Source: Mesorhizobium sp. (lineage in GTDB: Bacteria; Pseudomonadota; Alphaproteobacteria; Rhizobiales; Rhizobiaceae). From it: DNA of 64,000 bases. Location of the stretch: the NCBI RefSeq assembly GCF_017306545.1, contig NZ_JAFKID010000022.1:1-64000 (forward strand), read 5' to 3'. Position 1 is the stretch's first letter; each line of letters opens with the position of its first letter. The position numbers and the translations under genes were made by a program. Below the pieces are notes generated by a model that was not told where the DNA came from, searched no databases, and saw only the letters and a program-made list of their open reading frames with translations. Below are positions 1-64,000 of this stretch, piece by piece.

Positions 1-449
1 ATCTCGCCGTCGACGTGATCCTGCTCGACACGACCTTCTGGGGTGGGATTCGGCCCTGCGTCAAGGCGGCGGGCGTCTGCGAGACCTTCCAATTAGGCAT
101 CGCTGTCCATTCCTCGGGCGAGCTCGGCATCCAACTTGCGACGATGCTGCATCTCGGCGCGGTATTGCCCAATCTCGCGTTCGCGGCCGACGCCCACTAC
201 CACCATTTGCGGGACGATGTGATCGAGGGCGGGCTGATGGCCTACCGCAACGGCGCGATCGCGGTTCCCAACGGTCCGGGGCTTGGCGTCACGCTCGACC
301 GCGAGAAATTGCGCCAATACCGGGAGCTTTACGAAGAACTCGGCGGCTACGCCTACGACCGCGATCCCGGTCGGCCCGATTGGTTCGCGATCGTGCCCAA
401 CGACCGCTGGGCCGATCCGACGGTCGGCCTGACGCCTAGCCTGCAATAG
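1..449 (+). CDS. Enolase-superfamily dehydratase, C-terminal end (partial)
   Basis: The frame is open from base 3 and stops at 447-449, giving the last 148 residues of a protein whose start lies outside the window. The visible part resembles the barrel C-terminus of mandelate racemase/glucarate dehydratase-type sugar acid dehydratases: a buried Asp in a beta strand ([11 protein letters not shown]), then a His-Ser pair ([13 protein letters not shown]) at the place where this family carries its catalytic His, and a C-terminal capping segment. The SMP-30 lactonase gene follows 9 bases later, which suits a sugar-acid catabolism operon. The exact substrate cannot be told from this fragment. Because a junction lies downstream near 1,185, it is uncertain whether this piece belongs to the same genome as the rest. 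Confidence 0.75.
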
Positions 450-458
450 GGAGTGTTC

Positions 459-1185
459 ATGGACCCGATTCTGCCCGCCAGCCGCGCCAGCGTCTTTTTC
501 GACGCCACAACGGGACCGACCCGCTTGAACCACCCGGAGGGCGTCGCGGTCGCGGCTGACGGCGCGATCTGGTGCGGCGGCGAAACCGGCGAGATTTACC
601 GGATCGCTCCGGACGGCTCCGCGATCGAGCAGAAGGCGACCACCGGCGGCTTCACCCTTGGACTCGCCTTCGACGCGCAGGGCCGTCTTTTCACCTGCGA
701 CCTGGCCCACAAGGCGATCTACCGCTTCGATCCGAGCAGCGGCGAATTGGTGACGTTCGTCGATGGACGCGACCTCTTCAACACGCCCAACTTCCCGGTG
801 GTCGATGTCGACCGCAACTGCCTTTACATCAGCGACAGCCGCCCTGCCGGACTCCTGGGGCCGAGCATCTGGCGCTTCGACCTCGACACCGGCCAGCCAA
901 ATGTGTGGCATGAGCCGCCGCTCAACTTCGCCAACGGGATGGCGCTTTCGCCTGACCACGAATCGCTCTTCGTCGCCGAGACCTTCAGCAGTCGCGTGCA
1001 GTCCATCCCGATCCTTGAGGATGGCTCGGCCGGCGGGGCGGACGTTTTCGTCGATGGGATCGAGCGGCTGCCGGACGGTCTCGCCTTCGACGCCGACGGC
1101 AACCTCTTCATCGCCTGCTATGAGCCGTCGCGCCTCTACCGGGCGACGCCCGATGGCAAGCTGGAGCTCTTCATCGACGATCCCG
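459..1185 (+). CDS. SMP-30/gluconolactonase-family protein, 3' end cut by a junction
   Basis: The ATG at 459 has GGGAG six bases upstream; a GTG at 453 overlaps that site and is less likely. About 242 residues match the six-bladed propeller of SMP-30/gluconolactonases, which open sugar lactones: LNHPEGVAV near the start (the Glu is the usual metal ligand), a middle Asn in LNFANGMALS, and the LPDGLAFDADGN blade with its metal-binding Asp. The family length is about 290 residues. After the motif LFIDDPDA the homology stops, and the opposite strand becomes an ABC transporter gene. The frame stays open beyond that point only because antisense GC-rich sequence lacks stops. I regard the last 40-50 native residues as missing. 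Confidence 0.8.
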
Positions 1186-1200
1186 ACGCGCACGAGCATG
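1175..1200. other. Chimeric junction 1 (SMP-30 gene / ABC transporter gene)
   Basis: Plus-strand homology to SMP-30 ends and minus-strand homology to an oligopeptide transporter ATPase ends within these few bases. Each protein is interrupted in mid-domain. The segment around 1,180-1,195 reads sensibly in both proteins, so the precise breakpoint cannot be fixed closer than this; a few shared bases may sit at the join. There is no insertion-sequence end, tRNA or direct repeat. Confidence 0.75.
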
Positions 1201-2558
1201 TCGCGCGCGAGCGTCCGCGCCTGCGCGCGCGGCATCCCGTGGACGCTGCGCAGCGGCTCGACGAGCTGATGGCCGATCGTGTACGACGGGTCGAGGTTCG
1301 ACATCGGCTCCTGCGGGATGTAGCCGATCTCGCGGCCGAGCAGTGCGTGGCGACGGCGCCGGTCGAGCCGCGTGACGTCCTTGCCGCCGACCCAGATGCC
1401 GTCCGCGTGGGCGTTGCCGCCCTCGGGGAGCAGATCGAGCACGGAGAAGACCGTCTGGGACTTGCCCGAGCCGGATTCGCCGACGATCCCCACGACTTCG
1501 CCGGCACCGACGTCGAGGGAGATCCCGTGCACGACTTCGACGAGCCCGGCGGGCGTGTCGTACGTGACGCGGAGATTCTCGATGCGCGCGGCGGAGCTCT
1601 CCGCGATGTGGCGAAGCGTCCCCGTGGAGAGCGTCACGGGCTGCGGCCGGACCTCCTCCTCCGTCACGATGGCGACTCCGGCGGCGCCGCGGCGGGCGCG
1701 TCGGGCCAGCGCCCGGTCCTTCTTCGCTTCGGGCGTGCGGACCTGGACGAGCTCGGCGAGTGTCGACCCCATGACGGCGAGCACCGCGATCGTGATGCCG
1801 AGCGCCGCCGACGGCCACAACAGGATGAGCGGGTTCGACAGCATCAGCCGGAAGCCTTCGTTCATCATGGCGCCCCAGCTGGGCGTGTTCGCATCGCCGA
1901 TGCCGAGGAACTGGAGGCCCGCCTGGATGTCCATCGCGATGCCGGCCGTGAGCGCCGTCTGGATGATGACCGGCGCGTACACGGAGCGGATGATGTGCGC
2001 ACCGAGGATGCGCGCGTTGCCGAGGCCGGACACGCGAGCGGCATCGATGTACGGCTCGGCACGCACCGCGATCGTCGTGGAGCGGGCGATCCGGAAGTAG
2101 CCCGGCGCCATGAAGACACCGACCGTGATCATGAGCAGGACGAAGTTCGACCGCGTGCCCGCCGCGACGACGAGCAGGATGATCATGCCGGGGATCGACT
2201 GCAGGGCGTCGCTGACCCACGTGGAGATCCGGTCGAACACGCCGCCGAAGTACCCGGCGACGACGCCGGCGGGAACGCCTGCGACGAGGGCGGTGATGAT
2301 CGTGACGAGCGCGATGTCGCGACCGGTGGAGTCGCCGCCCAGCGGGTGCGCCGCGCTCGGGGGCGCCTTGGCGATGGAGAGGTCGACGAAGGCCGGGTCG
2401 TGCGGAGCGAGGAGGGGCGCGAAGACGGCGACGAGCACGATGAGCACGAAGATGACGAGCGGGATGAGGCCCGCGGGGCGTCGGAGGAAGCGCCCCAGCA
2501 GCCCGCCACGGCGCGCGCGTTCGGGGTCGATGGCCCCGGTCAGGGTCGTTGCGGTCAT
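1180..2558 (-). CDS. Oligopeptide/nickel-type ABC transporter permease-ATPase fusion (DppC-DppD), C-terminus missing
   Basis: The ATG at 2558 overlaps the stop of the upstream permease gene (ATGA). Residues about 1-275 are a DppC-type permease: a first membrane helix near 32-50, the EAA-like cytoplasmic loop with IDAARVSGLGNARI near 171-185, and further helices to about 265. Residues about 325-460 begin a DppD-type ATPase with Walker A GESGSGKS near 360 and a Q-loop region GYIPQEPMSNLDP near 412. Such permease-ATPase fusions are frequent in Actinobacteria. The gene is cut at junction 1 just before the helical and signature region of the ATPase. It would import peptides or related solutes across the cytoplasmic membrane with the two genes upstream. 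Confidence 0.85.
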
Positions 2559-3496
2559 GACACGCGCACCTTCGGGTTGATCCAGCCGAGCACGAGGTCG
2601 AGGAGGAGGTTGACGATGACGACGAAGACGATGGAGACGACCGTGATGCCGAGGAGCATCGGGATGTCGCCGTTCTGCGACGACGCCTGGGTCAGCTGAC
2701 CGATGCCGGGGAGGCTGAAGATGGCCTCCACCACGATCGCTCCGGAGAGGAGCCCCACGAACATGAGGGCGAGGACGGTGAGCGCGGCCGGTGAGGAGTT
2801 CCGCAGGATGTGCACGGTGACCCGCGGCCCGCTCAGCCCCCGGCTGCGAAGCGTTCGCACGTAGTCCTGGCGCTTGGATGCCAGGACGGCGTTGCGCAGC
2901 TGCTCTGCGACGGCGACGATGCCTCCGAGCGCCAGCGCCACCGACGGCAGCGTGATCGACCCGAGCCAGCCGACGACGGACTGCGTCGGCGGGACGTACC
3001 CGACCGCCGGGAACCACTTCAGATCGATCGCGAACCAGATGACGAGCACGAGGCTCACCCAGAACCCGGGCAGCGCGAACAGGACGACCGAGATCGCCTT
3101 CGTGATGCGGTCGAACCATCCGCCGGGGCGGAGCCCCGCGATGAGACCGAACGCGGTTCCGACGACCGCGGTGATGATCGTCGCGGCGGTCACGACCGAC
3201 AGGGTCACCGGGACCTTGATGGCGAGCTGCGCTCCGACGGGCTGGAAGTTGCGCCAGGAGACACCGAAGTCGCCCATCAGCAGATGCGAGAACCAGTCCC
3301 AGAACTGCACGAGCAGCGGCCGGTCGATGCCGATCTTCTGCGCCAGCGCCGCCTGCTGCTCGGGGCTCGCGGAGGTGCCCAGGAGCGCCGCGGTGGGGTC
3401 TGAGATCGCGGTGTGCGCGAGGAAGAACGTCGCCACGGACACGGCCACCAGCAGCACGACGCCGCTCAGCAGCCGCTTGAGGGTGAACAGGATCAT
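2555..3496 (-). CDS. Oligopeptide ABC transporter permease (DppB type)
   Basis: This 313-residue inner-membrane permease is the only complete gene of the foreign-looking transporter segment. I start it at the ATG encoding MILFTLKRLLSGV (3496), because this is where DppB proteins begin; the in-frame residues before it lack a membrane segment. It has the N-terminal helix, the conserved GDFGVSW stretch after the periplasmic loop, and the cytoplasmic EAA loop (VRTLRSRGLSGPRV). The usual DppB ending, with a final membrane helix and GWINPKVR, is present. It overlaps the next gene by 4 bases and follows the binding-protein gene after a strong stem-loop. The Val- and Ala-rich sequence and codon use suggest a high-GC actinobacterium such as Microbacterium; that is an inference. 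Confidence 0.88.
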   Translation of the reverse strand: MILFTLKRLLSGVVLLVAVSVATFFLAHTAISDPTAALLGTSASPEQQAALAQKIGIDRPLLVQFWDWFSHLLMGDFGVSWRNFQPVGAQLAIKVPVTLSVVTAATIITAVVGTAFGLIAGLRPGGWFDRITKAISVVLFALPGFWVSLVLVIWFAIDLKWFPAVGYVPPTQSVVGWLGSITLPSVALALGGIVAVAEQLRNAVLASKRQDYVRTLRSRGLSGPRVTVHILRNSSPAALTVLALMFVGLLSGAIVVEAIFSLPGIGQLTQASSQNGDIPMLLGITVVSIVFVVIVNLLLDLVLGWINPKVRVS

Positions 3497-3528
3497 CGGG
3501 GTCCAATCGGGGGTGGGAACCGGGCCGG

Positions 3529-3557
3529 GGAGGTGGCGGGCGGAGCCCGCCACCTCC
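3529..3557 (-). promoter_or_regulatory. 13-bp perfect stem-loop between binding-protein and permease genes
   Basis: Bases 3529-3541 pair perfectly with 3545-3557 across a GGA loop. On the transcribed (minus) strand it lies just after the substrate-binding protein stop and before dppB. No T-run follows, so it is more likely an RNA-stabilising or partial-attenuation hairpin than a full terminator. Such hairpins commonly raise binding-protein expression over permease expression. Confidence 0.7.
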
Positions 3558-3563
3558 TGGACA

Positions 3564-4402
3564 TCAGCCGTGCTGGATGTAGCGCAGCGTCGGGAACATC
3601 ATGCCGATCACCGGCTGCACCGTGATGCCCGGAACGCTGTAGTACGTGTTGTTGGCCTGGTACCAGACCGACCACCACGCGAGCTCCGTGAGCTTCGTGT
3701 TGAGGTCCGCGATCGCCGAGGCCTGCTCGTCACCGGTCGTCGTGTTGATCTCGTCGACGATCGAGGCGACCTCCGGGAAGGACGCGTAGTCGGGCGCGGG
3801 GTTGAACCACTGCTTGCTGGTCACCTGCCGAGCGACGGTCGCGACCGAGTTGCCGTCCATCGCGAGGAACGCGATGAACATCGGGTACGACGCGGCGTTG
3901 AGCTGGTAGTCCGGCTGCTGCATCTGGTCCCACGTGACGGTCACGCCGATGTCGGTGAGCGCCTGCTCGGCCGAGGGCTGCCACTGGGCGAAGATCGGCG
4001 ACATCGGTATCGTCACCGAGAAGCCGTTCGGGTACCCGGCATCCGCGAGGAGCTCCTTCGCCTTCGCGACGTTGAACGCGTACATGTCGTTGAGGCTCGC
4101 GTCGTTCGTCGCGCCGCCGTCGGGGAAGACCTGGTTCGTGACGACACCCGCCCCGGACCCGACCGCCTGGAGGATCGCCGCGCCGTCGAATGCGTAGTTC
4201 AGCGCCTGGCGCACCTCGGTCTTGCCGAGGGCCTCGACCTTCGCGCCGGTGTGATCGGTGAACTGCAGACCGACCCATCCGGACACGCGCTCGGCGATGT
4301 TCCAGCCCTGCTGCTTCGCCTGATCGAGATTCGTCACGTCGCCGTAGTTGACGTTGATCTGCCCGGAGAGCATGGCGTTGTGGCGCGCCGTGGCGTCCAG
4401 GA
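3564..4402 (-). CDS. Extracellular solute-binding protein family 5, C-terminal half (partial)
   Basis: About 279 residues match the second half of oligopeptide/dipeptide-binding proteins. The piece begins at DATARHNAMLSGQINV, which in this family follows a reporter strand in the middle of the protein. It continues through VRQALNYAFD and AKELLADAGYPNG to the C-terminal end. The N-terminal half and the lipoprotein signal are absent because junction 2 cuts the gene. It would be the solute receptor of the transporter encoded downstream. At the junction it is joined in frame to the start of an unrelated EamA permease, giving an open frame of 334 codons that should not be annotated as one protein. 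Confidence 0.85.
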
Positions 4403-4412
4403 TCGGGAAGAT
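4395..4412. other. Chimeric junction 2 (binding-protein gene / EamA permease gene)
   Basis: Reading the minus strand from 4568, an EamA permease runs to FFRSFFAIFPI and then becomes binding-protein sequence at LDATARHN. The change happens at about 4400-4406. Both genes are interrupted internally and the foreign segment between the two junctions is about 3.2 kb. Confidence 0.75.
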
Positions 4413-4568
4413 CGCGAAGAAGGAGCGGAAGAAGACGATCTGGCCCGCGGGCACGGCGCCCGCGGCCTTGATGAGCGAAGACATGGCGACGAAAACCGCC
4501 ACGGACGTGACCTTGAGCGTTATCGCCGTCAGTGCGCCGCGCGCGCCGGGGGCGGCAGGCTGTTCCAC
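4403..4568 (-). CDS. EamA/DMT-family permease, first 55 residues only (partial)
   Basis: A GTG start at 4568 follows directly after the TAG of the molybdenum hydroxylase gene (4569-4571). The residues ITLKVTSVAVFVAMSSLIKAAG form the first membrane helix of a drug/metabolite transporter, followed by the family-typical VPAGQIVFFRSFFA. A complete member would have ten helices and about 300 residues; the remainder is lost at junction 2. Its tight position suggests cotranscription with the upstream gene, but the transported compound cannot be predicted. Confidence 0.75.
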
Positions 4569-6869
4569 CTAGGCCGCGCCGTGGATCGCCGCCCACACCC
4601 GCGCGGGCGTTGCCGGCATCTCGATATGGCCGACGCCGCAGGCACGATGAAGCGCGTCCGTCACCGCGTTGAGCGCGGCCGGCGTGGCGCCGATCGTACC
4701 GGCCTCGCCGGCCCCCTTCATGCCGAGCGCGTTGGTGGTGGAAGGCACGTTGCGCGTCTCGAAATGGAAGGACGGCACGGTATCGGCGCGCGGCACGGCA
4801 TAGTCCATGAAGCTCGCCGTCAAGAGTTGCCCGTCCTCGCCATAGACCGTGTCCTCCGACAAGGCCTGGCCGATGCCCTGCACGACGCCGCCATGCACCT
4901 GGCCTTCGAGCAGGATCGGGTTCACCGTGACGCCGAAATCGTCGACGATCGTATAGCGCACGACGTCCGTCGCGCCGGTTTCCGGATCGATCTCGACCTC
5001 GCAGATATGCGTGCCGTTGGGATAGGTCGCCTCGTTCTGGACGAATTCGCCAAAACCCTTGAGATCGTCCGGCTGTTTCGCCGCCTTGGCGATGTCGGAA
5101 AAACCGAGCGCCCGGTCGGTGCCGACGATGCGGGCGGTGCCGTCCTCCAGTTCGATATCGCCGGCGGAAGCCTCCAGCTCGTCGGCGGCGATGCGCTTGA
5201 TCTTCTGCGCCAGGTCGGCGCCGGCGCGCGCGGCCGAAACGCCGCCGAGCGGGATCGAGCGCGAGCCGCCGGTGCCGCCGCCGGCGGGAAGCTCGTCGGT
5301 GTCGCCCTGCCTGACATGGATGCGCTCGATGGGCAGGTTGAGCTTCTCGGCGACGAACTGGGCATAGGCGGTGGCGTGGCCCTGGCCGTTGGTCTGCGTG
5401 CCGATCTTCAACGTCACCGTGCCGTCGCCGTTCAGTTCGACGAAAGCCGGCTCGGAACCGGCAAAGGCGCAGGCCTCGATATAGGTGGCCATGCCGATGC
5501 CGCGGATTTTTCCGCGCGCCTTCGCTTCGTCGAGCCGCGCGGAAAAGCCTTTCCATTCCGCGCGTTCCATGGCGAGGCTCATATGGCCGTCAAACTCGCC
5601 GGTGTCGTAGAGACGGCCGGTCTGGGTGCGGTAGGGCATTTGCGCGGGCCGGATGAAATTGCGGCGGCGGATTTCGTCCGGCGCCAACCCGGTGTCACGG
5701 GCGCAGGCATCCACCAGCTTTTCCAGCAGCAGCGCCGCCTCCGGGCGGCCGGCGCCGCGATAGGCATCGACCGGACAGGTGTTGGTGTAGACGCCGTTCA
5801 CCTCGACGTCGATGGCGCCGATGTCGTAGACGCCGGTCGACATCGATACGCCGACGAAGGGGATGTAGGGCCCATACTGGGAGATGTAGGCGCCCAGATT
5901 GGCGGTCAGCCGCACGCGCATGGCAAGGAACCGGCCATCGGCGTCCATCGCCATCTCGGCAACCACCGCATTGTCGCGCCCCTGCGCGTCGGTGAGGAAG
6001 TGCTCGGTGCGGTCGCCGGTCCACTTGACCGGACGGCCGAGGCGGCGGGCGGCCTCCAGGACTAGCGGATATTCGCGATAGACGAAGGTCTTGGGGCCGA
6101 AACCGCCGCCGACGTCCGGAGTGACGACGCGCAGCTTCTTCTTTTCCAGGCCGAACAGTTCGGCGATGACCTTCTGCATGGAGTGCACGCCCTGCGAACC
6201 TGTGGTCAGCACGAAGCGGTCCTCAGCCTCGTTCCACTCGCCGATGGCGGCGCGCGCTTCCATGTAGTTGCAGACCAGGCGGTTGTTGACGAACTCGACG
6301 CGGGTTACGCGCGCGGCGCGTGCAAAGGCCGCCTCGGTCCTGGGCTTGTCGCCGACATGGTAGAGGAGCGCCCGGTTCGAGCCGAGTTCCGGCCAGACCA
6401 GGGGGGCGGCCGGATCGAGCGCGTTGGCGGTGCCGGAAACGGCGTCCTCGCTGTCATAGTCGACCTCGATGAGTTCGGCGGCGTCCTGCGCCAAGGCACG
6501 GCTATCGGCGACGACGAAGGCGACCGCGTCGCCGACATAGTGCACACGGTCACGGCACAGCACCGGAATGTCGCGCGTCGGCGCGCGGGTGCCGTCGGGC
6601 TGCTTCTGCATGACGCCCGACTTGAGGTCGGCGATATGGCCCAGATCGGCACCTGTCAGCACCAGATGCACGCCGGGCGCAGCGCGGGCGGCGTCGAGCG
6701 AGCCGATCGTGAACTTTCCATTGGCGACGGGCGAGCGCAGCACGTAGCCGTGCAGCACGCCCTGGGGGCTGATATCGTCGGTATAGCGCCCCTTGCCGGT
6801 GATGAAGGCGCGATCCTCGACCCGGAGCGCGGAAGCGCCCATGCCGAACTTCGGTGTGGCTACCGTCAT
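4569..6869 (-). CDS. Xanthine dehydrogenase-family molybdopterin-binding large subunit (form II CoxL-like)
   Basis: This 766-residue protein has the full architecture of the large subunit of molybdenum hydroxylases: the aldehyde oxidase/xanthine dehydrogenase a/b hammerhead in the first 130 residues (VEDRAFITGKGRYTDD), then the molybdopterin-binding half with GGGFGPK, GTGGSR and the catalytic Glu in MKGAGEAGTIG near the C-terminus. The active-site loop is AYRGAGR, which marks form II (CoxL-like) enzymes and not true form I CO dehydrogenase (AYxCSFR). The substrate is therefore unknown. The ATG at 6869 has GAGGAC five bases upstream. No FAD (CoxM) or 2Fe-2S (CoxS) subunit gene is adjacent upstream, and downstream comes an EamA permease, so the partners must be encoded elsewhere or lie beyond junction 2. 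Confidence 0.9.
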   Translation of the reverse strand: MTVATPKFGMGASALRVEDRAFITGKGRYTDDISPQGVLHGYVLRSPVANGKFTIGSLDAARAAPGVHLVLTGADLGHIADLKSGVMQKQPDGTRAPTRDIPVLCRDRVHYVGDAVAFVVADSRALAQDAAELIEVDYDSEDAVSGTANALDPAAPLVWPELGSNRALLYHVGDKPRTEAAFARAARVTRVEFVNNRLVCNYMEARAAIGEWNEAEDRFVLTTGSQGVHSMQKVIAELFGLEKKKLRVVTPDVGGGFGPKTFVYREYPLVLEAARRLGRPVKWTGDRTEHFLTDAQGRDNAVVAEMAMDADGRFLAMRVRLTANLGAYISQYGPYIPFVGVSMSTGVYDIGAIDVEVNGVYTNTCPVDAYRGAGRPEAALLLEKLVDACARDTGLAPDEIRRRNFIRPAQMPYRTQTGRLYDTGEFDGHMSLAMERAEWKGFSARLDEAKARGKIRGIGMATYIEACAFAGSEPAFVELNGDGTVTLKIGTQTNGQGHATAYAQFVAEKLNLPIERIHVRQGDTDELPAGGGTGGSRSIPLGGVSAARAGADLAQKIKRIAADELEASAGDIELEDGTARIVGTDRALGFSDIAKAAKQPDDLKGFGEFVQNEATYPNGTHICEVEIDPETGATDVVRYTIVDDFGVTVNPILLEGQVHGGVVQGIGQALSEDTVYGEDGQLLTASFMDYAVPRADTVPSFHFETRNVPSTTNALGMKGAGEAGTIGATPAALNAVTDALHRACGVGHIEMPATPARVWAAIHGAA

Positions 6870-7009
6870 GACGTCCTCGCGACGATGGTTGGGAACGAAC
6901 CTTCAGATAAGGTTCATCGCAGTTTTGTCGAGAGGCGGTTTCGTGTAAAGGGTCGCGACTTCAATTTTGTTGAACCACGGCCTCAAGGGCCGGCAGACGA
7001 GAGTGCAGG

Positions 7010-9655
7010 ATGCGTACAGACACCGGCCAGGTCTTCAGGCTCGAGGACTATCGCGCCAGCGATTATCTGATCCCTGCGACCGATCTTTCCTTCCGCCTCT
7101 CGCCGGACGCCACGCAGGTGACGGCCGTGCTGACGGTCGAACGACGCGAAGGCGTCGCGGCATCCGTTCCGCTGGTGCTGGACGGCGACGGCCTCGTGTT
7201 GAAAAAGCTGTCCCTCGACGGCGCTCCGCTGGAGCCGACCTCGTATGAGGCGACGTCGGACCGGCTGGAGATCGCGGCCCTGCCCGCCGCGCAGCGCTTC
7301 ACGCTGACGATCGAGACCGAACTCTCACCGGCGCAAAACGGCGCGCTGATGGGCCTTTACCTGTCGAACGGCGTCTACTGCACCCAATGCGAGGCGGAAG
7401 GTTTTCGCCGTATCACCTATTTCCTCGACCGGCCCGACATATTGTCGGTCTACACCGTGCGCGTCGAGGCACGGAAGGACGCAGCGCCGCTGCTCCTGTC
7501 CAACGGCAACCCGGTCGAGCAGGGCGACCTCGCGGACGGGCTGCACTACGCCGTCTGGCACGACCCCTTCCCCAAGCCGTCCTACCTGTTCGCGCTCGTC
7601 GCCGGCGACCTCGGCACCGTTTCCGATCGCTTCGTCACCCGCTCGGGCCGCGAGGTCGCTCTGGGCATCCATGTCGAGCACGGCAAGGAGGCGCTCGCCG
7701 GTTACGCCATGGACGCCTTGAAGCGCTCGATGGCATGGGACGAGGAGGTGTTCGGCTGCGAATACGACCTCGCCGTCTTCAACATCGTCGCGGTGTCCGA
7801 CTTCAACATGGGCGCGATGGAGAACAAGGGCCTCAACATCTTCAACGACAAATACGTGCTGGCCGACCGCGAGACGGCGACGGACGCCGACTTCGCCAAT
7901 ATCGAGGCGGTGATCGCGCACGAATATTTCCACAATTGGACAGGCAACAGAATCACTTGCCGCGACTGGTTCCAGCTCTGCCTGAAGGAAGGGCTGACGG
8001 TCTATCGCGACCACGAATTTTCCGCCGACCAGCGCTCGCGGCCGGTCAAGCGCATTGCGGAAGTGCGCACGCTGCGCGCGCTCCAGTTCCCGGAGGACCA
8101 AGGGCCGCTGGCGCATCCGGTGCGGCCGCGCCGCTACCGCGAGATCAACAATTTCTACACGGCGACCGTCTACGAGAAAGGCTCGGAAGTGGTGCGCATG
8201 ATCCGCACCATTCTCGGCGCCGAGACGTTCCGGGCCGGCATGGACCTTTACATGAAGCGCCATGACGGCGAGGCGGCCACCATCGAGGATTTCCTGCGCT
8301 GCTTCGAGGACGCCTCGGGCCGCGACCTGTCGCAGTTTTCGCTCTGGTATCACCAGGCCGGAACGCCGAACCTGACGGTCGGCTCGGCTTATGATTCGGC
8401 CACGCAGGTGTTCACGCTGGAGATCGAGCAATCGGTGCCGCCGACGCCGTCGGAGAGCCGCAAGCGGCTCATGCACATTCCGCTGGCCTTCGGCCTCGTC
8501 GGCGAGGACGGCCGCGACATGGCCTGGAAGACCGTCGAGGGCGCGCAGGTGGAGGACGGCGTCATCCATCTGCGCAAGCGTCGGCACAGCGTCCGCTTTT
8601 CCGGCATCGCGAGCCGGCCGGCACTGTCGCTCAACCGTGGCTTCTCCGCCCCGGTGACGTTGTCGGTCGAACAGAAGAGCGACGACAAGATTTTCCTTGC
8701 CGGCAACGACAGCGATCCGTTCGCCCGCTGGCAGGCCTCCAACACGCTGTTCACGGACGCACTCATCGCCGCTTCGCGCCAGGTCCGCGGCGGCGGCCAG
8801 CCCGCCTTCCCGGATGACCTCGCGGCGCTGGCAGGCAGGATCGCAGACGCCGACGATCTGGAACAGGCCTTTCGCGCGCTGGCGATCGCCCTGCCCGGCG
8901 AAGCCGACGTCGCGCGCGAGATCGGCAGCGACATCGACCCCGATGCGATCTTCGCCGCGCGCGAGGCGCTTGCACGGCGCATCGCCGAAACAAACGAAGG
9001 CCGGTTCCGCGCGCTCTATGAAAGCCTGCGCGACGACGGCGAATACGTTCCCGACGCAACCGGCGCGGGACGCCGGGCCTTGCGCAATGCGCTGCTCGAC
9101 TATCTTACGCTGCTCGACGGCGGCCGAACCCTTGCGGCGGCCCATTTCGGCGACGCCACCAACATGACCGACCGCGCCGCCGCGCTGACGGCGCTGACCC
9201 ACCGCCATCCCAGCTCGACGCAGGCCGACGAGGCGCTGGCCGCTTTCGAGGCGCGCTATGGCACAGATCCGCTGGTGATGGACAAGTGGTTCATGATCCA
9301 GGCCGGCGTGCCGGGCCCGCAGACGGTCGAAACCGTCCGGCGGCTGACCGCGCACCGCGCCTTTTCGATGGTCAATCCGAACCGCGTGCGCGCCCTCATC
9401 GGCTCGTTCGCCAACGCCAACCAGACCGGCTTCCACCGTGCCGACGGGGAAGGCTACCGCTTCTTCGCCGAAATGGTGCTGGAGGCCGAGCGGCGCAATC
9501 CGCAACTGGCGGCCAGGCTGGCGACGGCCATGCGCTCGTGGCGTTCGCTGGAAGCCGGGCGGCGGGAAAAGGCCCGCGCCGCGCTTCTTGCCATCGCCGG
9601 CGCCGAAAACCTGTCCACGGACCTGCGCGATATCGTCGAACGCATCCTGACCTGA
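7010..9655 (+). CDS. pepN: Aminopeptidase N
   Basis: This 881-residue M1-family metallopeptidase matches the usual length of bacterial PepN and removes N-terminal residues from peptides in the cytoplasm. The GAMEN exopeptidase motif lies in NMGAMENKGLN near residue 270. The zinc site HEYFH is near residue 304, with the third ligand Glu in the following CLKEGLTVYRD. The C-terminal half is the DUF3458 domain typical of proteobacterial PepN. No signal peptide is present. The gene is divergent from the molybdenum hydroxylase gene; the 140-base gap between them should hold both promoters. The sensor kinase gene follows 141 bases downstream on the same strand. Confidence 0.95.
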   Translation: MRTDTGQVFRLEDYRASDYLIPATDLSFRLSPDATQVTAVLTVERREGVAASVPLVLDGDGLVLKKLSLDGAPLEPTSYEATSDRLEIAALPAAQRFTLTIETELSPAQNGALMGLYLSNGVYCTQCEAEGFRRITYFLDRPDILSVYTVRVEARKDAAPLLLSNGNPVEQGDLADGLHYAVWHDPFPKPSYLFALVAGDLGTVSDRFVTRSGREVALGIHVEHGKEALAGYAMDALKRSMAWDEEVFGCEYDLAVFNIVAVSDFNMGAMENKGLNIFNDKYVLADRETATDADFANIEAVIAHEYFHNWTGNRITCRDWFQLCLKEGLTVYRDHEFSADQRSRPVKRIAEVRTLRALQFPEDQGPLAHPVRPRRYREINNFYTATVYEKGSEVVRMIRTILGAETFRAGMDLYMKRHDGEAATIEDFLRCFEDASGRDLSQFSLWYHQAGTPNLTVGSAYDSATQVFTLEIEQSVPPTPSESRKRLMHIPLAFGLVGEDGRDMAWKTVEGAQVEDGVIHLRKRRHSVRFSGIASRPALSLNRGFSAPVTLSVEQKSDDKIFLAGNDSDPFARWQASNTLFTDALIAASRQVRGGGQPAFPDDLAALAGRIADADDLEQAFRALAIALPGEADVAREIGSDIDPDAIFAAREALARRIAETNEGRFRALYESLRDDGEYVPDATGAGRRALRNALLDYLTLLDGGRTLAAAHFGDATNMTDRAAALTALTHRHPSSTQADEALAAFEARYGTDPLVMDKWFMIQAGVPGPQTVETVRRLTAHRAFSMVNPNRVRALIGSFANANQTGFHRADGEGYRFFAEMVLEAERRNPQLAARLATAMRSWRSLEAGRREKARAALLAIAGAENLSTDLRDIVERILT

Positions 9656-9677
9656 ACGACGTAAAAGCGCGCCGCGC

Positions 9678-9740
9678 GAATCAATTTTTCGGCGACCCAC
9701 TGGACAAGGCGAATCACCTTTGATTCTTTACTGACGATTC
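9678..9740 (+). promoter_or_regulatory. Cluster of four GANTC (CcrM methylation) sites upstream of the PleC-like gene
   Basis: GANTC occurs at 9678-9682, 9711-9715, 9722-9726 and 9736-9740, four times in 63 bases of the pepN-pleC intergenic region. The middle two form a small inverted repeat (GAATCA cctt TGATTC). In alphaproteobacteria CcrM methylates the A of GANTC at the end of replication, and promoters carrying such sites can respond to methylation state. This density is far above chance for a GC-rich genome. Confidence 0.65.
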
Positions 9741-9796
9741 GGTTGTGCGGCGTTGCCGGATCGTCAAACACAGTAAAGTCGGGGAGAAGGCCCTTG

Positions 9797-12121
9797 ATGG
9801 CGAAGGCGGACGCGTGGCGCGCGCCCGGCGGGAAGGTTTTTGAGCGTCGCGCGGCAAGGCTGCGCGGGCGCCGCCTTGCCGGCAGCACGCGGCTGATCGC
9901 GGAGCCGGCCTATCGCAAGCTGCTTTCGGCCGAACCCGCCCTGCGCAAGCTCATCCCCGCGCTGATCGTCATCTTCCTGCTGGTGGTGGCGGCGCTGCGC
10001 GTCCTGTCCATGATGAACTGGCACGACGAAACCGAGCGCAGCGCCAAGGCGCTGCTTTCGCTCGCAGCCGGCCAGCTTGCCGCCGGCACCGGGCCTTCGA
10101 CCGGCGACATGCAGACGCTTCTGGAGCGCATCGGGCGGCAGGGGGAACTGAGCAGCGGCCATGTGCTGGCCCTCACCGACGCCGGCTTCAAGGTGACTGC
10201 GGTTTCGCCGGCATCGACGCGCTGGCATGGCCGGACGCTCAACGACATCGTCTCGGGCGGGCAGCCGCTTTTCCTGTTCGGTGAACGCGCCGGCGTCATG
10301 GACGTACGGATCGACGGCAGCGACTGGTATGCGGCCATGGCACTCCGACCGGACGGCACCGGCGCGGCGGCGGCGCTGGTGCCGCAACGGGCCGTCTTCG
10401 CGGAATGGCGCCGGACCGTTTCGCTCAACGTGACGCTGTTCGTGCTGACGGCCGGCGTGCTGATCGTCATTCTCTACGCCTATTTCACCCAGGCTTCGCG
10501 CGCCCAGGCCGCCGACCGCATCTATCTCGAGGCGCATCAGCGCATCGACATGGCGCTGGTGCGCGGACGATGCGGCCTGTGGGACTGGGACATGGCGCGC
10601 GGCAAGATGTACTGGTCACGCTCCATGTATGACATGCTGGGCTACGAGCCCTGCGAGGCGATGCTGTCCTTCGGCGAGGTCGACGCCATCATCCATCCCG
10701 ACGACGGCAACCTGTTCGACCTGGCCAACCGCATCGTGGCGCGCGAGATCGACCAGATCGACCAGGTGTTCCGCATGCGCCACGCCGACGGTCAATGGGT
10801 GTGGATGCGCGCCCGCGCGCAGGTGATGGACCCGGAGGCGCCGGAAATCCAGCTGATCGGCATCGCCGTGGACGTTACCGAGCAGCGGCATCTGGCGCTG
10901 CGCTCGGAGGCCGCCGACCTGAGGCTCAGGACGGCCATCGAGAACATCAACGAATCCTTCGTGCTGTGGGACCCGGCCGGGCTGCTGGTGATGTGCAATT
11001 CGAAATACCAGCAGGACAACGGCCTCTCCGACCGCGACGTGATGCCCGGCATCGCCCGCCAGCAGGTCGAGGGCCGCATGCTCGCCTTCGCCTCGGAGCG
11101 GCGATTGGCCAATGCCAACGGGCCGAACGGCGGCGTCACCTATGAGCGCCAACTGGCCGACGGGCGCTGGCTGCAAGTCAACGAATTGCGCACGCGCGAC
11201 GGCGGCACCGTCTCGGTCGGCTCCGACATCACCCAGATCAAGCAGCACCAGGACAAGCTGGTGGACAGCGAGCGGCGGCTGATGGCGACCATCCACGACC
11301 TCAGCCTCGCCCGCAGGGCCGAAGAGGACCGCTCGCACGAACTGGTCGAGTTGAACCGCAAATACATGCGCGAGAAGGACCGCGCCGAGGCGGCGAACCG
11401 AGCCAAGTCCGAATTCCTCGCCAATATGTCGCACGAGTTGCGCACGCCGCTCAACGCCATCATCGGCTTCTCCGAACTGATGGAGCAATCGCTGTTCGGC
11501 CCGCTCGGCTCGCCGCGCTACGACGAATATGCGACCGATATCAACTCCAGCGGCAAGTACCTGCTCGGCGTCATCAACGACATCCTCGATATGTCGAAGA
11601 TCGAAGCCGGCCAGTTCTCGATGGAGCGGGAGGAAATCGACCTGTGCCCGCTGATCCGGGAGACGGTGCGGGTGGTTTCGTTGCAGGCGGCGCAGAAGGC
11701 GATCACCGTGGAAACGCGCATCGCCGACAGCATGACGCTGTTCGCCGACCGGCGCGCCGTCAAGCAGATCGTCATCAATCTTCTGTCCAACGCCGTGAAG
11801 TTCACCGGTCAGGGCGGGCGCATCACGCTTCGCGCCCGCAATGCCTCCGGCGCCATGATCCTGACCATCGAGGACAATGGCTGCGGTATTCCGAAGGAGG
11901 CGCTGGGCAAGCTCGGGCGGCCCTTCGAACAAGTGCAAAACCAGTTCTCGAAGAACCATACCGGCTCCGGCCTCGGCCTCGCCATCTCGCGCTCGCTGGC
12001 GCAACTGCATGGCGGTGCGCTCAAGATCCGTTCGACGGAAGGTGCCGGCACCATCGTCTCGGTGCGGATTCCCGTCCGGAAGAAGAGCCCCCAGGCGCGG
12101 CCCGTCAGGAAAGCGGCCTGA
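9797..12121 (+). CDS. pleC: PleC-like membrane sensor histidine kinase with PAS domains
   Basis: The ATG at 9797 is chosen because GGGGAGAAGG lies just upstream; a TTG at 9743 has no such site. The 774-residue protein has a membrane helix near 52-73, a periplasmic region to about 203, a second helix near 205-229, and PAS segments at about 255-360 and 378-480. The kinase core follows, with phospho-acceptor His near 546 in MSHELRTPLNAI, N-box NLLSNAVKF and G-boxes DNGCGIP and GSGLGLAIS. The core and the FEQVQNQFSKNHTGSGLG lid are typical of the PleC/DivJ group that controls phosphorylation of DivK. As I recall, Sinorhizobium meliloti pleC also lies between pepN and glnE, which supports the name. 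Function here is inferred, not shown. Confidence 0.72.
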   Translation: MAKADAWRAPGGKVFERRAARLRGRRLAGSTRLIAEPAYRKLLSAEPALRKLIPALIVIFLLVVAALRVLSMMNWHDETERSAKALLSLAAGQLAAGTGPSTGDMQTLLERIGRQGELSSGHVLALTDAGFKVTAVSPASTRWHGRTLNDIVSGGQPLFLFGERAGVMDVRIDGSDWYAAMALRPDGTGAAAALVPQRAVFAEWRRTVSLNVTLFVLTAGVLIVILYAYFTQASRAQAADRIYLEAHQRIDMALVRGRCGLWDWDMARGKMYWSRSMYDMLGYEPCEAMLSFGEVDAIIHPDDGNLFDLANRIVAREIDQIDQVFRMRHADGQWVWMRARAQVMDPEAPEIQLIGIAVDVTEQRHLALRSEAADLRLRTAIENINESFVLWDPAGLLVMCNSKYQQDNGLSDRDVMPGIARQQVEGRMLAFASERRLANANGPNGGVTYERQLADGRWLQVNELRTRDGGTVSVGSDITQIKQHQDKLVDSERRLMATIHDLSLARRAEEDRSHELVELNRKYMREKDRAEAANRAKSEFLANMSHELRTPLNAIIGFSELMEQSLFGPLGSPRYDEYATDINSSGKYLLGVINDILDMSKIEAGQFSMEREEIDLCPLIRETVRVVSLQAAQKAITVETRIADSMTLFADRRAVKQIVINLLSNAVKFTGQGGRITLRARNASGAMILTIEDNGCGIPKEALGKLGRPFEQVQNQFSKNHTGSGLGLAISRSLAQLHGGALKIRSTEGAGTIVSVRIPVRKKSPQARPVRKAA

Positions 12122-12184
12122 ACCGGGTAAAGCGTGTCGCGATCTTTCAGATTCGCTCCCTACGCCTTAGCTTCCTGATTTTAC

Positions 12185-12228
12185 GCATGTCTTTGTCCCG
12201 AAGCCGGGACCACTTGCGGGAGACATGC
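12185..12228. repeat. Rhizobial intergenic palindromic repeat (RIME-like)
   Basis: GCATGTCT at 12185-12192 pairs with AGACATGC at 12221-12228, and inside it TCCCG (12196-12200) pairs with CGGGA (12217-12221), interrupted like many mosaic palindromes dispersed in rhizobial genomes. It fills most of the gap between the convergent 3' ends of the kinase gene and glnE. It may end transcription from both sides, but no T-run is present. Confidence 0.6.
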
Positions 12229-12229
12229 T

Positions 12230-15181
12230 CTATTTCCGCTTCTTCAGCAGGCGTTCGAAAATGCCGCGCACCTTCGACGCCGTCTCCTTCAGATGCGCTT
12301 CAAGGACCGAAAAATCGGGAAGGTCGGTCGCGGCGAGCAACAGGTCGGCGAGGCCGGGCGGTACGTCCTTGCGGTCGAACGGCCCGGTCAGGCAGAGCCG
12401 AATCATCTGCGTCAGCGCCAGATAGAGCGCCCAGGCATCGCACAAGTCCTGCCTTGCCTGCGCATCCACGAAGGCGGGCGCCAGACGCGCCAGCGCCTCG
12501 ACCGTGTTGGCGGTGCGATCCGGGCCCTCGATCTGGCCGGTAAGACCCGCCACCTGGGCGATGAATTCCAGGTCGATCAACCCGCCGGGAACCAGCTTGA
12601 TATCCCACAGGTCGCGCGGCGGCTTCTCCTCCTCGATCAGCGCGCGCATCTCGGCCGCCTCCGCCCGGACCTTGGCGGCATCGTGCGGCAAGGCGAGGAT
12701 CGCGGCGACCTCCTCGTCCATCCCGGCGGCCAGCGCCGGCTCGCCGGCGATGGCGCGCGCCCGCGTCAGCGCCATCTGCTCCCAGGTCCAGGCCTCCTGC
12801 CGCTGATATTTGCGGAAGGCCTCGACATGGGTCGCCACCGGCCCCTTGTTGCCGGACGGGCGCAGCCGAAGGTCCAGTTCGTAGAGCACGCCTTCGGCGG
12901 TCGGCGCCGAAACGGCGGCGATGAGACGCTGGGTCAGCCGGCTGAAATAGTACGACGGCGCCAGCGGCTTGTCGCCGTCCGACTCCTCCGCGTCGGCATC
13001 GTGATCGTAAAGCAGGATGAGGTCGACGTCGGAGCCGGCGGTGAGTTCACGGCTGCCCAGCTTGCCCATGCCGAGCAGAACGATCCGGCCGCCCGGAACG
13101 CGGCCGTGGCGCGCTGAAAACTCCGCTTCCACCGCCTCCAGCGCGGCGCCGATGGTGAGGTCGGCGAGGTCGGAAAAGGCCTTGCCGGCACGGGCGGCGT
13201 CGATCGAGCCGGCGAGCAGCCGCACGCCGATGAGAAACTTCTGTTCGGAGGCGAAAATGCGCAGCCGGTCCAGCACCTCCTCGTAGGCCCGTTCGCCCTC
13301 GATGAAGGCGGCGAGCCGCGCGGCCAGATAGGCGCGGTTGGGCAGTTCGTTAAGCAGCGCCGGATCGAGCAGCCCGTCGAAGACATGCGGGCGGCGGGTG
13401 ATGATTTCCGCCAGGCGCGGGGCGGCTCCCATGATGGTCGCCAGCAACCTCAGAAGCGCCGGATTGGATTGTAGAAGGGAGAAAAGCTGGACACCGGCCG
13501 GCAGCCCGGCGAGGAATTCGTCGAAGCGCATCAGCGCCTCGTCGGCGCGGCGCGTCTTGCCGAAGGCTTCCAGCAGCGCCGGCGTCAATTCCGTCAGCCG
13601 CTCACGCGCCTCGGCCGAGCGGGTGACGCGATAGCGGCCGAAATGCCAGCTTCGGATGACGCGGCAAATGTCGCTCGGGCGCTGGAAACCCAGGCGATGC
13701 AAGGTCTGCAAGGTGTCGGGATCGTCTACGTCGCCGGTGAAAACGAGATTGCCGACGCCGGACGACAGTTCCGGCGCCGCCTCGAACAGCGCGGCATAGT
13801 GCGCTTCCACCTGCTGAAGCGATTGCCGGAACGCGCGCGAGAAGCTTTCGGCATCGGCGAAAGCGAGCATATGGGCGATGCGCTCCAGGCCTTCGTCGTC
13901 CTCGGGCAGCGTATGGGTCTGCTCGTCGGCGACCATCTGGATGGCATGTTCGACCCGACGCAGGAACCAGTATTGACTCGTCAGCGCATCGCGCGCCTCT
14001 GCCGTGATCCAGTTGCGTTTGGCCAGTTCGGCCAGCATCGTCACCGTTTCGCGGCCACGCAGTTCGGGAAAACGGCCGCCGGCGATGAGTTGCTGCGTCT
14101 GGACGAAGAACTCGATCTCGCGGATGCCGCCGCGGCCGAGCTTGACGTTGTGGCCGCGCACGGCGATCTCGCCATGCCCCTTATGCGCATGGATCTGACG
14201 CTTGATGGAATGGACGTCGGCGATCGCCGCATAGTCCATGTATTTGCGCCAGACATAGGGCTGGAGTTCCTTGAGGAAGGCAGCCCCCGCCTCGATGTCG
14301 CCGGCCACCGGGCGCGCCTTGATCATGGCCGCGCGTTCCCAGTTCTGGCCACGGCCTTCGTAATAATTCAGCGCCGCCAGAACCGGGATCGCCAGCGGCG
14401 TCGAACCGGGATCGGGACGCAGCCTGAGGTCCGTGCGGAAGACGTAGCCGTGCTCGGTGCGGTCCTGCAAGATGCGCACCAGACGCCGCGTCAGCCGCGA
14501 GAACAGCTCGGTGGCGTCGAGCGGATCGACGATCGCCGGCACCTCGGGATCGAAGAAGGAAATCAGGTCGATATCGGAGGAAAAGTTCAACTCGTGCGCG
14601 CCAAGCTTGCCCATGCCGAGCAGAATCCAGCCGGAGCCCTTCGCCGGATTTTCCGGATCGGCGAGGTTGAGCTTGCCCTGCCGATGCGCGTCGCGCAGCA
14701 GGAAATCGCTGGCGGCGCGGATGCAGGCGTCGGCGAGGCCGCTCAGCCGGCGCACGGTCAGCCTCGTGTCCGCCTCGCCGGCAAGATCGGCAAGCGCGAT
14801 GAGGAAATGCGCCTCGGTCTTGCGCTGGCGCAGGCTGGCCATCAGAGCCGCTTCTGTAAGATCTTCGGCAACACCGGAACCGGCGATTTCCGCGACGACG
14901 GCGGCGAGCCGTTCCTCGACCGTACGGTCGAACAGCGCATCCAGCATCTGCGGCCGGCGGCGCGCCAGGTCACGCAGGAAGGGCGAAAGGTCGAAAACAG
15001 CGCCGAGAAAATCGCGGGAACTCCCCCTGGCGGTCAGCAGCTTGCCGAGGCGCGCAAGGCCTTCGTCGGCGGCAGCGGCGGCAACGTCCGCCAATTCCTG
15101 CGCGGCGCGCCTCTCATCCAGCGGCACCAATTTCAGCGCCGGCTTCAGTAGCCACTCCGCCCCGCTTCCCGAATCCGCCAT
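12230..15181 (-). CDS. glnE: Bifunctional glutamine synthetase adenylyltransferase/deadenylylase
   Basis: About 983 residues, the usual length for GlnE. It adenylylates glutamine synthetase when nitrogen is plentiful and removes AMP when nitrogen is short, controlled by PII. Two nucleotidyltransferase domains are visible: the N-terminal (deadenylylation) one with FSSDIDLISFFD near residue 210, and the C-terminal (adenylylation) one with GSDVDLILLYD near 725, each with its two catalytic Asp residues. GlnD/PII-linked helical domains follow each (the last ends in ETASKVRGIFERLL). I prefer the ATG at 15181 to the GTG at 15187; both lie just after the stop of the upstream kinase gene, so glnE is probably in one transcript with that two-component system. 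Confidence 0.95.
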   Translation of the reverse strand: MADSGSGAEWLLKPALKLVPLDERRAAQELADVAAAAADEGLARLGKLLTARGSSRDFLGAVFDLSPFLRDLARRRPQMLDALFDRTVEERLAAVVAEIAGSGVAEDLTEAALMASLRQRKTEAHFLIALADLAGEADTRLTVRRLSGLADACIRAASDFLLRDAHRQGKLNLADPENPAKGSGWILLGMGKLGAHELNFSSDIDLISFFDPEVPAIVDPLDATELFSRLTRRLVRILQDRTEHGYVFRTDLRLRPDPGSTPLAIPVLAALNYYEGRGQNWERAAMIKARPVAGDIEAGAAFLKELQPYVWRKYMDYAAIADVHSIKRQIHAHKGHGEIAVRGHNVKLGRGGIREIEFFVQTQQLIAGGRFPELRGRETVTMLAELAKRNWITAEARDALTSQYWFLRRVEHAIQMVADEQTHTLPEDDEGLERIAHMLAFADAESFSRAFRQSLQQVEAHYAALFEAAPELSSGVGNLVFTGDVDDPDTLQTLHRLGFQRPSDICRVIRSWHFGRYRVTRSAEARERLTELTPALLEAFGKTRRADEALMRFDEFLAGLPAGVQLFSLLQSNPALLRLLATIMGAAPRLAEIITRRPHVFDGLLDPALLNELPNRAYLAARLAAFIEGERAYEEVLDRLRIFASEQKFLIGVRLLAGSIDAARAGKAFSDLADLTIGAALEAVEAEFSARHGRVPGGRIVLLGMGKLGSRELTAGSDVDLILLYDHDADAEESDGDKPLAPSYYFSRLTQRLIAAVSAPTAEGVLYELDLRLRPSGNKGPVATHVEAFRKYQRQEAWTWEQMALTRARAIAGEPALAAGMDEEVAAILALPHDAAKVRAEAAEMRALIEEEKPPRDLWDIKLVPGGLIDLEFIAQVAGLTGQIEGPDRTANTVEALARLAPAFVDAQARQDLCDAWALYLALTQMIRLCLTGPFDRKDVPPGLADLLLAATDLPDFSVLEAHLKETASKVRGIFERLLKKRK

Positions 15182-15193
15182 GTCCACCGTCCG

Positions 15194-16633
15194 CTATTTC
15201 GGATGATCTTCCTTATCAGGAAAATCCATCGTCACGGATAGTCCAGGATCGGCGCTGCCAAGATCGAGCCTGCCATGGTGGAATTTCATCACCGCCTTGG
15301 CAAGACTGAGGCCAAGGCCCGAACCCGGCTGCGAGCGGCTTTTTTCCAGCCGCACGAAGCGCTCGGTCACGCGCTCGCGGTCGGCGGCTTCGGGGATGCC
15401 GTGCCCGTTGTCCGTCACGGTCAGGCGAACCCGCCCGTCGCCGCGGACGAGGGTAACGCGCACGGCGGGAGCGGCGCTGGCATCCTGCGAATACTTGATG
15501 GCGTTGTCGACGATGTTGGAAAGCGCCTGCCCGATCAGTTCACGGTTGCCCTCGACCATGCAGGCCTTGTCCGCATCCGCTGCGAGCGCGACGCCGGCTT
15601 CTTCCGCCACAGGCTCGTAGAGTTCCACCACGTCGCGAACGGCGGCGGCGAGGTCCACCTTGACCATATGCTCCGAGGAGTAGCCGGCCTCCAGACGGGA
15701 GATCATCAGGATGGCGTTGAAGGTCTTGATGAGGTGGTCCGATTCGACGATCGTTCCCTCAAGGGCCGCGCGATAGTCGGCGACCTTGTGGTTGCCGGCG
15801 AGCGTCGCCTCGGCGCGGTTGCGCAGTCTGGTCAGCGGCGTCTTCAGGTCGTGGGCGATGTTGTCGGAAACCTGCTTCAGCCCTTCGTTGAGCGCGGCGA
15901 TGCGGGCGAGCATGGCGTTGAGGTTTTCCGACAGACGGTCGAACTCGTCGCCGGCGCCCGTCACCGGCAGGCGGCCGGTGAGATCGCCGCCCATGATACG
16001 GCTGCTCGCCTCCGAAACGCCGTCGATGCGCCTCAGCGCGGCGCGGCCGACGAAGAACCAGATCAACAGGCCGCCCAGCCCCATCATGCCGACCGCCAGC
16101 ATCAGGGCGCGACTGACGACGGCGCGGAAGCGCTCGGGCTCGCCAAGGTCGCGGCCGACGAGCATGATCATCTGGTTGGGCAGCCGCAGCACGACGGCTA
16201 TGGCGTTATGCCCGGTTTGCGGCGGAGCGGCCGCGCTGCGCTGCCGGTCCGCGTCATTTTCGCCATAGCGCTGGTAGGAGAACGGGCGCGTCGTCCAGCC
16301 CTCCGATCCCAGAATGCCGGGTTCGAGACTGCGCACGTTGCCGGTCAGGATTTGGCCGTTGGCATCGGCGATCAGGTAGAGGTTGGCGCCCGGCTGCCGC
16401 GAGCGCTGCTCGACGACCCGCACCAGCGTCGGCAAGCCGCCGCGCTGGTAGGCGCGCGCCAGCCCCAGAACCTCGTCGTTGATGGTTTCCTGCGTCTGCG
16501 CCGTCAGCATGCGCGCCGACAGCGAGGTCATGTAGAAGACGAGCAGGACCGCGCAAAGCGCGAACAGCAAGAGGAAGAGAGCCGAAAGCCGCGCAGCCGT
16601 CGTCTTCATGATGGCAGGCACGGAAAGCGCCAT
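15194..16633 (-). CDS. HAMP-domain sensor histidine kinase
   Basis: 479 residues. One membrane helix near 13-35 (LSALFLLLFALCAVLLVFYM) and a second near 180-200 bracket a periplasmic sensor region. A HAMP linker follows, then the phospho-acceptor in DNIAHDLKTPLTRLRNR and the ATPase with NAIKYS, DNGHGIP and GSGLGLSLAKAV. The start is uncertain: ATG 16633 lies 6 bases after the regulator stop with GAGGA too close, and the ATG at 16609 (MKTTAARLS) would begin directly at the helix. It is encoded between its response regulator and glnE, downstream of degP. This order is also found in Sinorhizobium. The signal it senses is unknown; a link to envelope stress is suggested only by the degP neighbour. 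Confidence 0.9.
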   Translation of the reverse strand: MALSVPAIMKTTAARLSALFLLLFALCAVLLVFYMTSLSARMLTAQTQETINDEVLGLARAYQRGGLPTLVRVVEQRSRQPGANLYLIADANGQILTGNVRSLEPGILGSEGWTTRPFSYQRYGENDADRQRSAAAPPQTGHNAIAVVLRLPNQMIMLVGRDLGEPERFRAVVSRALMLAVGMMGLGGLLIWFFVGRAALRRIDGVSEASSRIMGGDLTGRLPVTGAGDEFDRLSENLNAMLARIAALNEGLKQVSDNIAHDLKTPLTRLRNRAEATLAGNHKVADYRAALEGTIVESDHLIKTFNAILMISRLEAGYSSEHMVKVDLAAAVRDVVELYEPVAEEAGVALAADADKACMVEGNRELIGQALSNIVDNAIKYSQDASAAPAVRVTLVRGDGRVRLTVTDNGHGIPEAADRERVTERFVRLEKSRSQPGSGLGLSLAKAVMKFHHGRLDLGSADPGLSVTMDFPDKEDHPK

Positions 16634-16639
16634 TCCTCG

Positions 16640-17314
16640 CTAGCCGCCCTTCAGCATGTAGCCGGCGCCGCGGACGGTGTGCAGGATCGGCTTGTCGAAA
16701 CCCTTCTCGATCTTGCCGCGCAGCCTGGAGACGTGCACGTCGATGACGTTGGTCTGCGGATCGAAATGATAATCCCACACGTTCTCGAGCAGCATGGTGC
16801 GCGTCACCACCTGGCCGGCGTGGCGCATCAGATATTCGAGCAGGCGGAACTCGCGCGGCTGCAAGGTTATCTCTTGCCCGGCGCGCCGGACCGAATGGGA
16901 GAGCCGGTCCAGTTCCAGGTCGCCGACACGATAGACCGTTTCGCTTTCCTTGGCGCCGGCGCGCCGGTTCAGCACCTCGACGCGTGCCAGCAATTCCGAA
17001 AAGGCGTAGGGCTTGGTCAGGTAATCGTCGCCGCCGGCACGCAGGCCGGTGACGCGGTCGTCCACCTCGCCCAGCGCCGACAGGATCAGCACCGGGGTGG
17101 TGTTGCCGCGCGAGCGCAGCGCGGCGATGACCGACAGGCCGTCACGGCGCGGCATCATGCGATCCACCACCATGACGTCGTAATCGCCGGAATCGGCCAG
17201 CGCGAAACCCGTTTCGCCGTCGCCGGCGACATGGGCGGTATGCCCGGCCTCGGTAAAGGCCTTTTCGAGATAGTCCGCAGCCTCGCGGTCGTCTTCGATG
17301 ACCAGAATCTTCAT
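16640..17314 (-). CDS. OmpR-family response regulator
   Basis: 224 residues starting at MKILVIEDDREAAD (ATG 17314); 14 more in-frame codons upstream are not conserved-looking and are left out. The receiver domain has the acidic pair in IEDD, the phospho-acceptor Asp in VMVVDRMMP near residue 51 and the Lys in LTKPYAF near 103. The C-terminal winged helix (LDRLSHSVRRAGQEITLQPREFRLLEYL ... RGAGYML) binds DNA. It pairs with the kinase gene six bases downstream. It lies after the degP terminator, so it probably has its own promoter in the 17,315-17,379 gap. Confidence 0.93.
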   Translation of the reverse strand: MKILVIEDDREAADYLEKAFTEAGHTAHVAGDGETGFALADSGDYDVMVVDRMMPRRDGLSVIAALRSRGNTTPVLILSALGEVDDRVTGLRAGGDDYLTKPYAFSELLARVEVLNRRAGAKESETVYRVGDLELDRLSHSVRRAGQEITLQPREFRLLEYLMRHAGQVVTRTMLLENVWDYHFDPQTNVIDVHVSRLRGKIEKGFDKPILHTVRGAGYMLKGG

Positions 17315-17379
17315 GGCGCCGTTATACGCGATTTCGGCGGCTCTTGCGGCAGACATCGATCGAAACCTCGAAAAGCTTT

Positions 17380-17410
17380 GCGGCAGCGGACGATGGGAGC
17401 CCGCTGCCGC
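17380..17410 (-). terminator. Intrinsic terminator after degP
   Basis: A perfect 10-bp GC-rich stem, 17380-17389 with 17401-17410, has an 11-base loop. Read on the minus strand it is followed by AAAGCTTTTCG, a modest T-rich tail. A second, weaker CCGCGG hairpin lies at 17462-17489, nearer the degP stop. Together they separate degP from the response-regulator gene. Confidence 0.65.
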
Positions 17411-17508
17411 CGGGACCGGATGCAGTGACTGACAAATGCACCCGGCTCCTTCTTCCCCATACCGCGGCTCGGGGGTGTTGAAACCGCGGCATGGGAAAAT
17501 GATCCCGG

Positions 17509-19044
17509 TCAGCCCTTGGCCACCGGCAGCGCGACGAAACGGTTGGCATCGTCGCGCGTGATCTGGACAAGCACCGACTTGCGGCCTGCCTTGGCCGCCT
17601 CGGCCATCGCCTTGGTGATGTCGCCGGCACCGGCGACCTCCTGCGAATTCACGGCCGTGATCACGTCGCCCGCCTGGATGCCGCGATCCGCCGCATCGCT
17701 GTCGGGATCGACGTCGGTGACGACGAGCCCCTTGCCGTCTTCGGACTTGGTGACGGTGAGGCCGAGATCGGCGAGCGAATCCGGCTTGGTGGGCGCCGTG
17801 CTCTGCTGATCGTCGTTGGACGCCTGCTTGTCGGACTTCGGCAGCGTGCCGAGATCGACCTTGACCGTCTCCGATTTGCCGTTGCGCCAGACGGTGACGT
17901 CGATTGACTTACCGGGCGTGTAAGCGCCGATCAGCCGCGCGAGTTCCTTGGTAGAGGCAACGTCCTTGCCGTCCACCTGGGTGATGACGTCGCCGGGCAC
18001 GATACCCGCCTTCTTGGCCGGGCTGTCAGCCTGCGCGCTCGACACCAGCGCGCCTTTGGCCGAGGACAGGCCGAGCGATTCGGCGATATCGTCGGTGACG
18101 GGCTGGATCTCGACGCCCAGCCAGCCGCGCGCGACGGTGCCGTCCTTCATCAGATCCTGGACGACGAGCTTGGCGGTGGAGGCGGGAATGGCGAAGGCGA
18201 TGCCGACGCTTCCGCCTGAGGGCGAGAAGATGGCGGTGTTGATGCCGACCACCTGGCCGCTGAGGTTGAAGGCGGGACCGCCCGAATTGCCGCGGTTCAC
18301 GGCGGCGTCGATCTGGATGAAGTCGTCATAGGGGCCGGCGCCGATATCGCGGCCACGCGCCGAGACGATGCCGGCGGTGACGGTCCCGCCCAGGCCGAAC
18401 GGATTGCCGACCGCGACCACCCAGTCGCCGACACGGACCTTCGAATCGTCGGCAAAGTCGACATAGGTGAATTTCTGTCCCTTGCCGTCCACCTTGAGCA
18501 CGGCGAGGTCGGTGCGCGGATCGGCGCCGATCAGCTTGGCATCCAGTTCCTTGCCGTCGTTGGTGACGACGGTGAAGGCGGAGCCTTCCTCGACGACGTG
18601 ATTGTTGGTGACGACATAGCCATCTTCGGAGATGAAGAAACCGGACCCCTGGGCGACCGGCCGAGGCTTGTCATTGCGGTGGTCGCGGCGGTCGAGCCGG
18701 CGATGCCCGTCACGGTCGCCGAAGCGGAAATCCTTGAAGAAGCGCTTCAACGGATGATTGTCGGGAAGATTGTCGAAGCCGTCCGGCCCCATGGAAAAAT
18801 CCTGCCCATCGTCGGACGCCGGCTGCACCTTGGCCTTGACGCGCACGCTGACGACGGCCGGCGAGACATGCTCGACCACGTCGGCGAAGCTCGGCACCTG
18901 CGGGGCATCGACCTTGACGGCATCGGCAAGGACGGGCGCGGTGCCGGCGGTGACGGCACCGAAGCCGATCGCGCCTGCGACGGCCAGCGAGGCTACAGCC
19001 GCCAACAGGCGGTTTCGGGTGGAGGTGGATTTGGCAGGGATCAT
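17509..19044 (-). CDS. degP: DegP/HtrA-family periplasmic serine protease
   Basis: 511 residues from ATG 19044, which has AGGAAAGAG upstream. A signal peptide (about residues 1-40, ending ...APVLADA) directs it to the periplasm. The trypsin-like domain carries His in VVTNNHVV, Asp in DPRTDLAVLK and Ser in RGNSGGPAFN. Two PDZ domains follow (about 285-375 and 410-500). A His-, Arg- and Asp-rich insert (near 95-130) precedes the protease core, as in rhizobial DegP1. It degrades or refolds damaged envelope proteins. Next to it lie the ccm operon upstream and a two-component system downstream, the same order as in Sinorhizobium meliloti. Confidence 0.95.
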   Translation of the reverse strand: MIPAKSTSTRNRLLAAVASLAVAGAIGFGAVTAGTAPVLADAVKVDAPQVPSFADVVEHVSPAVVSVRVKAKVQPASDDGQDFSMGPDGFDNLPDNHPLKRFFKDFRFGDRDGHRRLDRRDHRNDKPRPVAQGSGFFISEDGYVVTNNHVVEEGSAFTVVTNDGKELDAKLIGADPRTDLAVLKVDGKGQKFTYVDFADDSKVRVGDWVVAVGNPFGLGGTVTAGIVSARGRDIGAGPYDDFIQIDAAVNRGNSGGPAFNLSGQVVGINTAIFSPSGGSVGIAFAIPASTAKLVVQDLMKDGTVARGWLGVEIQPVTDDIAESLGLSSAKGALVSSAQADSPAKKAGIVPGDVITQVDGKDVASTKELARLIGAYTPGKSIDVTVWRNGKSETVKVDLGTLPKSDKQASNDDQQSTAPTKPDSLADLGLTVTKSEDGKGLVVTDVDPDSDAADRGIQAGDVITAVNSQEVAGAGDITKAMAEAAKAGRKSVLVQITRDDANRFVALPVAKG

Positions 19045-19199
19045 CAATCTCTTTCCTCTTGGAAGGAATTTGGCAAAGGACGCATTCGAAGCATCCGATG
19101 ACCACAGAGATAGAGAGCGCCACATTACCGGGCGATGGCCGATACATGAAAAATCGGTAATGTTCGCCCGACCGGGCCGACGGCGCGGCAGCGGAGGGG

Positions 19200-19670
19200 C
19201 TATTCCTGCTTCAGCAGGGTTTCGAGCGTTGCCTTTTCCTGCTCGGTCAAGGCGTCCGCCTCGGCCGGCTTTGCCGCCCGGCTGGCGCGGAACACGAACA
19301 GGCCGCCTGCCAGAAGCAGCAGGACCGGCGCGCCCCACAAAAGCATGGTACGAACCTCGAAGCGAGGCTTCAACAGGACGAACTCGCCGTAGCGCGAGAC
19401 GATATAATCGATGACCTGCTTGTCGCTGTCGCCCGCCTTGAGCCGCTCGCGCACCAGGATGCGCAGGTCGCGCGCCAGATCGGCGTCGGATTCGTCGATC
19501 GACTGGTTCTGGCAGACCATGCAGCGCAGGCCTTCCGACAAGGCGCGAGCCCTTGCCTCTAGCGTCGGATCGGCCAGCATCTCGTCCGGCTTGACGGCCT
19601 GCGCCGTGCCGGAAAAAGCCAGCGCCGACAGCACGGCAAGCGCGGCCAGAGCGGATCGCGCCCGGTTCAT
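19200..19670 (-). CDS. ccmH: Cytochrome c maturation protein CcmH (CycL)
   Basis: 156 residues from ATG 19670, which overlaps the ccmF stop (ATGA). A signal peptide ends near residue 24 (GTAQA). The thiol-oxidoreductase motif LRCMVCQN supplies the two Cys that reduce apocytochrome haem-binding cysteines. A C-terminal membrane helix (MLLWGAPVLLLLAGGLFVF) anchors it in the inner membrane, active side in the periplasm. It is the last gene of ccmI-ccmE-ccmF-ccmH, equal to rhizobial cycHJKL. About 155 bases separate it from degP. Confidence 0.95.
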   Translation of the reverse strand: MNRARSALAALAVLSALAFSGTAQAVKPDEMLADPTLEARARALSEGLRCMVCQNQSIDESDADLARDLRILVRERLKAGDSDKQVIDYIVSRYGEFVLLKPRFEVRTMLLWGAPVLLLLAGGLFVFRASRAAKPAEADALTEQEKATLETLLKQE

Positions 19671-21661
19671 GACGGGATGCCGGCACCGGTCGCGGCAACC
19701 GCCTTGCTGCGCCGGCGTGCCGGGGCGCCGACGCGCAGGCGCCGATCCATCAGCGACATGGCGCCACCGGCCATCATCACCAGCCCGCCGCCCCAGATCA
19801 GGATCACCAGCGGTTTCCACCAGATGCGCACGACGACGGAGCCGTCGTTCGCCTGGTCGCCCAGCGAAATGTAGAGCTGGCTGAGCCCGATCGTCTTGAT
19901 CCCGGCTTCCGTCGTGGTCGTCTGCCGCACCGGGAAAAGCCGCTTGGACGACGTGACTTCGGTCTTGACGGCGCCGTCCGGCCCCAGCAGGAGGAAGCGC
20001 CCGCGTTCCTCCGTATAATTCGGGCCTCTCGCCGGATAGAGCCCGTCGAAACGCACGGAACGGCCGGCGATTTCGACCGTCTCACCGGCGTGCATGGACA
20101 GGATGCGCTCCGCGCCGAAGCAAAGCGTGCCGACCATGCCGAGCAGGGTCAACCCGAGGCCGAGATGGGCCAGGGCCGTTCCGAACATCGAACGAGGAAG
20201 GCCGGCAAATCGTCGAGCCGAAACGGCAAGGGCGACGTTGCCGACGCCGGCTTTGACCGCAAGATCGGTCAGTGCGCCGAAGATCAGCCAGAAGGCCAGG
20301 CCGGCGCCGAGCGCGGCAAGGACCGATGCGCCGTCGATGAAGACCAGCGTTACCAGCGCCGCCAGCAGCGCGGCACCAAACGCCGTCATCAGGCGCTGCG
20401 CGGCGGCAAGGACATCGCCCCGCTTCCAGGCAAGCAGCGGCCCGAACGGCACAAGCACCAGCAGCGGCACCATCAGCGGCGTGAAGGTGAGATTGAAGAA
20501 GGGCGCGCCGACCGAAATCTTGTCGGCAGACAGCGCCTCGACGGCGAGCGGATAGAGCGTGCCGATCAACACGGTCGCCGCGGCCGTGGTGAGGAACAAA
20601 TTGTTCAGGACCAGCGCGCCTTCGCGCGAAATCGGCTGGAACAGCCCGCCGGCGGTGAGGGCGGAGGCGCGTACGGCAAACAGCGCCAGCGAACCGCCGA
20701 TGAACAGGACCAGAATCGCCAGGATGAAAACGCCGCGCGTCGGGTCGGAGGCAAAGGCGTGGACGGAGGTGAGAACGCCCGACCGCACCAGGAACGTGCC
20801 CAGCAGCGACAGCGAGAAGGTAAGAATCGCCAGCAGCAGCGTCCAGATCTTCAGAGCCGAGCGCTTTTCCATGACGATGGCCGAATGCAGCAGCGCCGTG
20901 CCCGCCAGCCAGGGCATGAAAGAGGCGTTTTCGACCGGGTCCCAGAACCAGAAACCGCCCCAGCCGAGTTCATAGTAGGCCCAATAGGAGCCTACGGCGA
21001 TGCCACCGGTCAAGAATATCCAGGCGACCAGCGTCCACGGTCGCACCCAGCGCGCCCACGCGGCATCGATACGCCCTTCGATGAGCGCCGCCACCGAGAA
21101 GGAGAAACAGACGGAAAAACCGACATAGCCGAGATAGAGCAGCGGCGGATGAACGGCGAGGCCGAAATCCTGCAACACCGGATTGAGCGCGCGGCCCTCG
21201 ATCGGCGCCGGCGACAGCCGTGCGAAGGGATTGGAGGTGGTGAGGATGAACAGCAGGAAGGCCGTGCCGACCGCCCCCTGCACCGCCAGCACGTTGGCCT
21301 TGAGCGTGTCGGGCAGATTGTTGCCGAAGACCGCGACGAGTGCGCTGAAGAAAGCCAGGATCAGCACCCACAGAAGCATCGAGCCTTCGTGGTTGCCCCA
21401 GGTGCCGGTGATCTTGTAGAGCAGCGGTTGCAGCGAATGCGAATTCTCCCACACGCTGACGACGGAAAAGTCGGACTGCGCGTAGGCCGTCGCCAACGCT
21501 GCGAAAGACAGCGCCGTCAAGGCAAAACCGGTCACGGCGACGGGACCCGCCACCGCCATCATCCTTTGACTGCCGAACCGCGCGCCGACCAGCGGCACGA
21601 CCGTTTGCACCAGCGCCAGCGCCAGCGCGAGAACGAGTGCGAAATGGCCCAGTTCCACCAT
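19667..21661 (-). CDS. ccmF: Haem lyase CcmF (CycK)
   Basis: 664 residues from the ATG encoding MVELGHFALVLALAL (21661), five bases after the ccmE stop. It is a polytopic inner-membrane protein with the WWD haem-handling segment (WGGFWFWDPVENASFMPW near 237-254) and the conserved GTWGNHEGSMLLW segment near 83. It joins haem, delivered by CcmE, to reduced CXXCH motifs together with CcmH and CcmI. The window itself contains two c-type cytochromes (55,113-56,512) that would be its clients. Confidence 0.96.
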   Translation of the reverse strand: MVELGHFALVLALALALVQTVVPLVGARFGSQRMMAVAGPVAVTGFALTALSFAALATAYAQSDFSVVSVWENSHSLQPLLYKITGTWGNHEGSMLLWVLILAFFSALVAVFGNNLPDTLKANVLAVQGAVGTAFLLFILTTSNPFARLSPAPIEGRALNPVLQDFGLAVHPPLLYLGYVGFSVCFSFSVAALIEGRIDAAWARWVRPWTLVAWIFLTGGIAVGSYWAYYELGWGGFWFWDPVENASFMPWLAGTALLHSAIVMEKRSALKIWTLLLAILTFSLSLLGTFLVRSGVLTSVHAFASDPTRGVFILAILVLFIGGSLALFAVRASALTAGGLFQPISREGALVLNNLFLTTAAATVLIGTLYPLAVEALSADKISVGAPFFNLTFTPLMVPLLVLVPFGPLLAWKRGDVLAAAQRLMTAFGAALLAALVTLVFIDGASVLAALGAGLAFWLIFGALTDLAVKAGVGNVALAVSARRFAGLPRSMFGTALAHLGLGLTLLGMVGTLCFGAERILSMHAGETVEIAGRSVRFDGLYPARGPNYTEERGRFLLLGPDGAVKTEVTSSKRLFPVRQTTTTEAGIKTIGLSQLYISLGDQANDGSVVVRIWWKPLVILIWGGGLVMMAGGAMSLMDRRLRVGAPARRRSKAVAATGAGIPS

Positions 21662-21666
21662 GACCG

Positions 21667-22110
21667 TTACTGGCTCTCGCTTTCGACCCACACGCCCTTG
21701 GCTTTCAGACCATCGGCGACCTCCTTGGGCATATAGCGCTCGTCATGCTTGGCAAGAACGCTGTCGGCGACGAACACGCCGTCCGGCCCGAAGGTCCCTT
21801 CGGTAATGACACCCTGCTCTTCCCGGAAAAGGTCGGGCAGGATACCGGTATACGTTACCTTGACCGATTTCTCCTTGTCCGTCACCGCAAAAGCGACATT
21901 GCCGCCCTGCCCCCGGACAATACTCCCCTTCTCGACCAGGCCGCCGAGGCGGATGCGCTGGCCCGGCTGGATCGTCGCCGCGACGAGATCGGCCGGCATA
22001 TAGAAATAGGACGCCTTCTGCCCCAGTGCATAGAAGGTCAGCCCGGTAGCGGCGGCGAGAAACGCCAATCCGCCCAAGATCACCGACAGCCGCTTTTGCT
22101 TGCGCGTCAT
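21667..22110 (-). CDS. ccmE: Haem chaperone CcmE (CycJ)
   Basis: 147 residues with an N-terminal membrane helix ([20 protein letters not shown]) and a periplasmic OB-fold. The haem-binding His is in AKHDERYMP near residue 122, with the family Tyr four residues later. It takes haem from the CcmABC exporter and passes it to CcmF. It lies 3 bases after ccmI and 5 before ccmF, so the genes are in one operon. Confidence 0.96.
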
Positions 22111-22113
22111 CGC

Positions 22114-23247
22114 CTACTCCGTCGCTGTCACGCCGAGCGAAGCGGCGAAAGCGGCAACCGTCTTACCGTCGGCGCTGCCGGCACCGAAAACGGCGACGCC
22201 GCGGCTCAGCGCATCGCGTGCCTGATCGGCCCGGCCGAGCACCACATACGAACGAATGAGGCGCTTCCATCCTTCCACGTCGTGCGGATCGCGCCGCAGT
22301 TTTTCGTCCAGGCCCGCCACCATCGTCTCGATCATGGCGCTGCGGTCCTGCGGCGACATGGCCTGTGCCGCCGCCATGTCTTCCTGCGTCGGGCCATTGC
22401 CTCCGGCGGCCGGAGCAGCCTGCCGTCGCCCGACCTCGGCCAGTGCTTCCTGTACGGCGCTGCGCCACGGCGAATCGGCCGGCAAGGACGCAAGCATCCG
22501 CTGCCAGCCATTTTTGGCGTCGTCGATCCGGCCGTCCTGCATGGCGGCCATGGCCAGATAGAAATTCGCTTTCGGGCTCGTGGGCTCGAGTTTCAGCGCA
22601 GCCTCGAAGGCCGCCAGTGCCTCGGCCGAAACGATGCCGCCGGAATCGTTGGTCAGCGCTTCGCCAAGGCCGATCTGGCGCGCAGCCGTCTCGCCTTCAA
22701 GGCGTATGGCATTGCGGTAGGCCGTTGCGGAATCGGAGAAGCGCTGCATGCGCAGATAGACCGGCGCCAGAACGTCCCAGCCCTTGCCATCGGACGGGTC
22801 GGAGGCCAGATGCGCCTCGGCGCGGGCAACCAGTTCGTCCACGGAACTGTCGGCGGGGCTCTTCGCCAGCCGCTCGGCAAGCGGCTGCGGGGGCATGTCC
22901 GGCGAGCCGAGCATGCCGTAAAGCCCCCAACTCACCAGGGGAATGGCCAGTACGGCCGCCGTCGAGACGAATTTAAGCATGCCTCCTTCCGGGCGAGCGG
23001 CTTTCAGGCCGGCCGCGCTATCGGCGCGCAACAGGCGCCGGCCGATCTCGGCACGCGCCTGCTCGGCCTCGGCCGGCTGGATCAGGCCGCGGCCAAGGTC
23101 GCGATCGAGTTCGGCAAGCTGGTCGCGATAGACGGCCATATCCGGGCTGGAGGCCGGCGCAGGCCGCAGCGCTCCGCCCGCCAGCGGCAGCAGCACCGCC
23201 AGACTGGCAGCCAGCGTCAAGGCTGCGGCTATGATCCAAAACAGCAT
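22114..23247 (-). CDS. ccmI: Apocytochrome chaperone CcmI (CycH)
   Basis: 377 residues from the ATG encoding MLFWIIAAALTL (23247). Two membrane helices (near 3-22 and 95-115) flank a cytoplasmic loop (AVYRDQLAELDRDLGRGLI). The periplasmic part holds TPR repeats (WDVLAPVYLRMQRFSDSATAYRNA and following), which bind the C-terminus of apocytochromes and present them to CcmF/CcmH. It is the first ccm gene; the operon starts after the FeuPQ-lipoprotein block, as in Rhizobium leguminosarum, where feuPQ lies upstream of cycHJKL. Confidence 0.94.
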   Translation of the reverse strand: MLFWIIAAALTLAASLAVLLPLAGGALRPAPASSPDMAVYRDQLAELDRDLGRGLIQPAEAEQARAEIGRRLLRADSAAGLKAARPEGGMLKFVSTAAVLAIPLVSWGLYGMLGSPDMPPQPLAERLAKSPADSSVDELVARAEAHLASDPSDGKGWDVLAPVYLRMQRFSDSATAYRNAIRLEGETAARQIGLGEALTNDSGGIVSAEALAAFEAALKLEPTSPKANFYLAMAAMQDGRIDDAKNGWQRMLASLPADSPWRSAVQEALAEVGRRQAAPAAGGNGPTQEDMAAAQAMSPQDRSAMIETMVAGLDEKLRRDPHDVEGWKRLIRSYVVLGRADQARDALSRGVAVFGAGSADGKTVAAFAASLGVTATE

Positions 23248-23354
23248 GGCACTCCAGATAAACGCATGGCCACGATCTGCCAACAAGAGCGTCCTGCGAC
23301 GCTTTGGCCGAATTGGGGCCTGCGGTCCCTTATCCGAGCAGGATCACGGCAAGT

Positions 23355-23876
23355 TCAATTGAGTAGCGACCAGCTTCCGTCGGCGTTGCGGCACGCCGTC
23401 CCGCGCGCGGTCGCCCCACTACCGCCGGCGTAGACGGTCTGGGCGTACTGGCGGCAATCCTGCGAACCGACGCGATAAGGCTGCGCCGCGACGACTTCGC
23501 CGTAGTGGCTCGCCTGATCCCCTTTCCAGTCAACGGGCTGGCCGCTGGCCGTATATTCGAGCGCCTTGTATTCGGCCTGGAGCGCGGACCGCTTTTCACC
23601 GGCGCTTAATCCTGCACCGATCGATCCGCTGACCAACCCGCCGTTCATCGCCGCGATGACCTTGCCGCTATCGGCCGGCCCGGTGGACGCAGTTGCGCTG
23701 GTTCCCTGACTCGCCCCCGTCGTGCCGCATCCGGCGACAGCGGCCGTCAGGCCGGCAGCCAGCAGCAGGCGAATTCCGATGCCACAGCGGTTCCGTGCTC
23801 CGAACTGATATTCAAGAAGGCGATGGTGGCGATATCCGGCTGACATTTGGCTTTTCATCACGTCCCACGCCATCAT
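23355..23876 (-). CDS. Outer-membrane lipoprotein, 17-kDa surface antigen-like
   Basis: 173 residues. The start overlaps the feuQ stop (ATGA at 23873-23876), suggesting translational coupling. A long N-region precedes a hydrophobic stretch and a lipobox (TAAVAGC) with Cys near residue 50. After it come a glycine-zipper-like segment (GGLVSGSIGAGLSAGEK) and the C-terminal region with two Cys seen in RT0821/Lpp0805-type surface proteins. A shorter start such as MSAGYRHH is possible. Its function is unknown. Cotranscription with feuPQ raises the possibility that it takes part in envelope homeostasis, but nothing in the sequence proves that. Confidence 0.75.
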   Translation of the reverse strand: MMAWDVMKSQMSAGYRHHRLLEYQFGARNRCGIGIRLLLAAGLTAAVAGCGTTGASQGTSATASTGPADSGKVIAAMNGGLVSGSIGAGLSAGEKRSALQAEYKALEYTASGQPVDWKGDQASHYGEVVAAQPYRVGSQDCRQYAQTVYAGGSGATARGTACRNADGSWSLLN

Positions 23877-25312
23877 TGCAGGCTGCGCAGCCGCACCACG
23901 GCTTTCAGGCCGCCCAGCAAAGACTGCTCGAGCGCCAGTTCGCCTCCATACTCGTTGACGAGATCGGCGACAATGGCAAGCCCCAGTCCGGTTCCGGGTT
24001 TCGTTTCGTCCAGCCGCCGGCCGCGCTTCAAGGCTTCGCGCGCCTTGTCTTCGGGAATGCCGGGGCCGTCATCCTCGATGGCGATCTCGAACAGGCCTGG
24101 ACTCGCCGATACCGGCGGCGCTGCGGCCACCGTGATGGCGACCTTGGTATTTGCCCACTTCACCGCGTTTTCCAGGAGATTGCCCAGGATTTCCTCCAGA
24201 TCCTCGCGCTCGCCCGCGAAGATGACGTCTTCGGCCGGCAGCGCCCACGAGACGGCGACGCGCGCGTTGAGTTTCTGCACCACCCGCCCCAGCCGCTGCA
24301 CCAGCGGCCCGACCGGCGTGCGGTAGACGACGCTGTCGCGTTGCGCGGCCACGCGCGCCCGTTGCAGGTAGTGCTCGACCTGCTTCTGCATGGATGCAGC
24401 CTGATCGACGATGAGCCGGCCTTGCGTGCCGCCAAGCGCGCGCCCTTCGTTCAGCAGCACCGCAAGCGGCGTCTTGAGCGAATGGGCGAGATTGCCCACC
24501 TGGGTGCGCGAGCGCTCGACGATGCGCTTGTTGTTCTCGATGAGAGCGTTGGTTTCGTTGGCCAACGGCTCGATCTCGGCGGGGAAGCGGCCGTCGAGAC
24601 GCCCGGCCGTCCCCTCCCGCACCATCGCCAACGCATTCCGGACCCGGCGCAACGGTTGCAGGCCAAGCAGGATGGCGATAGCGTTGATGGCGATCATGCC
24701 GGCGCCGAAAAGCGACAGGTAGGCCAGCAGGCGCCGCTGGAACGCCGCGACCTCCTGGTCGAGTTCGGTCCGGTTTCCCATTACCCGGAATCGGGCCGCG
24801 CGGTTCTTGGAATCGAGGACGAACTCGCTCTCGATCACTTCGATTTCCTCGCCGCCCAGGCCATGCGTGGTGTAGCTGCGCTGGAAAGTCGAGTTGAAGG
24901 GCACGGCCGCAACGCTCGGCGACGGGATCGCCTTCGTCATCGAAGACGAATGCAAGGAGCCGCTGACGCCTTCCGATGCCGGTTCGACGGACCAATACCA
25001 CCCCGAATCCGGCTCGGAAAAACGGAGATCGCCCAAGTCCGGCGAGCCGGTCAGGGTTCCGGCTTCGGAGATTCCCACCGAACCGATGAGGTTGAAAAGA
25101 TGAGCTGACAGAAGGCTTTCGAATCCGCGCTCGCTGGTCTGGCGATAGAGCGTGGTGATCAGCGTGAAGATGACGACCAGGGTGAGAATCGCCCAAGCGG
25201 TCGAGAAGGCCACCACGCGAAAGGTCAGCGAGCGCAGCCAGAAACGCACTGTCGGCGCTTTGCGGACCGCCGGTCTGGTCAGGAGCGGTTCCGCCTCACG
25301 CCTCCGGTCCAC
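23873..25312 (-). CDS. feuQ: Sensor histidine kinase FeuQ
   Basis: About 479 residues with membrane helices near 32-54 and 198-220 and a periplasmic sensor between them. The His box is the unusual VGNLAHSLKTPLAVLLNE, followed by N-box NLLENAVKWA and G-boxes DDGPGIP and GTGLGLAIV. Start is uncertain: a GTG at 25312 overlaps the end of feuP by 17 bases, while a GTG at 25249 lies just before the first helix. It is named from the adjacent FeuP and from the gene order next to ccmI (cycH), published for Rhizobium leguminosarum feuPQ. In Sinorhizobium meliloti FeuPQ activates ndvA for export of cyclic glucans. Confidence 0.85.
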   Translation of the reverse strand: MDRRREAEPLLTRPAVRKAPTVRFWLRSLTFRVVAFSTAWAILTLVVIFTLITTLYRQTSERGFESLLSAHLFNLIGSVGISEAGTLTGSPDLGDLRFSEPDSGWYWSVEPASEGVSGSLHSSSMTKAIPSPSVAAVPFNSTFQRSYTTHGLGGEEIEVIESEFVLDSKNRAARFRVMGNRTELDQEVAAFQRRLLAYLSLFGAGMIAINAIAILLGLQPLRRVRNALAMVREGTAGRLDGRFPAEIEPLANETNALIENNKRIVERSRTQVGNLAHSLKTPLAVLLNEGRALGGTQGRLIVDQAASMQKQVEHYLQRARVAAQRDSVVYRTPVGPLVQRLGRVVQKLNARVAVSWALPAEDVIFAGEREDLEEILGNLLENAVKWANTKVAITVAAAPPVSASPGLFEIAIEDDGPGIPEDKAREALKRGRRLDETKPGTGLGLAIVADLVNEYGGELALEQSLLGGLKAVVRLRSLQ

Positions 25313-25961
25313 GCATGCGATAGCCCATGCCGCGCACGGTTTCGATGAGATCGATGCCCATCTTCTTGCGCAGGCGCCCGACGAAAACTTCGATCGTGTT
25401 GGAATCGCGATCGAAATCCTGATCGTAGAGATGCTCCACCAGCTCCGTGCGGGAAACCACCTCGCCCATATGGTGCATGAGATAGGCAAGCAGCCGGAAT
25501 TCATGCGAGGTCAGTTTCAGCGGCACGCCGTCGACGTCGGCCTTGGACGCCTTGGTGTCGAGGCGCAACGGGCCGCAGGTGAGTTCGGAGGAAGCGTGCC
25601 CGGCGGCACGGCGGATCAGCGCGCGCACTCGCGCAAGCACTTCCTCGATGTGAAAGGGCTTCGCCACATAGTCGTCGGCGCCGGCGTCGATGCCGGCCAC
25701 CTTGTCGCTCCAGCGGTCGCGCGCGGTCAGCATGAGCACGGGCATCTTCCGGCCTTCGCGCCGCCAACGCTCGACGACGCTGATGCCGTCCATCTGCGGC
25801 AGGCCGATATCGAGAACGACCGCGTCATACGGCTCTGTATCGCCGAGGAAATGGCCCTCCTCGCCGTCATAAGCCCGGTCCACCACATAGCCGGCATCCG
25901 CAAGTGCGTCGGAAACCTGCCTGTTGAGGTCCTTGTCATCCTCGACGACGAGTACGCGCAT
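25296..25961 (-). CDS. feuP: Response regulator FeuP
   Basis: 221 residues, ATG at 25961. Receiver domain: acidic pair in VVEDDKDL, phospho-acceptor Asp in AVVLDIGLPQMDG near residue 51 and Lys in VAKPFHIEE near 101. Winged-helix output domain: LTSHEFRLLAYLMHH through ETVRGMGYRMR. The small exported protein gene upstream ends 63 bases before it, and feuQ overlaps its 3' end. In rhizobia FeuP has been tied to high-affinity iron uptake (R. leguminosarum) and to cyclic glucan export and hypo-osmotic adaptation (S. meliloti). Confidence 0.88.
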   Translation of the reverse strand: MRVLVVEDDKDLNRQVSDALADAGYVVDRAYDGEEGHFLGDTEPYDAVVLDIGLPQMDGISVVERWRREGRKMPVLMLTARDRWSDKVAGIDAGADDYVAKPFHIEEVLARVRALIRRAAGHASSELTCGPLRLDTKASKADVDGVPLKLTSHEFRLLAYLMHHMGEVVSRTELVEHLYDQDFDRDSNTIEVFVGRLRKKMGIDLIETVRGMGYRMRGPEA

Positions 25962-26024
25962 CGTATCCTTTCTACCCGCCGTGCCGGATATAGGGCGATT
26001 CCAACCCCTTTGGAAACGCCGGCT

Positions 26025-26324
26025 TCAGCCCTGCGGAACGACGATTTCGGCGCGGCGTGGCCGTTCGCCTTCCTTACCCGGCACCAACACCACGATGACG
26101 CAGACAGGCTGCCCGCCGCGTGTCGCCTGCGAGGCCTTGGCAAGCGTCCCGCCCTTCTGTGCAGCCACCTCCTGGCCGACCGCGTAACAATCCGCCGAGA
26201 CGTTGACGACCGGATCGGAATATTGCGGCATGACGAAAGGAGCGGCTTCCGCCCCGGCAACGAACGATGCGCCGGCATAAAGCGCCAGCGCCGAAGTTGC
26301 AAAGCGGAATGTCAGCCTTTTCAT
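26025..26324 (-). CDS. Small exported protein, candidate FeuN-type modulator of FeuPQ
   Basis: 99 residues from MKRLTFRFATSALALYAG (ATG 26324), with a signal peptide predicted to end near residue 27 (GAEAA). The mature part (about 72 residues) contains two Cys (VSADCYAVG and QPVCVIVV), possibly a disulfide, and ends in a beta-rich GERPRRAEIVV. No catalytic motif is visible. In Sinorhizobium meliloti the gene directly upstream of feuP encodes FeuN, a small periplasmic protein that restrains FeuQ signalling. Size, export signal and position all agree, so I propose the same role; I cannot compare the sequences here. Confidence 0.55.
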   Translation of the reverse strand: MKRLTFRFATSALALYAGASFVAGAEAAPFVMPQYSDPVVNVSADCYAVGQEVAAQKGGTLAKASQATRGGQPVCVIVVLVPGKEGERPRRAEIVVPQG

Positions 26325-26444
26325 GAGCGGCGTTCTAACGCGCCCCTGCTGAACATGGAATGAACGTCTCCACGCTCCCAATCCATCCGTCCCCACGTCG
26401 CCCCCTTCGACCGAACATCACGGTCCGGCGTGCATGGGTTCACT

Positions 26445-26651
26445 CTAGCCTATCCTTTCCTTCGCCGACAACCGGCCGAGGATGGCGATCAGGCCCGATA
26501 CCGCGCTGATGGCCTGGAGCAGCGTATCGGTCAGGGCCTGTCCGTCCACGCCGTCGATCGGCAGGCCGGCAATGCCGGCCGCGCCGGTCAGCACGGTGAC
26601 GATGGAGGCCCAGATCGTGCGGGACAGATACCAGGGTTTGCTCGTGGTCAT
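26445..26651 (-). CDS. Small two-helix membrane protein after the GTA cluster (holin-like)
   Basis: 68 residues with two hydrophobic segments, IWASIVTVLTGAAGIAGLP (about 12-30) and a C-terminal one around LLQAISAVSGLIAILG (about 44-59), separated by a short acidic loop, and charged ends (N-terminal MTTSKPW, C-terminal RLSAKERIG). This size and layout match small class II-type phage holins, which open the inner membrane before lysis. It starts 28 bases after the host-specificity gene and is the last gene of the transcript. A holin role for GTA release is an inference; a structural membrane role cannot be excluded. Confidence 0.6.
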   Translation of the reverse strand: MTTSKPWYLSRTIWASIVTVLTGAAGIAGLPIDGVDGQALTDTLLQAISAVSGLIAILGRLSAKERIG

Positions 26652-26678
26652 TGTCGAAACCTTTCCTTGAGGGAGTTT

Positions 26679-29600
26679 TCAAACCAGGGCGAGGCGACGG
26701 CTGGCGGGAAGGCCCCAGCCGATCGACGTGCCGAGCTGACGAACGGTCACGTCGATCGATGCCGGCCGGGCGCCGAAATCGCCGGCGATTGCGGCGGCCG
26801 CGTAGGTCCAGCGCGGTTGCGCCACCTCGACGGTCCGCACCGCCGCGCCGTCGACGGGTGCAATCTCCAGCCGATAAAGCTCGCTTTCTTCGGCCAGCGG
26901 TATGTCGGTGCCTTCCCACTGATCGGCGTCGATGCGGCCGCAGCGGGTCCAGGACAGGACGAAATCGTCACCGTCCCGCACCGCGCGCAGGTGAACCGGC
27001 GCATAGGGCAGCAGAGCCCGAACGCCGCCGACCTCGGACGCCTGGACAAAATTGTCGGCGGAAAAGTCGAGCGAAGACGGTCCGACGCGCCAGTTCAGCG
27101 ACAAGCCGGCCTCGCTCGACAGCAGGCCGGCGGGCGCCACCGCGTCATCGAGCATGACGAAGTCGGCGCCCGCCGGCGCCCCCGCGGCCATGGCATCGGT
27201 GGTGCCAAGCTGGCCGCGCAACAGCCCCGAAAGCCTCCATGTCTGCGCCGCGACCTCCTCGGCCGTCTCGAATTGCAAGACCTCCCAGGCACCGGAGCCA
27301 GAGCGGACGGCAGCCGCGTTGGCTCCGTTCAGCAGTTGCAGGCGGCTGACGCTCGCGGCCTCCGCGTCGAACAATTCGACGGAAAGCCAGCCTGTGCGGT
27401 CGAGCCGGCCGGCAAAGCCCGCGCCGAGCGCCGCCGTCAAACGGCCGACTCCGGCGCGTTTCGCAACGAGGCCGCGCGCGACGAAACCGTCATCCCCCGG
27501 TGCGACGAAAATCGCCTGGCTGCGCCATGGCTTCTGCCAGGCGGCGACACGAAACTGGTCCTGCACCGCGCCGCTTCCGACCGCCGCCGGCAGATCCAGA
27601 AACAGAACGTGCGGCCGACCGACGACCGCCGGCGCCGTCACAGCACCCGTCGGCATGGCATTCGACCAGACGGCCGGCACACCGCGCGTGATCTGGCGGG
27701 CCGAAACCTTGCGGACCAACCCGTCCTCGATCTCGGTGACGAGGAATTCGGACGGATTTCCCGACGCCGCGACGGTGACTATCGCACCGGGGACGATTTC
27801 GGTTTGCGGCTGCGGCACGGCAAAGCTCGTCGTCTCGCGACCGTACCAGGTGCGTTTCAGCCAGTCGTCCAGCAAAGCGCGCGCCTGGCCGGCTTCCAGA
27901 ACACCGGGAAAGGAGAGCGAATGCTGCCTGCTGCCCGCCGCGCCAAGCCGGAGGCTGCGCACCGTGGCGGTCTGGTATTCGCTCAGCGGATCGCGGAAGG
28001 TCAAATTCGCCTCGGCCGGCAGGTCATGGTCCGGCTCGCGCTTCGTCTCGACCACCGGTTCGTCCGGCGCGGAAACGAATTCATCCACCGCGACGGCCGC
28101 CGCCCCGGAAGCATCGGCCTGCCGTATCACCAGCCGGTCGGGATCTTCCGCCACGATCAGGCCGAACAGATCGAGCAACGGCTCGAGCGCGGCGCGCGCC
28201 GAGGTCGGATCGTCGACCACATATCCGGCAACCGAGCCAGTCACCGCACCAATATCGGCCGCCGGCTGACCATGATCAGCCAGGATGGCGTTGACCAGAT
28301 CGCCCAGAGCCGGATTGGCGAGGCGGCCGTTGAGCCAATGGCCGCGATTCCAGTTCGTGCCGTCGGTCCAAAGATCGTTGCGCAGCGGAAAGGCCGGGAA
28401 CGGCCGTGCATCCCACGCCCACAGATAGATGCGCGAGGGATCGACCATGCGCCCGCCATAGACGGAAGAGAGTGGATTGGCGGTGTCGGAAATTGCGCCT
28501 GCATCGCCGCCCCAATGGCGCAGATGCGCCTCCAGGAAACGATGCTGGGCTGCGTCGGCCCGGCCGCCGCCGGAAAAATAGGGAATGCTGTTTTCCGCCG
28601 ACTTCGGATCGGGAAAGACGTTCGGCTGGTTGGGGCCCTTGTCGACCGCCGGGCAGCCGAGTTCAGTCAACCAGACCGGTTTTGCTTGCGGAACCCAGGC
28701 GGTTGCCGCCGCTTTCTGCACACCGCCGACCCGGTCGAAGTGCCGGTTGGACCACCAGTTCACGATGTCCTTGCAGCGATAGGTCCACGGCTTGCCGTAG
28801 GCGCCGTCGGTGATCGGCGCACGGGCGCGCGCTTCACGCGCTTCGGCGTCCGGATAATACCAGTCGAACCCTTCGCCGCCGGCGACCGCCTCGGCCAGAC
28901 CCGCCGGATCGTAAGGACCGGCGAAGCCGTCCGGGTTGCCGCCCGCATAATCGGCGTCGCGCCAGTCGGACAGCGGCATGTAGTTGTCGATGCCGACCGC
29001 ATCGACGGCCGGATGCGCCCACAGCGGATCGAGGTGGAAATAGACGTCGCCGCTGCCATCGGCCGGATGATGGCCGAAATATTCGCTCCAGTCGGCGCCA
29101 TAGGTGATGCGCGTGCCGGCCCCCAATACGGAGCGCGCGTCGGCAGCCAGCGCACAAAGCTGTTCGACAAAGGGGAAGGCGTCGGCTTCATCCCGCAAGG
29201 TGGTGAGCCCGCGCATTTCGCTGCCGATCAGAAAGGCATCGACGCCGCCCGCACGCACGGCGAGATGGGCATAGTGAAGGATCAGCCGGCGAAAGCCCCA
29301 GTCGTCGGCCGATCCGGAGAAGGCGACTGTATCGCCGCTCGCCGCGAAGTCGATGGGGAGCGCCGAACCACAGAAAGAGACGACCTGCGTTCGCGCCGCT
29401 GCGGTCCGGTCGGCGCTGCCTGGCAACATCGGCGCGGGATCGACGGTGATGCGGCCGCGCCACGGATAGCTCGGCTGCTCGGCGCGCCCATAAGGATCGG
29501 GCGAGGCGTTGCCGTCCGGTATGTCCATCATCATGAAGGGATAGAGCGTGACGCTAAGGCCCCGCGCCTTGATCTCGACGATGGCGTCGATGACGCTGCG

Positions 29601-30575
29601 GTCGGACGGCGTGCCGCCGTAGGCCGCGCCGCCGTCATGCCGGGAAACGACCGGCGCGTCCGCGCGCTGGACGCCGGAAACGATCCAATCGCTCGACAGC
29701 CCGTCAGCGCTGGCCGTGGTCACGGCCGGGCGGACGCGGCAATGGCCTGCCCTCAGATCGTCGCCGAACCAGGTAACGATCAGCGCCACATGCTCGAGAT
29801 TGGGGCATGTCGTCTGCAACTCGTCCAGCGAGGCGGCGATATCCGTGCCGGCAAACAGGACGTTGCGGTTGATCGCCGCCTCTTCGCCCGGCCGCTTCTG
29901 CCGCGTGACGAGTGCCGGCGACAGCCCGTATTCGATCGCGCCGGGAAGCAAGGCTACGGCGCGCACGGACCGGTGAAGTGCACCGACCGGCCGAATGATC
30001 TCGAACTGCACCTGCGGAATACGGTTGCCGTAGTCGCCGATCGGCAGCCGGTCGAGCACGATATAAGCGATATCGCGATAGGCCGGCGTGTTGCCGGCGC
30101 CCTGTTTCGCCTCGATCAGCGGATCGGCGGGCTGCGCGGCGGAACCTTGATAGACACGCAATTCGACCGTCTCGCGGTCGATTTCCCTACCGTCCGCCCA
30201 GATGCGGCGGATGCCGGCGATCTCGCCTTCGCAAAGGGCGAAAGCGACGTTGGCGTAGTAGGAATATTCCGTCACCTTGGGGCCGAGCTTGCCCTGCCGC
30301 CGGGTCGCCTGGCTCTCTTCGAAGCGTGTCGCCCAGATCAGGATGCCGCCGAGCCGCGCCGTGCCGTAAAGGCGCGGCAGCGCCACGCCCTCCTCGGCGG
30401 TGAACGGCCGTGCGCCGCTGAGGCGCGGTCCCTCGATGCGGCTGGTGCCGTTGATCAGCGCCCGGTCGACGGCATAGCCGGCCAGCGCGCCGGCGGCGGT
30501 GCCGATGGCAGAGCCGACGGGACCGAGCAGTCCGCCGAGATAGGCGCCGGCTGCTTGCAGAAGGATTGTCGCCAT
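26679..30575 (-). CDS. GTA host-specificity / tail-tip protein (gp15-like)
   Basis: 1298 residues, near the length of R. capsulatus gp15. An N-terminal glycine-rich hydrophobic segment (GPVGSAIGTAAGALAGYA) is followed by a tail-hub region. Residues about 400-740 hold the GTA TIM-barrel-like domain with FLIGSEMRGL, GADWSEYFGHHPADG and VWLTELGCPAVDKG, which look like a glycoside-hydrolase barrel with conserved Glu residues. A phage tail-3-like domain and the C-terminal rcc01698-type domain complete it. It forms the distal tail fibre hub that contacts the recipient envelope, possibly cutting cell-surface glycans. It starts 15 bases after the peptidase gene. Confidence 0.93.
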   Translation of the reverse strand: MATILLQAAGAYLGGLLGPVGSAIGTAAGALAGYAVDRALINGTSRIEGPRLSGARPFTAEEGVALPRLYGTARLGGILIWATRFEESQATRRQGKLGPKVTEYSYYANVAFALCEGEIAGIRRIWADGREIDRETVELRVYQGSAAQPADPLIEAKQGAGNTPAYRDIAYIVLDRLPIGDYGNRIPQVQFEIIRPVGALHRSVRAVALLPGAIEYGLSPALVTRQKRPGEEAAINRNVLFAGTDIAASLDELQTTCPNLEHVALIVTWFGDDLRAGHCRVRPAVTTASADGLSSDWIVSGVQRADAPVVSRHDGGAAYGGTPSDRSVIDAIVEIKARGLSVTLYPFMMMDIPDGNASPDPYGRAEQPSYPWRGRITVDPAPMLPGSADRTAAARTQVVSFCGSALPIDFAASGDTVAFSGSADDWGFRRLILHYAHLAVRAGGVDAFLIGSEMRGLTTLRDEADAFPFVEQLCALAADARSVLGAGTRITYGADWSEYFGHHPADGSGDVYFHLDPLWAHPAVDAVGIDNYMPLSDWRDADYAGGNPDGFAGPYDPAGLAEAVAGGEGFDWYYPDAEAREARARAPITDGAYGKPWTYRCKDIVNWWSNRHFDRVGGVQKAAATAWVPQAKPVWLTELGCPAVDKGPNQPNVFPDPKSAENSIPYFSGGGRADAAQHRFLEAHLRHWGGDAGAISDTANPLSSVYGGRMVDPSRIYLWAWDARPFPAFPLRNDLWTDGTNWNRGHWLNGRLANPALGDLVNAILADHGQPAADIGAVTGSVAGYVVDDPTSARAALEPLLDLFGLIVAEDPDRLVIRQADASGAAAVAVDEFVSAPDEPVVETKREPDHDLPAEANLTFRDPLSEYQTATVRSLRLGAAGSRQHSLSFPGVLEAGQARALLDDWLKRTWYGRETTSFAVPQPQTEIVPGAIVTVAASGNPSEFLVTEIEDGLVRKVSARQITRGVPAVWSNAMPTGAVTAPAVVGRPHVLFLDLPAAVGSGAVQDQFRVAAWQKPWRSQAIFVAPGDDGFVARGLVAKRAGVGRLTAALGAGFAGRLDRTGWLSVELFDAEAASVSRLQLLNGANAAAVRSGSGAWEVLQFETAEEVAAQTWRLSGLLRGQLGTTDAMAAGAPAGADFVMLDDAVAPAGLLSSEAGLSLNWRVGPSSLDFSADNFVQASEVGGVRALLPYAPVHLRAVRDGDDFVLSWTRCGRIDADQWEGTDIPLAEESELYRLEIAPVDGAAVRTVEVAQPRWTYAAAAIAGDFGARPASIDVTVRQLGTSIGWGLPASRRLALV

Positions 30576-30590
30576 AGAGGCTCCGAACGG

Positions 30591-31040
30591 TCAGATGGAT
30601 GGAAAAGCGAAGACGGCCGCGATGCGGCGTCGCCATTGCGGCACGAGCGGCGACAGCGCGACGGCGGCCGCCCCTTCGTAGGCATGAACGAACCTGTCCG
30701 CGCTAACGGCGATGCCGAGATGCCGGGCCGGCCAGTGCGGGCGCCAGCGAAACAGCAGCAAGTCTCCCGGCGCCACGGCTGCGGCGTCCTTTTCGTGAAA
30801 ATGCCGCCGCGCGGCATCGGCCAGTCGGTCGCCCTCGCCGTTCGGCGACCAGTCGGCGGCATAGGCGCCCGGCTCTTCCAGCTCGCGGCCGTAGACCTGC
30901 CGCCATACGCCGCGCACCAGCCCGAGACAGTCGCAGCCTATGCCTTTGCGACAGCCTTGATGCCTGTAGGGCGTGCCGATCCAGGCCAGCGCCTCGGCAA
31001 TCACCGCGTCGGCGGGTTCAGGGAACGACTGGGCCGCCAT
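30591..31040 (-). CDS. NlpC/P60-family cell-wall peptidase (GTA gp14-like)
   Basis: 149 residues. Catalytic Cys lies in GCDCLGLVRGVW near residue 37, the His in PARHLGIAV near 107, both in the normal order for NlpC/P60 cysteine peptidases. It lacks a signal peptide, as expected for a protein carried in the tail. It is thought to cut peptidoglycan peptides of the recipient to let the particle or DNA through. It overlaps the gp13 gene by 23 bases. Confidence 0.93.
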   Translation of the reverse strand: MAAQSFPEPADAVIAEALAWIGTPYRHQGCRKGIGCDCLGLVRGVWRQVYGRELEEPGAYAADWSPNGEGDRLADAARRHFHEKDAAAVAPGDLLLFRWRPHWPARHLGIAVSADRFVHAYEGAAAVALSPLVPQWRRRIAAVFAFPSI

Positions 31041-31908
31041 CGAAAACGCCGCCGTCGGTCACATAGGAATAGGCCGAATCGTTGCCGGGCAGGTGCGGAA
31101 AACCACGAAAATTCAGCGCATTGGCGAACTTCGCCTTACAGGTCGTAAAGCTTTTGTCGCAGCCGGCCGCGATCGAAAAGGCGTCGCCGGGTGCGATCGC
31201 CGGGCCGACGGACGGCAACAGGACGAGGCTCGTCATGCTTCCCTCCCGGCGATGAGCGACAACCCGCTCGGAGCGGCCCGCACGCGCGCCGCTCGTCCAG
31301 GTCAGTGTACCTGCGGAGAACCAGCCGCCTTCATAAGCTTCCAGGCTCGCGACCCCGAACGTGTCGGATGTGCCGACCGTCGTGACGGTTCCAGCCACCG
31401 TGAACCCCGGCTGATCGAGTAAAAAGCCACAACGCGCATCGCCCAGTTCCGCATTGCAGGAGCGCGTGACATAATGGCCGTTCGGCTGGTCGAGCGCCGT
31501 CACCAGACTTTCCAGTTCGGCGACGAAGCGTTCATCGCTGCGCGTGATCTTGCCGATGGTCGCGGTGCGGATCACGGCGAAATCCGTCGGCTGGCGCCAG
31601 TTGACCAGCAGCGTCTCCACCTTGGCGCCGTCGTAGAGCCCCGCGGCTATATCCTCGTCGCTGATGCGCTGCGAGGACAGCGCGCCTTCGACATCGACCG
31701 TATCGACGGCCAGCCCGAGCGAGTCGCGCGCCTCGCTGGCGGAGAAGCCGGTTTCGGGCTCGCAAGTCAGGCCGTCGACCGCCAGCCGACGGTCATGGTC
31801 GGTAAAGCCCCAAACCGTACCGTCGCGCCGGGTCAGGCGCCAGCAATGGCTGACGGTGGTGACATCGCGGGCGAAATGAGCCGCGAGCGCCGCAGGATAG
31901 GCCGTCAC
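31018..31908 (-). CDS. GTA baseplate protein, DUF2163 (gp13-like)
   Basis: 296 residues from a GTG at 31908 that overlaps the stop of the preceding gene (GTGA). The N-terminal DUF2163 domain (CWRLTRRDGTVWGFTDHDRRL) and the C-terminal phage_BR0599 domain (Cys-containing AAGCDKSFTTCKAKFANALNFRGFPHLPG region, four Cys in all with RSCNAELGDARCGF) are both present. The conserved cysteines match those that bind iron-sulphur in R. capsulatus gp13 as seen in particle structures. It is a baseplate hub protein. Confidence 0.92.
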   Translation of the reverse strand: MTAYPAALAAHFARDVTTVSHCWRLTRRDGTVWGFTDHDRRLAVDGLTCEPETGFSASEARDSLGLAVDTVDVEGALSSQRISDEDIAAGLYDGAKVETLLVNWRQPTDFAVIRTATIGKITRSDERFVAELESLVTALDQPNGHYVTRSCNAELGDARCGFLLDQPGFTVAGTVTTVGTSDTFGVASLEAYEGGWFSAGTLTWTSGARAGRSERVVAHRREGSMTSLVLLPSVGPAIAPGDAFSIAAGCDKSFTTCKAKFANALNFRGFPHLPGNDSAYSYVTDGGVFDGGPVVP

Positions 31909-32555
31909 AACTGTACCTCGACCAACGGGATGGATGGAATCTGCCCTGCCTTGAACGCTTTCAGGTTGACGGACAGGCGCTCGGTATCGAAGCGCACCGG
32001 CACGTCGAACTCGTAGCCGGCGGTGATGACCGCTCCCGCCGCAGGAAGATGGCCCGGCGCAAAGACGATCTCGCCTGTCTCGCCGTCGAAGCTGCAAGCC
32101 GAGGCCATGTCCTGCTCGACGGTCGCGACGGCCACGCGAAGGCTTTCCGCGCGCGGCTTCATGACGAGGCGGCGATAGGCATCGTCGCCGGCGCCATAGA
32201 CTTTCGCCAGTGGAAAGCGGTCGCTGACGCCATCGCCGACGCCGATCGCCTGATCGAGCGGGGATGGCGCCGCGCCCGGCCGGCAGGACTTCATGTCGAA
32301 CGGATCGCGGAAGCGGAAGGCGTGGAGAGAACCGCGCCGCGCCTCGAAGAAATCGATCACCTCATGCAGATCGTCCAGCGAGCGCACGCCGGTGCCGGCG
32401 TCGTAATAGTGCCGCGACTGTGAAAAACGCGCATTGCGTTTTTCCCGCCCGGAGGTCAGCGCGACGATCTCGTTGCGCCGTTCCGGCCCGCCCGTCGCGC
32501 CGAAGGAGACGCCGAGCGGAAACAGCACGTCGTGGAAACTGGAAAGTTCGGTCAC
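31905..32555 (-). CDS. GTA distal tail protein, DUF2460 (gp12-like)
   Basis: 216 residues from a GTG at 32555. The DUF2460 signature is clear: FPLGVSFGATGGPERR near the start, SQSRHYYDAGTGVRSLDDLHEV, and HAFRFRDPFDMKS. In phage terms it is a distal tail (Dit-like) protein that joins the tube to the baseplate. The next gene overlaps its stop. Confidence 0.93.
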   Translation of the reverse strand: MTELSSFHDVLFPLGVSFGATGGPERRNEIVALTSGREKRNARFSQSRHYYDAGTGVRSLDDLHEVIDFFEARRGSLHAFRFRDPFDMKSCRPGAAPSPLDQAIGVGDGVSDRFPLAKVYGAGDDAYRRLVMKPRAESLRVAVATVEQDMASACSFDGETGEIVFAPGHLPAAGAVITAGYEFDVPVRFDTERLSVNLKAFKAGQIPSIPLVEVQL

Positions 32556-32563
32556 GGATAGCC

Positions 32564-33145
32564 TCAGAAGGTTCGGGTTCCGCGCGAGACGGCGCGCGCC
32601 AGCATGCCGGTGATCTGCGCCTCCGACTTGCGGAAGGAGGAGGCGTCCTGCGCGGTGACGTTGAAGACGACGTTGACCGGCGCGGCGTTTCCGGCTGCTG
32701 CCACCCCCAGGCTGCCGTCGGGGCCGCGGCGCAGCGGCAGGATGGCTTCCGACCCGGCCTCGCCCATCAGGCCGAGATTGCCGCCGAGCGGAAAATAGGT
32801 CGGTGCCGACACGACACCGCCGCCGGCGAAGGGAACGACATGGCCGGGCACGCCGCCCTTGGCGAAAGGCAGGATGCCCGCCAATCCGCCCACCAGCCCG
32901 GAAAACAGCGAACCGGCCAGCGATTGCAGGGGTTGCAGGCCCTGCCTCAGCGCCATGCCGGCCAGGTTGAGGCCGATGCGGCGCAGCACGTCGTCGAACT
33001 CGCGGCCGCTGACGACAGCGCCCTTCAGCGCCCCGGCCATCTGCGAGCCGAAATTTTCCGACAGTTTGCCGAGGTCGGCCAGCGCCGCCTCGAAGGGTGC
33101 CGTGTCGGCGCGCACGGACACGATGACGTCTTCGGCCAAGGTCAA
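32564..33145 (-). CDS. GTA tail tape-measure protein (gp11-like)
   Basis: 193 residues, close to the roughly 220 of R. capsulatus gp11 and far shorter than phage tape measures. N-terminal ADTAPFEAALADLG is the phage tape-measure start. A hydrophobic Gly-rich centre (SLFSGLVGGLAGILPFAKGG) follows, and the C-terminal part has GLMGEAGSEAILPL, a motif of lambda-type tape measures. Its short length predicts a short tail. It overlaps the previous gene by 4 bases. Confidence 0.92.
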   Translation of the reverse strand: MTLAEDVIVSVRADTAPFEAALADLGKLSENFGSQMAGALKGAVVSGREFDDVLRRIGLNLAGMALRQGLQPLQSLAGSLFSGLVGGLAGILPFAKGGVPGHVVPFAGGGVVSAPTYFPLGGNLGLMGEAGSEAILPLRRGPDGSLGVAAAGNAAPVNVVFNVTAQDASSFRKSEAQITGMLARAVSRGTRTF

Positions 33146-33318
33146 TTCTCCTGATCCAGAGTATCGGGAAAGGCGCGCATCAGCGCCGCGAGATCAGCAC
33201 GCAGGGGCGCCGGACCGCGCGCGGGCGAGCGGGCGCGCACGGCATGGCCGAACTCGACCGGCGTCATCGCCCAGAAGGCGTCCGGCGAAAGCCGCAGCAG
33301 GCCGAAACCGGCCGCCAT
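33142..33318 (-). CDS. GTA tail assembly chaperone (rcc01693-like), start uncertain
   Basis: About 58 residues from ATG 33318. The core LLRLSPDAFWAMTPVEF is diagnostic of the small phage tail assembly chaperone found between gp10 and gp11 in RcGTA-type clusters. Homology-like sequence (AFPWDDAM) appears to extend upstream of this ATG back toward the gp10 stop, but I find no ATG, GTG or TTG in frame there. The true start is therefore either this internal ATG or a rare codon, or translation continues from gp10 by frameshift, as occurs for tail chaperones of several siphophages. Confidence 0.75.
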   Translation of the reverse strand: MAAGFGLLRLSPDAFWAMTPVEFGHAVRARSPARGPAPLRADLAALMRAFPDTLDQEN

Positions 33319-33362
33319 CGCGTCGTCCCACGGAAAGGCCGACCGCTCGCCAGCTGCGGCAT

Positions 33363-33704
33363 CTAAGGGTTTTGCGGGGTTGCTCCTGCGGTCGCGGTGC
33401 CGAACGTGGCCACCAGCAATTCCGACACGACCGCCGCAAAGCCGGCCGCACCGTTGGCGCACTGCATGGCGCCGACCGCCTCGTCGTCGATATCTTCGCC
33501 GGCGCCGCGCAGGCCGGCGCCGATCACCCGCATTATGTCGAGTGCCGACAGCCGCCCGGTCGAAAACCGGTCCACCAGCGCGGCAAGATCGTCCGCCGCA
33601 TAGGCCGCTTCCAGTTCGGCCAGCGCGCCCAGCGTCAGGCACAGCCTGCGCGGTCTGCCGTCCAGTTCGGCCGAAATCTCGCCGCGCCGCCGGTTCGCAC
33701 TCAT
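33363..33704 (-). CDS. GTA gp10-family tail protein
   Basis: 113 residues. It belongs to the GTA_gp10 family by its start (GEISAELDGRPRRLCLTLGALAELEA), which is shared with tail tube-associated chaperones, and by its position. A low-complexity end (ATAGATPQNP) precedes the stop. ATG 33704 overlaps the stop of the tail-tube gene (ATGA). It probably works with the next small gene in tail assembly. Confidence 0.88.
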   Translation of the reverse strand: MSANRRRGEISAELDGRPRRLCLTLGALAELEAAYAADDLAALVDRFSTGRLSALDIMRVIGAGLRGAGEDIDDEAVGAMQCANGAAGFAAVVSELLVATFGTATAGATPQNP

Positions 33705-34117
33705 GCCACCACCGCGAAGCTGACCGCGCCCGCCGACTCCAGCGCCATCTCGAACGTGATTTCGCCGTCATGGGCGCCGGAATATTCCAGCGAAGTGATC
33801 TGGAACGGGCCGGAGACGGTGCCGAAGTCCGGAACCGCCATCTGCCAGGCAGCGATTTCCCCGGCGAAGAACTTCGACCGGATCAGCGCGTCTGACTGGG
33901 CGTCCTTGAAGATGCCTGAACCGCTGACGGCGGCGCGCTGCACACCGCTGCCGGCGAGCAGTTCGCGCCAGCGCCCGGCCGAATCCGCATCGGTGATGTC
34001 CACCGTCTCGCTGTTGAAAGCAATGCGCTTCGACCGCAGGCCGGCGACGGTGACGAAACCGCCGGTGCCATCGGAATCGAGTTTGAGAAGAAGGTCCTTG
34101 CCCTTCTGCGCGCCCAT
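33701..34117 (-). CDS. GTA major tail protein, TP901-1 type (gp9-like)
   Basis: 138 residues that begin GAQKGKDLLLKLD and contain AGLRSKRIAFNSETVDITDADSAGRWREL, the hallmark of TP901-1-like tail-tube proteins. Copies stack into the tail tube. Forty-six bases separate it from gp8, one of the few gaps in the operon. Confidence 0.92.
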   Translation of the reverse strand: MGAQKGKDLLLKLDSDGTGGFVTVAGLRSKRIAFNSETVDITDADSAGRWRELLAGSGVQRAAVSGSGIFKDAQSDALIRSKFFAGEIAAWQMAVPDFGTVSGPFQITSLEYSGAHDGEITFEMALESAGAVSFAVVA

Positions 34118-34163
34118 GCAGGCCTCCTGGTTGTGCTGTCGATTGTGGGGTTGATCCGGCGCC

Positions 34164-34571
34164 TCAGGCGCCGTCCTCGATCATGGCGCGGAAGCGCAAC
34201 AGGCCGTGATGGATCAAAAGATCCTCGTCGTAACGCGCTTCCGAATAATCCAGCCGCAGGGCGACCAGCCGGTGGGCCTCCAGAGTGAGCGGCTCTTCCA
34301 GCCGCGCCCGGATGGCTTCCATGATGGCCAGCGCTTCCTTCTTGCCCTGGCTCTTCGACCAGACATGCAGGATAAAAAGCTGTTCGGCGCCGCTTTCGGT
34401 TGCCGTGCTCCAGTCGTAGATGCCGGTCATGCCGAACGTCACATAGGGAAAGCGGGTGTTTGCGGGCGCCTGATCGAATACCTTGGCGCCACCGAGCAGC
34501 GCCATCAGCGCGCTTTCGGCGCCCAACGCGGCAAAGATCGCCTTTTGAAGATCAGCCGCGGCCGCGATCAT
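34164..34571 (-). CDS. GTA tail terminator/completion protein, DUF3168 (gp8-like)
   Basis: 135 residues of the DUF3168 family: LQKAIFAALGAESALMALLGG at the start, then VFDQAPANTRFPYVTFG and HVWSKSQGKKEALAIMEAI. It caps the tail tube at the head-proximal end. Its TGA lies in the 3-base loop of a 7-bp GC hairpin (34157-34163 with 34167-34173), which has no T-run. It overlaps the small gene upstream by 20 bases. Confidence 0.92.
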   Translation of the reverse strand: MIAAAADLQKAIFAALGAESALMALLGGAKVFDQAPANTRFPYVTFGMTGIYDWSTATESGAEQLFILHVWSKSQGKKEALAIMEAIRARLEEPLTLEAHRLVALRLDYSEARYDEDLLIHHGLLRFRAMIEDGA

Positions 34572-34740
34572 CGCCGTCCTCCTTCGTGCGCCGATCCAAA
34601 ACCGGGCGAGCCTGCCGCCTCTCCAGCGGCGGCTGTCTTATAGAAAGAGTGCCGCGCTCGGCCCGCTCGGCCAGGTCGAGCGCCCTCCAGCGCAAGGCGC
34701 GCACAAGGCCGTCGAGCGTCATCGCCATCGTCACCTTCAT
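34552..34740 (-). CDS. Small GTA-embedded protein of unknown function between gp7 and gp8
   Basis: 62 residues from ATG 34740, whose first bases overlap the gp7 stop (ATGA). Its 3' end overlaps gp8 by 20 bases. The first half is an amphipathic helix (TLDGLVRALRWRALDLAER) and the rest is very Arg-rich. The double coupling to both neighbours argues that it is translated. It has no counterpart in the R. capsulatus cluster that I know of; a small assembly or head-tail factor is possible. Confidence 0.6.
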   Translation of the reverse strand: MKVTMAMTLDGLVRALRWRALDLAERAERGTLSIRQPPLERRQARPVLDRRTKEDGDDRGRG

Positions 34741-35075
34741 AGGGTCGCCTCCCGCGTCCGGCACAGAAGGTAGCGGCCGCTCTCGTCGGGATCGTGCACG
34801 GTGACGATCCGGAAGCAGCGGTCGCCGCCGGCGAAGCGCATGTCGGCTTCGACATCGCCGCGATGGCGCAGGGTGATGCGGTGCGTCACCGCCTCCAGCG
34901 TCTGCCCGGCGCCGAAGCGGCTGTCGGCCGATACCGGCTCGATGCGGGCAAACACCGTGGCGACGTCGCTCCAGCTTTCGGCGAAGCCGCCGAGACCGTC
35001 CGACACGGCCGTCACCGTCTGGAGCACCAGCCGGGTGCGCAGCGCGCCGGGATCGACAAAGGTTTTCCCCATCAC
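34737..35075 (-). CDS. GTA head-closure / head-tail adaptor protein (gp7-like)
   Basis: 112 residues of the SPP1 gp16-like head-completion fold: DPGALRTRLVLQTVTAVSDGLGGFAESW, then AVTHRITLRHRGDVEADMRF and a final beta strand. A GTG at 35075 overlaps the gp6 stop, and an ATG at 35072 is the alternative. It closes the capsid vertex and joins it to the tail. Confidence 0.9.
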   Translation of the reverse strand: MMGKTFVDPGALRTRLVLQTVTAVSDGLGGFAESWSDVATVFARIEPVSADSRFGAGQTLEAVTHRITLRHRGDVEADMRFAGGDRCFRIVTVHDPDESGRYLLCRTREATL

Positions 35076-35641
35076 AGCCGCCCCGCGCGATAGCCGGCGA
35101 CGATGCGGTCGAAGCCGGCGGGATAGGAGACCGGCTGGTCGGCCGGGCCGTAACCGGCGCGGAACTCGTACCAGTGCGCCACCAGAAGCAGGATCGCCCG
35201 CTTCAGCGGGTCGGGAACGTCGGTTCCCGCCTCGCCGAAACCGGCTGTGAAATCGATCTCGAGGCCGTTCATGGCGCGCAAAGGCGCGACGGGCGCGGTG
35301 AAATGAATACGCGCCGGCCGCGACACGGTATCGATCTGATAGGTGGCGGGATCGACCACCGACCCCTCGCCTTCGCTGCCGAAGGCGGTAACAGCCTGAA
35401 TCTCGATCAGCGGATAAATCCTGACGAGCGTACAGCCGGTTTGCGGCCAGTCGTCAAGGACGAGCCGCCAGCTTTGTGCAAGCAGCGCTATGCCGGTGCT
35501 GCGCTCGACCTCCTGGCGGGCGGCGCGGATCAGGCCGGCCAGCAGGTCGTCGTCATCGCCGTGGTCGATGCGCAGATGGGCCTTTGCCTCGGCCAGCGTC
35601 ACCGGTTCGGCGCCCGGGTCTACGGTGCGGATAAGCGTCAT
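35072..35641 (-). CDS. GTA head-tail connector (gp6-like)
   Basis: 189 residues. The N-terminal EPVTLAEAKAHLRIDHGDDDDLLAGLIRAARQEVE is the phage QLRG/gp6-like connector domain that binds the portal. ATG 35641 has GAAGG about 8 bases upstream. It is separated from the capsid gene by 101 bases that hold a strong intrinsic terminator, so its expression may depend on readthrough. Confidence 0.92.
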   Translation of the reverse strand: MTLIRTVDPGAEPVTLAEAKAHLRIDHGDDDDLLAGLIRAARQEVERSTGIALLAQSWRLVLDDWPQTGCTLVRIYPLIEIQAVTAFGSEGEGSVVDPATYQIDTVSRPARIHFTAPVAPLRAMNGLEIDFTAGFGEAGTDVPDPLKRAILLLVAHWYEFRAGYGPADQPVSYPAGFDRIVAGYRAGRL

Positions 35642-35659
35642 GCGTCAGCCTTCATGGAG

Positions 35660-35702
35660 AAAAAGAAAAGCGGCTCCGGCGGGGAGAAAACACCGGAGCC
35701 GC
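35660..35702 (-). terminator. Strong intrinsic terminator inside the GTA operon, between gp5 and gp6
   Basis: On the minus strand a perfect 10-bp GC stem (35702-35693 with 35679-35670; 13-base loop) is followed at once by TTTTCTTTTT (35669-35660). A second hairpin (CTCCCG at 35709-35714 with CGGGAG at 35731-35736) lies between it and the capsid stop. It should stop most transcripts after the capsid gene unless RNA polymerase is modified to read through. Confidence 0.85.
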
Positions 35703-35742
35703 CGTCAACTCCCGCCCACTCAGAAAGGGACGGGAGAAGTAC

Positions 35743-37005
35743 TCAGGCGGTGCCGAACTTCAGGAGCTTGATGGCGTCGAAGTCCTGCACGCCGCCGCCG
35801 ACGCGCTTGGTCGTGTAGAACAGCACGTAGGGCTTGGCGGAGTACGGATCGCGCAGTACCCGGACGCCAGCACGGTCGACGACGAGATAGCCGCGGCTGA
35901 AATCGCCGAAGGCGATCGGCGTGGCGTTGGCGCCGATGTCGGGCATGTCCTCGGCCTCGACCAGTGGGAAGCCCATCAGCATGGCGCGCTGGCCGGGGCC
36001 GGCGGGCGGCTGCCACAGATAGTTGCCGTCGGCGTCCTTCAGCTTGCGGATCGCCGCCTGCGTCTTGCGGTTCATGACCCAGTTGGCGTTCTGCCGATAG
36101 CCGGCCTTCAGCGTGTAGACGGTGTCGATCAGCACGTCCGACTCGTCGGCGGCCGGCCAGCCGCCGGAAACGCCGGTCAGCGTGTAGCCGATCTTCCCCC
36201 ACGCCCAGGCGCTTTCGGCGACCTGCGTGTAGCTGAGGAACCCCTTCGGCTTGGCGGTGCCGTCGCCGGTGACGAAGGCGGTGCCTTCCTGCTCGGCGAA
36301 GGCCGCCTCCACTTCCGCCGAGATCCACTGGTCGAGATCGACGACGGAGTCTTCCAGCAGCGAGGCGGTCGCGGCCGGCATGGCGTAGAGTTCCATGGTC
36401 TGGAACTGCAACTCGGCCAGCGTGGTGGCGCTGGTCTGCGGGCGCTCGGCCGTTTCCGCCACCCAACCGACCGCCGGACCGGTGGCCGAGAACGGCTTCT
36501 TCAGCACCGCCGCGGAAACCTGCCGCACCGAAGCAATGGAGCGGATCGGCGAGAGCGCCGACAGGCGTTTGCCGATCTCGGTTTCCGTCTCGGGCGGGAC
36601 GAGATAGCCGCCGTCCTGCCCGGAGCCGCCGAGATTGGTCGACATGGCCTTGGTGTCCAGGGAGCGCAGCCCACGGTCGTCGCCGGAGCGCATATAGGCG
36701 TCGAAGGCGGCCTTGTGTTCGCTCGGCCCCGCGCGATCTTCGCGACCGAGAACCGGGCGGATGCGCTTCAGCGCCAGCATGTCGAGCGCCCGCTTCTGCT
36801 CATCCAGCGCACGCGAGATGCGCTCCACCTTCTCGCCGGTCAGCGCATCGGCGCCGAAGCGGCCTTCGATCTGCGCCAGTTTCTCGTCGTTGCTGTCCTT
36901 GAAGGCCTCGAAGGTGGTCATGAACTCGCCGAAGGCGTCCTTCAGGTCGAGATAGTCGTCGGCGGCCGCCTTGGTTTCAGGCGCCGCTGCGAGCGTTGCA
37001 TTCAT
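35743..37005 (-). CDS. GTA major capsid protein, HK97 fold (gp5-like)
   Basis: 420 residues from ATG 37005, which overlaps the gp4 stop. Residues about 1-115 are the helical delta (scaffold) region, rich in charged residues. The predicted cleavage area for the prohead protease is near AMSTNLGGSGQDGGYLVPP (about 118-135). The HK97 core continues with AAVLKKPFSATGPAVGWVAETAERP and ends in YVLFYTTKRVGGGVQDFDAI. It assembles into the DNA-containing head. Confidence 0.95.
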   Translation of the reverse strand: MNATLAAAPETKAAADDYLDLKDAFGEFMTTFEAFKDSNDEKLAQIEGRFGADALTGEKVERISRALDEQKRALDMLALKRIRPVLGREDRAGPSEHKAAFDAYMRSGDDRGLRSLDTKAMSTNLGGSGQDGGYLVPPETETEIGKRLSALSPIRSIASVRQVSAAVLKKPFSATGPAVGWVAETAERPQTSATTLAELQFQTMELYAMPAATASLLEDSVVDLDQWISAEVEAAFAEQEGTAFVTGDGTAKPKGFLSYTQVAESAWAWGKIGYTLTGVSGGWPAADESDVLIDTVYTLKAGYRQNANWVMNRKTQAAIRKLKDADGNYLWQPPAGPGQRAMLMGFPLVEAEDMPDIGANATPIAFGDFSRGYLVVDRAGVRVLRDPYSAKPYVLFYTTKRVGGGVQDFDAIKLLKFGTA

Positions 37006-37685
37006 AGAGAATATCCCTGCGGTTTGAGTGAGCGTGTCGCCCGGCGAAGACGTTCCGCCAGGCCGTGCATGGTTTCGGGCGCGGCATCCCGCCCGCGCGC
37101 CAGACTGGCGAAGCCCTTCGCGATGACGGTACGGGCCTCGCCTCTTGAAAGCCCCGCATCCCGCGTGAGCCACAACTCGAATTCCCTGACGGTCGGCAGC
37201 GGCCTGCGCCCCTTGACCGTCTCGATGCGGGCGCCGGGCAGCATCGGGAAGGTGACGACCGAGATTTCCCAAAGGTCGGCTTCCAGGATGCGACGCACGC
37301 CGGTCGCCGCATCGCGCCGAGCCTTGACTGTGCGAAAGCCGATGGAAAGACCGTCCAGCGCGCCGGCGCGCATCAGGCTCAGCGCCTCGCGAGCGCGGGT
37401 CGAGCCCGCCGTGAGACGGCCACGTACGAACAGGCCGCGCCGGTCCTCGCGCACCTCCGTCCAGGTGCCGATCGGCTCGTTCGGATCGTGCTGGTAGAGC
37501 ATGCGGATACCGGCGGCACCGCGTCGGCGGAGCGAACCGGCGAAGGCGCCGCGTTCCACCGCGTCCTTGCCGAGATCGACCTCGCCGAACAGGCTGGCAT
37601 AGCCGGAGAACGTGCCGTCCGTCTCCACCTTGTCGAGCACCAGATCGACGAACTTGCGTTCGGTCCGCCGCACCTCACCGTTCAT
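37002..37685 (-). CDS. GTA prohead protease, HK97 type (gp4-like)
   Basis: 227 residues from ATG 37685 (MNGEVRRTERKF), chosen because GGGAGA lies about 7 bases upstream; the ATG at 37691 would sit on top of that site. It carries the herpes/HK97 protease fold: FSGYASLFGEVDLGKDAVERGAF, the catalytic His in MLYQHDPNEPIG near residue 70, and Ser in GALDGLSIGF near 115. It removes the scaffold part of the capsid protein during maturation. It overlaps the upstream membrane-protein gene by 11 bases. Confidence 0.93.
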   Translation of the reverse strand: MNGEVRRTERKFVDLVLDKVETDGTFSGYASLFGEVDLGKDAVERGAFAGSLRRRGAAGIRMLYQHDPNEPIGTWTEVREDRRGLFVRGRLTAGSTRAREALSLMRAGALDGLSIGFRTVKARRDAATGVRRILEADLWEISVVTFPMLPGARIETVKGRRPLPTVREFELWLTRDAGLSRGEARTVIAKGFASLARGRDAAPETMHGLAERLRRATRSLKPQGYSL

Positions 37686-38028
37686 CGGCATTCTCCCGAT
37701 TTTTCTTGCCAAAGAGGCTTCCGATCCCGTTCTGCTGGAAGGCACGCACGACGAAGCCGAGCGCCCACCAGGCGCACAGGCTCGCCACTGCGGATCCCAT
37801 CAGCATGAGCTCCGTCGGGCCAATCGCTGTCTCGATCTCGAGTTCGGAGGCCACCTTGAGGCCGGCCGTGCCACCGAACACCAGCCCGCACACGACGCCG
37901 ACGGCGAAGCGGGCAGCCGCCTCGCGCCGGCCGTGCGGCAGCATATAGGCGAGCGAGATGGCGGAACCGGCGACGGCGCCGCCGGCCTTGGCCAGCCACA
38001 GCCAGGCTGTCTGGGAAAAATCGTTCAT
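37675..38028 (-). CDS. Small membrane protein embedded between GTA portal and protease genes
   Basis: 117 residues from ATG 38028 (MNDFSQTAWLWLAKAGGAVAG). Three hydrophobic segments are visible (about 11-30, 43-62 and 75-95), and the C-terminal tail is charged (FGKKNRENADER). Its start follows 17 bases before the portal stop side and its end overlaps the protease gene. R. capsulatus carries a small gene at about the same position (often called g3.5), but a clear function is not known. Membrane anchoring of capsid assembly is one possibility. Confidence 0.75.
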   Translation of the reverse strand: MNDFSQTAWLWLAKAGGAVAGSAISLAYMLPHGRREAAARFAVGVVCGLVFGGTAGLKVASELEIETAIGPTELMLMGSAVASLCAWWALGFVVRAFQQNGIGSLFGKKNRENADER

Positions 38029-38045
38029 GATCTTGGGTCCGTAAT

Positions 38046-39227
38046 TCAGCCGAGGCCGCGCGGCTGGTAGCCGACCGCCTCGCGCTTCTCGTCTTCCGTG
38101 AGGAAGGAGGCCGCATCGACGCGCTTCCACAGGGCGTCGCGCTCGCTGGAGAGGCCTTCGATGCGGTCGGCGTCGTACCAGAGGCGCAAGCCCTCGCCGA
38201 ACGGCCCGGCCAGCCAGGCCGACAGTTCCTTGGCGGTGCGCGCCACCAGCGGCAGCACGGTCAGGCGGTAGAAGGCGCGGTTGGCCTCCTGATAGTTGGC
38301 GTAGGTGTTGTCGCCGGGAATGCCGAGCAGCATCGGCGGCACACCGAAGGAGAGCGCGATGTCGCGGCTGGCCGAATGTTTCGCCTCGATGAAGTCCATG
38401 TCCTTCGGCGACAGCGCCATCGCCTTCCAGTCCAGCCCGCCCTCCAGCAGCAGCGGCCGCCCTGCGCGGCGAGCGCCCGAATAGCCCTCCTCCAGTTCCG
38501 CCTTCAGGCGCTCGAACTGATCGTCGGTCAGGTTGCCGCCGTCCCGCGGCGCATAGACCAGCGCGCCGGAGGGCCGCGCAGAATTGTCGAGCAGCGCCTT
38601 GTTCCAGGTGCCGGCGGCGTTGTGCGTGTCTAGCGCCATCAGGGCCGCTTCCAGCGGCGGAAAACCGTAGTGGTCGTCGAGTGGGTGGAAGAGCCTGAGA
38701 TGCAGAGCGCCGCCGCCCTCGCCGGCGCCGAGCGGCACTTTACGGCGAGCCGATCCCTCGCGATGATCGAGCGCCACCGGCCAGCCGGTCGCGTCCGTTT
38801 CCACCGTCACCCGGTCGGGGCGAAGCAGATGCAATTCGCGCGCATCACCACCCGCCTCGATCAATTCGACATAGGCGTTGCCGGCGAGCAGCAGATGACC
38901 ATACAGCGCCTCGAAGAAGGTGGCGCCGGCCTGCCGCTGGTTCGGCTGGCCGAGCAGCTTCAGCAGCGAGTGCTCTTCGATCTCGGCTGCGCCCTCGTAG
39001 AGCAGCCACGGGATCGCCGAGGCGGTTTCGGCGATCAGCCGCACCGAGCGGTGGACGATCGGGTTCCTCATGAACCCTTCGCGCGCCAGCGCTGCATAGT
39101 CGCGGCGTGTCCAGCGCGCCTCGGCTTGCGCCTGGAAGGCGATGAATCCGCCAGAAGCTCCGCTTTTCGTTTCCACGCGCGCGGCAGCACCATTCCCCTT
39201 GCGGGGCCAAGGCCATATCCAAGCCAT
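38046..39227 (-). CDS. GTA portal protein (gp3-like)
   Basis: 393 residues of the HK97 portal family: FMRNPIVHRSVRLIAETASAIPWLLY near residue 53, HLLLAGNAYVEL near 110, LRLFHPLDDHYGFPPLEAA near 175 and the crown region SFGVPPMLLGIPGDNTYANYQEANRAFY near 292. Twelve copies form the ring through which DNA enters the head. It starts 11 bases after the large terminase stop. Confidence 0.95.
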   Translation of the reverse strand: MAWIWPWPRKGNGAAARVETKSGASGGFIAFQAQAEARWTRRDYAALAREGFMRNPIVHRSVRLIAETASAIPWLLYEGAAEIEEHSLLKLLGQPNQRQAGATFFEALYGHLLLAGNAYVELIEAGGDARELHLLRPDRVTVETDATGWPVALDHREGSARRKVPLGAGEGGGALHLRLFHPLDDHYGFPPLEAALMALDTHNAAGTWNKALLDNSARPSGALVYAPRDGGNLTDDQFERLKAELEEGYSGARRAGRPLLLEGGLDWKAMALSPKDMDFIEAKHSASRDIALSFGVPPMLLGIPGDNTYANYQEANRAFYRLTVLPLVARTAKELSAWLAGPFGEGLRLWYDADRIEGLSSERDALWKRVDAASFLTEDEKREAVGYQPRGLG

Positions 39228-39238
39228 ATCCCATCCTG

Positions 39239-40528
39239 TCAGCGAAGTTCACGGATTCGCGGCTCGGCCGCGTGGTTCGGCATCAGTTCCGTCACCGCCC
39301 AGACCAGCGCGTCCACGCGGTCGGGCGAGCGGCCGTTCGACAGCCCGTCCGGGCCGAATTCGCACATCTCGTCCTCCAGTTCGGCGAAGCGGCCGGCATG
39401 GAGGACGCGGCCCTGCTGGTAGAGCGCGGCGATCGGCTCGGCCCTGAGCCACTTGCCCCGCCGCGCCCTGACCGCCTTGACCGGCACCGCCGGATCGACG
39501 GTGCGGACCACCGCCGAAGCCATCTCGCCGCCCTGGTTCACCTCGACCAGCAGGCAATCGGCCTGCAAGGAATGGAACAGCGCCACGGCCTGCGAGGCCC
39601 AGCGCTGCGGCGCCGCACCACGCAACGTCGCATCGGCCAGCACCACCGCCCTGCCCTCGCCGTCCAGCCCGGCGGCGACGATGCCGCAGGCGTCGGACGT
39701 CTTGCGCGAACTGGCCGGCGGATCGACCGCCACGACGATGCGTTTCAGTTCGCCAGGCGTCGAGACGATCGCCGTTTCGAGCAGGCCGCGCGACCACAGC
39801 GCATCGGCGCGGTCCTCGATCAGTTCGCCGCCCAGTTCCTGCCGGCCGAGCACGCTGCCGGCATAGCGCCGCTCCACGGCGGCCAGGAAACCAGCGGCGA
39901 GATGGGCGCCGTTGTCCTGCGTCGTCATATGCGTTGTGACGGTGCTCGGGTCCGCCAGCAGCCGCTTCAGCAGCGGCGTCGGGCGCGGCGTCGTCGTCAG
40001 CAATTGCAACGGGCGCTCGCCGAGCCGCAGACCGAATTGCAACATGTCGAAGCAGTCTTCGGCATAGCGCCATTTGGCCACCTCGTCGCACCAGGCCGCC
40101 TCGAACTGATGGCCGCGCAGGCTTTCGGGATCCTCGGACGAGAACATCATCGCCACCTGCCCGTCTTTCCAGACCAGCCTGCGGCGGCTCGCCTCGAAGC
40201 GCGGCCGCTCCCGCCGCGAAATCGTGGCGATGCCCGAAATGCCTTCGATCATCACGTCGCGCACATCGGCCAGCGTCTCGCCGACCAGCGCCAGGCGGAA
40301 ATGCTTATGGCGGGCGAAAGGCGGCACGGAACGCGCCAGCCCATTGACCCATTCAGCGCCGGTGCGCGTCTTGCCGGCGCCGCGCCCGCCGAGCAGAAGC
40401 CATGTCTCGGGCGGCCCGCCGAGCAGCGGATATTGCGCCAGGCGCGCGCTACGGAACCACTCGTTGCGGATCAGCCAAGCCTTCCGCCCGCCCACATTCT
40501 CCTGCAACCAGGGATGCTGCGAGTTCAC
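39239..40528 (-). CDS. GTA large terminase subunit (gp2-like)
   Basis: 429 residues from a GTG at 40528, which lies within the last 80 bases of gp1; a later GTG at 40495 is possible. ATPase: Walker A LGGRGAGKTR near residue 47 and the acidic Walker B AAWCDEVAKW near 135, then a coupling TTTPRPTP. RNase H-like nuclease: VVAVDPPASS near 253 and a final Asp in SPDRVDALVW near 410. It cuts host DNA and drives it into the capsid. Headful packaging of about 4 kb is known for R. capsulatus; the capacity here is unknown. Confidence 0.94.
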   Translation of the reverse strand: MNSQHPWLQENVGGRKAWLIRNEWFRSARLAQYPLLGGPPETWLLLGGRGAGKTRTGAEWVNGLARSVPPFARHKHFRLALVGETLADVRDVMIEGISGIATISRRERPRFEASRRRLVWKDGQVAMMFSSEDPESLRGHQFEAAWCDEVAKWRYAEDCFDMLQFGLRLGERPLQLLTTTPRPTPLLKRLLADPSTVTTHMTTQDNGAHLAAGFLAAVERRYAGSVLGRQELGGELIEDRADALWSRGLLETAIVSTPGELKRIVVAVDPPASSRKTSDACGIVAAGLDGEGRAVVLADATLRGAAPQRWASQAVALFHSLQADCLLVEVNQGGEMASAVVRTVDPAVPVKAVRARRGKWLRAEPIAALYQQGRVLHAGRFAELEDEMCEFGPDGLSNGRSPDRVDALVWAVTELMPNHAAEPRIRELR

Positions 40529-40949
40529 GGGCAAGCGCGATAATTCTGTCGTTGATAGCCTGGAGCACGGCGGCCACGTCTTCATCCGATCCGATCTGGT
40601 TCTCTTTGGCGGCCTCGTCGGGCCGCATGATTTCGCCGATCTTGTCGAGACCGCGGACCATGGCGATGATGCCGTCGATCTCGGCCTTGCTGATCCCCTT
40701 GCCTGTCTCGCCGGCGCCGCTTCCCAACGCCTCCAGCCGGCCGAGAAGCTGGCCGGCAACCTGCCGCACGCGCGCGGCCACGTCCTGTCCGGAGCCGAGG
40801 CGCACCGTCCATCCTTCGCGTTCGGCTTGCGCCAGCAGGCCGTTGACCGAGCGGCCGCACGCTTCGGCGATCCGCGCAAGCGAGATATCCGTGCCTTCGA
40901 CAAGCGCGCGCAGGGCACGGTTGCGGATATCCGCAGACGAGGCGGCCAT
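40449..40949 (-). CDS. GTA small terminase subunit (gp1-like)
   Basis: 166 residues, first gene of the cluster, with a 127-base leader after the predicted transcription start. The N-terminal part (NRALRALVEGTDISLARIAEACGRSVNGLLAQAEREGW) is a helix-turn-helix that could bind DNA. The C-terminal half has helices for oligomerisation and for docking on gp2. In R. capsulatus this subunit was found to bind DNA weakly and without sequence choice, which explains random packaging. The 3' end overlaps the gp2 gene. Confidence 0.87.
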   Translation of the reverse strand: MAASSADIRNRALRALVEGTDISLARIAEACGRSVNGLLAQAEREGWTVRLGSGQDVAARVRQVAGQLLGRLEALGSGAGETGKGISKAEIDGIIAMVRGLDKIGEIMRPDEAAKENQIGSDEDVAAVLQAINDRIIALARELAASLVAGECGRAEGLADPQRVVP

Positions 40950-41082
40950 CGGTTCTCCCTGATCTGGACGATGAATGAAGGGCGACAGTCGGCGCTGGCC
41001 TGAATGCCGCCAAACGGCGATCGTTCTCAGACCGCTTTCGCTGCCTGACCGCCGCTGCCCACACTTTTGTGACGATAGCGAA

Positions 41083-41111
41083 ACCCTATCAGATGACCGT
41101 TACGGTGTCAA
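41083..41111 (-). promoter_or_regulatory. Predicted sigma70-type promoter of the GTA operon
   Basis: Reading leftward, TTGACA (41111-41106) and TAGGGT (41088-41083) are separated by exactly 17 bases, and the predicted start lies near 41076. This is an excellent -35 box with a medium -10 box. It points at gp1 (start 40949). The divergent penicillin-binding protein gene starts at 41269. Confidence 0.7.
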
Positions 41112-41140
41112 GAATAAATTCCTATTTTTTACCGTAACCG
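41096..41140. promoter_or_regulatory. Palindrome and second copy of its half-sites around the GTA promoter (operator candidate)
   Basis: ACCGTTACGGT at 41096-41106 is a perfect palindrome around its central T. It lies in the -35/-10 spacer and reaches the -35 box. A degenerate copy, ACCGTAACCG, lies at 41131-41140, about 35 bases (near three and a half turns) upstream of the promoter. An AT-rich stretch (41111-41130) lies between the two and could be bent by IHF. The arrangement suits an activator or repressor binding two sites. Confidence 0.5.
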
Positions 41141-41268
41141 CCCAAAGCCGATCCGCCGTTCCGGTTGTCGCTTGCCGGCACCGCCGAAATCGGGGAAAAG
41201 AGGTTCGATCCGCCCTGAAATCGCCCGCAAGCGTTTTCAATCTACAGGCGAGGGATTGCGGATACCAC

Positions 41269-43425
41269 ATGGTCGAGCCAATCGAACCGCGCAGAAGGAG
41301 AGGCCGTGTAGCCGCGTGGCTGCTGGCGATCGATGCCTGGCTCGATTCCTCCCTCTACGAAATCCGCTTCAAGGCCGGCGAATTCTGGGAAGCGGCGACG
41401 ATCTTTTCGCGCCGGTTCCGCCTGCACGGCTGGCGCCGGGTGCTGATCGAACTGCTCAGCGAAGGCTTTACCATGGGGGCCGGCGGCGCGGTGGTCATGC
41501 TGGCGCTCGCTCTGCCGGCCTTCCAGGCCACGCAAGGCAACTGGCGCGCGCAGGACGATTTCGCCGTCACCTTCCTCGACCGCTACGGCAACGAGATCGG
41601 CCAGCGCGGCATCATCCAGCGCGATTCCGTGCCGGTCGACCAGATGCCGGACCATGTCATCAAGGCGGTGCTGGCGACCGAGGACCGGCGCTTCTTCGAG
41701 CACTACGGCATCGACGTGCTCGGCCTCATGCGCGCCATGACCGAGAACGTGCGCGCCAACTCCGTCGTGCAGGGCGGATCGAGCATCACCCAGCAGCTCG
41801 CCAAGAACCTGTTCCTTTCGAACCAGCGCACATTGCAGCGCAAGATCAAGGAAGCCTTCCTGTCGATCTGGCTGGAAGCCAATCTCTCCAAGAAGGAAAT
41901 CCTGCAACTCTACCTCGACCGCTCCTATATGGGCGGCGGCACGTTCGGCATCGAGGCGGCGGCGGACTTCTATTTCGGCAAGAGCGTCAAGGACCTGAAT
42001 CTGGCGGAAGCGGCGATGCTGGCGGGCTTGTTCAAGGCGCCGACCAAATACGCCCCTCACATCAATCTGCCGGCGGCGCGCGCCCGCGCCAACGTGGTGC
42101 TGAACAACCTCGTCGACAGCGGCTTCATGACCGAAGGCCAGGTGCTGCAAGCCCGGCTTCATCCGGCCAGCGTCGTCGACCGCGGCGAGCGCAAGAGCCC
42201 GGACTATTTCCTCGACTGGGCCTTCGACGAGGTCAAGCGCCTCGCCCCGCCGGGCACGCACTCGCTGGTCGCCCACACCACCTTCGACGCCAACATCCAG
42301 AAGGCGGCCGAAGAGTCGCTGGAATTCCATCTGCGCCAGTACGGCAAGGACTACCACGTCAGCGAAGGCGCCATCGTCGTCATCGAGACGAACGGCGCGG
42401 TGCGGGCCATCGTCGGCGGGCGCGACTACGGCGCCAGCCAGTTCAACCGTGCGACCAGGGCACTGCGCCAGACGGGTTCGTCCTTCAAGCCCTATGTCTA
42501 TGCGACAGCCATGGAGCATGGCTTCAAGCCGGACTCGGTCGTCTCCGGCGGCCCGATCAACTGGGGCGGCTGGCAGCCGCACAACTACGGCGGCGGCTTC
42601 TCCGGCAACGTCACCTTGCTGACGGCTTTCGTGAAATCGATCAACACCGTGCCGGTGCGGCTGGCCAAGGACTACCTGTCGATCCCGCCGATCAAGGCGA
42701 TGGCGGAGGCGATGGGGGTTGAATCGCCGCTGGAAGGGCACAAGACCATGGTGCTCGGCACCTCCGGCATGACAGTCATGGACCAGGCAACCGGCTACAG
42801 CGTCTTCGCCCAGAACGGTTATGTCGGCACCCGCCACGGCATCACCCAGCTCGTCACCCACACCGGCGACGTCGTCTACGACTTCGCCAAGGACGCGCCG
42901 CCGCCGCACCGGGTGCTTTCGGAACAGGCGCTGCGGTCGATGAATTATATGCTCACGCAGGTGCCGGTCATCGGCACGGCCCGCCGGGCCGCCCTGCCCG
43001 GCATCGTCTCGGGCGGCAAGACGGGCACCACGCAATCCTATCGCGATGCCTGGTATGTCGGCTTTACCGGCAACTACACGGCGGCGGTGTGGATGGGCAA
43101 CGACGACTTCAGCCAGACCCACAACATGACCGGCGGTTCGCTGCCCGCGATGGTGTGGCAACGCCTGATGGTCTACGCCCACCAGAACATCGACCTGAAG
43201 CCGATCCCCGGCATCGACCATCCCTATGTCGACGACGCGGTCGCCGCCAAAGCGGAGGAAGCGCAGAAGAAGCAGGCCGAGGCGGATGCAGCCAAGGCGG
43301 CGGCCGAGCGGCCGCCGGTGCTTTCCAGCCGCACCACCCAGATGCTGCGCGACCTGACCCGCCTGTTCCAAACGGCACCGCCGCTCGAACCGGCGGCCGA
43401 GCCGGAAACCCTTTCAGCGCTTTGA
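41269..43425 (+). CDS. Class A penicillin-binding protein (glycosyltransferase/transpeptidase, PBP1a type)
   Basis: 718 residues from ATG 41269. A cytoplasmic N-terminus and one membrane helix (about 65-85, GAGGAVVMLALALPAF) precede the GT51 glycosyltransferase with catalytic Glu in ATEDRRFFEHYGID and GGSSITQQLAKN. The transpeptidase has Ser-x-x-Lys TGSSFKPY near residue 403, SxN in KSINTVP near 460 and KTGTTQ near 584. A Lys/Ala/Glu-rich C-terminal tail (EEAQKKQAEADAAKAAAE) follows. It polymerises and cross-links peptidoglycan at the outer face of the inner membrane. It shares a 319-base divergent region with the GTA operon. Confidence 0.93.
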   Translation: MVEPIEPRRRRGRVAAWLLAIDAWLDSSLYEIRFKAGEFWEAATIFSRRFRLHGWRRVLIELLSEGFTMGAGGAVVMLALALPAFQATQGNWRAQDDFAVTFLDRYGNEIGQRGIIQRDSVPVDQMPDHVIKAVLATEDRRFFEHYGIDVLGLMRAMTENVRANSVVQGGSSITQQLAKNLFLSNQRTLQRKIKEAFLSIWLEANLSKKEILQLYLDRSYMGGGTFGIEAAADFYFGKSVKDLNLAEAAMLAGLFKAPTKYAPHINLPAARARANVVLNNLVDSGFMTEGQVLQARLHPASVVDRGERKSPDYFLDWAFDEVKRLAPPGTHSLVAHTTFDANIQKAAEESLEFHLRQYGKDYHVSEGAIVVIETNGAVRAIVGGRDYGASQFNRATRALRQTGSSFKPYVYATAMEHGFKPDSVVSGGPINWGGWQPHNYGGGFSGNVTLLTAFVKSINTVPVRLAKDYLSIPPIKAMAEAMGVESPLEGHKTMVLGTSGMTVMDQATGYSVFAQNGYVGTRHGITQLVTHTGDVVYDFAKDAPPPHRVLSEQALRSMNYMLTQVPVIGTARRAALPGIVSGGKTGTTQSYRDAWYVGFTGNYTAAVWMGNDDFSQTHNMTGGSLPAMVWQRLMVYAHQNIDLKPIPGIDHPYVDDAVAAKAEEAQKKQAEADAAKAAAERPPVLSSRTTQMLRDLTRLFQTAPPLEPAAEPETLSAL

Positions 43426-43534
43426 CGTCGCGTCGGCACGATACCGGCCGCTCCGGGTGCGGGATTTCGCGAGCTTGCCAGGGCAGGCCGCGCCACGATA
43501 TGCCGGCATGGCTTGGTTCCCGGTCCGGTCCGTC

Positions 43535-44119
43535 ATGCTGAAGAACGCACTCCTGACGCTCCTTGCGATCGCCATCGCCGTCGGCCTCGGCGGCGGCAGC
43601 GTCTGGTATACGCTCAATGCGCAAAGCGGCATCGGCGCCATCCGCATCGGGCCGTGGACCGCCTTCCCCGCCATCGGCACGCCGAACGCCGATCCCTACT
43701 CGCAGGCCCGCGTCGCCAGGGAGGGCGTCCTGGCGCTCGGTCGGGCAGAGGGCCTGTCTTTCGTGGCCGAGCGCGATTCGGCAGGGCAGGCGCTGCGGCG
43801 CGAATGCGCCTATACGATCGAAGGCGGTTTTCCGACCGCGCGCTTCTGGACGCTCTATGCGGCGGACCGGTCGCTCGACGTCATCGCCACCGGCAAGCCG
43901 CGGCCCGCCGCCCTGCACTCCTACGAGATCCTGCGGACGGCAGACGACACGGCGCGCATTTCCGTCTCGCGCCATCCCGCCCCCGGCAACTGGCTTCCCG
44001 TCACCGGCAGCGGGACGCTCTATTTCGTGCTGACCTTCTACGACACGCCGATCGCCAACAGCACCGGACTGTCCGACGTGGTGCTGCCCGGCATCGAGAA
44101 GGGCCGGTGCGATGCGTAA
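43535..44119 (+). CDS. DUF1214-domain exported/membrane protein
   Basis: About 194 residues from ATG 43535, at the membrane helix (LLTLLAIAIAVGLGGGSVWY); ATG 43508 is an alternative and neither has a clear ribosome site. The body has the DUF1214 features ADPYSQARVAREGVLALGRAEGLSF and the C-terminal YFVLTFYDTPIANSTG. It overlaps the DUF1254 gene by 8 bases. DUF1254 and DUF1214 usually occur in one polypeptide in other bacteria; here, as in other rhizobia, they are split into two adjacent membrane-anchored proteins that probably act together. The function is unknown. Confidence 0.85.
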   Translation: MLKNALLTLLAIAIAVGLGGGSVWYTLNAQSGIGAIRIGPWTAFPAIGTPNADPYSQARVAREGVLALGRAEGLSFVAERDSAGQALRRECAYTIEGGFPTARFWTLYAADRSLDVIATGKPRPAALHSYEILRTADDTARISVSRHPAPGNWLPVTGSGTLYFVLTFYDTPIANSTGLSDVVLPGIEKGRCDA

Positions 44120-44666
44120 ACTCCTTTACGCCGTGCTGCTCGGCCTGGTCGGCGCCGGCATCGTTCACATCGTCGTGCTTCTATTGGTCCCGGATTTCTC
44201 GGAGCGCGATGCCTGGTCGCAACTGGCGGCCGGCTCGGACCTCTATCGCATGACGCGCCTGGACGCCGAGGCAGGCGGGCCGCCGATCGTCAAATCCGTC
44301 GACCCGCTGTTTTTCGCCGCTGCGTGCCGTTTCGACCTGAACGACGGCATGGTGCAGATCACGGCCCCCGGCCAGGTGCCTTTCTGGTCCGTGTCCGTCT
44401 ATGACCGCAACGGCCACAACGTCTACAGTTTCAACGATCACAGCGCGACGGACGGACGGCTCGACACGGTCGTGCTCACCCCCGCGCAGATGATCGAGGT
44501 GCGCAAGGAACTGCCGGAGGACTTCGCCGGATCGATCTTCGTCGAGGCGCCGATCGGCGAGGGCATCGCCGTGATACGCAGCTTCGTCCCGGACGAAAGC
44601 TGGAAACCGACCGTGCGGCGCTTCCTCGCCGGCGCAACCTGCGACCTGGAAGGTTTCGGAGACTGA
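44112..44666 (+). CDS. DUF1254-domain exported/membrane protein
   Basis: 184 residues. A hydrophobic N-terminal segment (LLYAVLLGLVGAGIVHIVVLLLV) is probably an uncleaved anchor. The DUF1254-like part has VDPLFFAAACRFDL, PFWSVSVYDRNGHNVYSFND and a final Cys. It starts inside the end of the DUF1214 gene and the two form an operon after the penicillin-binding protein gene. No catalytic residues are recognised. Confidence 0.85.
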   Translation: MRKLLYAVLLGLVGAGIVHIVVLLLVPDFSERDAWSQLAAGSDLYRMTRLDAEAGGPPIVKSVDPLFFAAACRFDLNDGMVQITAPGQVPFWSVSVYDRNGHNVYSFNDHSATDGRLDTVVLTPAQMIEVRKELPEDFAGSIFVEAPIGEGIAVIRSFVPDESWKPTVRRFLAGATCDLEGFGD

Positions 44667-44681
44667 CCGCTCAGCGCCGGG

Positions 44682-44870
44682 TCAGTGTCTCGGCGCCGGC
44701 TTCTCCGCCGGCAGGCGCGCCGGCTCCGACGCTCCTGTTCCCCGCTCGGCGCCGCCCGGATGCTCGTAGCGGATGCCGGGAAAGATGATGACGGCCGCCG
44801 GTGTCGCAAAGGTTCGTGGCGTCCGGCCTGTCGCCACCGTTCGTGGCGTAAAAGACAGTATCCTGCCCAT
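44682..44870 (-). CDS. Small protein of unknown function (62 residues)
   Basis: It starts at ATG 44870 (MGRILSFTPRTVATG) and contains a short hydrophobic beta-like core, AAVIIFPGIRYEHPG, which resembles small proteins seen in rhizobial genomes, flanked by Pro/Arg-rich ends. No signal peptide or known domain is visible. It is convergent with the DUF1254 gene (16 bases apart). Another frame in the same place is also open, so the call rests mainly on the IIFPGIRYE core. Confidence 0.45.
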   Translation of the reverse strand: MGRILSFTPRTVATGRTPRTFATPAAVIIFPGIRYEHPGGAERGTGASEPARLPAEKPAPRH

Positions 44871-44944
44871 GGTTCGCGTATTCCTCTCGGTTCGACCGGA
44901 GCACAACGCAACGCCTCCAATGCTTGATTAAGGCTCCCAGAGAG

Positions 44945-44960
44945 TTAACGGAGCGCTAAC
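44945..44960. promoter_or_regulatory. Possible CtrA binding site upstream of the DUF2336 gene
   Basis: TTAA-N7-CTAAC at 44945-44960 differs from the CtrA consensus TTAA-N7-TTAAC by one base. An extra TTAA half-site lies at 44928-44931. It sits in a 187-base region between two divergent genes, about 100 bases before the DUF2336 start. Confidence 0.4.
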
Positions 44961-45057
44961 GGATCGCCGCTAATTTGAGCTTGTTCCGGCGCACGGCGAG
45001 GCTGGCGGTCAAGGCCCGAGCGGCGGAAAGTGTCGGTTGGCGTAAGGCGTATCCTTC

Positions 45058-46050
45058 GTGTCTTCATCGGATTTCCGTCACATTGCGACGCGCACAGAAG
45101 CCGGAAAGGCCGAACGGCTGTTCCGCGCGGCCATCTCCGCCTTTTGCTGCCTGCCGCGTCCGTCGCGGCGCGAGATCGCGCAGCTGGAAGACCTCGCCCT
45201 GCCGCTCTTCGACGGCGTATTGCCCGATGGATTGCGCTTCGCGGCGGCAACGCTTTCCGAATGCACCTACGCCCCGACCGGGCTCGTGCGGCGCCTGTGC
45301 GAAGCGTCCGTCGATGTCGCAGCTCCCTTGCTGATCCGCTCGCAGGCGCTGACCGACATCGACCTGATCGCGCTGATCGGCCGGCACGGCCTGCCGCACG
45401 CACGCGCCATCGCCAGGCGCAAGGACCTCAACCCGACGATAGCCAAGCTCATCCGCGCCCTCGAGAAGCCGGCACTCGTTCACAGCGCGCCGGCAGCCGC
45501 GCCCGAGGCGCCCTCCCCCGAGGCTCCAAAAGCGCCGGAACGCATTCCCGGACAGGCTGCGGAAGAAACCAGGCGCAAGTTGCGGTCGATCATGCTGGCC
45601 GACAGCCTGGCGGAACAGGGCGCGCTCAATCCCTCCGCCCGTTCGGGCACCTATGCCAGACTGCGCGAGACGGCGCTGACCGGCAACGCCGCGTTCTTCC
45701 AGACGGCGCTGGCGGATGCGCTCGGCATCGATTTCGTCACGGCGCGCGCCCTGACGGCGTCGGCGGACCATGCCGGCCTGCTGACGGCGCTGCGGGCCCT
45801 CGACATCGGCGAAGACAAGGCTTTTCTCATCGCCGTCGCCGTGTTCCCGACCCACTTCCCGCATCCGCAGGCGATCCGGCTGTTTCTCGACCGCTACCGC
45901 CTTCTGCATCGCGAGGCGGCGGCAGAACAGGTCCGCGAATGGAAGGCGGAGGCGGCGTCCAAGGCCATCATCGAGGCTAAGCGGGCGACGGCCAATTGCG
46001 ACCGCCCCGCCGCTCCGGCCAGGCCGGCGTCGGTCCTCAAAGCGTCGTGA
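45058..46050 (+). CDS. DUF2336-domain protein
   Basis: 330 residues from a GTG at 45058. It is mainly helical, with HEAT-like repeat segments (LALPLFDGVLPDGLRFAAATLSE, ALTDIDLIALIGRHGLPHARAIARR) typical of DUF2336, a Pro/Ala-rich linker (about 143-165) and a second helical domain. No signal peptide; cytoplasmic. DUF2336 proteins are widespread in alphaproteobacteria and some are near motility or cell-cycle genes, but their activity is not known. Its last 14 bases overlap the convergent DUF1491 gene. Confidence 0.85.
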   Translation: MSSSDFRHIATRTEAGKAERLFRAAISAFCCLPRPSRREIAQLEDLALPLFDGVLPDGLRFAAATLSECTYAPTGLVRRLCEASVDVAAPLLIRSQALTDIDLIALIGRHGLPHARAIARRKDLNPTIAKLIRALEKPALVHSAPAAAPEAPSPEAPKAPERIPGQAAEETRRKLRSIMLADSLAEQGALNPSARSGTYARLRETALTGNAAFFQTALADALGIDFVTARALTASADHAGLLTALRALDIGEDKAFLIAVAVFPTHFPHPQAIRLFLDRYRLLHREAAAEQVREWKAEAASKAIIEAKRATANCDRPAAPARPASVLKAS

Positions 46051-46384
46051 CCGCGAGCAGGTCTTCGACCGCATCGCTCCCCGCTTCGATCTCGACCACC
46101 CAGATATCGGAATCGAACCGCTGTTCCTTCGCGAGCCGTGCTTCCAGCGCCGGCGCTTCCTCGCCCTCGCCGATCCGGACGAAAAGCCGGTCCTGCGGGT
46201 GTGCGGTGTCGTAGCTCGCCTGCGGCGCCGGGCCGAAAAGCTGTACGGCGCCGAATCTGTCGCGCACCAGAACGAAGACGGTGCCCGCTTCGGCCGCGCC
46301 GCGCCGCATGACGGCGGCAAAGCCGCCGCCGGAAAAAATCCGGCGGGTCAACGCCGACACCCAAAGATCGGTGGTAACTCGCAT
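46037..46384 (-). CDS. DUF1491-family protein
   Basis: 115 residues. It begins MRVTTDLWVSALTRRIF and contains the family motifs GGGFAAVMRRGAAEAGTVFVLVRDR and RLAKEQRFDSDIWVVEIE. It is a small cytoplasmic alphaproteobacterial protein without known function. It precedes, on the same strand, no close partner: the peptidoglycan-binding gene stops 72 bases upstream. Confidence 0.9.
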   Translation of the reverse strand: MRVTTDLWVSALTRRIFSGGGFAAVMRRGAAEAGTVFVLVRDRFGAVQLFGPAPQASYDTAHPQDRLFVRIGEGEEAPALEARLAKEQRFDSDIWVVEIEAGSDAVEDLLAVTTL

Positions 46385-46456
46385 ATGCCGCTCGCTCCGA
46401 CTGCCTGCGTCCGTTCATAGCGGCATCGAAGGACGGCGGCGAGCGGAAAGCCGACG

Positions 46457-47230
46457 TCAGTTGGTCAGGCCGATCTCGCGCATCTTGGTGTAGACGACCT
46501 CGTCGGGCTCGCCGGTTTCGGGCAGGCCGAACAGAGCCTGGAATTCCTTGATCGCCGCCTTGGTGCGGCTGCCGACCATGCCGTCCAGCTTGATGTCGTC
46601 GTTGCCGAAGGCCTTCAGACCGGCCTGGATCTTGACGATCCGGGCATCGGCCGCCGGCGAAGGTTGCGCAGGCGTTACGGCCCCGGTTAGCGCGGCTTGC
46701 GGCGGCGCCGCTGCCTGCCCGCGCGGCGTCGGATGCGGAACGGCGGCGGTCGTCGGCGTGGCGCCGAGCTGTTCGAGGAGGGCATCGTCAATGCCGCCCG
46801 AAGCCAACCCCACCTTGCTCCGATAGACATCGATCGCCTTTTGCGTGTTCGGCCCCTGGAGGCCGTCGACCGTTCCGGAATAGAAACCGAGGGTCTTCAA
46901 TATTTCCTGCACCTGCTGGACGACAGGATCGCTCTTGGGAACGGGCGGCGGCGCCGGCCGCTCGATGTTGATGGTCGTTTCCGGCTCGTCCGGCACCGGG
47001 GTCGGGAAGTGCTCGATGCTGCGGGTGGCGAAGAAGGCACCCTTATGCGGGAAGGGCTGGTACCACAGCGCATTGGCCGAGACATAGAACAGCGTCACCA
47101 GGAAGGCGGTCGAGCCGCCCACCAGCACAGGATTTGCCGCCACCAGGCTGCCCAGGGCGACCGCGCCGGACCCCAGGGCATTGCGCCGTGCGGGCGCCTT
47201 TTTCTCAGGCCGTTTTGCGGAACGCGCCAT
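46457..47230 (-). CDS. Membrane-anchored peptidoglycan-binding-domain protein
   Basis: 257 residues. A basic cytoplasmic N-terminus is followed by a membrane helix (about 31-50). Two peptidoglycan-binding (PG_binding_1) domains face the periplasm: VVQQVQEILKTLGFYSGTVDGLQGPNTQKAI (about 103-133) and KIQAGLKAFGNDDIKLDGMVGSRTKAAI (about 199-228), linked by a Pro/Ala-rich stretch. It lacks a recognisable enzyme domain. It overlaps the end of the kinase gene by 26 bases, so the two are coexpressed; a link between cell-wall state and the kinase is possible but unproved. Confidence 0.88.
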   Translation of the reverse strand: MARSAKRPEKKAPARRNALGSGAVALGSLVAANPVLVGGSTAFLVTLFYVSANALWYQPFPHKGAFFATRSIEHFPTPVPDEPETTINIERPAPPPVPKSDPVVQQVQEILKTLGFYSGTVDGLQGPNTQKAIDVYRSKVGLASGGIDDALLEQLGATPTTAAVPHPTPRGQAAAPPQAALTGAVTPAQPSPAADARIVKIQAGLKAFGNDDIKLDGMVGSRTKAAIKEFQALFGLPETGEPDEVVYTKMREIGLTN

Positions 47231-48983
47231 CGGCCTCCCCCTTGCTTGCTCTCGCCGACGGCATCAGCAGGACCACCGGCTTGTCCGAGCCCTGCTTCGG
47301 CCCGTCCAGCGGCAGGCTGATCGAAACCTTGGTGCCCTCTCCCGGCGCGCTCTCGATCGACATCGTACCCTCGTGCAGCGCGACCAGCCCCTTCACCAAG
47401 GACAGGCCGAGGCCGGTGCCTTCGAAGCGGCGCGTGTAGTCGTTCTGGATCTGCATGAACGGCTTGCCGAGATTGGCGAAATCCTTTTCCTCGATACCGA
47501 TGCCGGTGTCGCTGACCCAGAAATGCAGGCGCGAGCCGACACGCTGAGCGCCGATGGCGACATGGCCGCCGCCCGGCGTGAATTTCACGGCGTTGGAAAC
47601 CAGGTTGATGAGGATCTGCTGGACGGCGCGGCGGTCGGCGTTGATCTCGCCGGTGTCGGCCACGCGCGCCTCCAGGACGACGCCTTTCGTTTCGGCCTGC
47701 AACCGCATCAGCGACTGACACATATCGACGGCATCGGAAAAGTGGAACGGCTCCGGCTGCACGCCGTAAGTGCCGGCCTCGATGCGCGACACGTCGAGGA
47801 TGGACGTCACCACTTCGAGCAAATGCTGGCCGGACTCGCGCACCAGTTCCACATATTCCTTCTGCCGAGGGTCCTTGAAGGGCCCGAACATCTCGTGCAG
47901 CAGCATGTCGGAAAAGCCGATGATGGCGTTGAGCGGCGTGCGAAGCTCATGGCTGACCGCCGCCAGGAAACGGCCCTTGGCGATATCGGCGCCGGCCGCC
48001 GCTTCCCTTGCGGCTTCCAGTTCCTCGCGCAGACCCTGCGCCTCGCCGCCGTCGCGCAGCAGGCCGATGAAGCAGTCCGTCTCACCCGAACGCATCAGTT
48101 CCAGATCGAACGGACGATAGCGGTCGCCGGGATCGTCGGCTCCGCTGCGCGGCATGCGCAGGCGCAGGCTCAATCGCTGCCGCGAAGCTCCGTCGCGCAG
48201 GTCCGCCAACGCGCTGAGATAGGGCACGCGGTCGGCGATATGGATGCGGTCGAACAGGCCGGTGCCGGCCAGCAGAGCGGGCGCCAAGCCGAGCAGCGAC
48301 TGCGTCCTGGCCGAGGCCTCGACCACGTCGCCCGCCCGCGCCAAACGCAGGACGACGCCGTCGATGACGTCCTCAAGCCTGGCCTCTTCAGTCTCTTCCA
48401 CGCCCGAGACGGCCGCGAAATCGCCGAGGCGCGGCGCCAGCGTCAGGCCCCAGGCAAGCGGCAGCAGCCAATGCCATGCCGCCGGGATCGCCGCAGGAAA
48501 GACGGGTTCCAGCGCGTACTGCAAAACGAGCGCGGCGGCGGCCGCCGCCGCCGCCCAAACCGTTGCGCGGCGCGACCCCGACACCCAGGCGGTTTCCACC
48601 GGCAGCGCCAGCGCCAGCAGGACGACGGGCGATGCCAATCCGCCAGCAAGTGCGACGAGGCAAGCAAGGCCGAGGCTTCCCGCGATCAGCGCAATCCGGC
48701 CCGGCACCGCCAGGCTGCCGCTCGCGGAAGCCAAAAGCCCGGTGAACCAGCAGACGCCGAACGCTGCGAAAATGCCGGCGAGCGCCATGTCCACGCCAAG
48801 GCGAACCGCGCTCAAGGTGACGGCGGCGCCGCCGACCAGGAAAGGCGCCGCCATCATCAGGCCGATGAAGCGGCGCTGCGCGCGGCGCTCGCCCGCGGCG
48901 GCGACACAGGGATGGACGAGCCGGCCGCAACCCGCAGCCATCGCGTCGCATACGTCAATGTATCGGGTGGCCAGGGAACTCAA
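47205..48983 (-). CDS. divJ: DivJ-like polytopic sensor histidine kinase
   Basis: 592 residues. Five or six membrane helices fill residues about 38-185 with no large periplasmic loop. A PAS-like region (about 195-305) and a coiled segment lead to the kinase core: phospho-acceptor His near 345 in VSHELRTPLNAIIGFSD, N-box NLVSNAVKF, G-boxes DTGIGIEE and GTGLGLSLVKG. The layout of a multi-pass sensor with a PleC/DivJ-type core matches DivJ, which phosphorylates DivK in Caulobacter; as I recall, S. meliloti DivJ is encoded in the same general neighbourhood as feuPQ. Other PdhS-family kinases cannot be excluded without a tree. Confidence 0.6.
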   Translation of the reverse strand: MSSLATRYIDVCDAMAAGCGRLVHPCVAAAGERRAQRRFIGLMMAAPFLVGGAAVTLSAVRLGVDMALAGIFAAFGVCWFTGLLASASGSLAVPGRIALIAGSLGLACLVALAGGLASPVVLLALALPVETAWVSGSRRATVWAAAAAAAALVLQYALEPVFPAAIPAAWHWLLPLAWGLTLAPRLGDFAAVSGVEETEEARLEDVIDGVVLRLARAGDVVEASARTQSLLGLAPALLAGTGLFDRIHIADRVPYLSALADLRDGASRQRLSLRLRMPRSGADDPGDRYRPFDLELMRSGETDCFIGLLRDGGEAQGLREELEAAREAAAGADIAKGRFLAAVSHELRTPLNAIIGFSDMLLHEMFGPFKDPRQKEYVELVRESGQHLLEVVTSILDVSRIEAGTYGVQPEPFHFSDAVDMCQSLMRLQAETKGVVLEARVADTGEINADRRAVQQILINLVSNAVKFTPGGGHVAIGAQRVGSRLHFWVSDTGIGIEEKDFANLGKPFMQIQNDYTRRFEGTGLGLSLVKGLVALHEGTMSIESAPGEGTKVSISLPLDGPKQGSDKPVVLLMPSARASKGEADGAFRKTA

Positions 48984-49444
48984 CGCAACGCACTCGCACC
49001 TGTCTGCTTCGCAGATCGCTTTTGGTTAATCCGAAACTCGCATCCAGCCTTTAAGGAAAGAATAAAAGGCAGGTCCCGAAGCGGGATCGCCAGGGCGAAT
49101 ATCGGTGGCTGACCCCACCAGAACCAGGCCAATTGCGGCCATAGTAAACGGCAGGTTAGCCGCCTGGCCGCCACGCGCGACGGCGAACGACCGCCACCGC
49201 GGCCGGCGGAAAAACCTGCCGCCGTTATAAATCAGTATTTTAACTGGTTATCGCCGGGTAAACGGGAGAAACCGGCCTCCACCCGGTCTTGCCGGGTCAA
49301 GGCGAGGGCGCGTTTTTGCATAAAATTTGAAGAAAATTCTCGCGTGCCGATCAAGCCGCCTTTCGTGCGTCCGTGTCATGGTGTGCGTCAACCAAGAGGC
49401 CGCACCGACAGCCGTGCGGCCCGTCACAACGAGAGGGCAGTCAC
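48984..49444. other. Long intergenic region between the DivJ-like gene and DUF5330 gene
   Basis: 461 bases without a convincing gene. On the minus strand a TTAACCAA near 49024 is one base from a CtrA half-site (TTAACCAT) and lies about 40 bases before the kinase start. A small GTCCCG-CGGGAT hairpin lies near 49074-49089. An AT-rich stretch near 49225-49250 could hold the promoter of the DUF5330 gene. The weak reading frame starting at 49327 is rejected. Confidence 0.5.
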
Positions 49445-49786
49445 ATGGGCTTTCTGATCAAGGCCGCATTCTGGTTCTCGCTGGTGCTGCTGGCGCTTCC
49501 GCTGGGCACGAGCGGCAACGGAACGGACCAGCCGAGCGTCGGGCCGCTGGAGGCGCTGGCAGCGGCACGCGAAGCCGTCGGCGACATCGCCGGCATCTGC
49601 GAGCGCAAGCCGGACGTCTGCGTTACCGGCAAGTCCGCTCTCTACACGATCGCTACCCGCGCCAGGGAGACGGCGCGCATCGCCGGCTCCATGCTGGACG
49701 ACGGCGCCGGGCAGGCCGATGCGACGACCGCCGAGGCCAAGGCGGACACCAAGATCATCACCGGCAGCGTTCCGGCCAAGAACTGA
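49445..49786 (+). CDS. DUF5330-family exported protein
   Basis: 113 residues from ATG 49445, with GAGAGGGCA upstream. Signal peptide or anchor: GFLIKAAFWFSLVLLALPLG. The mature part has LEALAAAREAVGDIAGICERKPDVCVTGKSAL, with two Cys nine residues or so apart, the pattern of the rhizobial DUF5330 family. It is probably periplasmic. The function is unknown. A strong terminator follows directly. Confidence 0.85.
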   Translation: MGFLIKAAFWFSLVLLALPLGTSGNGTDQPSVGPLEALAAAREAVGDIAGICERKPDVCVTGKSALYTIATRARETARIAGSMLDDGAGQADATTAEAKADTKIITGSVPAKN

Positions 49787-49810
49787 AGACTTTCCGCTGC
49801 CCGACAGCAC

Positions 49811-49854
49811 CACCGCAGGCCGTGTCCTCTCGGCGCCTGCGGTGTTTTCTTTTT
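49811..49854 (+). terminator. Intrinsic terminator after the DUF5330 gene
   Basis: CACCGCAGGC (49811-49820) pairs perfectly with GCCTGCGGTG (49835-49844) and is followed by TTTTCTTTTT (49845-49854). It isolates the DUF5330 gene from sufE. Confidence 0.9.
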
Positions 49855-49891
49855 CCGTGACGCGGCGCTGCCGCCTCACTATATCCGGGCG

Positions 49892-50320
49892 ATGGCTGCC
49901 ACGATCGACACAATCCGCGACGATTTCTCCCTGCTCGACGCCTGGGAGGACCGCTATCGCTATGTCATCGAACTCGGCGAAGCGCTGCCGCCGTTTCCCG
50001 AGCCGCAACGGACTGGCGCCAACAAGGTGCCCGGCTGCGTAAGCCAGGTGTGGCTGACGACGGAGGTCGGCGCCGGCGACGACCCGCCCCTGACTTTCCA
50101 GGGCGATTCCGACGCCCATATCGTGCGCGGCCTCGTCGCCATCATGCTCGCCCTGTTTTCCGGACATGGCGCCAGCGAGATCCTGGCGACCGACGCCGAG
50201 GCGACGCTGAGGGAACTCGGGCTGGACGAGCATCTTTCGCCGCAGCGCGCCAACGGCCTGCGTTCCATGGTCAAGCGAATCCGCCACGACGCCGAGGCGG
50301 CGTTGCGGCAGCCCGCCTGA
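49892..50320 (+). CDS. sufE: SufE-family sulfur acceptor
   Basis: 142 residues. The persulfide-accepting Cys lies in NKVPGCVSQVW near residue 50, the family's signature. Residues before (DFSLLDAWEDRYRYVIELG) and after (IVRGLVAIMLALFSGHGASEIL) fit SufE. It takes sulfur from the cysteine desulfurase SufS and passes it to the SufBCD scaffold for Fe-S cluster assembly. The rest of suf is not in the window. It is convergent with the DUF6456 gene, 13 bases away. Confidence 0.93.
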   Translation: MAATIDTIRDDFSLLDAWEDRYRYVIELGEALPPFPEPQRTGANKVPGCVSQVWLTTEVGAGDDPPLTFQGDSDAHIVRGLVAIMLALFSGHGASEILATDAEATLRELGLDEHLSPQRANGLRSMVKRIRHDAEAALRQPA

Positions 50321-50333
50321 GAGCGCCGGCCCG

Positions 50334-51128
50334 TCAACCGATCGAGGGCCGGTAGTCCGCCGCGCCCCAATGCAGGACGCACGGGCGCTCCCGCTCCTTC
50401 ACCGGCGAATAGTGCCGCGCCAATGTCGCCAGCGCTGCCTTGAGAACCACCTTGGCCGACCGGACCGGCCAGCCTCGTTCGCTCTCGACCAGTTCCAGCC
50501 CCTTGAGAAAGCAACAGACGTCGATCAGCACGCCCGACAGTTCCGGGCCCACCGCCGCGATCGCATTGTCCACCCGCTGACGCGCACCGAGAACGGCGTC
50601 GGTCAGGTCCGCCCCGCCGCCGGCACCGCCGCGCCGGCCGGATGAAACGGAGGCGACCCAATTGGCCCCGAGCCTCGGCATGATCTGGCCGCGCGTATAG
50701 TCGGCGCGCAGCCGCTCGCCGGCCCGGAATTCCTCCATATCCAGAAACGGCTTGCCGTCCTTGCCCTTGCGCCGGACGAGTTGGGCCAGCGGCGATTCGG
50801 ACAGATTGGCGAGCGCGGCCGGAGCGTCGGGCTCGTCGAAAGTCACCAGGCCGATATCCCGCCGACCGTTTTCGGCTTGAAGCGAGAGCAGCCGCCGCGC
50901 CAGCGCCAACCCCTGCTCGGACAGCGCGACGGTGTGCGACGTCCGCACGACGACGCCGCGCGATGCCAGAACGGCCAGGAGGTCGCCCGGCACGGCGATC
51001 GTGCCTCGTTCGCCCGCCTCCAGCAACAGTTTCGCCCCGTTTGCGGCCTGGCGGATCGATGCCGGCCCGGCAACAAGGAACGACAAAAGGCGCCGGCCGG
51101 CCGCCGGTGAAGACATGATCTGTTCCAT
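50334..51128 (-). CDS. DUF6456-domain protein, candidate GafZ-type GTA regulator
   Basis: 264 residues from ATG 51128; an ATG at 51116 is possible. The N-terminal third is a helical, winged-helix-like region (GRRLLSFLVAGPASIRQA ... LLAVLASRGVVVRTSHTVALSEQG). The C-terminal half is DUF6456: SPLAQLVRRKGKDGKPFLDMEEFRAGERLRADYT, then RVDNAIAAVGPELSGVLIDVCCFLKGLE and a final helical segment that looks sigma-region-like. It lies 16 bases after a DnaA-C-type DNA-binding gene. The R. capsulatus activator GafA joins such parts in one protein; Caulobacter has them as GafY and GafZ, and GafZ has been described as an antiterminator. The role here is inferred. Confidence 0.6.
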   Translation of the reverse strand: MEQIMSSPAAGRRLLSFLVAGPASIRQAANGAKLLLEAGERGTIAVPGDLLAVLASRGVVVRTSHTVALSEQGLALARRLLSLQAENGRRDIGLVTFDEPDAPAALANLSESPLAQLVRRKGKDGKPFLDMEEFRAGERLRADYTRGQIMPRLGANWVASVSSGRRGGAGGGADLTDAVLGARQRVDNAIAAVGPELSGVLIDVCCFLKGLELVESERGWPVRSAKVVLKAALATLARHYSPVKERERPCVLHWGAADYRPSIG

Positions 51129-51144
51129 GATCGGCAGCCCGCAG

Positions 51145-51564
51145 TCAGAATTCCAGCCGGTTGCGGAAGGCCGCATGCGCGATCAGTTCCAGCTTCAGCA
51201 CGATCTGCTCGAATTCCATATCATCGCGAAGGTCCTCGACGACCTGGCAGGCATGCGCGACGGTGGTGCGATCCCGACCGAACCCGCGGCCGACCTCGGC
51301 CTGGGTCAGCCGCAACACCACATGCGCGACATACATGGCAACCTGTCGCACGCGCGAGGCCCCCATCGAGCTTTTGCCCGGCCTGCGCAAATCCTTGCTG
51401 GAAATCGAGAAGAAGGCCGCCGCGATGTCGATCAGGCATTCGCACATCTCCATCGCCACCTCGTCACGCCGCTTGGACAAAGCGTGGAATCCACAAGGCA
51501 CGGCCATGTCGCCTTCCCCGGCATCCACCGGCTCTTCAACAGGGATCGAGGATGTCTGAGGCAC
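51145..51564 (-). CDS. DnaA-C-type helix-turn-helix protein, candidate GafY-type GTA activator
   Basis: 139 residues from a GTG at 51564, chosen for GGGAGG seven bases upstream. The C-terminal part (ASRVRQVAMYVAHVVLRLTQAEVGRGFGRDRTTVAHACQVVEDL) is the DnaA domain IV fold, with the GRDRTTVAHA DNA-binding signature. The N-terminal part (about 1-50) has no ATPase, so this is not the replication initiator. It is followed closely by the DUF6456 gene. This pair corresponds to the halves of GafA, the direct activator of GTA expression. Other DnaA-C-like regulators exist, so the assignment needs a family comparison. Confidence 0.62.
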   Translation of the reverse strand: MPQTSSIPVEEPVDAGEGDMAVPCGFHALSKRRDEVAMEMCECLIDIAAAFFSISSKDLRRPGKSSMGASRVRQVAMYVAHVVLRLTQAEVGRGFGRDRTTVAHACQVVEDLRDDMEFEQIVLKLELIAHAAFRNRLEF

Positions 51565-51580
51565 TGAACTTCCTCCCAAT

Positions 51581-51594
51581 AGGAATAAGTTCCT
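51581..51594. promoter_or_regulatory. Inverted repeat just before the DnaA-C-type gene
   Basis: AGGAATAAGTTCCT (51581-51594) has 5-base arms around TAAG, within an AT-rich stretch directly upstream of the ribosome site at about 51571-51577. It could be an operator for feedback or cell-cycle control of the putative activator pair. It is short, so chance cannot be ruled out. Confidence 0.35.
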
Positions 51595-51770
51595 TATATT
51601 TCCTCATGGGCGGCATGTGAACATACTAAGAACGAGCGGCGCCGATCTGTTTCCATAACTGATTGATCGATAAAGATTTTTATTTTTGTAGGAAAATTTT
51701 CCCTACACCGCTTTCCCCATCCTCGACCCCTCCGATGATAGTGGGTGCGGGTTTGACTGGGACGGTGGGC

Positions 51771-52160
51771 ATGACACGGTTAAAGCAGGAAGCGAAGCGG
51801 TTCGGCATCGAGAAAATCAAGGAGCAGGAGCGGGCCAGCCAACTCGCGGCGCTGCGATTGATGTGCGGCCTCGATCTGGAAGAGGCGCTGGGCACGGCGG
51901 CGGAGCAGCGCTCAAGGCTGATCCAGCGGCTGGAACGGCTGCTCGAGCGCGAGCGCCTCAGAGGCACGAGGCGCCATTGGAGCTATGATCTCAACCGGCA
52001 TATCGCGCTGAAACAGGTACTCGACCGCCTGCGCGGCGAGAAAGCGACGGGGCCCTTTGCCGGCTCTCTTACCGGCCTCCTCGCCGCCAAAAAACACCGC
52101 ACACGGGGCAACGGCGTAGCGGCAAACGAAAACGGCGCCCGACGGCGCCATAATCGGTGA
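51771..52160 (+). CDS. Conserved-looking basic cytoplasmic protein of unknown function
   Basis: 129 residues from ATG 51771 (MTRLKQEAKRFGIEKIKEQER). It is helical and highly charged: GLDLEEALGTAAEQRSRLIQRLERLLERERLRG looks like a coiled coil, then HWSYDLNRHIALKQVLDRLRG, and a basic tail. No signal peptide or known domain. Its 3' end faces mucR, 15 bases apart. Upstream lies the AT-rich region it shares with the divergent DnaA-C-type gene. A nucleic-acid-associated or adaptor role is possible but unsupported. Confidence 0.65.
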   Translation: MTRLKQEAKRFGIEKIKEQERASQLAALRLMCGLDLEEALGTAAEQRSRLIQRLERLLERERLRGTRRHWSYDLNRHIALKQVLDRLRGEKATGPFAGSLTGLLAAKKHRTRGNGVAANENGARRRHNR

Positions 52161-52175
52161 CAAATCCGGCAGGGG

Positions 52176-52601
52176 TCAGCGCCCCGTGCGCTTGCGCCCC
52201 AGCCCCATCTTCTTGGCCAGTTGCGAACGCGCCGCCGCATAGTTGGGCGCCACCATCGGATAGCTCGGGTCAAGACCCCACTTTTCGCGATACTGGTCGG
52301 GGCTCATGTTATAGTGGGTCATCAGGTGCCGCTTGAGCGACTTGAACTTCTTTCCGTCTTCCAGGCACACGATGTAGTCATCATGGACGGACCGCTTCGG
52401 ATTGACCGCCGGCTTCTGCTTGTCGACCGCCGGGGGCTCGCTGGCACCGCCGACACGGCCGAGCGCCGCGTGGACGTCAGCGATCAGGTTCGGCAGCTCG
52501 CCGGCCGGAACGGGATTGTTGCTGACGTAGGCCGCCACTACATCGGCGGTCAGTTCAATCAGCACATCATTGCTTCGAGCAGGTGTTTCAGCGATTTCCA
52601 T
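52176..52601 (-). CDS. mucR: MucR/Ros-family zinc-finger transcriptional regulator
   Basis: 141 residues. The MucR domain (about 10-135) includes [30 protein letters not shown] at the start and the zinc-finger core [36 protein letters not shown] near 75-110 with the His pair HLMTH. Only one finger Cys is seen (VCLEDGKKF, the first position being Asp-type), as in rhizobial MucR proteins that use Asp/Ser/Thr in place of Cys. In rhizobia and Caulobacter MucR represses exopolysaccharide, motility and cell-cycle genes by binding AT-rich DNA. Its long AT-rich upstream region suggests autoregulation. Confidence 0.93.
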
Positions 52602-52984
52602 CGGTATAAGACCCCAACGAGTGTTTCTTCTATCGCCCGTCTTCTTCGAGAATCGGGCATTTTTTCATTTTCGCAGGAAAGACCCTGCGATTCGTAGTAC
52701 GGCACCCTAATGAACCTCACGGAAAAGCAAGTCAATTATTCGAAGGCATTATATCCCGAAAATAGCCGGATTTATTTCGATTACATATTCATCCCTTTCT
52801 AATACAACTTCCGGCATTGACTTTATCAGTCGCCTGAACGGGAAATCCGCCGGAATGACCGGCGAAGTTGTATCAGGACAGAGGCCGTAAGCTGAAGCAG
52901 CGTTCAATCCGGTGCTTGGCCCTTGAAGAAGGCGCCTCGGCATGTTCATTCCGAAAAGTCCGAAATCCAGAGCAGCGAGTTGTC
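52602..52984. promoter_or_regulatory. AT-rich divergent region between mucR and the oligopeptidase gene
   Basis: 383 bases, much richer in A and T than the surroundings, especially 52690-52800, with several TA-containing tracts of the kind MucR proteins bind. It should carry the mucR promoter and the promoter of the divergent oligopeptidase gene. A short minus-strand reading frame (52749-52949) looks random and is rejected. A plus-strand terminator is described separately. Confidence 0.55.
52635..52665 (+). terminator. Intrinsic terminator on the plus strand just upstream of mucR
   Basis: GCCCG (52635-52639) pairs with CGGGC (52654-52658), an inner TTCT-TCG-AGAA stem extends it, and TTTTTT follows at 52660-52665. 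It ends transcripts coming rightward, that is, antisense to mucR, starting within or beyond mucR. No plus-strand gene ends nearby except the 51771-52160 gene. Confidence 0.65.
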
Positions 52985-55102
52985 ATGAGCCGTCCGTCCG
53001 CCTTTCCGCATGCCGATGCTCCCCATCCCGCCAGGCATCCCGTCTCGGACACGCATCACGGTATTGCCCGGACCGACGACTACGCCTGGATGCGCGCGGA
53101 AAACTGGCAGGACGTCTTCCGCGACCCGTCGCTGCTCGATCCCGGCATCCGCGCGCATCTGGAAGCCGAGAACGCCTATCAGTCCGTTTTGATGGCCGAC
53201 ACGGCCGATCTTCAAAAACTGCTATTTTCCGAGATGAAGGGACGCATCAAGGAGGACGATTCATCGGTGCCGATGAAGGACGGGCCTTACGCCTACGGGT
53301 CTTCGTTCAAGCTGGGCGGCGAGCAGCCGCGCTATTTCCGCACGCCGCGAGACGGCGGAAGGGAAAGGATTCTGCTCGACGGCGACATCCAAGCCGAAGG
53401 CAAGGCCTATTTCCGCCTGGGCGGCATCGATCACTCGTCGGACCACGCCCGCCTTCTGTGGGCATTCGACGACAAGGGCTCGGAGTTCTACACGCTGTGC
53501 GTACGCGACCTGGCGAGCGGCACGGATAGGGCCGAGCGCATTAACGACACCGGCGGCTCCGGCGTATGGGCGGCGGATAACGAAGGCTTCTTCTACACGC
53601 GCCTCGACGCCAACCATCGTCCGTCGCGGATCTTCTTCCACAAACTCGGCGCCGACGCGCAGACCGACCGGCTGATCTATGAGGAAAGCGACCCCGGCTT
53701 CTTCATGAATGTCGGCGGCACGCGCGACAACCGATGGATCATGATCTCCATCAGCGATCACGAAACGTCGGAGTATCACCTGCTGAGCGCATCCGACCCG
53801 CTGGCCGAGCCCAGGCTGGTGGCGGCGCGCGAAACCGGGCTGCAATACGATCTTGAGGAAGGCGGCGACGTCTTTTTCGTGCTCACCAACGCGGACGGCG
53901 CCGAGGATTTCAAGATCATGACCGCGCCTGTCGGCGATCCGGTGCGCGCCAACTGGCGCGAACTGGTGCCGCACGAGCCCGGCCGTTTGATCCTGTCCGT
54001 CATCGGCTTCAAGGACCACATGGTGCGGCTGGAACGCAAGGACGGCCTGCCGCGCATCGTCGTGCACGACCGCGCGAGCGGCGCCGAGCACACGATCGCC
54101 TTCGACGAGGAAGCTTATTCGCTCGGCCTGTCCGGCTCCTACGAATACGACACGGAGGTGATGCGCTTTACCTACTCGTCCATGACGACGCCGGCGCAGG
54201 TGTTCGACTACAACATGCGCACGCGCGAGCGCACCTTGCTGAAGACGCAGGAAGTGCCCTCCGGCCACGACCCGGAACACTACGTTACCCGCCGGCTGAT
54301 GGCGCCGGCCGCAGACGGGCAAACGGTTCCCGTTTCGCTGATCCATCACCGGGACACCCCGCTCGACGGCTCGGCGCCCTGCCTGCTCTACGGCTACGGC
54401 GCCTATGGCATCACCATTCCGGCTGCCTTCAACACCAACTGCCTGTCGCTGGCCGACCGCGGCTTCGTCTACGCCATCGCGCATGTGCGCGGCGGCAAGG
54501 ACAAGGGCTATGGCTGGTACGAGGACGGCAAGCGGGCCAGGAAGACGAACACCTTTACCGATTTCATCGCCGTCGCCCGGCATCTCGCCGCCGAAAACTA
54601 CACCGCGCATGAGCGGATCGTGGCGCAGGGCGGGTCGGCCGGCGGCATGCTGATGGGCGCCATCGCCAACATGGCGCCGGAGGCCTTCGGCGGCATCATC
54701 GCCGAAGTGCCGTTCGTCGACGTGTTGACGACCATGCTGGACGAAACCTTGCCGCTGACGCCGCCCGAATGGCCCGAATGGGGCAATCCGGTCCAGTCCG
54801 AGACCGATTACCGGCTGATCGCCTCCTATTCGCCCTACGACAACGTGGCCGCGCTCGCCTATCCGCCCATTCTCGCGGCCGCCGGCCTGACAGATCCGCG
54901 CGTCACCTATTGGGAGCCGGCCAAATGGGTGGCGAAACTGCGGGAGCGCAAGGCGGGCGACAATCCGGTCCTGTTCAAGATCAACATGGAGTCCGGCCAT
55001 GCCGGCGCCTCCGGCCGGTTCTCGCGGCTGGAGGAGATCGCCTTCACCTACGCCTTCGCGCTGAAGGTGACGGGACGGACGGATTTCAAGCCGCTCGCCT
55101 GA
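52985..55102 (+). CDS. ptrB: Oligopeptidase B (protease II), S9 prolyl oligopeptidase family
   Basis: 705 residues from ATG 52985 (MSRPSAFPHAD). The N-terminal seven-bladed propeller begins with TDDYAWMRAENWQDVFRDP, and the hydrolase domain starts near residue 415. Catalytic Ser in AQGGSAGGMLMGA near 548, Asp in AGLTDPRVTYWEP near 637, His in ESGHAGASGRF near 670. The PtrB-type acidic residues that select Arg/Lys at P1 are likely in the RGGKDKGYGWYEDGK region. It cleaves short basic peptides in the cytoplasm. No signal peptide. The mucR gene is divergent upstream. Confidence 0.94.
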   Translation: MSRPSAFPHADAPHPARHPVSDTHHGIARTDDYAWMRAENWQDVFRDPSLLDPGIRAHLEAENAYQSVLMADTADLQKLLFSEMKGRIKEDDSSVPMKDGPYAYGSSFKLGGEQPRYFRTPRDGGRERILLDGDIQAEGKAYFRLGGIDHSSDHARLLWAFDDKGSEFYTLCVRDLASGTDRAERINDTGGSGVWAADNEGFFYTRLDANHRPSRIFFHKLGADAQTDRLIYEESDPGFFMNVGGTRDNRWIMISISDHETSEYHLLSASDPLAEPRLVAARETGLQYDLEEGGDVFFVLTNADGAEDFKIMTAPVGDPVRANWRELVPHEPGRLILSVIGFKDHMVRLERKDGLPRIVVHDRASGAEHTIAFDEEAYSLGLSGSYEYDTEVMRFTYSSMTTPAQVFDYNMRTRERTLLKTQEVPSGHDPEHYVTRRLMAPAADGQTVPVSLIHHRDTPLDGSAPCLLYGYGAYGITIPAAFNTNCLSLADRGFVYAIAHVRGGKDKGYGWYEDGKRARKTNTFTDFIAVARHLAAENYTAHERIVAQGGSAGGMLMGAIANMAPEAFGGIIAEVPFVDVLTTMLDETLPLTPPEWPEWGNPVQSETDYRLIASYSPYDNVAALAYPPILAAAGLTDPRVTYWEPAKWVAKLRERKAGDNPVLFKINMESGHAGASGRFSRLEEIAFTYAFALKVTGRTDFKPLA

Positions 55103-55112
55103 CCCGCGCCGG

Positions 55113-56063
55113 TCAGCTTTCCGGCTTCTTGCGCGGCGGATAGCCGTTCGGATGCGGCGGGATCGCCTTGAGGTAGGCGGCGATCGCCGCCCGGTCGTCG
55201 GGCGTCAATTCGGCGATGTTCTTCTGCACGTCGACCATGGCGCCGCCGACCGAATCGAAATCCGGCGTAAAGCCCGTCTCCAGGTAGCCGGCGATATCGT
55301 CCGCCGACCAGCCGCCGATGCCGCCTTCGCCGGAGGTGATGTTGGGCACGATGCCCTCGCCTTCGGCAGCCGTGGCGCCGGCCAGCCATTCGGCTTTCTT
55401 CGACCCGCCGGCGAAATCGCGCGGCGTGTGGCATTCGCCGCAATGGCCCGGCCCCTCGACCAGATAGCGGCCGGCGGCGACGGCCGCGGACGCGTCGGCC
55501 GGCAGGCCGATCACCGGCCCGTCGCTGAGGTAGGCGAGTTTCCACAGGCCGATGCCGCGGCGGACGTTGAAGGGGAAGGACAGGCGGTGGCCCGGCGCCT
55601 TGCCGGAAACCGCCGGCAGCGTCTTCATGAAGGCATAGAGATCGGCCACGTCGGACGGCTTCATGCGGGCGTAGGACGCATAGGGAAAAGCGGGGTAGAG
55701 ATGCTCGCCCGAAGGCGCCACGCCTTTCAGCACGGCGTTGGCGAAGTCCTCCATCGACCAGGCGCCGATGCCATCCTTCGCATCCTGCGAGATGTTGGGC
55801 GCGACGAAGGTGCCGAAGGCCGTCTTCAATTCGACTCCGCCGGCAAGGTCGAACCGGGCGTCGCCCTCGGCTTTCGGCTTGGCATGGCAGGAGGCGCATC
55901 CGCCGGCAAAGAAGATGCGCCGCCCCTTCACGGCATCACCCGTACCAAGCTTGGCAACTTCTTCGGCGTCCAGCCTGACGGGCGCCGACAGGAACCAGCC
56001 GGCGGCCGCGCACGCACAGCCGACGACGGCGGCTGCGGCGAGAAGCTTGCCGGCCAAACCCAT
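55113..56063 (-). CDS. Membrane-anchored dihaem cytochrome c
   Basis: 316 residues from ATG 56063. An N-terminal helix (LLAAAAVVGCACAAAGWFL) acts as signal or anchor. Two haem sites: CASCH near residue 55 and CGECH near 203, each in a class I cytochrome domain; Met ligands are likely further on. It resembles the dihaem electron carriers often linked to dehydrogenases (cytochrome c subunits of alcohol or gluconate dehydrogenase type). It follows the c556-type gene by 8 bases, so the two probably exchange electrons. Its maturation needs the ccm proteins encoded at 19,200-23,247. Confidence 0.9.
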   Translation of the reverse strand: MGLAGKLLAAAAVVGCACAAAGWFLSAPVRLDAEEVAKLGTGDAVKGRRIFFAGGCASCHAKPKAEGDARFDLAGGVELKTAFGTFVAPNISQDAKDGIGAWSMEDFANAVLKGVAPSGEHLYPAFPYASYARMKPSDVADLYAFMKTLPAVSGKAPGHRLSFPFNVRRGIGLWKLAYLSDGPVIGLPADASAAVAAGRYLVEGPGHCGECHTPRDFAGGSKKAEWLAGATAAEGEGIVPNITSGEGGIGGWSADDIAGYLETGFTPDFDSVGGAMVDVQKNIAELTPDDRAAIAAYLKAIPPHPNGYPPRKKPES

Positions 56064-56071
56064 CGGGTCCG

Positions 56072-56512
56072 TCAGCTCTTCTTGATGCGATAGGTCTGGT
56101 GGCAGGAACTGCAATCGTCGCCGATGGTGCCGAGTTGCGCCTTGAGTCCGCCGAGGTCGGCCGGCGGGGACGCCACGGCCGCCTTCACGTCGGCCAGGAA
56201 CTTGTCCTCGGCAGCCTTGAAGCCCGCCGTATCCTCCCAGATCTTCGGCGCAGCCGTGGTTTTGCCGCCATGATCGCTGCCGGCCGGAAACAGGGCCGCC
56301 GCATCGAATTTCTCGGCGTTGGCCTCCAATCCCTTCAGCGCGTCGAGGACGGCTGCCGCGTCGAAGGCCTGCTCGCCCTTGACCATCTTGGCCAGCGTGC
56401 CGACGAGCTTGCCGCGTTCCTTCATCAGAGCCTGCCTGTCGGCGATCGGATCGGCGGAAGCGGCTGCGCCGGTGAAGGCGAGCATGGAGATGGCAATGAC
56501 CAGCTTTCTCAT
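56072..56512 (-). CDS. Cytochrome c556 / cytochrome c-prime family protein
   Basis: 146 residues from ATG 56512. Signal peptide ends near residue 20 (TGAAASA). The mature protein is a four-helix bundle (IADRQALMKERGKLVGTLAKMVKG, ...) with a C-terminal haem motif CSSCHQTYR near residue 135, the class II cytochrome c position. The N-terminal Met in ALMKERGK may be the sixth ligand. It is periplasmic. It forms an operon with the dihaem cytochrome downstream and may carry electrons or bind small gases. Confidence 0.93.
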   Translation of the reverse strand: MRKLVIAISMLAFTGAAASADPIADRQALMKERGKLVGTLAKMVKGEQAFDAAAVLDALKGLEANAEKFDAAALFPAGSDHGGKTTAAPKIWEDTAGFKAAEDKFLADVKAAVASPPADLGGLKAQLGTIGDDCSSCHQTYRIKKS

Positions 56513-56648
56513 TCGGGAGGCTCCGTTGTTGTCGGTTGCAGACCGTATCCGGCCCTGGACGTCAACGAAAGACATCCCCCTTAAATTCCCGCTCCCCTCA
56601 CACGAGCGTGAATTTCCGCCTCGCAGCCCCTGAAACGAAAAAGCCGGA

Positions 56649-56751
56649 TTAGAGCGAAATGCCGTTTCCTTGAATCGGTATTCCGCTCTAACCATTTGTT
56701 TTTGAAGCATGACGTTTTCCGAAAAGTCTGCAACTTTTCGGCATCATGCTT
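56649..56751. repeat. Double-palindrome intergenic repeat (RIME-like)
   Basis: Two imperfect palindromes lie side by side. The first pairs TTAGAGCG (56649-56656) with CGCTCTAA (56684-56691). The second pairs AAGCATGA (56705-56712) with TCATGCTT (56744-56751) and, inside, CCGAAAAGT (56719-56727) with ACTTTTCGG (56733-56741). About 100 bases with two palindromes is the layout of the rhizobial intergenic mosaic element. It lies between the cytochrome operon and sodB, whose downstream transcript end it may protect. Confidence 0.75.
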
Positions 56752-56772
56752 TAGCCGGGGCTCCCTTGAAGA

Positions 56773-57375
56773 TCAGGCTTTGGCCTTTTCGTAGAGTTCG
56801 AGGACATGGTCCCAATTGATCAGGCTGTCGACGAAAGCCTCCAGATATTTCGGGCGGGCGTTGCGGTAGTCGATGTAATAGGAATGCTCCCACACGTCGA
56901 CGCCGAGGATCGGGCTCGCGCCATGCACCAGCGGGTTCTCGCCGTTCGGCGTCTTGGAGATGGCCAGCTTGCCGTCCTTGACGGACACCCAGGCCCAGCC
57001 GGAGCCGAACTGCGTGGAGCCGGCGGCGATGAAATCGGCCTTGAACTTGTCGTAGCCGCCGAGGTCGGAATCAACCGCCTTCTGCAAGGCGCCCGGCAGC
57101 TTGTTGCCGCCGCCGCCCTTCTTCATCCACTTCCAGAAGTGGATATGGTTGTAGTGCTGGGCGGCGTTGTTGAAGAGGCCGGCGTTCTTGCCGAACGACT
57201 GCTTGACGACTTCCTCCACCGAGAGGTTGCCCATGCCGGCTTCCGCCGCCAGCTTGTTGCCGTTGTCGACATAGGCCTTGTGGTGCTTGTCGTGGTGATA
57301 TTCCAGCGTTTCCTTCGACATATACGGCTGCAAGGCCTCGTAGTCGTACGGAAGGGCGGGCAGTTCAAAAGCCAT
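56773..57375 (-). CDS. sodB: Fe/Mn superoxide dismutase
   Basis: 200 residues from the ATG encoding MAFELPALPYDYEALQPY (57375), the standard SodB start. Metal ligands: His in EYHHDKHHKAYVD near 27, His in NNAAQHYNHIHFWKWM near 75, and DVWEHSYYIDY with Asp near 160 and His near 164. Cytoplasmic, no signal peptide. It converts superoxide to oxygen and hydrogen peroxide. The metal cannot be fixed from sequence alone, although the FGSGWAWV region and overall form fit the iron or cambialistic type. It is monocistronic, with a repeat downstream. Confidence 0.95.
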   Translation of the reverse strand: MAFELPALPYDYEALQPYMSKETLEYHHDKHHKAYVDNGNKLAAEAGMGNLSVEEVVKQSFGKNAGLFNNAAQHYNHIHFWKWMKKGGGGNKLPGALQKAVDSDLGGYDKFKADFIAAGSTQFGSGWAWVSVKDGKLAISKTPNGENPLVHGASPILGVDVWEHSYYIDYRNARPKYLEAFVDSLINWDHVLELYEKAKA

Positions 57376-57477
57376 GGTGCTACTCCTCAAATAAATCCGG
57401 ATAGATACCGGATAAAGATAGGTCGGCAACGGCCGGAGGCAACGCCGGCGGCGGCTGCGCGAATGCCTTTTATCGGG

Positions 57478-58356
57478 TCATCCGGCGGAAGTCGAATGCG
57501 CCCACTCCCAATAAAGCTCGCGCGCCTTCTTGGCGACCGGGCCGGGCTGAAGGTCACGGTTCTCGATGCGGGTGACCGGCACGATCTTGGAGTGATTGCC
57601 GGTTGAGAAAATCTCGTCGGCCTCGAGGAAATCGCGCACCGTGAGCGTCTTTTCGATGGCGCGGAAGCCGTAGTCGCCGAGCAGCGCCATGGTGCGGGCG
57701 CGGGTGATGCCGGACAGGAAAGTGCCGTTGGCCGCCGGCGTCATGACATGGCCGTCCTTGACCAGGAAGATGTTGGACGATCCCGTCTCGGCGACGTTGC
57801 CCAGCATGTCCAGCACCAGCGCGTTGTCGAAGCCCCGCCCTTTGGCCTCCATGATGGCGCGGCCGTTGTTGGGATAGAGGCAGCCGGCCTTGGCGTTGGT
57901 CGGCATCGTCTCGATGGTCGGCCGGCGGAAGGGCGAGACCGTGACGGAAAAGCCGCTCGGCGCAATCATCGGCGATTCGTAGAGGCACAGGCAAAACCGC
58001 GTCGACCCCGGATCGGCGGGCACGCCCATGTAGCCGCCGTGCTCGGCCCAATACATCGGGCGGATATAGACCGCGGTCTTGCCGTCGAATTTCTTCAACC
58101 CGTCCCAGGCCAAGCCGACGATTTCCTCCGGCGTCATCGTCGGCGCAAGGCCGAGCGCGGTGGCGGAGGCGTTGACGCGCCGGCAATGCAGGTCGAGGTC
58201 GGGCGAAACGCCTTCGAACCAGCGGCCGCCGTCGAAAACGGTCGAGCCCAGCCACATGGCATGGCTGCGCGGGCCGACGATGGCCACGTTGCCTTCGTGC
58301 CAGTCACCGTCCACGTAAGTCCAGGTCGTCGATTGCGCCGCCGCTGCCAGGGTCAT
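57478..58356 (-). CDS. ilvE: Branched-chain amino acid aminotransferase
   Basis: 292 residues from ATG 58356 (MTLAAAAQSTTWTYVDGDW). It is a class IV PLP enzyme: HAMWLGSTVFDGGRWFEG near 33, PLP-Lys in TNAKAGCLYPNNGRA near 163, and the family end GNVAETGSSNIFLVKDG and TFLSGITRARTMALLGD. It moves amino groups between glutamate and valine, leucine or isoleucine keto acids. D-amino acid transaminases share this fold, but the context and motifs favour IlvE. It stands alone. Confidence 0.9.
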   Translation of the reverse strand: MTLAAAAQSTTWTYVDGDWHEGNVAIVGPRSHAMWLGSTVFDGGRWFEGVSPDLDLHCRRVNASATALGLAPTMTPEEIVGLAWDGLKKFDGKTAVYIRPMYWAEHGGYMGVPADPGSTRFCLCLYESPMIAPSGFSVTVSPFRRPTIETMPTNAKAGCLYPNNGRAIMEAKGRGFDNALVLDMLGNVAETGSSNIFLVKDGHVMTPAANGTFLSGITRARTMALLGDYGFRAIEKTLTVRDFLEADEIFSTGNHSKIVPVTRIENRDLQPGPVAKKARELYWEWAHSTSAG

Positions 58357-58611
58357 TGTCTCGTTCCGTTCATCGTCGGTTTCATAGGAAGGCGCCCGGC
58401 TGTCCGCGTCAACCGGCAAGATCGCGGATATCGTTGGCGCAAGGCCATGCGGCGACCGTTGCCGATCCGCCACACTTGCGGCCCGATTGCAACCCAGCAT
58501 GATCTTGTTCACCTTCTGGCCAAAATCCGGAAGGCTTATCGCCTCGCATTATGCGATCAGGAGAGCGTGCGCGTGCCTCATGCCTCCCTGCGACCGGAGC
58601 CAAAGGCCACC

Positions 58612-59418
58612 ATGTTCAAGACCCCCCTCTCCTCAACGCCGGTGACGCGCCGGGCCCTGCTTGGAACCGCCGCCCTCGGTACCGCCTCGATGGTGCTGGC
58701 GGGCTGCACCACAAGCGCCGACCGCCCGCCACCCGAATTGCCCGCAGCACCCAGCGAGCCGCCGCTTTCGGGCTATGCGAGCATGTATGGTCCCATCGAA
58801 GATGGGGGATTCCAGATTCCCGCCGTGCCGATCCAGAAGATCGATCCGCAATTCCTGCGCCAGATCGTCGACGATCCGACCGGCCAGACGCCCGGAACCA
58901 TCGTCGTCGATACGACCGGCCATTTCCTCTACCTTGTGAGGCCGGGCGGTCAGGCGATCCGCTACGGCGTCGGCCTCGGCCGGGCCGGCTTCGAGTGGTC
59001 GGGCAACGCCGTCGTCCAATGGAAGCAGAAGTGGCCGAAATGGACGCCGCCGGACGAGATGATCGCGCGCCAGCCCGAGTTGAAGAAATACAGCGCGGCC
59101 AACGGCGGCATGCCAGGGGGATTGATGAATCCGCTCGGCGCACGCGCGCTCTACCTCTTCCAGAACGGCCAGGACACGCTTTATCGCCTGCACGGTTCGC
59201 CCGAATGGAACTCGATCGGCAAGTCCGTCTCTTCGGGCTGCGTGCGGCTGATGAACCAGGACATCATCGACCTTTACGACCGCGTGCCGCAAAAGACCCC
59301 GGTCATCGTTACGGCCAATGTCGGCCAGCCGACGGTTGCCTCGACCCGTTTCCATCGGGGTGAAGCCATCGACGCCGGCGTGCCGCAGGATGCCGAACTG
59401 CTGGGCCCGGCCGACTAA
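58612..59418 (+). CDS. L,D-transpeptidase (YkuD family), Tat/lipoprotein signal
   Basis: 268 residues from ATG 58612. The N-terminus has a twin-arginine-like TRRALLGTAALGTASM followed by a lipobox LAGC, so a folded lipoprotein export is likely. The YkuD domain (about 100-245) has the catalytic His in YRLHGSPEWNSIG and Cys in SVSSGCVRLMNQD. It makes 3-3 cross-links in peptidoglycan or attaches proteins to it. Rhizobial genomes have many such enzymes, used at the growing pole. It overlaps nothing and ends 25 bases before the convergent HerA-like gene. Confidence 0.93.
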   Translation: MFKTPLSSTPVTRRALLGTAALGTASMVLAGCTTSADRPPPELPAAPSEPPLSGYASMYGPIEDGGFQIPAVPIQKIDPQFLRQIVDDPTGQTPGTIVVDTTGHFLYLVRPGGQAIRYGVGLGRAGFEWSGNAVVQWKQKWPKWTPPDEMIARQPELKKYSAANGGMPGGLMNPLGARALYLFQNGQDTLYRLHGSPEWNSIGKSVSSGCVRLMNQDIIDLYDRVPQKTPVIVTANVGQPTVASTRFHRGEAIDAGVPQDAELLGPAD

Positions 59419-59443
59419 GAACTCAGAAGGCGCTCCGCGCGCT

Positions 59444-60985
59444 TTAACGCCCGCGCGACAGGCTGCCGAGGATGCCGCGCACGATGGCGCGGCCGAGGGA
59501 CGAGCCGACCGAGCGCACCACCGACTTGATCGCCGCCTCGGTGACGGTCTGGCGGTTCGACGGCCGCGGCGCCGGGCTGCGGCGTCCCGACGGCGCCGGG
59601 GCGGAACCGCCGCCGCCGAAATCCGGCAAGGTCCAGCGCGAGCCGCCGCCTTCCTGCGCCTGCTCACCGGCAGCCTGCGCCTCCGAGGCCTTTTTCTGCA
59701 ACATCTCGAAGGCCGATTCGCGATCGATCGTCTGGTCGTATTGGCCGGCGACCGGGCTTTGCGCCATCACCTTCTGCCGCTCTTGCGGCGTGATCGGCCC
59801 GAGCCGCGAGGACGGCGGCCGAATCAGCGTGCGCTGCACCATCGAAGGCACGCCCTTTTCCTGCAAGGTGGAAACCAGCGCTTCGCCGGTGCCGAGTTGG
59901 GTGATCGCCTTGGCGCAATCGAAATCCGGGTTGGGCCGGAACGTGTCGGCGGCGGTGCGCACCGCTTTCTGCTCGCGCGGCGTATAGGCGCGCAGCGCGT
60001 GCTGCACCCGGTTGCCGAGCTGCGCCAGCACCGTCTCCGGCACGTCCAGCGGGTTCTGGGTGACGAAATAGACGCCGACGCCCTTCGAGCGAATCAGCCG
60101 CACGACCTGCTCGACGCGGTCGATCAGCGCCTTCGGCGCGTCGTCGAACAGAAGATGCGCCTCGTCGAAGAAGAAGACCAGCCTCGGCTTGTCCGGGTCG
60201 CCGACTTCGGGCAGCACCTCGAACAGTTCCGACATCAACCACAGAAGGAAGGTGGCGTAGAGGCGCGGCGCCATCATCAGCTTGTCGGCGGCCAGAACGC
60301 TGATGGCGCCGCGACCGTCCGGCGTGGTGCGCATGAGGTCGGAAATGCGCAGAGCCGGCTCGCCGAAGAAGTTCGCGCCGCCCTGCTGTTCCAGGATCAG
60401 CAGCGAGCGCTGGATGGCTCCGACCGACTGTTTTGTGACGTTGCCGTAGCGAGCGGCGATCTCGTCGGCGCGCGAGGCGATGTTGGCGAGCAGCGACTGG
60501 AGGTCCTTCATGTCGAGCAACAGCAGGCCTTCCTCGTCGGCGATGCGGAAAGCGATGTTCATGACGCCTTCCTGCGCTTCGGTGAGGTTCATCAGCCGCG
60601 ACAAAAGCAACGGTCCCATTTCCGAGACGGTGGCGCGGATCGGATGGCCCTGCTCGCCGAACAGGTCCCAGAAAATGACCGGAAACTCCCGGAACTCATA
60701 AGGATCGAGCCTGATCTGCTCGGCCCGCTTGAGGAGGAAATCCTGTGCGGTGCCCATCATGGCGATGCCGGACAGGTCGCCCTTGATGTCGGCGCAGAAC
60801 ACCGGCACGCCGGCATTGGAGAATCCCTCGGCCATGATCTGCAAGCTGACGGTCTTGCCGGTGCCGGTCGCGCCGGTGACGAGGCCATGCCGGTTGCCGT
60901 AGCGCAGCAGAAGCTCCTCCGGCTTCTGATAGCTGTCGTCCGGCTTGCGGCTCGCGCCCAGAAAGATGCCAGCGTCGTCGGCCAT
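59444..60985 (-). CDS. HerA-like ATPase, DUF853 family
   Basis: 513 residues from ATG 60985 (MADDAGIFLGASRKP). Walker A VTGATGTGKTVS near residue 38, Walker B RLVFFFDEAHLLF near 267, a sensor motif in YFVTQNPLDVP near 303, and the Arg finger region NRVQHALRAYTPRE near 322. The C-terminal tail is Gly/Ser/Arg-rich. It is a hexameric FtsK/HerA-type motor. No partner nuclease (NurA) or Sir2-type defence gene is adjacent, so it is the stand-alone housekeeping form seen in many proteobacteria; its physiological role is unclear. Confidence 0.92.
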   Translation of the reverse strand: MADDAGIFLGASRKPDDSYQKPEELLLRYGNRHGLVTGATGTGKTVSLQIMAEGFSNAGVPVFCADIKGDLSGIAMMGTAQDFLLKRAEQIRLDPYEFREFPVIFWDLFGEQGHPIRATVSEMGPLLLSRLMNLTEAQEGVMNIAFRIADEEGLLLLDMKDLQSLLANIASRADEIAARYGNVTKQSVGAIQRSLLILEQQGGANFFGEPALRISDLMRTTPDGRGAISVLAADKLMMAPRLYATFLLWLMSELFEVLPEVGDPDKPRLVFFFDEAHLLFDDAPKALIDRVEQVVRLIRSKGVGVYFVTQNPLDVPETVLAQLGNRVQHALRAYTPREQKAVRTAADTFRPNPDFDCAKAITQLGTGEALVSTLQEKGVPSMVQRTLIRPPSSRLGPITPQERQKVMAQSPVAGQYDQTIDRESAFEMLQKKASEAQAAGEQAQEGGGSRWTLPDFGGGGSAPAPSGRRSPAPRPSNRQTVTEAAIKSVVRSVGSSLGRAIVRGILGSLSRGR

Positions 60986-61147
60986 GTCGCGGATCTCCGT
61001 TCCCTTCGGAGGCAGGTATAGTGATGGCTCGCCGAAAATCAAAGGCGCGGTGCAACCTTCCCGGCCTTCGTTGCATTGCGATATCCGAGAAGGAACCGTA
61101 GAGTGTGGCCTACCAGGCTGGTGCGGCCGACGGAACAGGAAATGCAG

Positions 61148-62586
61148 ATGGGCGCCGGGGCCTTGATCGACGACAAGAGCCACGAAGATACCGACCGAGA
61201 GCGCTGGCTCGCCCTCGCGCAGAAGGCGCTGGCCGGCACCTCCTTTGAGAAAAAGCTGGTATCCCGCACGGATGACGGCATCCGTATCGATCCGCTTTAT
61301 CGGCGGGCGCCGGCAGCCGTGCCCTGCCTGCGGGCCGATGCGAGCCGGCCGTGGATGATCAGCCAGCGCGTCGACGATCCCGACGTCGAGCGCGCCATCG
61401 CGCAGATGGCGGAGGATCTGGCGCAGGGCGCCACCAGCCTGTCGCTGGTCTTCGCGGGCGCGCCGAACGCATTCGGCTACGGCCTGCCGAGCACGCCGCA
61501 GACGCTGGAGCGCATCCTCGCCCAAGTCTCGCTCAACCAGGTGCAGCTGCGCGTCGACGTCCATCCGATAAGCCGCGCCATGGCCGACGATCTGGTGGGA
61601 CTGCTGACCCGGCGGCGCGCCGATCCTTCCAAGCTCAGCCTCTCCTTCGGCATCGACCCGGCGGCGATCTTTGCCGGCACCGGGCGGCTGCGCATGTCGA
61701 TCGAGGCCTTGCAGGCGTCGATGCCGCAGTCGCTGGCGCATTTCTTCGCGCTCGGCGTTCCCGGCATCCTGCTGGAAGCGGACGGGCGCGTCTTCCACAA
61801 TGCCGGCGCCACCGAGGTGCAGGAACTGGGCATTGCGCTGGCCTCCGCCGTCTCGCATCTGCGGCTGTTCGAGGAGGCGCGCCAGGCGCTCGTCTACGCC
61901 GCGCCGCATATCGGCTTCGCGCTGGCGGTGGATCAGGACCAGTTCCTGTCGATGGCGAAGATCCGGGCGCTGCGCAGGCTGTGGGCGCGCATCCAGGAAG
62001 TCTGCTCCATCCCGGCTTCGGCGGCTGAAATCCATGCCGAGACGTCCTACCGGATGATGACGGCAAGGGACCCCGAAACCAATATCCTGCGCAACACCAT
62101 CGCCTGCTTCGCCGCCGCCACCGGCGGCGCCGATTCGATTTCGGTCCTGCCGCACACGATCGCGCACGGCCTGCCGGCCGGCTTCGCCCGCCGCATCGCC
62201 CGCAACACGCAACTCGTCATGGCGCGCGAAAGCCATATCGGCTTCGTCGCCGATCCCGCAGCCGGCTCCGGCGGCATCGAGGCGCTCACCGAAAGCCTGT
62301 GCGTGGCCGCATGGGAGGAATTCCAGCGGATCGAAAGCGAAGGCGGAATGCTCGCGAGCCTGCGCGACGGCCACATCCAGGCCCGCATCAAGGCCGCGCG
62401 GGAAAAGCGCGCGCAGGCCCTCCAGGCAGGGGCACGACCGATCGTCGGCACCACCCTGCATCCGCTGAAGAGCGAGGCGCCGGTCGAAACACTCGACGCC
62501 GAACGGCCAGCGGTACCGAACGACGGGGTGGTGTTCTGCGAGCCGCTGGTGCCCGAACGGCTCGACCAGTCAACCGGCGAGGCACC

Positions 62587-62590
<4 letters not shown>
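61148..62590 (+). CDS. mutA: Methylmalonyl-CoA mutase small (beta) subunit
   Basis: 480 residues from ATG 61148, where AGGAA lies about seven bases upstream; ATG 61142 is too close to it. It has the mutase barrel: [79 protein letters not shown] and [19 protein letters not shown]. It lacks a B12-binding His-containing C-terminal domain, as expected for the non-catalytic subunit. It overlaps the catalytic subunit gene by 4 bases (ATGA). Divergent from the HerA-like gene. Confidence 0.93.

Positions 62591-64000
<1,410 letters not shown>

Follow-up and report, generated by a model that had tools for sequence, protein, structure and literature searches.

Results

Genes and features of the locus

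The window, a stretch of 64 kb of Mesorhizobium sp. DNA, holds on its minus strand an RcGTA-type structural cluster, so classed because the genes run in the order terminase, portal, protease, capsid, connector and tail and because GTA-specific tail proteins are encoded. The features relevant to this study are as follows.

26,679–40,949, minus strand: RcGTA-type structural cluster (terminase, portal, protease, capsid, connector, tail tube, baseplate hub, GTA_TIM tail protein)
35,072–35,641, minus strand: gp6 head-tail connector gene (TIGR02215, PF05135)
35,660–35,703, minus strand: terminator-like hairpin and U-tract, called from sequence, fold, window scan, pair changes and recurrence; 5' arm 35,703–35,691, loop UUUUCUCCC 35,690–35,682, 3' arm 35,681–35,669, U-tract 35,668–35,660
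35,709–35,736, minus strand: preceding hairpin, called from folds, directly after the capsid stop; UCUCCC in its 5' arm pairs with GGGAG
35,743–37,005, minus strand: gp5 major capsid gene, HK97-type (PF05065, TIGR01554), with the open reading frame listed to 37,272
41,083–41,124, minus strand: predicted GTA promoter; TAGGAATTTATTC 41,124–41,112, -35 TTGACA 41,111–41,106, dyad ACCGTAACGGT 41,106–41,096, -10 TAGGGT 41,088–41,083
50,334–51,176, minus strand: gene of a GafZ-like protein, DUF6456 (PF20057, E = 9.5e-48; no NCBIfam match)
51,145–51,579, minus strand: gene of a GafY-like protein with a DnaA C-terminal helix-turn-helix (PF08299, 1.2e-13), overlapping the GafZ-like gene

The start of gp5 was read from the sequence, and its ATG (37,005–37,003) overlaps the end of gp4. 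The first-pass annotation had rightly named capsid gp5 and gp6 as the genes flanking the hairpin, as seen from the profile matches given above. The capsid protein was matched in 114 of 151 genomes of the same family. Three genomes of the same genus (G073, G253 and G284, 6.1–6.3 Mb) gave no capsid match, and in G073 the DUF6456 match was only weak (3e-10); the Mesorhizobium genome of the window, at 4.8 Mb, keeps the GTA. A rhizobial-type GTA capsid locus with 67% identity was also found in a record titled Bacillus subtilis SK6B4 (L225), which is probably a mislabelled or contaminated assembly.

The hairpin between capsid and gp6

The 101 nt between the capsid stop and the ATG of gp6 hold two tandem hairpins, where the first-pass annotation had seen one; the hairpin that it described is present, but it is not alone. 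On the minus strand, positions 35,703 to 35,660 read 5'-GGCGGCTCCGGTG-TTTTCTCCC-CGCCGGAGCCGCT-TTTCTTTTT-3', and 35,669–35,703 fold into a 13-pair hairpin, including two G-U pairs (-26.1 kcal/mol), followed by UUUCUUUUU. A GC-rich stem-loop with a U-tract directly 3' of it, the sequence criterion of an intrinsic terminator, is thus found at 35,660–35,703. The stem had been described as perfect and GC, and it is not purely so, since its Watson-Crick part contains one U-A pair. In a scan of both strands of the 64 kb for hairpins with U-tracts, the site ranked first among 42 (14 on the plus and 28 on the minus strand); fold, U-tract and rank together confirm the claim of a terminator-like hairpin between gp5 and gp6. 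A separate scan, limited to loops of 3–8, listed an overlapping weaker register at 35,712–35,695 and missed the hairpin with its 9-nt loop, and the 19 sites that it gave in 31,000–50,999 were not clearly above chance (13.9, s.d. 4.0).

Folded together, the two hairpins (86 nt) reached -46.2 kcal/mol, with z = -6.3 and none of 200 shuffles as low. Attenuator-like switching between them was considered and rejected: in stepwise folding the first hairpin persisted, and the terminator took shape when its sequence was complete. An Rfam search of 10 loci gave no match at the family cut-off and one sub-threshold match to MicL (E = 0.43). Elsewhere in the window, another strong terminator-like hairpin, with TTTTCTTTTT, lies on the plus strand at 49,811–49,844, 3' of a DUF5330 gene and near the gafYZ-like pair.

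Recurrence of the hairpin in relatives

The comparison of the gp5–gp6 gap across relatives, suggested in the first-pass annotation, was carried out with capsid loci sampled from the same family, order and class, using gaps of 30–400 nt. Exact duplicate gaps were collapsed and seven class loci with no gp6 match were left out. One set held 189 distinct gaps; 163 gaps were used in one count and 178 of 205 in the main count. The "family" group takes in named loci placed by capsid similarity alone. As controls we used 321 other codirectional gaps of the same loci, obtained with a home-made gene caller.

The gaps differ greatly in length and flanks, and a strong stem near gp6 recurs, its end usually lying about 22–36 nt 5' of the gp6 start. 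Of the family gaps, 130 of 141 had a stem of at least 8 pairs, where shuffles predict 32.1; for the order the figures were 22 of 29 (6.7 predicted) and for the class 7 of 8 (2.5), as against 139 of the 321 control gaps, although all these counts come from related sequences and are not independent. Terminator-like sites recurred likewise, in 69/141 family (2.4 expected), 11/29 order (0.7) and 3/8 class gaps (0.1), compared with 21/321 controls; a tighter rule of placement changed this little (67/141, 10/29 and 3/8, controls 20/321). A stricter rule, with a hairpin of at most -15 kcal/mol and a tail score of at least 3, was passed by 18/70 family, 5/39 order and 6/20 class gaps, and the z value of a single hairpin fell below -2 in 42/70, 25/39 and 10/20 gaps, respectively, a modest significance. 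The U-tract varies, and 72 of the 141 family gaps have no terminator-like site. In L238, from the same genus, stem and loop are kept and the U-run begins 5 nt past the stem, which still passes as terminator-like. A terminator-like site at the capsid–gp6 boundary is therefore recurrent but not universal. In many genomes the gap is long, e.g. 725 to 2,158 nt in L068, L082, L098 and L105, and looks as though insertions were tolerated there.

Phages with related capsids were examined as well. From 16 phage regions, 13 were counted, after exclusion of two GTA-like loci (L268 and L269, 66–67% identity) and of one annotated on the opposite strand (L272). The gap after the capsid gene has a stem of at least 7 pairs in 11 of the 13 and of at least 8 pairs in 9, and is terminator-like in 7, so that 4 of the 11 gaps with stems are not terminator-like. 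The gap of L285 is strongly structured (-41.8 kcal/mol) with no such stem, and that of L287, of 17 nt, has none. Two other capsid loci of the window's own genome were also seen, one with a GC-rich hairpin after the capsid (L276) and one without (L277).

Covariation and covariance model

Of 79 candidate stretches, 50 were picked by eye and aligned as 63 nt at a fixed distance from gp6; the 29 left out were mostly more distant, and a few rows without the core stem, L019 and L025 among them, were retained. As the rows were picked after the gaps had been seen, the alignment favours the core stem, and it is with this in mind that its pairing is to be read: 85.4% of cells pair, compared with 38.7–52.0% in slid controls. 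Eight of the 12 pairs changed on both sides and none of 500 shuffles reached the covariation score, but a control slid by +3 came close (0.181 vs 0.191, and also 8 doubly changed pairs), and pairing mostly breaks down at the two outermost positions. The alignment nevertheless shows compensatory changes in the predicted stem.

In a covariance model search no match in the own genome scored better than the window site (1.3e-5, the next being 3.6e-3), with the site itself in the training set. Among 19 locus matches at E<=0.1, 17 sit in the sense orientation in the gp5–gp6 gap; the remaining two are the antisense strand of the same hairpin and a site elsewhere. The window, L041 and L042 match R1 by construction, because R1 was built from the 50-sequence alignment. 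A generic terminator or repeat element as the source of the core stem is disfavoured, an argument resting on the covariance model. The exact stem pattern CGGCYCCGG-N3-18-CCGGRGCCG occurs at two places in the own genome (giving four rows, as the pattern is self-complementary) and at 0–2 in each of six relatives; it proves little by itself, since the reversed-pattern control gave equal counts in the own genome (2 and 2) and the sole match in one relative (G062) lies off the GTA.

An anti-Shine-Dalgarno-like loop

Unexpectedly, many post-capsid GTA hairpins carry an anti-Shine-Dalgarno-like (aSD) loop of the UUCCUCCC type. TCCTCCC occurs in 16 of 53 gp5–gp6 gaps and in 5 of 321 other gaps. A hairpin combining an aSD-type loop with a stem of at least 8 pairs was found in 50/141 family gaps (1.9 expected), 6/29 order gaps (0.3) and 1/8 class gaps (0.0), as against 1/321 control and 0/13 phage gaps; the six order gaps bear six different family labels. 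In two of the phage gaps the motif itself is present, in the stem in L273 and partly paired in L285. Two of the six order hairpins with such a loop lie far from gp6 (L089, 111 nt; L116, 265 nt), and the loop of L116 is mixed.

Enrichment of the motif extends to the stretch immediately past the capsid stop: it falls within 40 nt of the stop in 14/29 order, 33/141 family and 24/321 control gaps, and is therefore not tied to the loop; in the eight class gaps it is not enriched (4, vs 3.4 expected). No association was seen between U-tract and aSD loop (Fisher p 0.39). Pairing of the loop with the ribosome-binding sites of eight GTA genes showed no preference in cis, and gp4 paired more weakly in cis than permuted; the g5 and g3.5 queries were left out as out of frame, and the g2 row is unreliable because its query has no true start. 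In the window, the regions upstream of g1 and gp4 contain GGGAGAA, complementary to UUCUCCC, which is not general in relatives.

GafY/GafZ-like pair and the predicted GTA promoter

The GafZ-like gene comes after the GafY-like gene and overlaps it. The suggestion in the first-pass annotation that the DUF6456 protein looks like GafZ held up: besides the strong PF20057 match and the neighbouring PF08299 protein, 124 of 151 genomes of the same family contain PF20057, and of 14 control genomes Caulobacter vibrioides alone has it, the species in which GafYZ was found. Caulobacter GafY is described as having a DNA-binding domain of the DnaA domain IV type (PMC9632790), and the predicted DUF6456 and DnaA-domain-IV-type proteins of the window fit a GafYZ pair.

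Upstream of g1 the sequence reads TAGGAATTTATTC-TTGACA-CCGTAACGGT-N7-TAGGGT, a predicted promoter with a 17-nt spacer. The pattern TTGAC-NNCGNN[AC]CG[GC][AT], written after the promoters had been seen, is present in 34/61 terminase-upstream and 0/79 control regions, and TTGAC with a perfect dyad of arm at least 4 in 22/62 and 5/79, respectively. The dyad arms co-vary in some loci (ACCGT/ACGGT, AGCGT/ACGCT), but asymmetric arms (e.g. AGCGT/ACGGT) are frequent too. A search of the own genome with the 16-base pattern TTGACANCGTNACGGT gave a single perfect match. In Caulobacter the GafZ element is likewise a palindrome between -35 and -10, with a different sequence (PMC11150451), which lends support, short of proof, to the view that GafZ could load at the predicted promoter. 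The signature of TTGACA, dyad and TAGGGT offers a practical way to pick out candidate GafZ-type promoters throughout the order.

A palindrome-like sequence, TAGGAANNNNTTC, occurs exactly at 41,112–41,124 (minus strand), 51,580–51,592 and 51,689–51,701 (both plus strand), one copy lying at the predicted GTA promoter and two a short way upstream of the gafYZ-like pair. If one mismatch is allowed there are 7 matches, a number not clearly above the 3.7 given by chance. The sequence may act as an operator common to both, whether RogA-like or of another kind. Upstream of the pair there is also a gene for a ROS/MucR regulator (52,176–52,601, minus strand; PF05443, 6e-52).

Discussion

From these results, a hypothesis regarding the function of the hairpin may be put forward: on balance we consider it probable that a conserved hairpin in the RNA after the capsid gene brings some of the head-gene transcripts to an end or protects them, the rest being read through, probably with GafZ. 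Polymerase starting near 41,080 would make a head message of ~5.4 kb (g1–g5), and in the Mesorhizobium sp. of the window, where the U-tract is good, a fraction of it would stop at about 35,660. Such a partial stop would leave more capsid message than connector and tail messages. A phage particle contains hundreds of capsid subunits and only about a dozen connectors, which would make an excess of capsid message useful. The remaining polymerase would read through, probably with GafZ loaded at the promoter dyad and travelling along, as in Caulobacter, while a hairpin with a weak U-tract, as in some relatives, would more probably protect the 3' end of a processed mRNA.

Protection of the mRNA 3' end could also account for the element by itself. 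A ribonuclease would cut after gp5, the tandem hairpins would block 3' exonucleases, and the capsid message would outlive the rest with no need for termination. The strong stems in 130 of 141 family gaps, about half of them with no terminator-like tail, the pair of hairpins in the window and the four phage stems that are not terminator-like are all in keeping with this; U-tract hairpins are, however, far commoner in gp5–gp6 than in other gaps, and protection alone does not need U-tracts, so we regard it as possible but clearly less probable than the reading favoured above. A further proposal, that of the first-pass annotation, is a gated switch, in which polymerase halts at 35,660 unless GafZ is present and tail genes specifically, but not head genes, depend on GafZ. 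The window does encode a GafYZ-like pair and a promoter dyad, and Caulobacter GafZ, which also carries polymerase past E. coli rrnB T1 (PMC11150451), could pass the terminator-like hairpin of the window as well. Among the 25 of 28 minus-strand sites listed, moreover, none lies between the promoter and gp5, and the post-capsid hairpin is therefore the first candidate stop. Nevertheless, Caulobacter GafZ loads at the promoter, the demonstrated terminator lies 3' of the first gene, gtaT (large terminase), and the GTA cluster as a whole needs GafZ (PMC11150451), so that head genes made by default with only the tail genes dependent on GafZ, as first claimed, is unsupported. Terminator-like hairpins are also found after the capsid gene in 7 of 13 phages of other hosts, so that GafZ control does not follow from the site itself. 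We consider such a switch unlikely, a GafZ link to the hairpin as such being plausible.

Termination alone leaves the aSD-like loop unexplained. The loop might be a functional aSD element, the 3' end of the capsid mRNA being, or releasing, an sRNA that pairs with the ribosome-binding sites of other messages during GTA production. Its excess in family and order gaps over shuffles and controls, the constancy of the loop motif while stem sequences differ between families, its absence by this criterion from the 13 phage gaps and the loops of rhizobial alpha-r14 sRNAs, which carry CCUCCUCCC on variable stems (PMC10746234, PMC3927594), speak for a function. On the other hand, only about a third of family gaps and one of eight class gaps have it, the motif also lies outside loops near the capsid stop, no pairing preference was seen for GTA ribosome-binding sites of the same genome, and the 10 loci searched in Rfam gave no match at the family cut-off; we therefore hold this function doubtful. 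More speculative still is the idea that in Hyphomicrobiales GTAs an inherited post-capsid hairpin gained the aSD loop and the 3' end of the capsid message became a cuckoo-like regulatory RNA, abundant only in GTA-producing cells, that would dampen translation of host messages. Translational control of gp6 by a pseudoknot, the loop pairing with the gp6 Shine-Dalgarno sequence, would suit a hairpin that usually ends about 22–36 nt before the gp6 start, yet the duplex in cis (-5.14) was no better than permuted ones (-5.33), and the loop paired more strongly with gp6 sites from loci without the motif (-6.07), making this very improbable. Partial termination or 3'-end formation that favours the capsid message, with GafZ helping the rest through, is in our judgement the most likely reading.

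A search of the GTA literature by title and opening of the abstract found no report of a post-capsid GTA hairpin. An RNA element that recurs at a known gene boundary, as this one does, makes it possible to test control of the capsid-to-tail ratio in GTAs and, outside Caulobacter, readthrough dependent on GafZ. Should the aSD loop prove functional, a domesticated prophage would be producing a regulatory RNA out of its own capsid message, and, were the idea of a cuckoo-like RNA true, a single hairpin would serve as terminator and control both capsid dosage and host translation.

Comparison with known systems

With the Caulobacter GTA (CcGTA) as described in PMC11150451 the window shares the RcGTA-type cluster, a GafY/GafZ-like pair, a palindrome between -35 and -10 of the (here predicted) GTA promoter and a terminator within the cluster, which in the window is terminator-like. 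The Caulobacter terGTA, however, lies after gtaT and consists of three GC-rich direct repeats of 150 bp (PMC11150451), whereas the window has a U-tract hairpin after the capsid, not after the large terminase, in a gap of 101 nt in all.

The closest known form of an aSD-loop hairpin on a sequence-variable stem is that of the alpha-r14 (NfeR1)/cuckoo sRNAs of Rhizobiales. These are described as separate transcripts with three or four hairpins bearing CCUCCUCCC (PMC10746234, PMC3927594), whereas the window has one aSD loop in an intergenic region of an mRNA, the motif in its first hairpin being paired. The loop itself is UUUUCUCCC and not CCUCCUCCC, although some relatives come closer, e.g. L022 with UUCUCCUCCC. 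The element of the window departs from these sRNAs in two features and is therefore not filed as a member.

With tailed phages the window shares a GC-rich stem directly 3' of the major capsid gene, and differs from them in its aSD-type loop, found in none of the 13 phage gaps by the criterion used. T7 has a terminator after gene 10, usually read as raising the dosage of capsid. With stems after the capsid gene in 11 of 13 phages, a hairpin there needs no GTA-specific explanation, and its place after the capsid gene probably goes back to an old phage design that provides capsid in excess.
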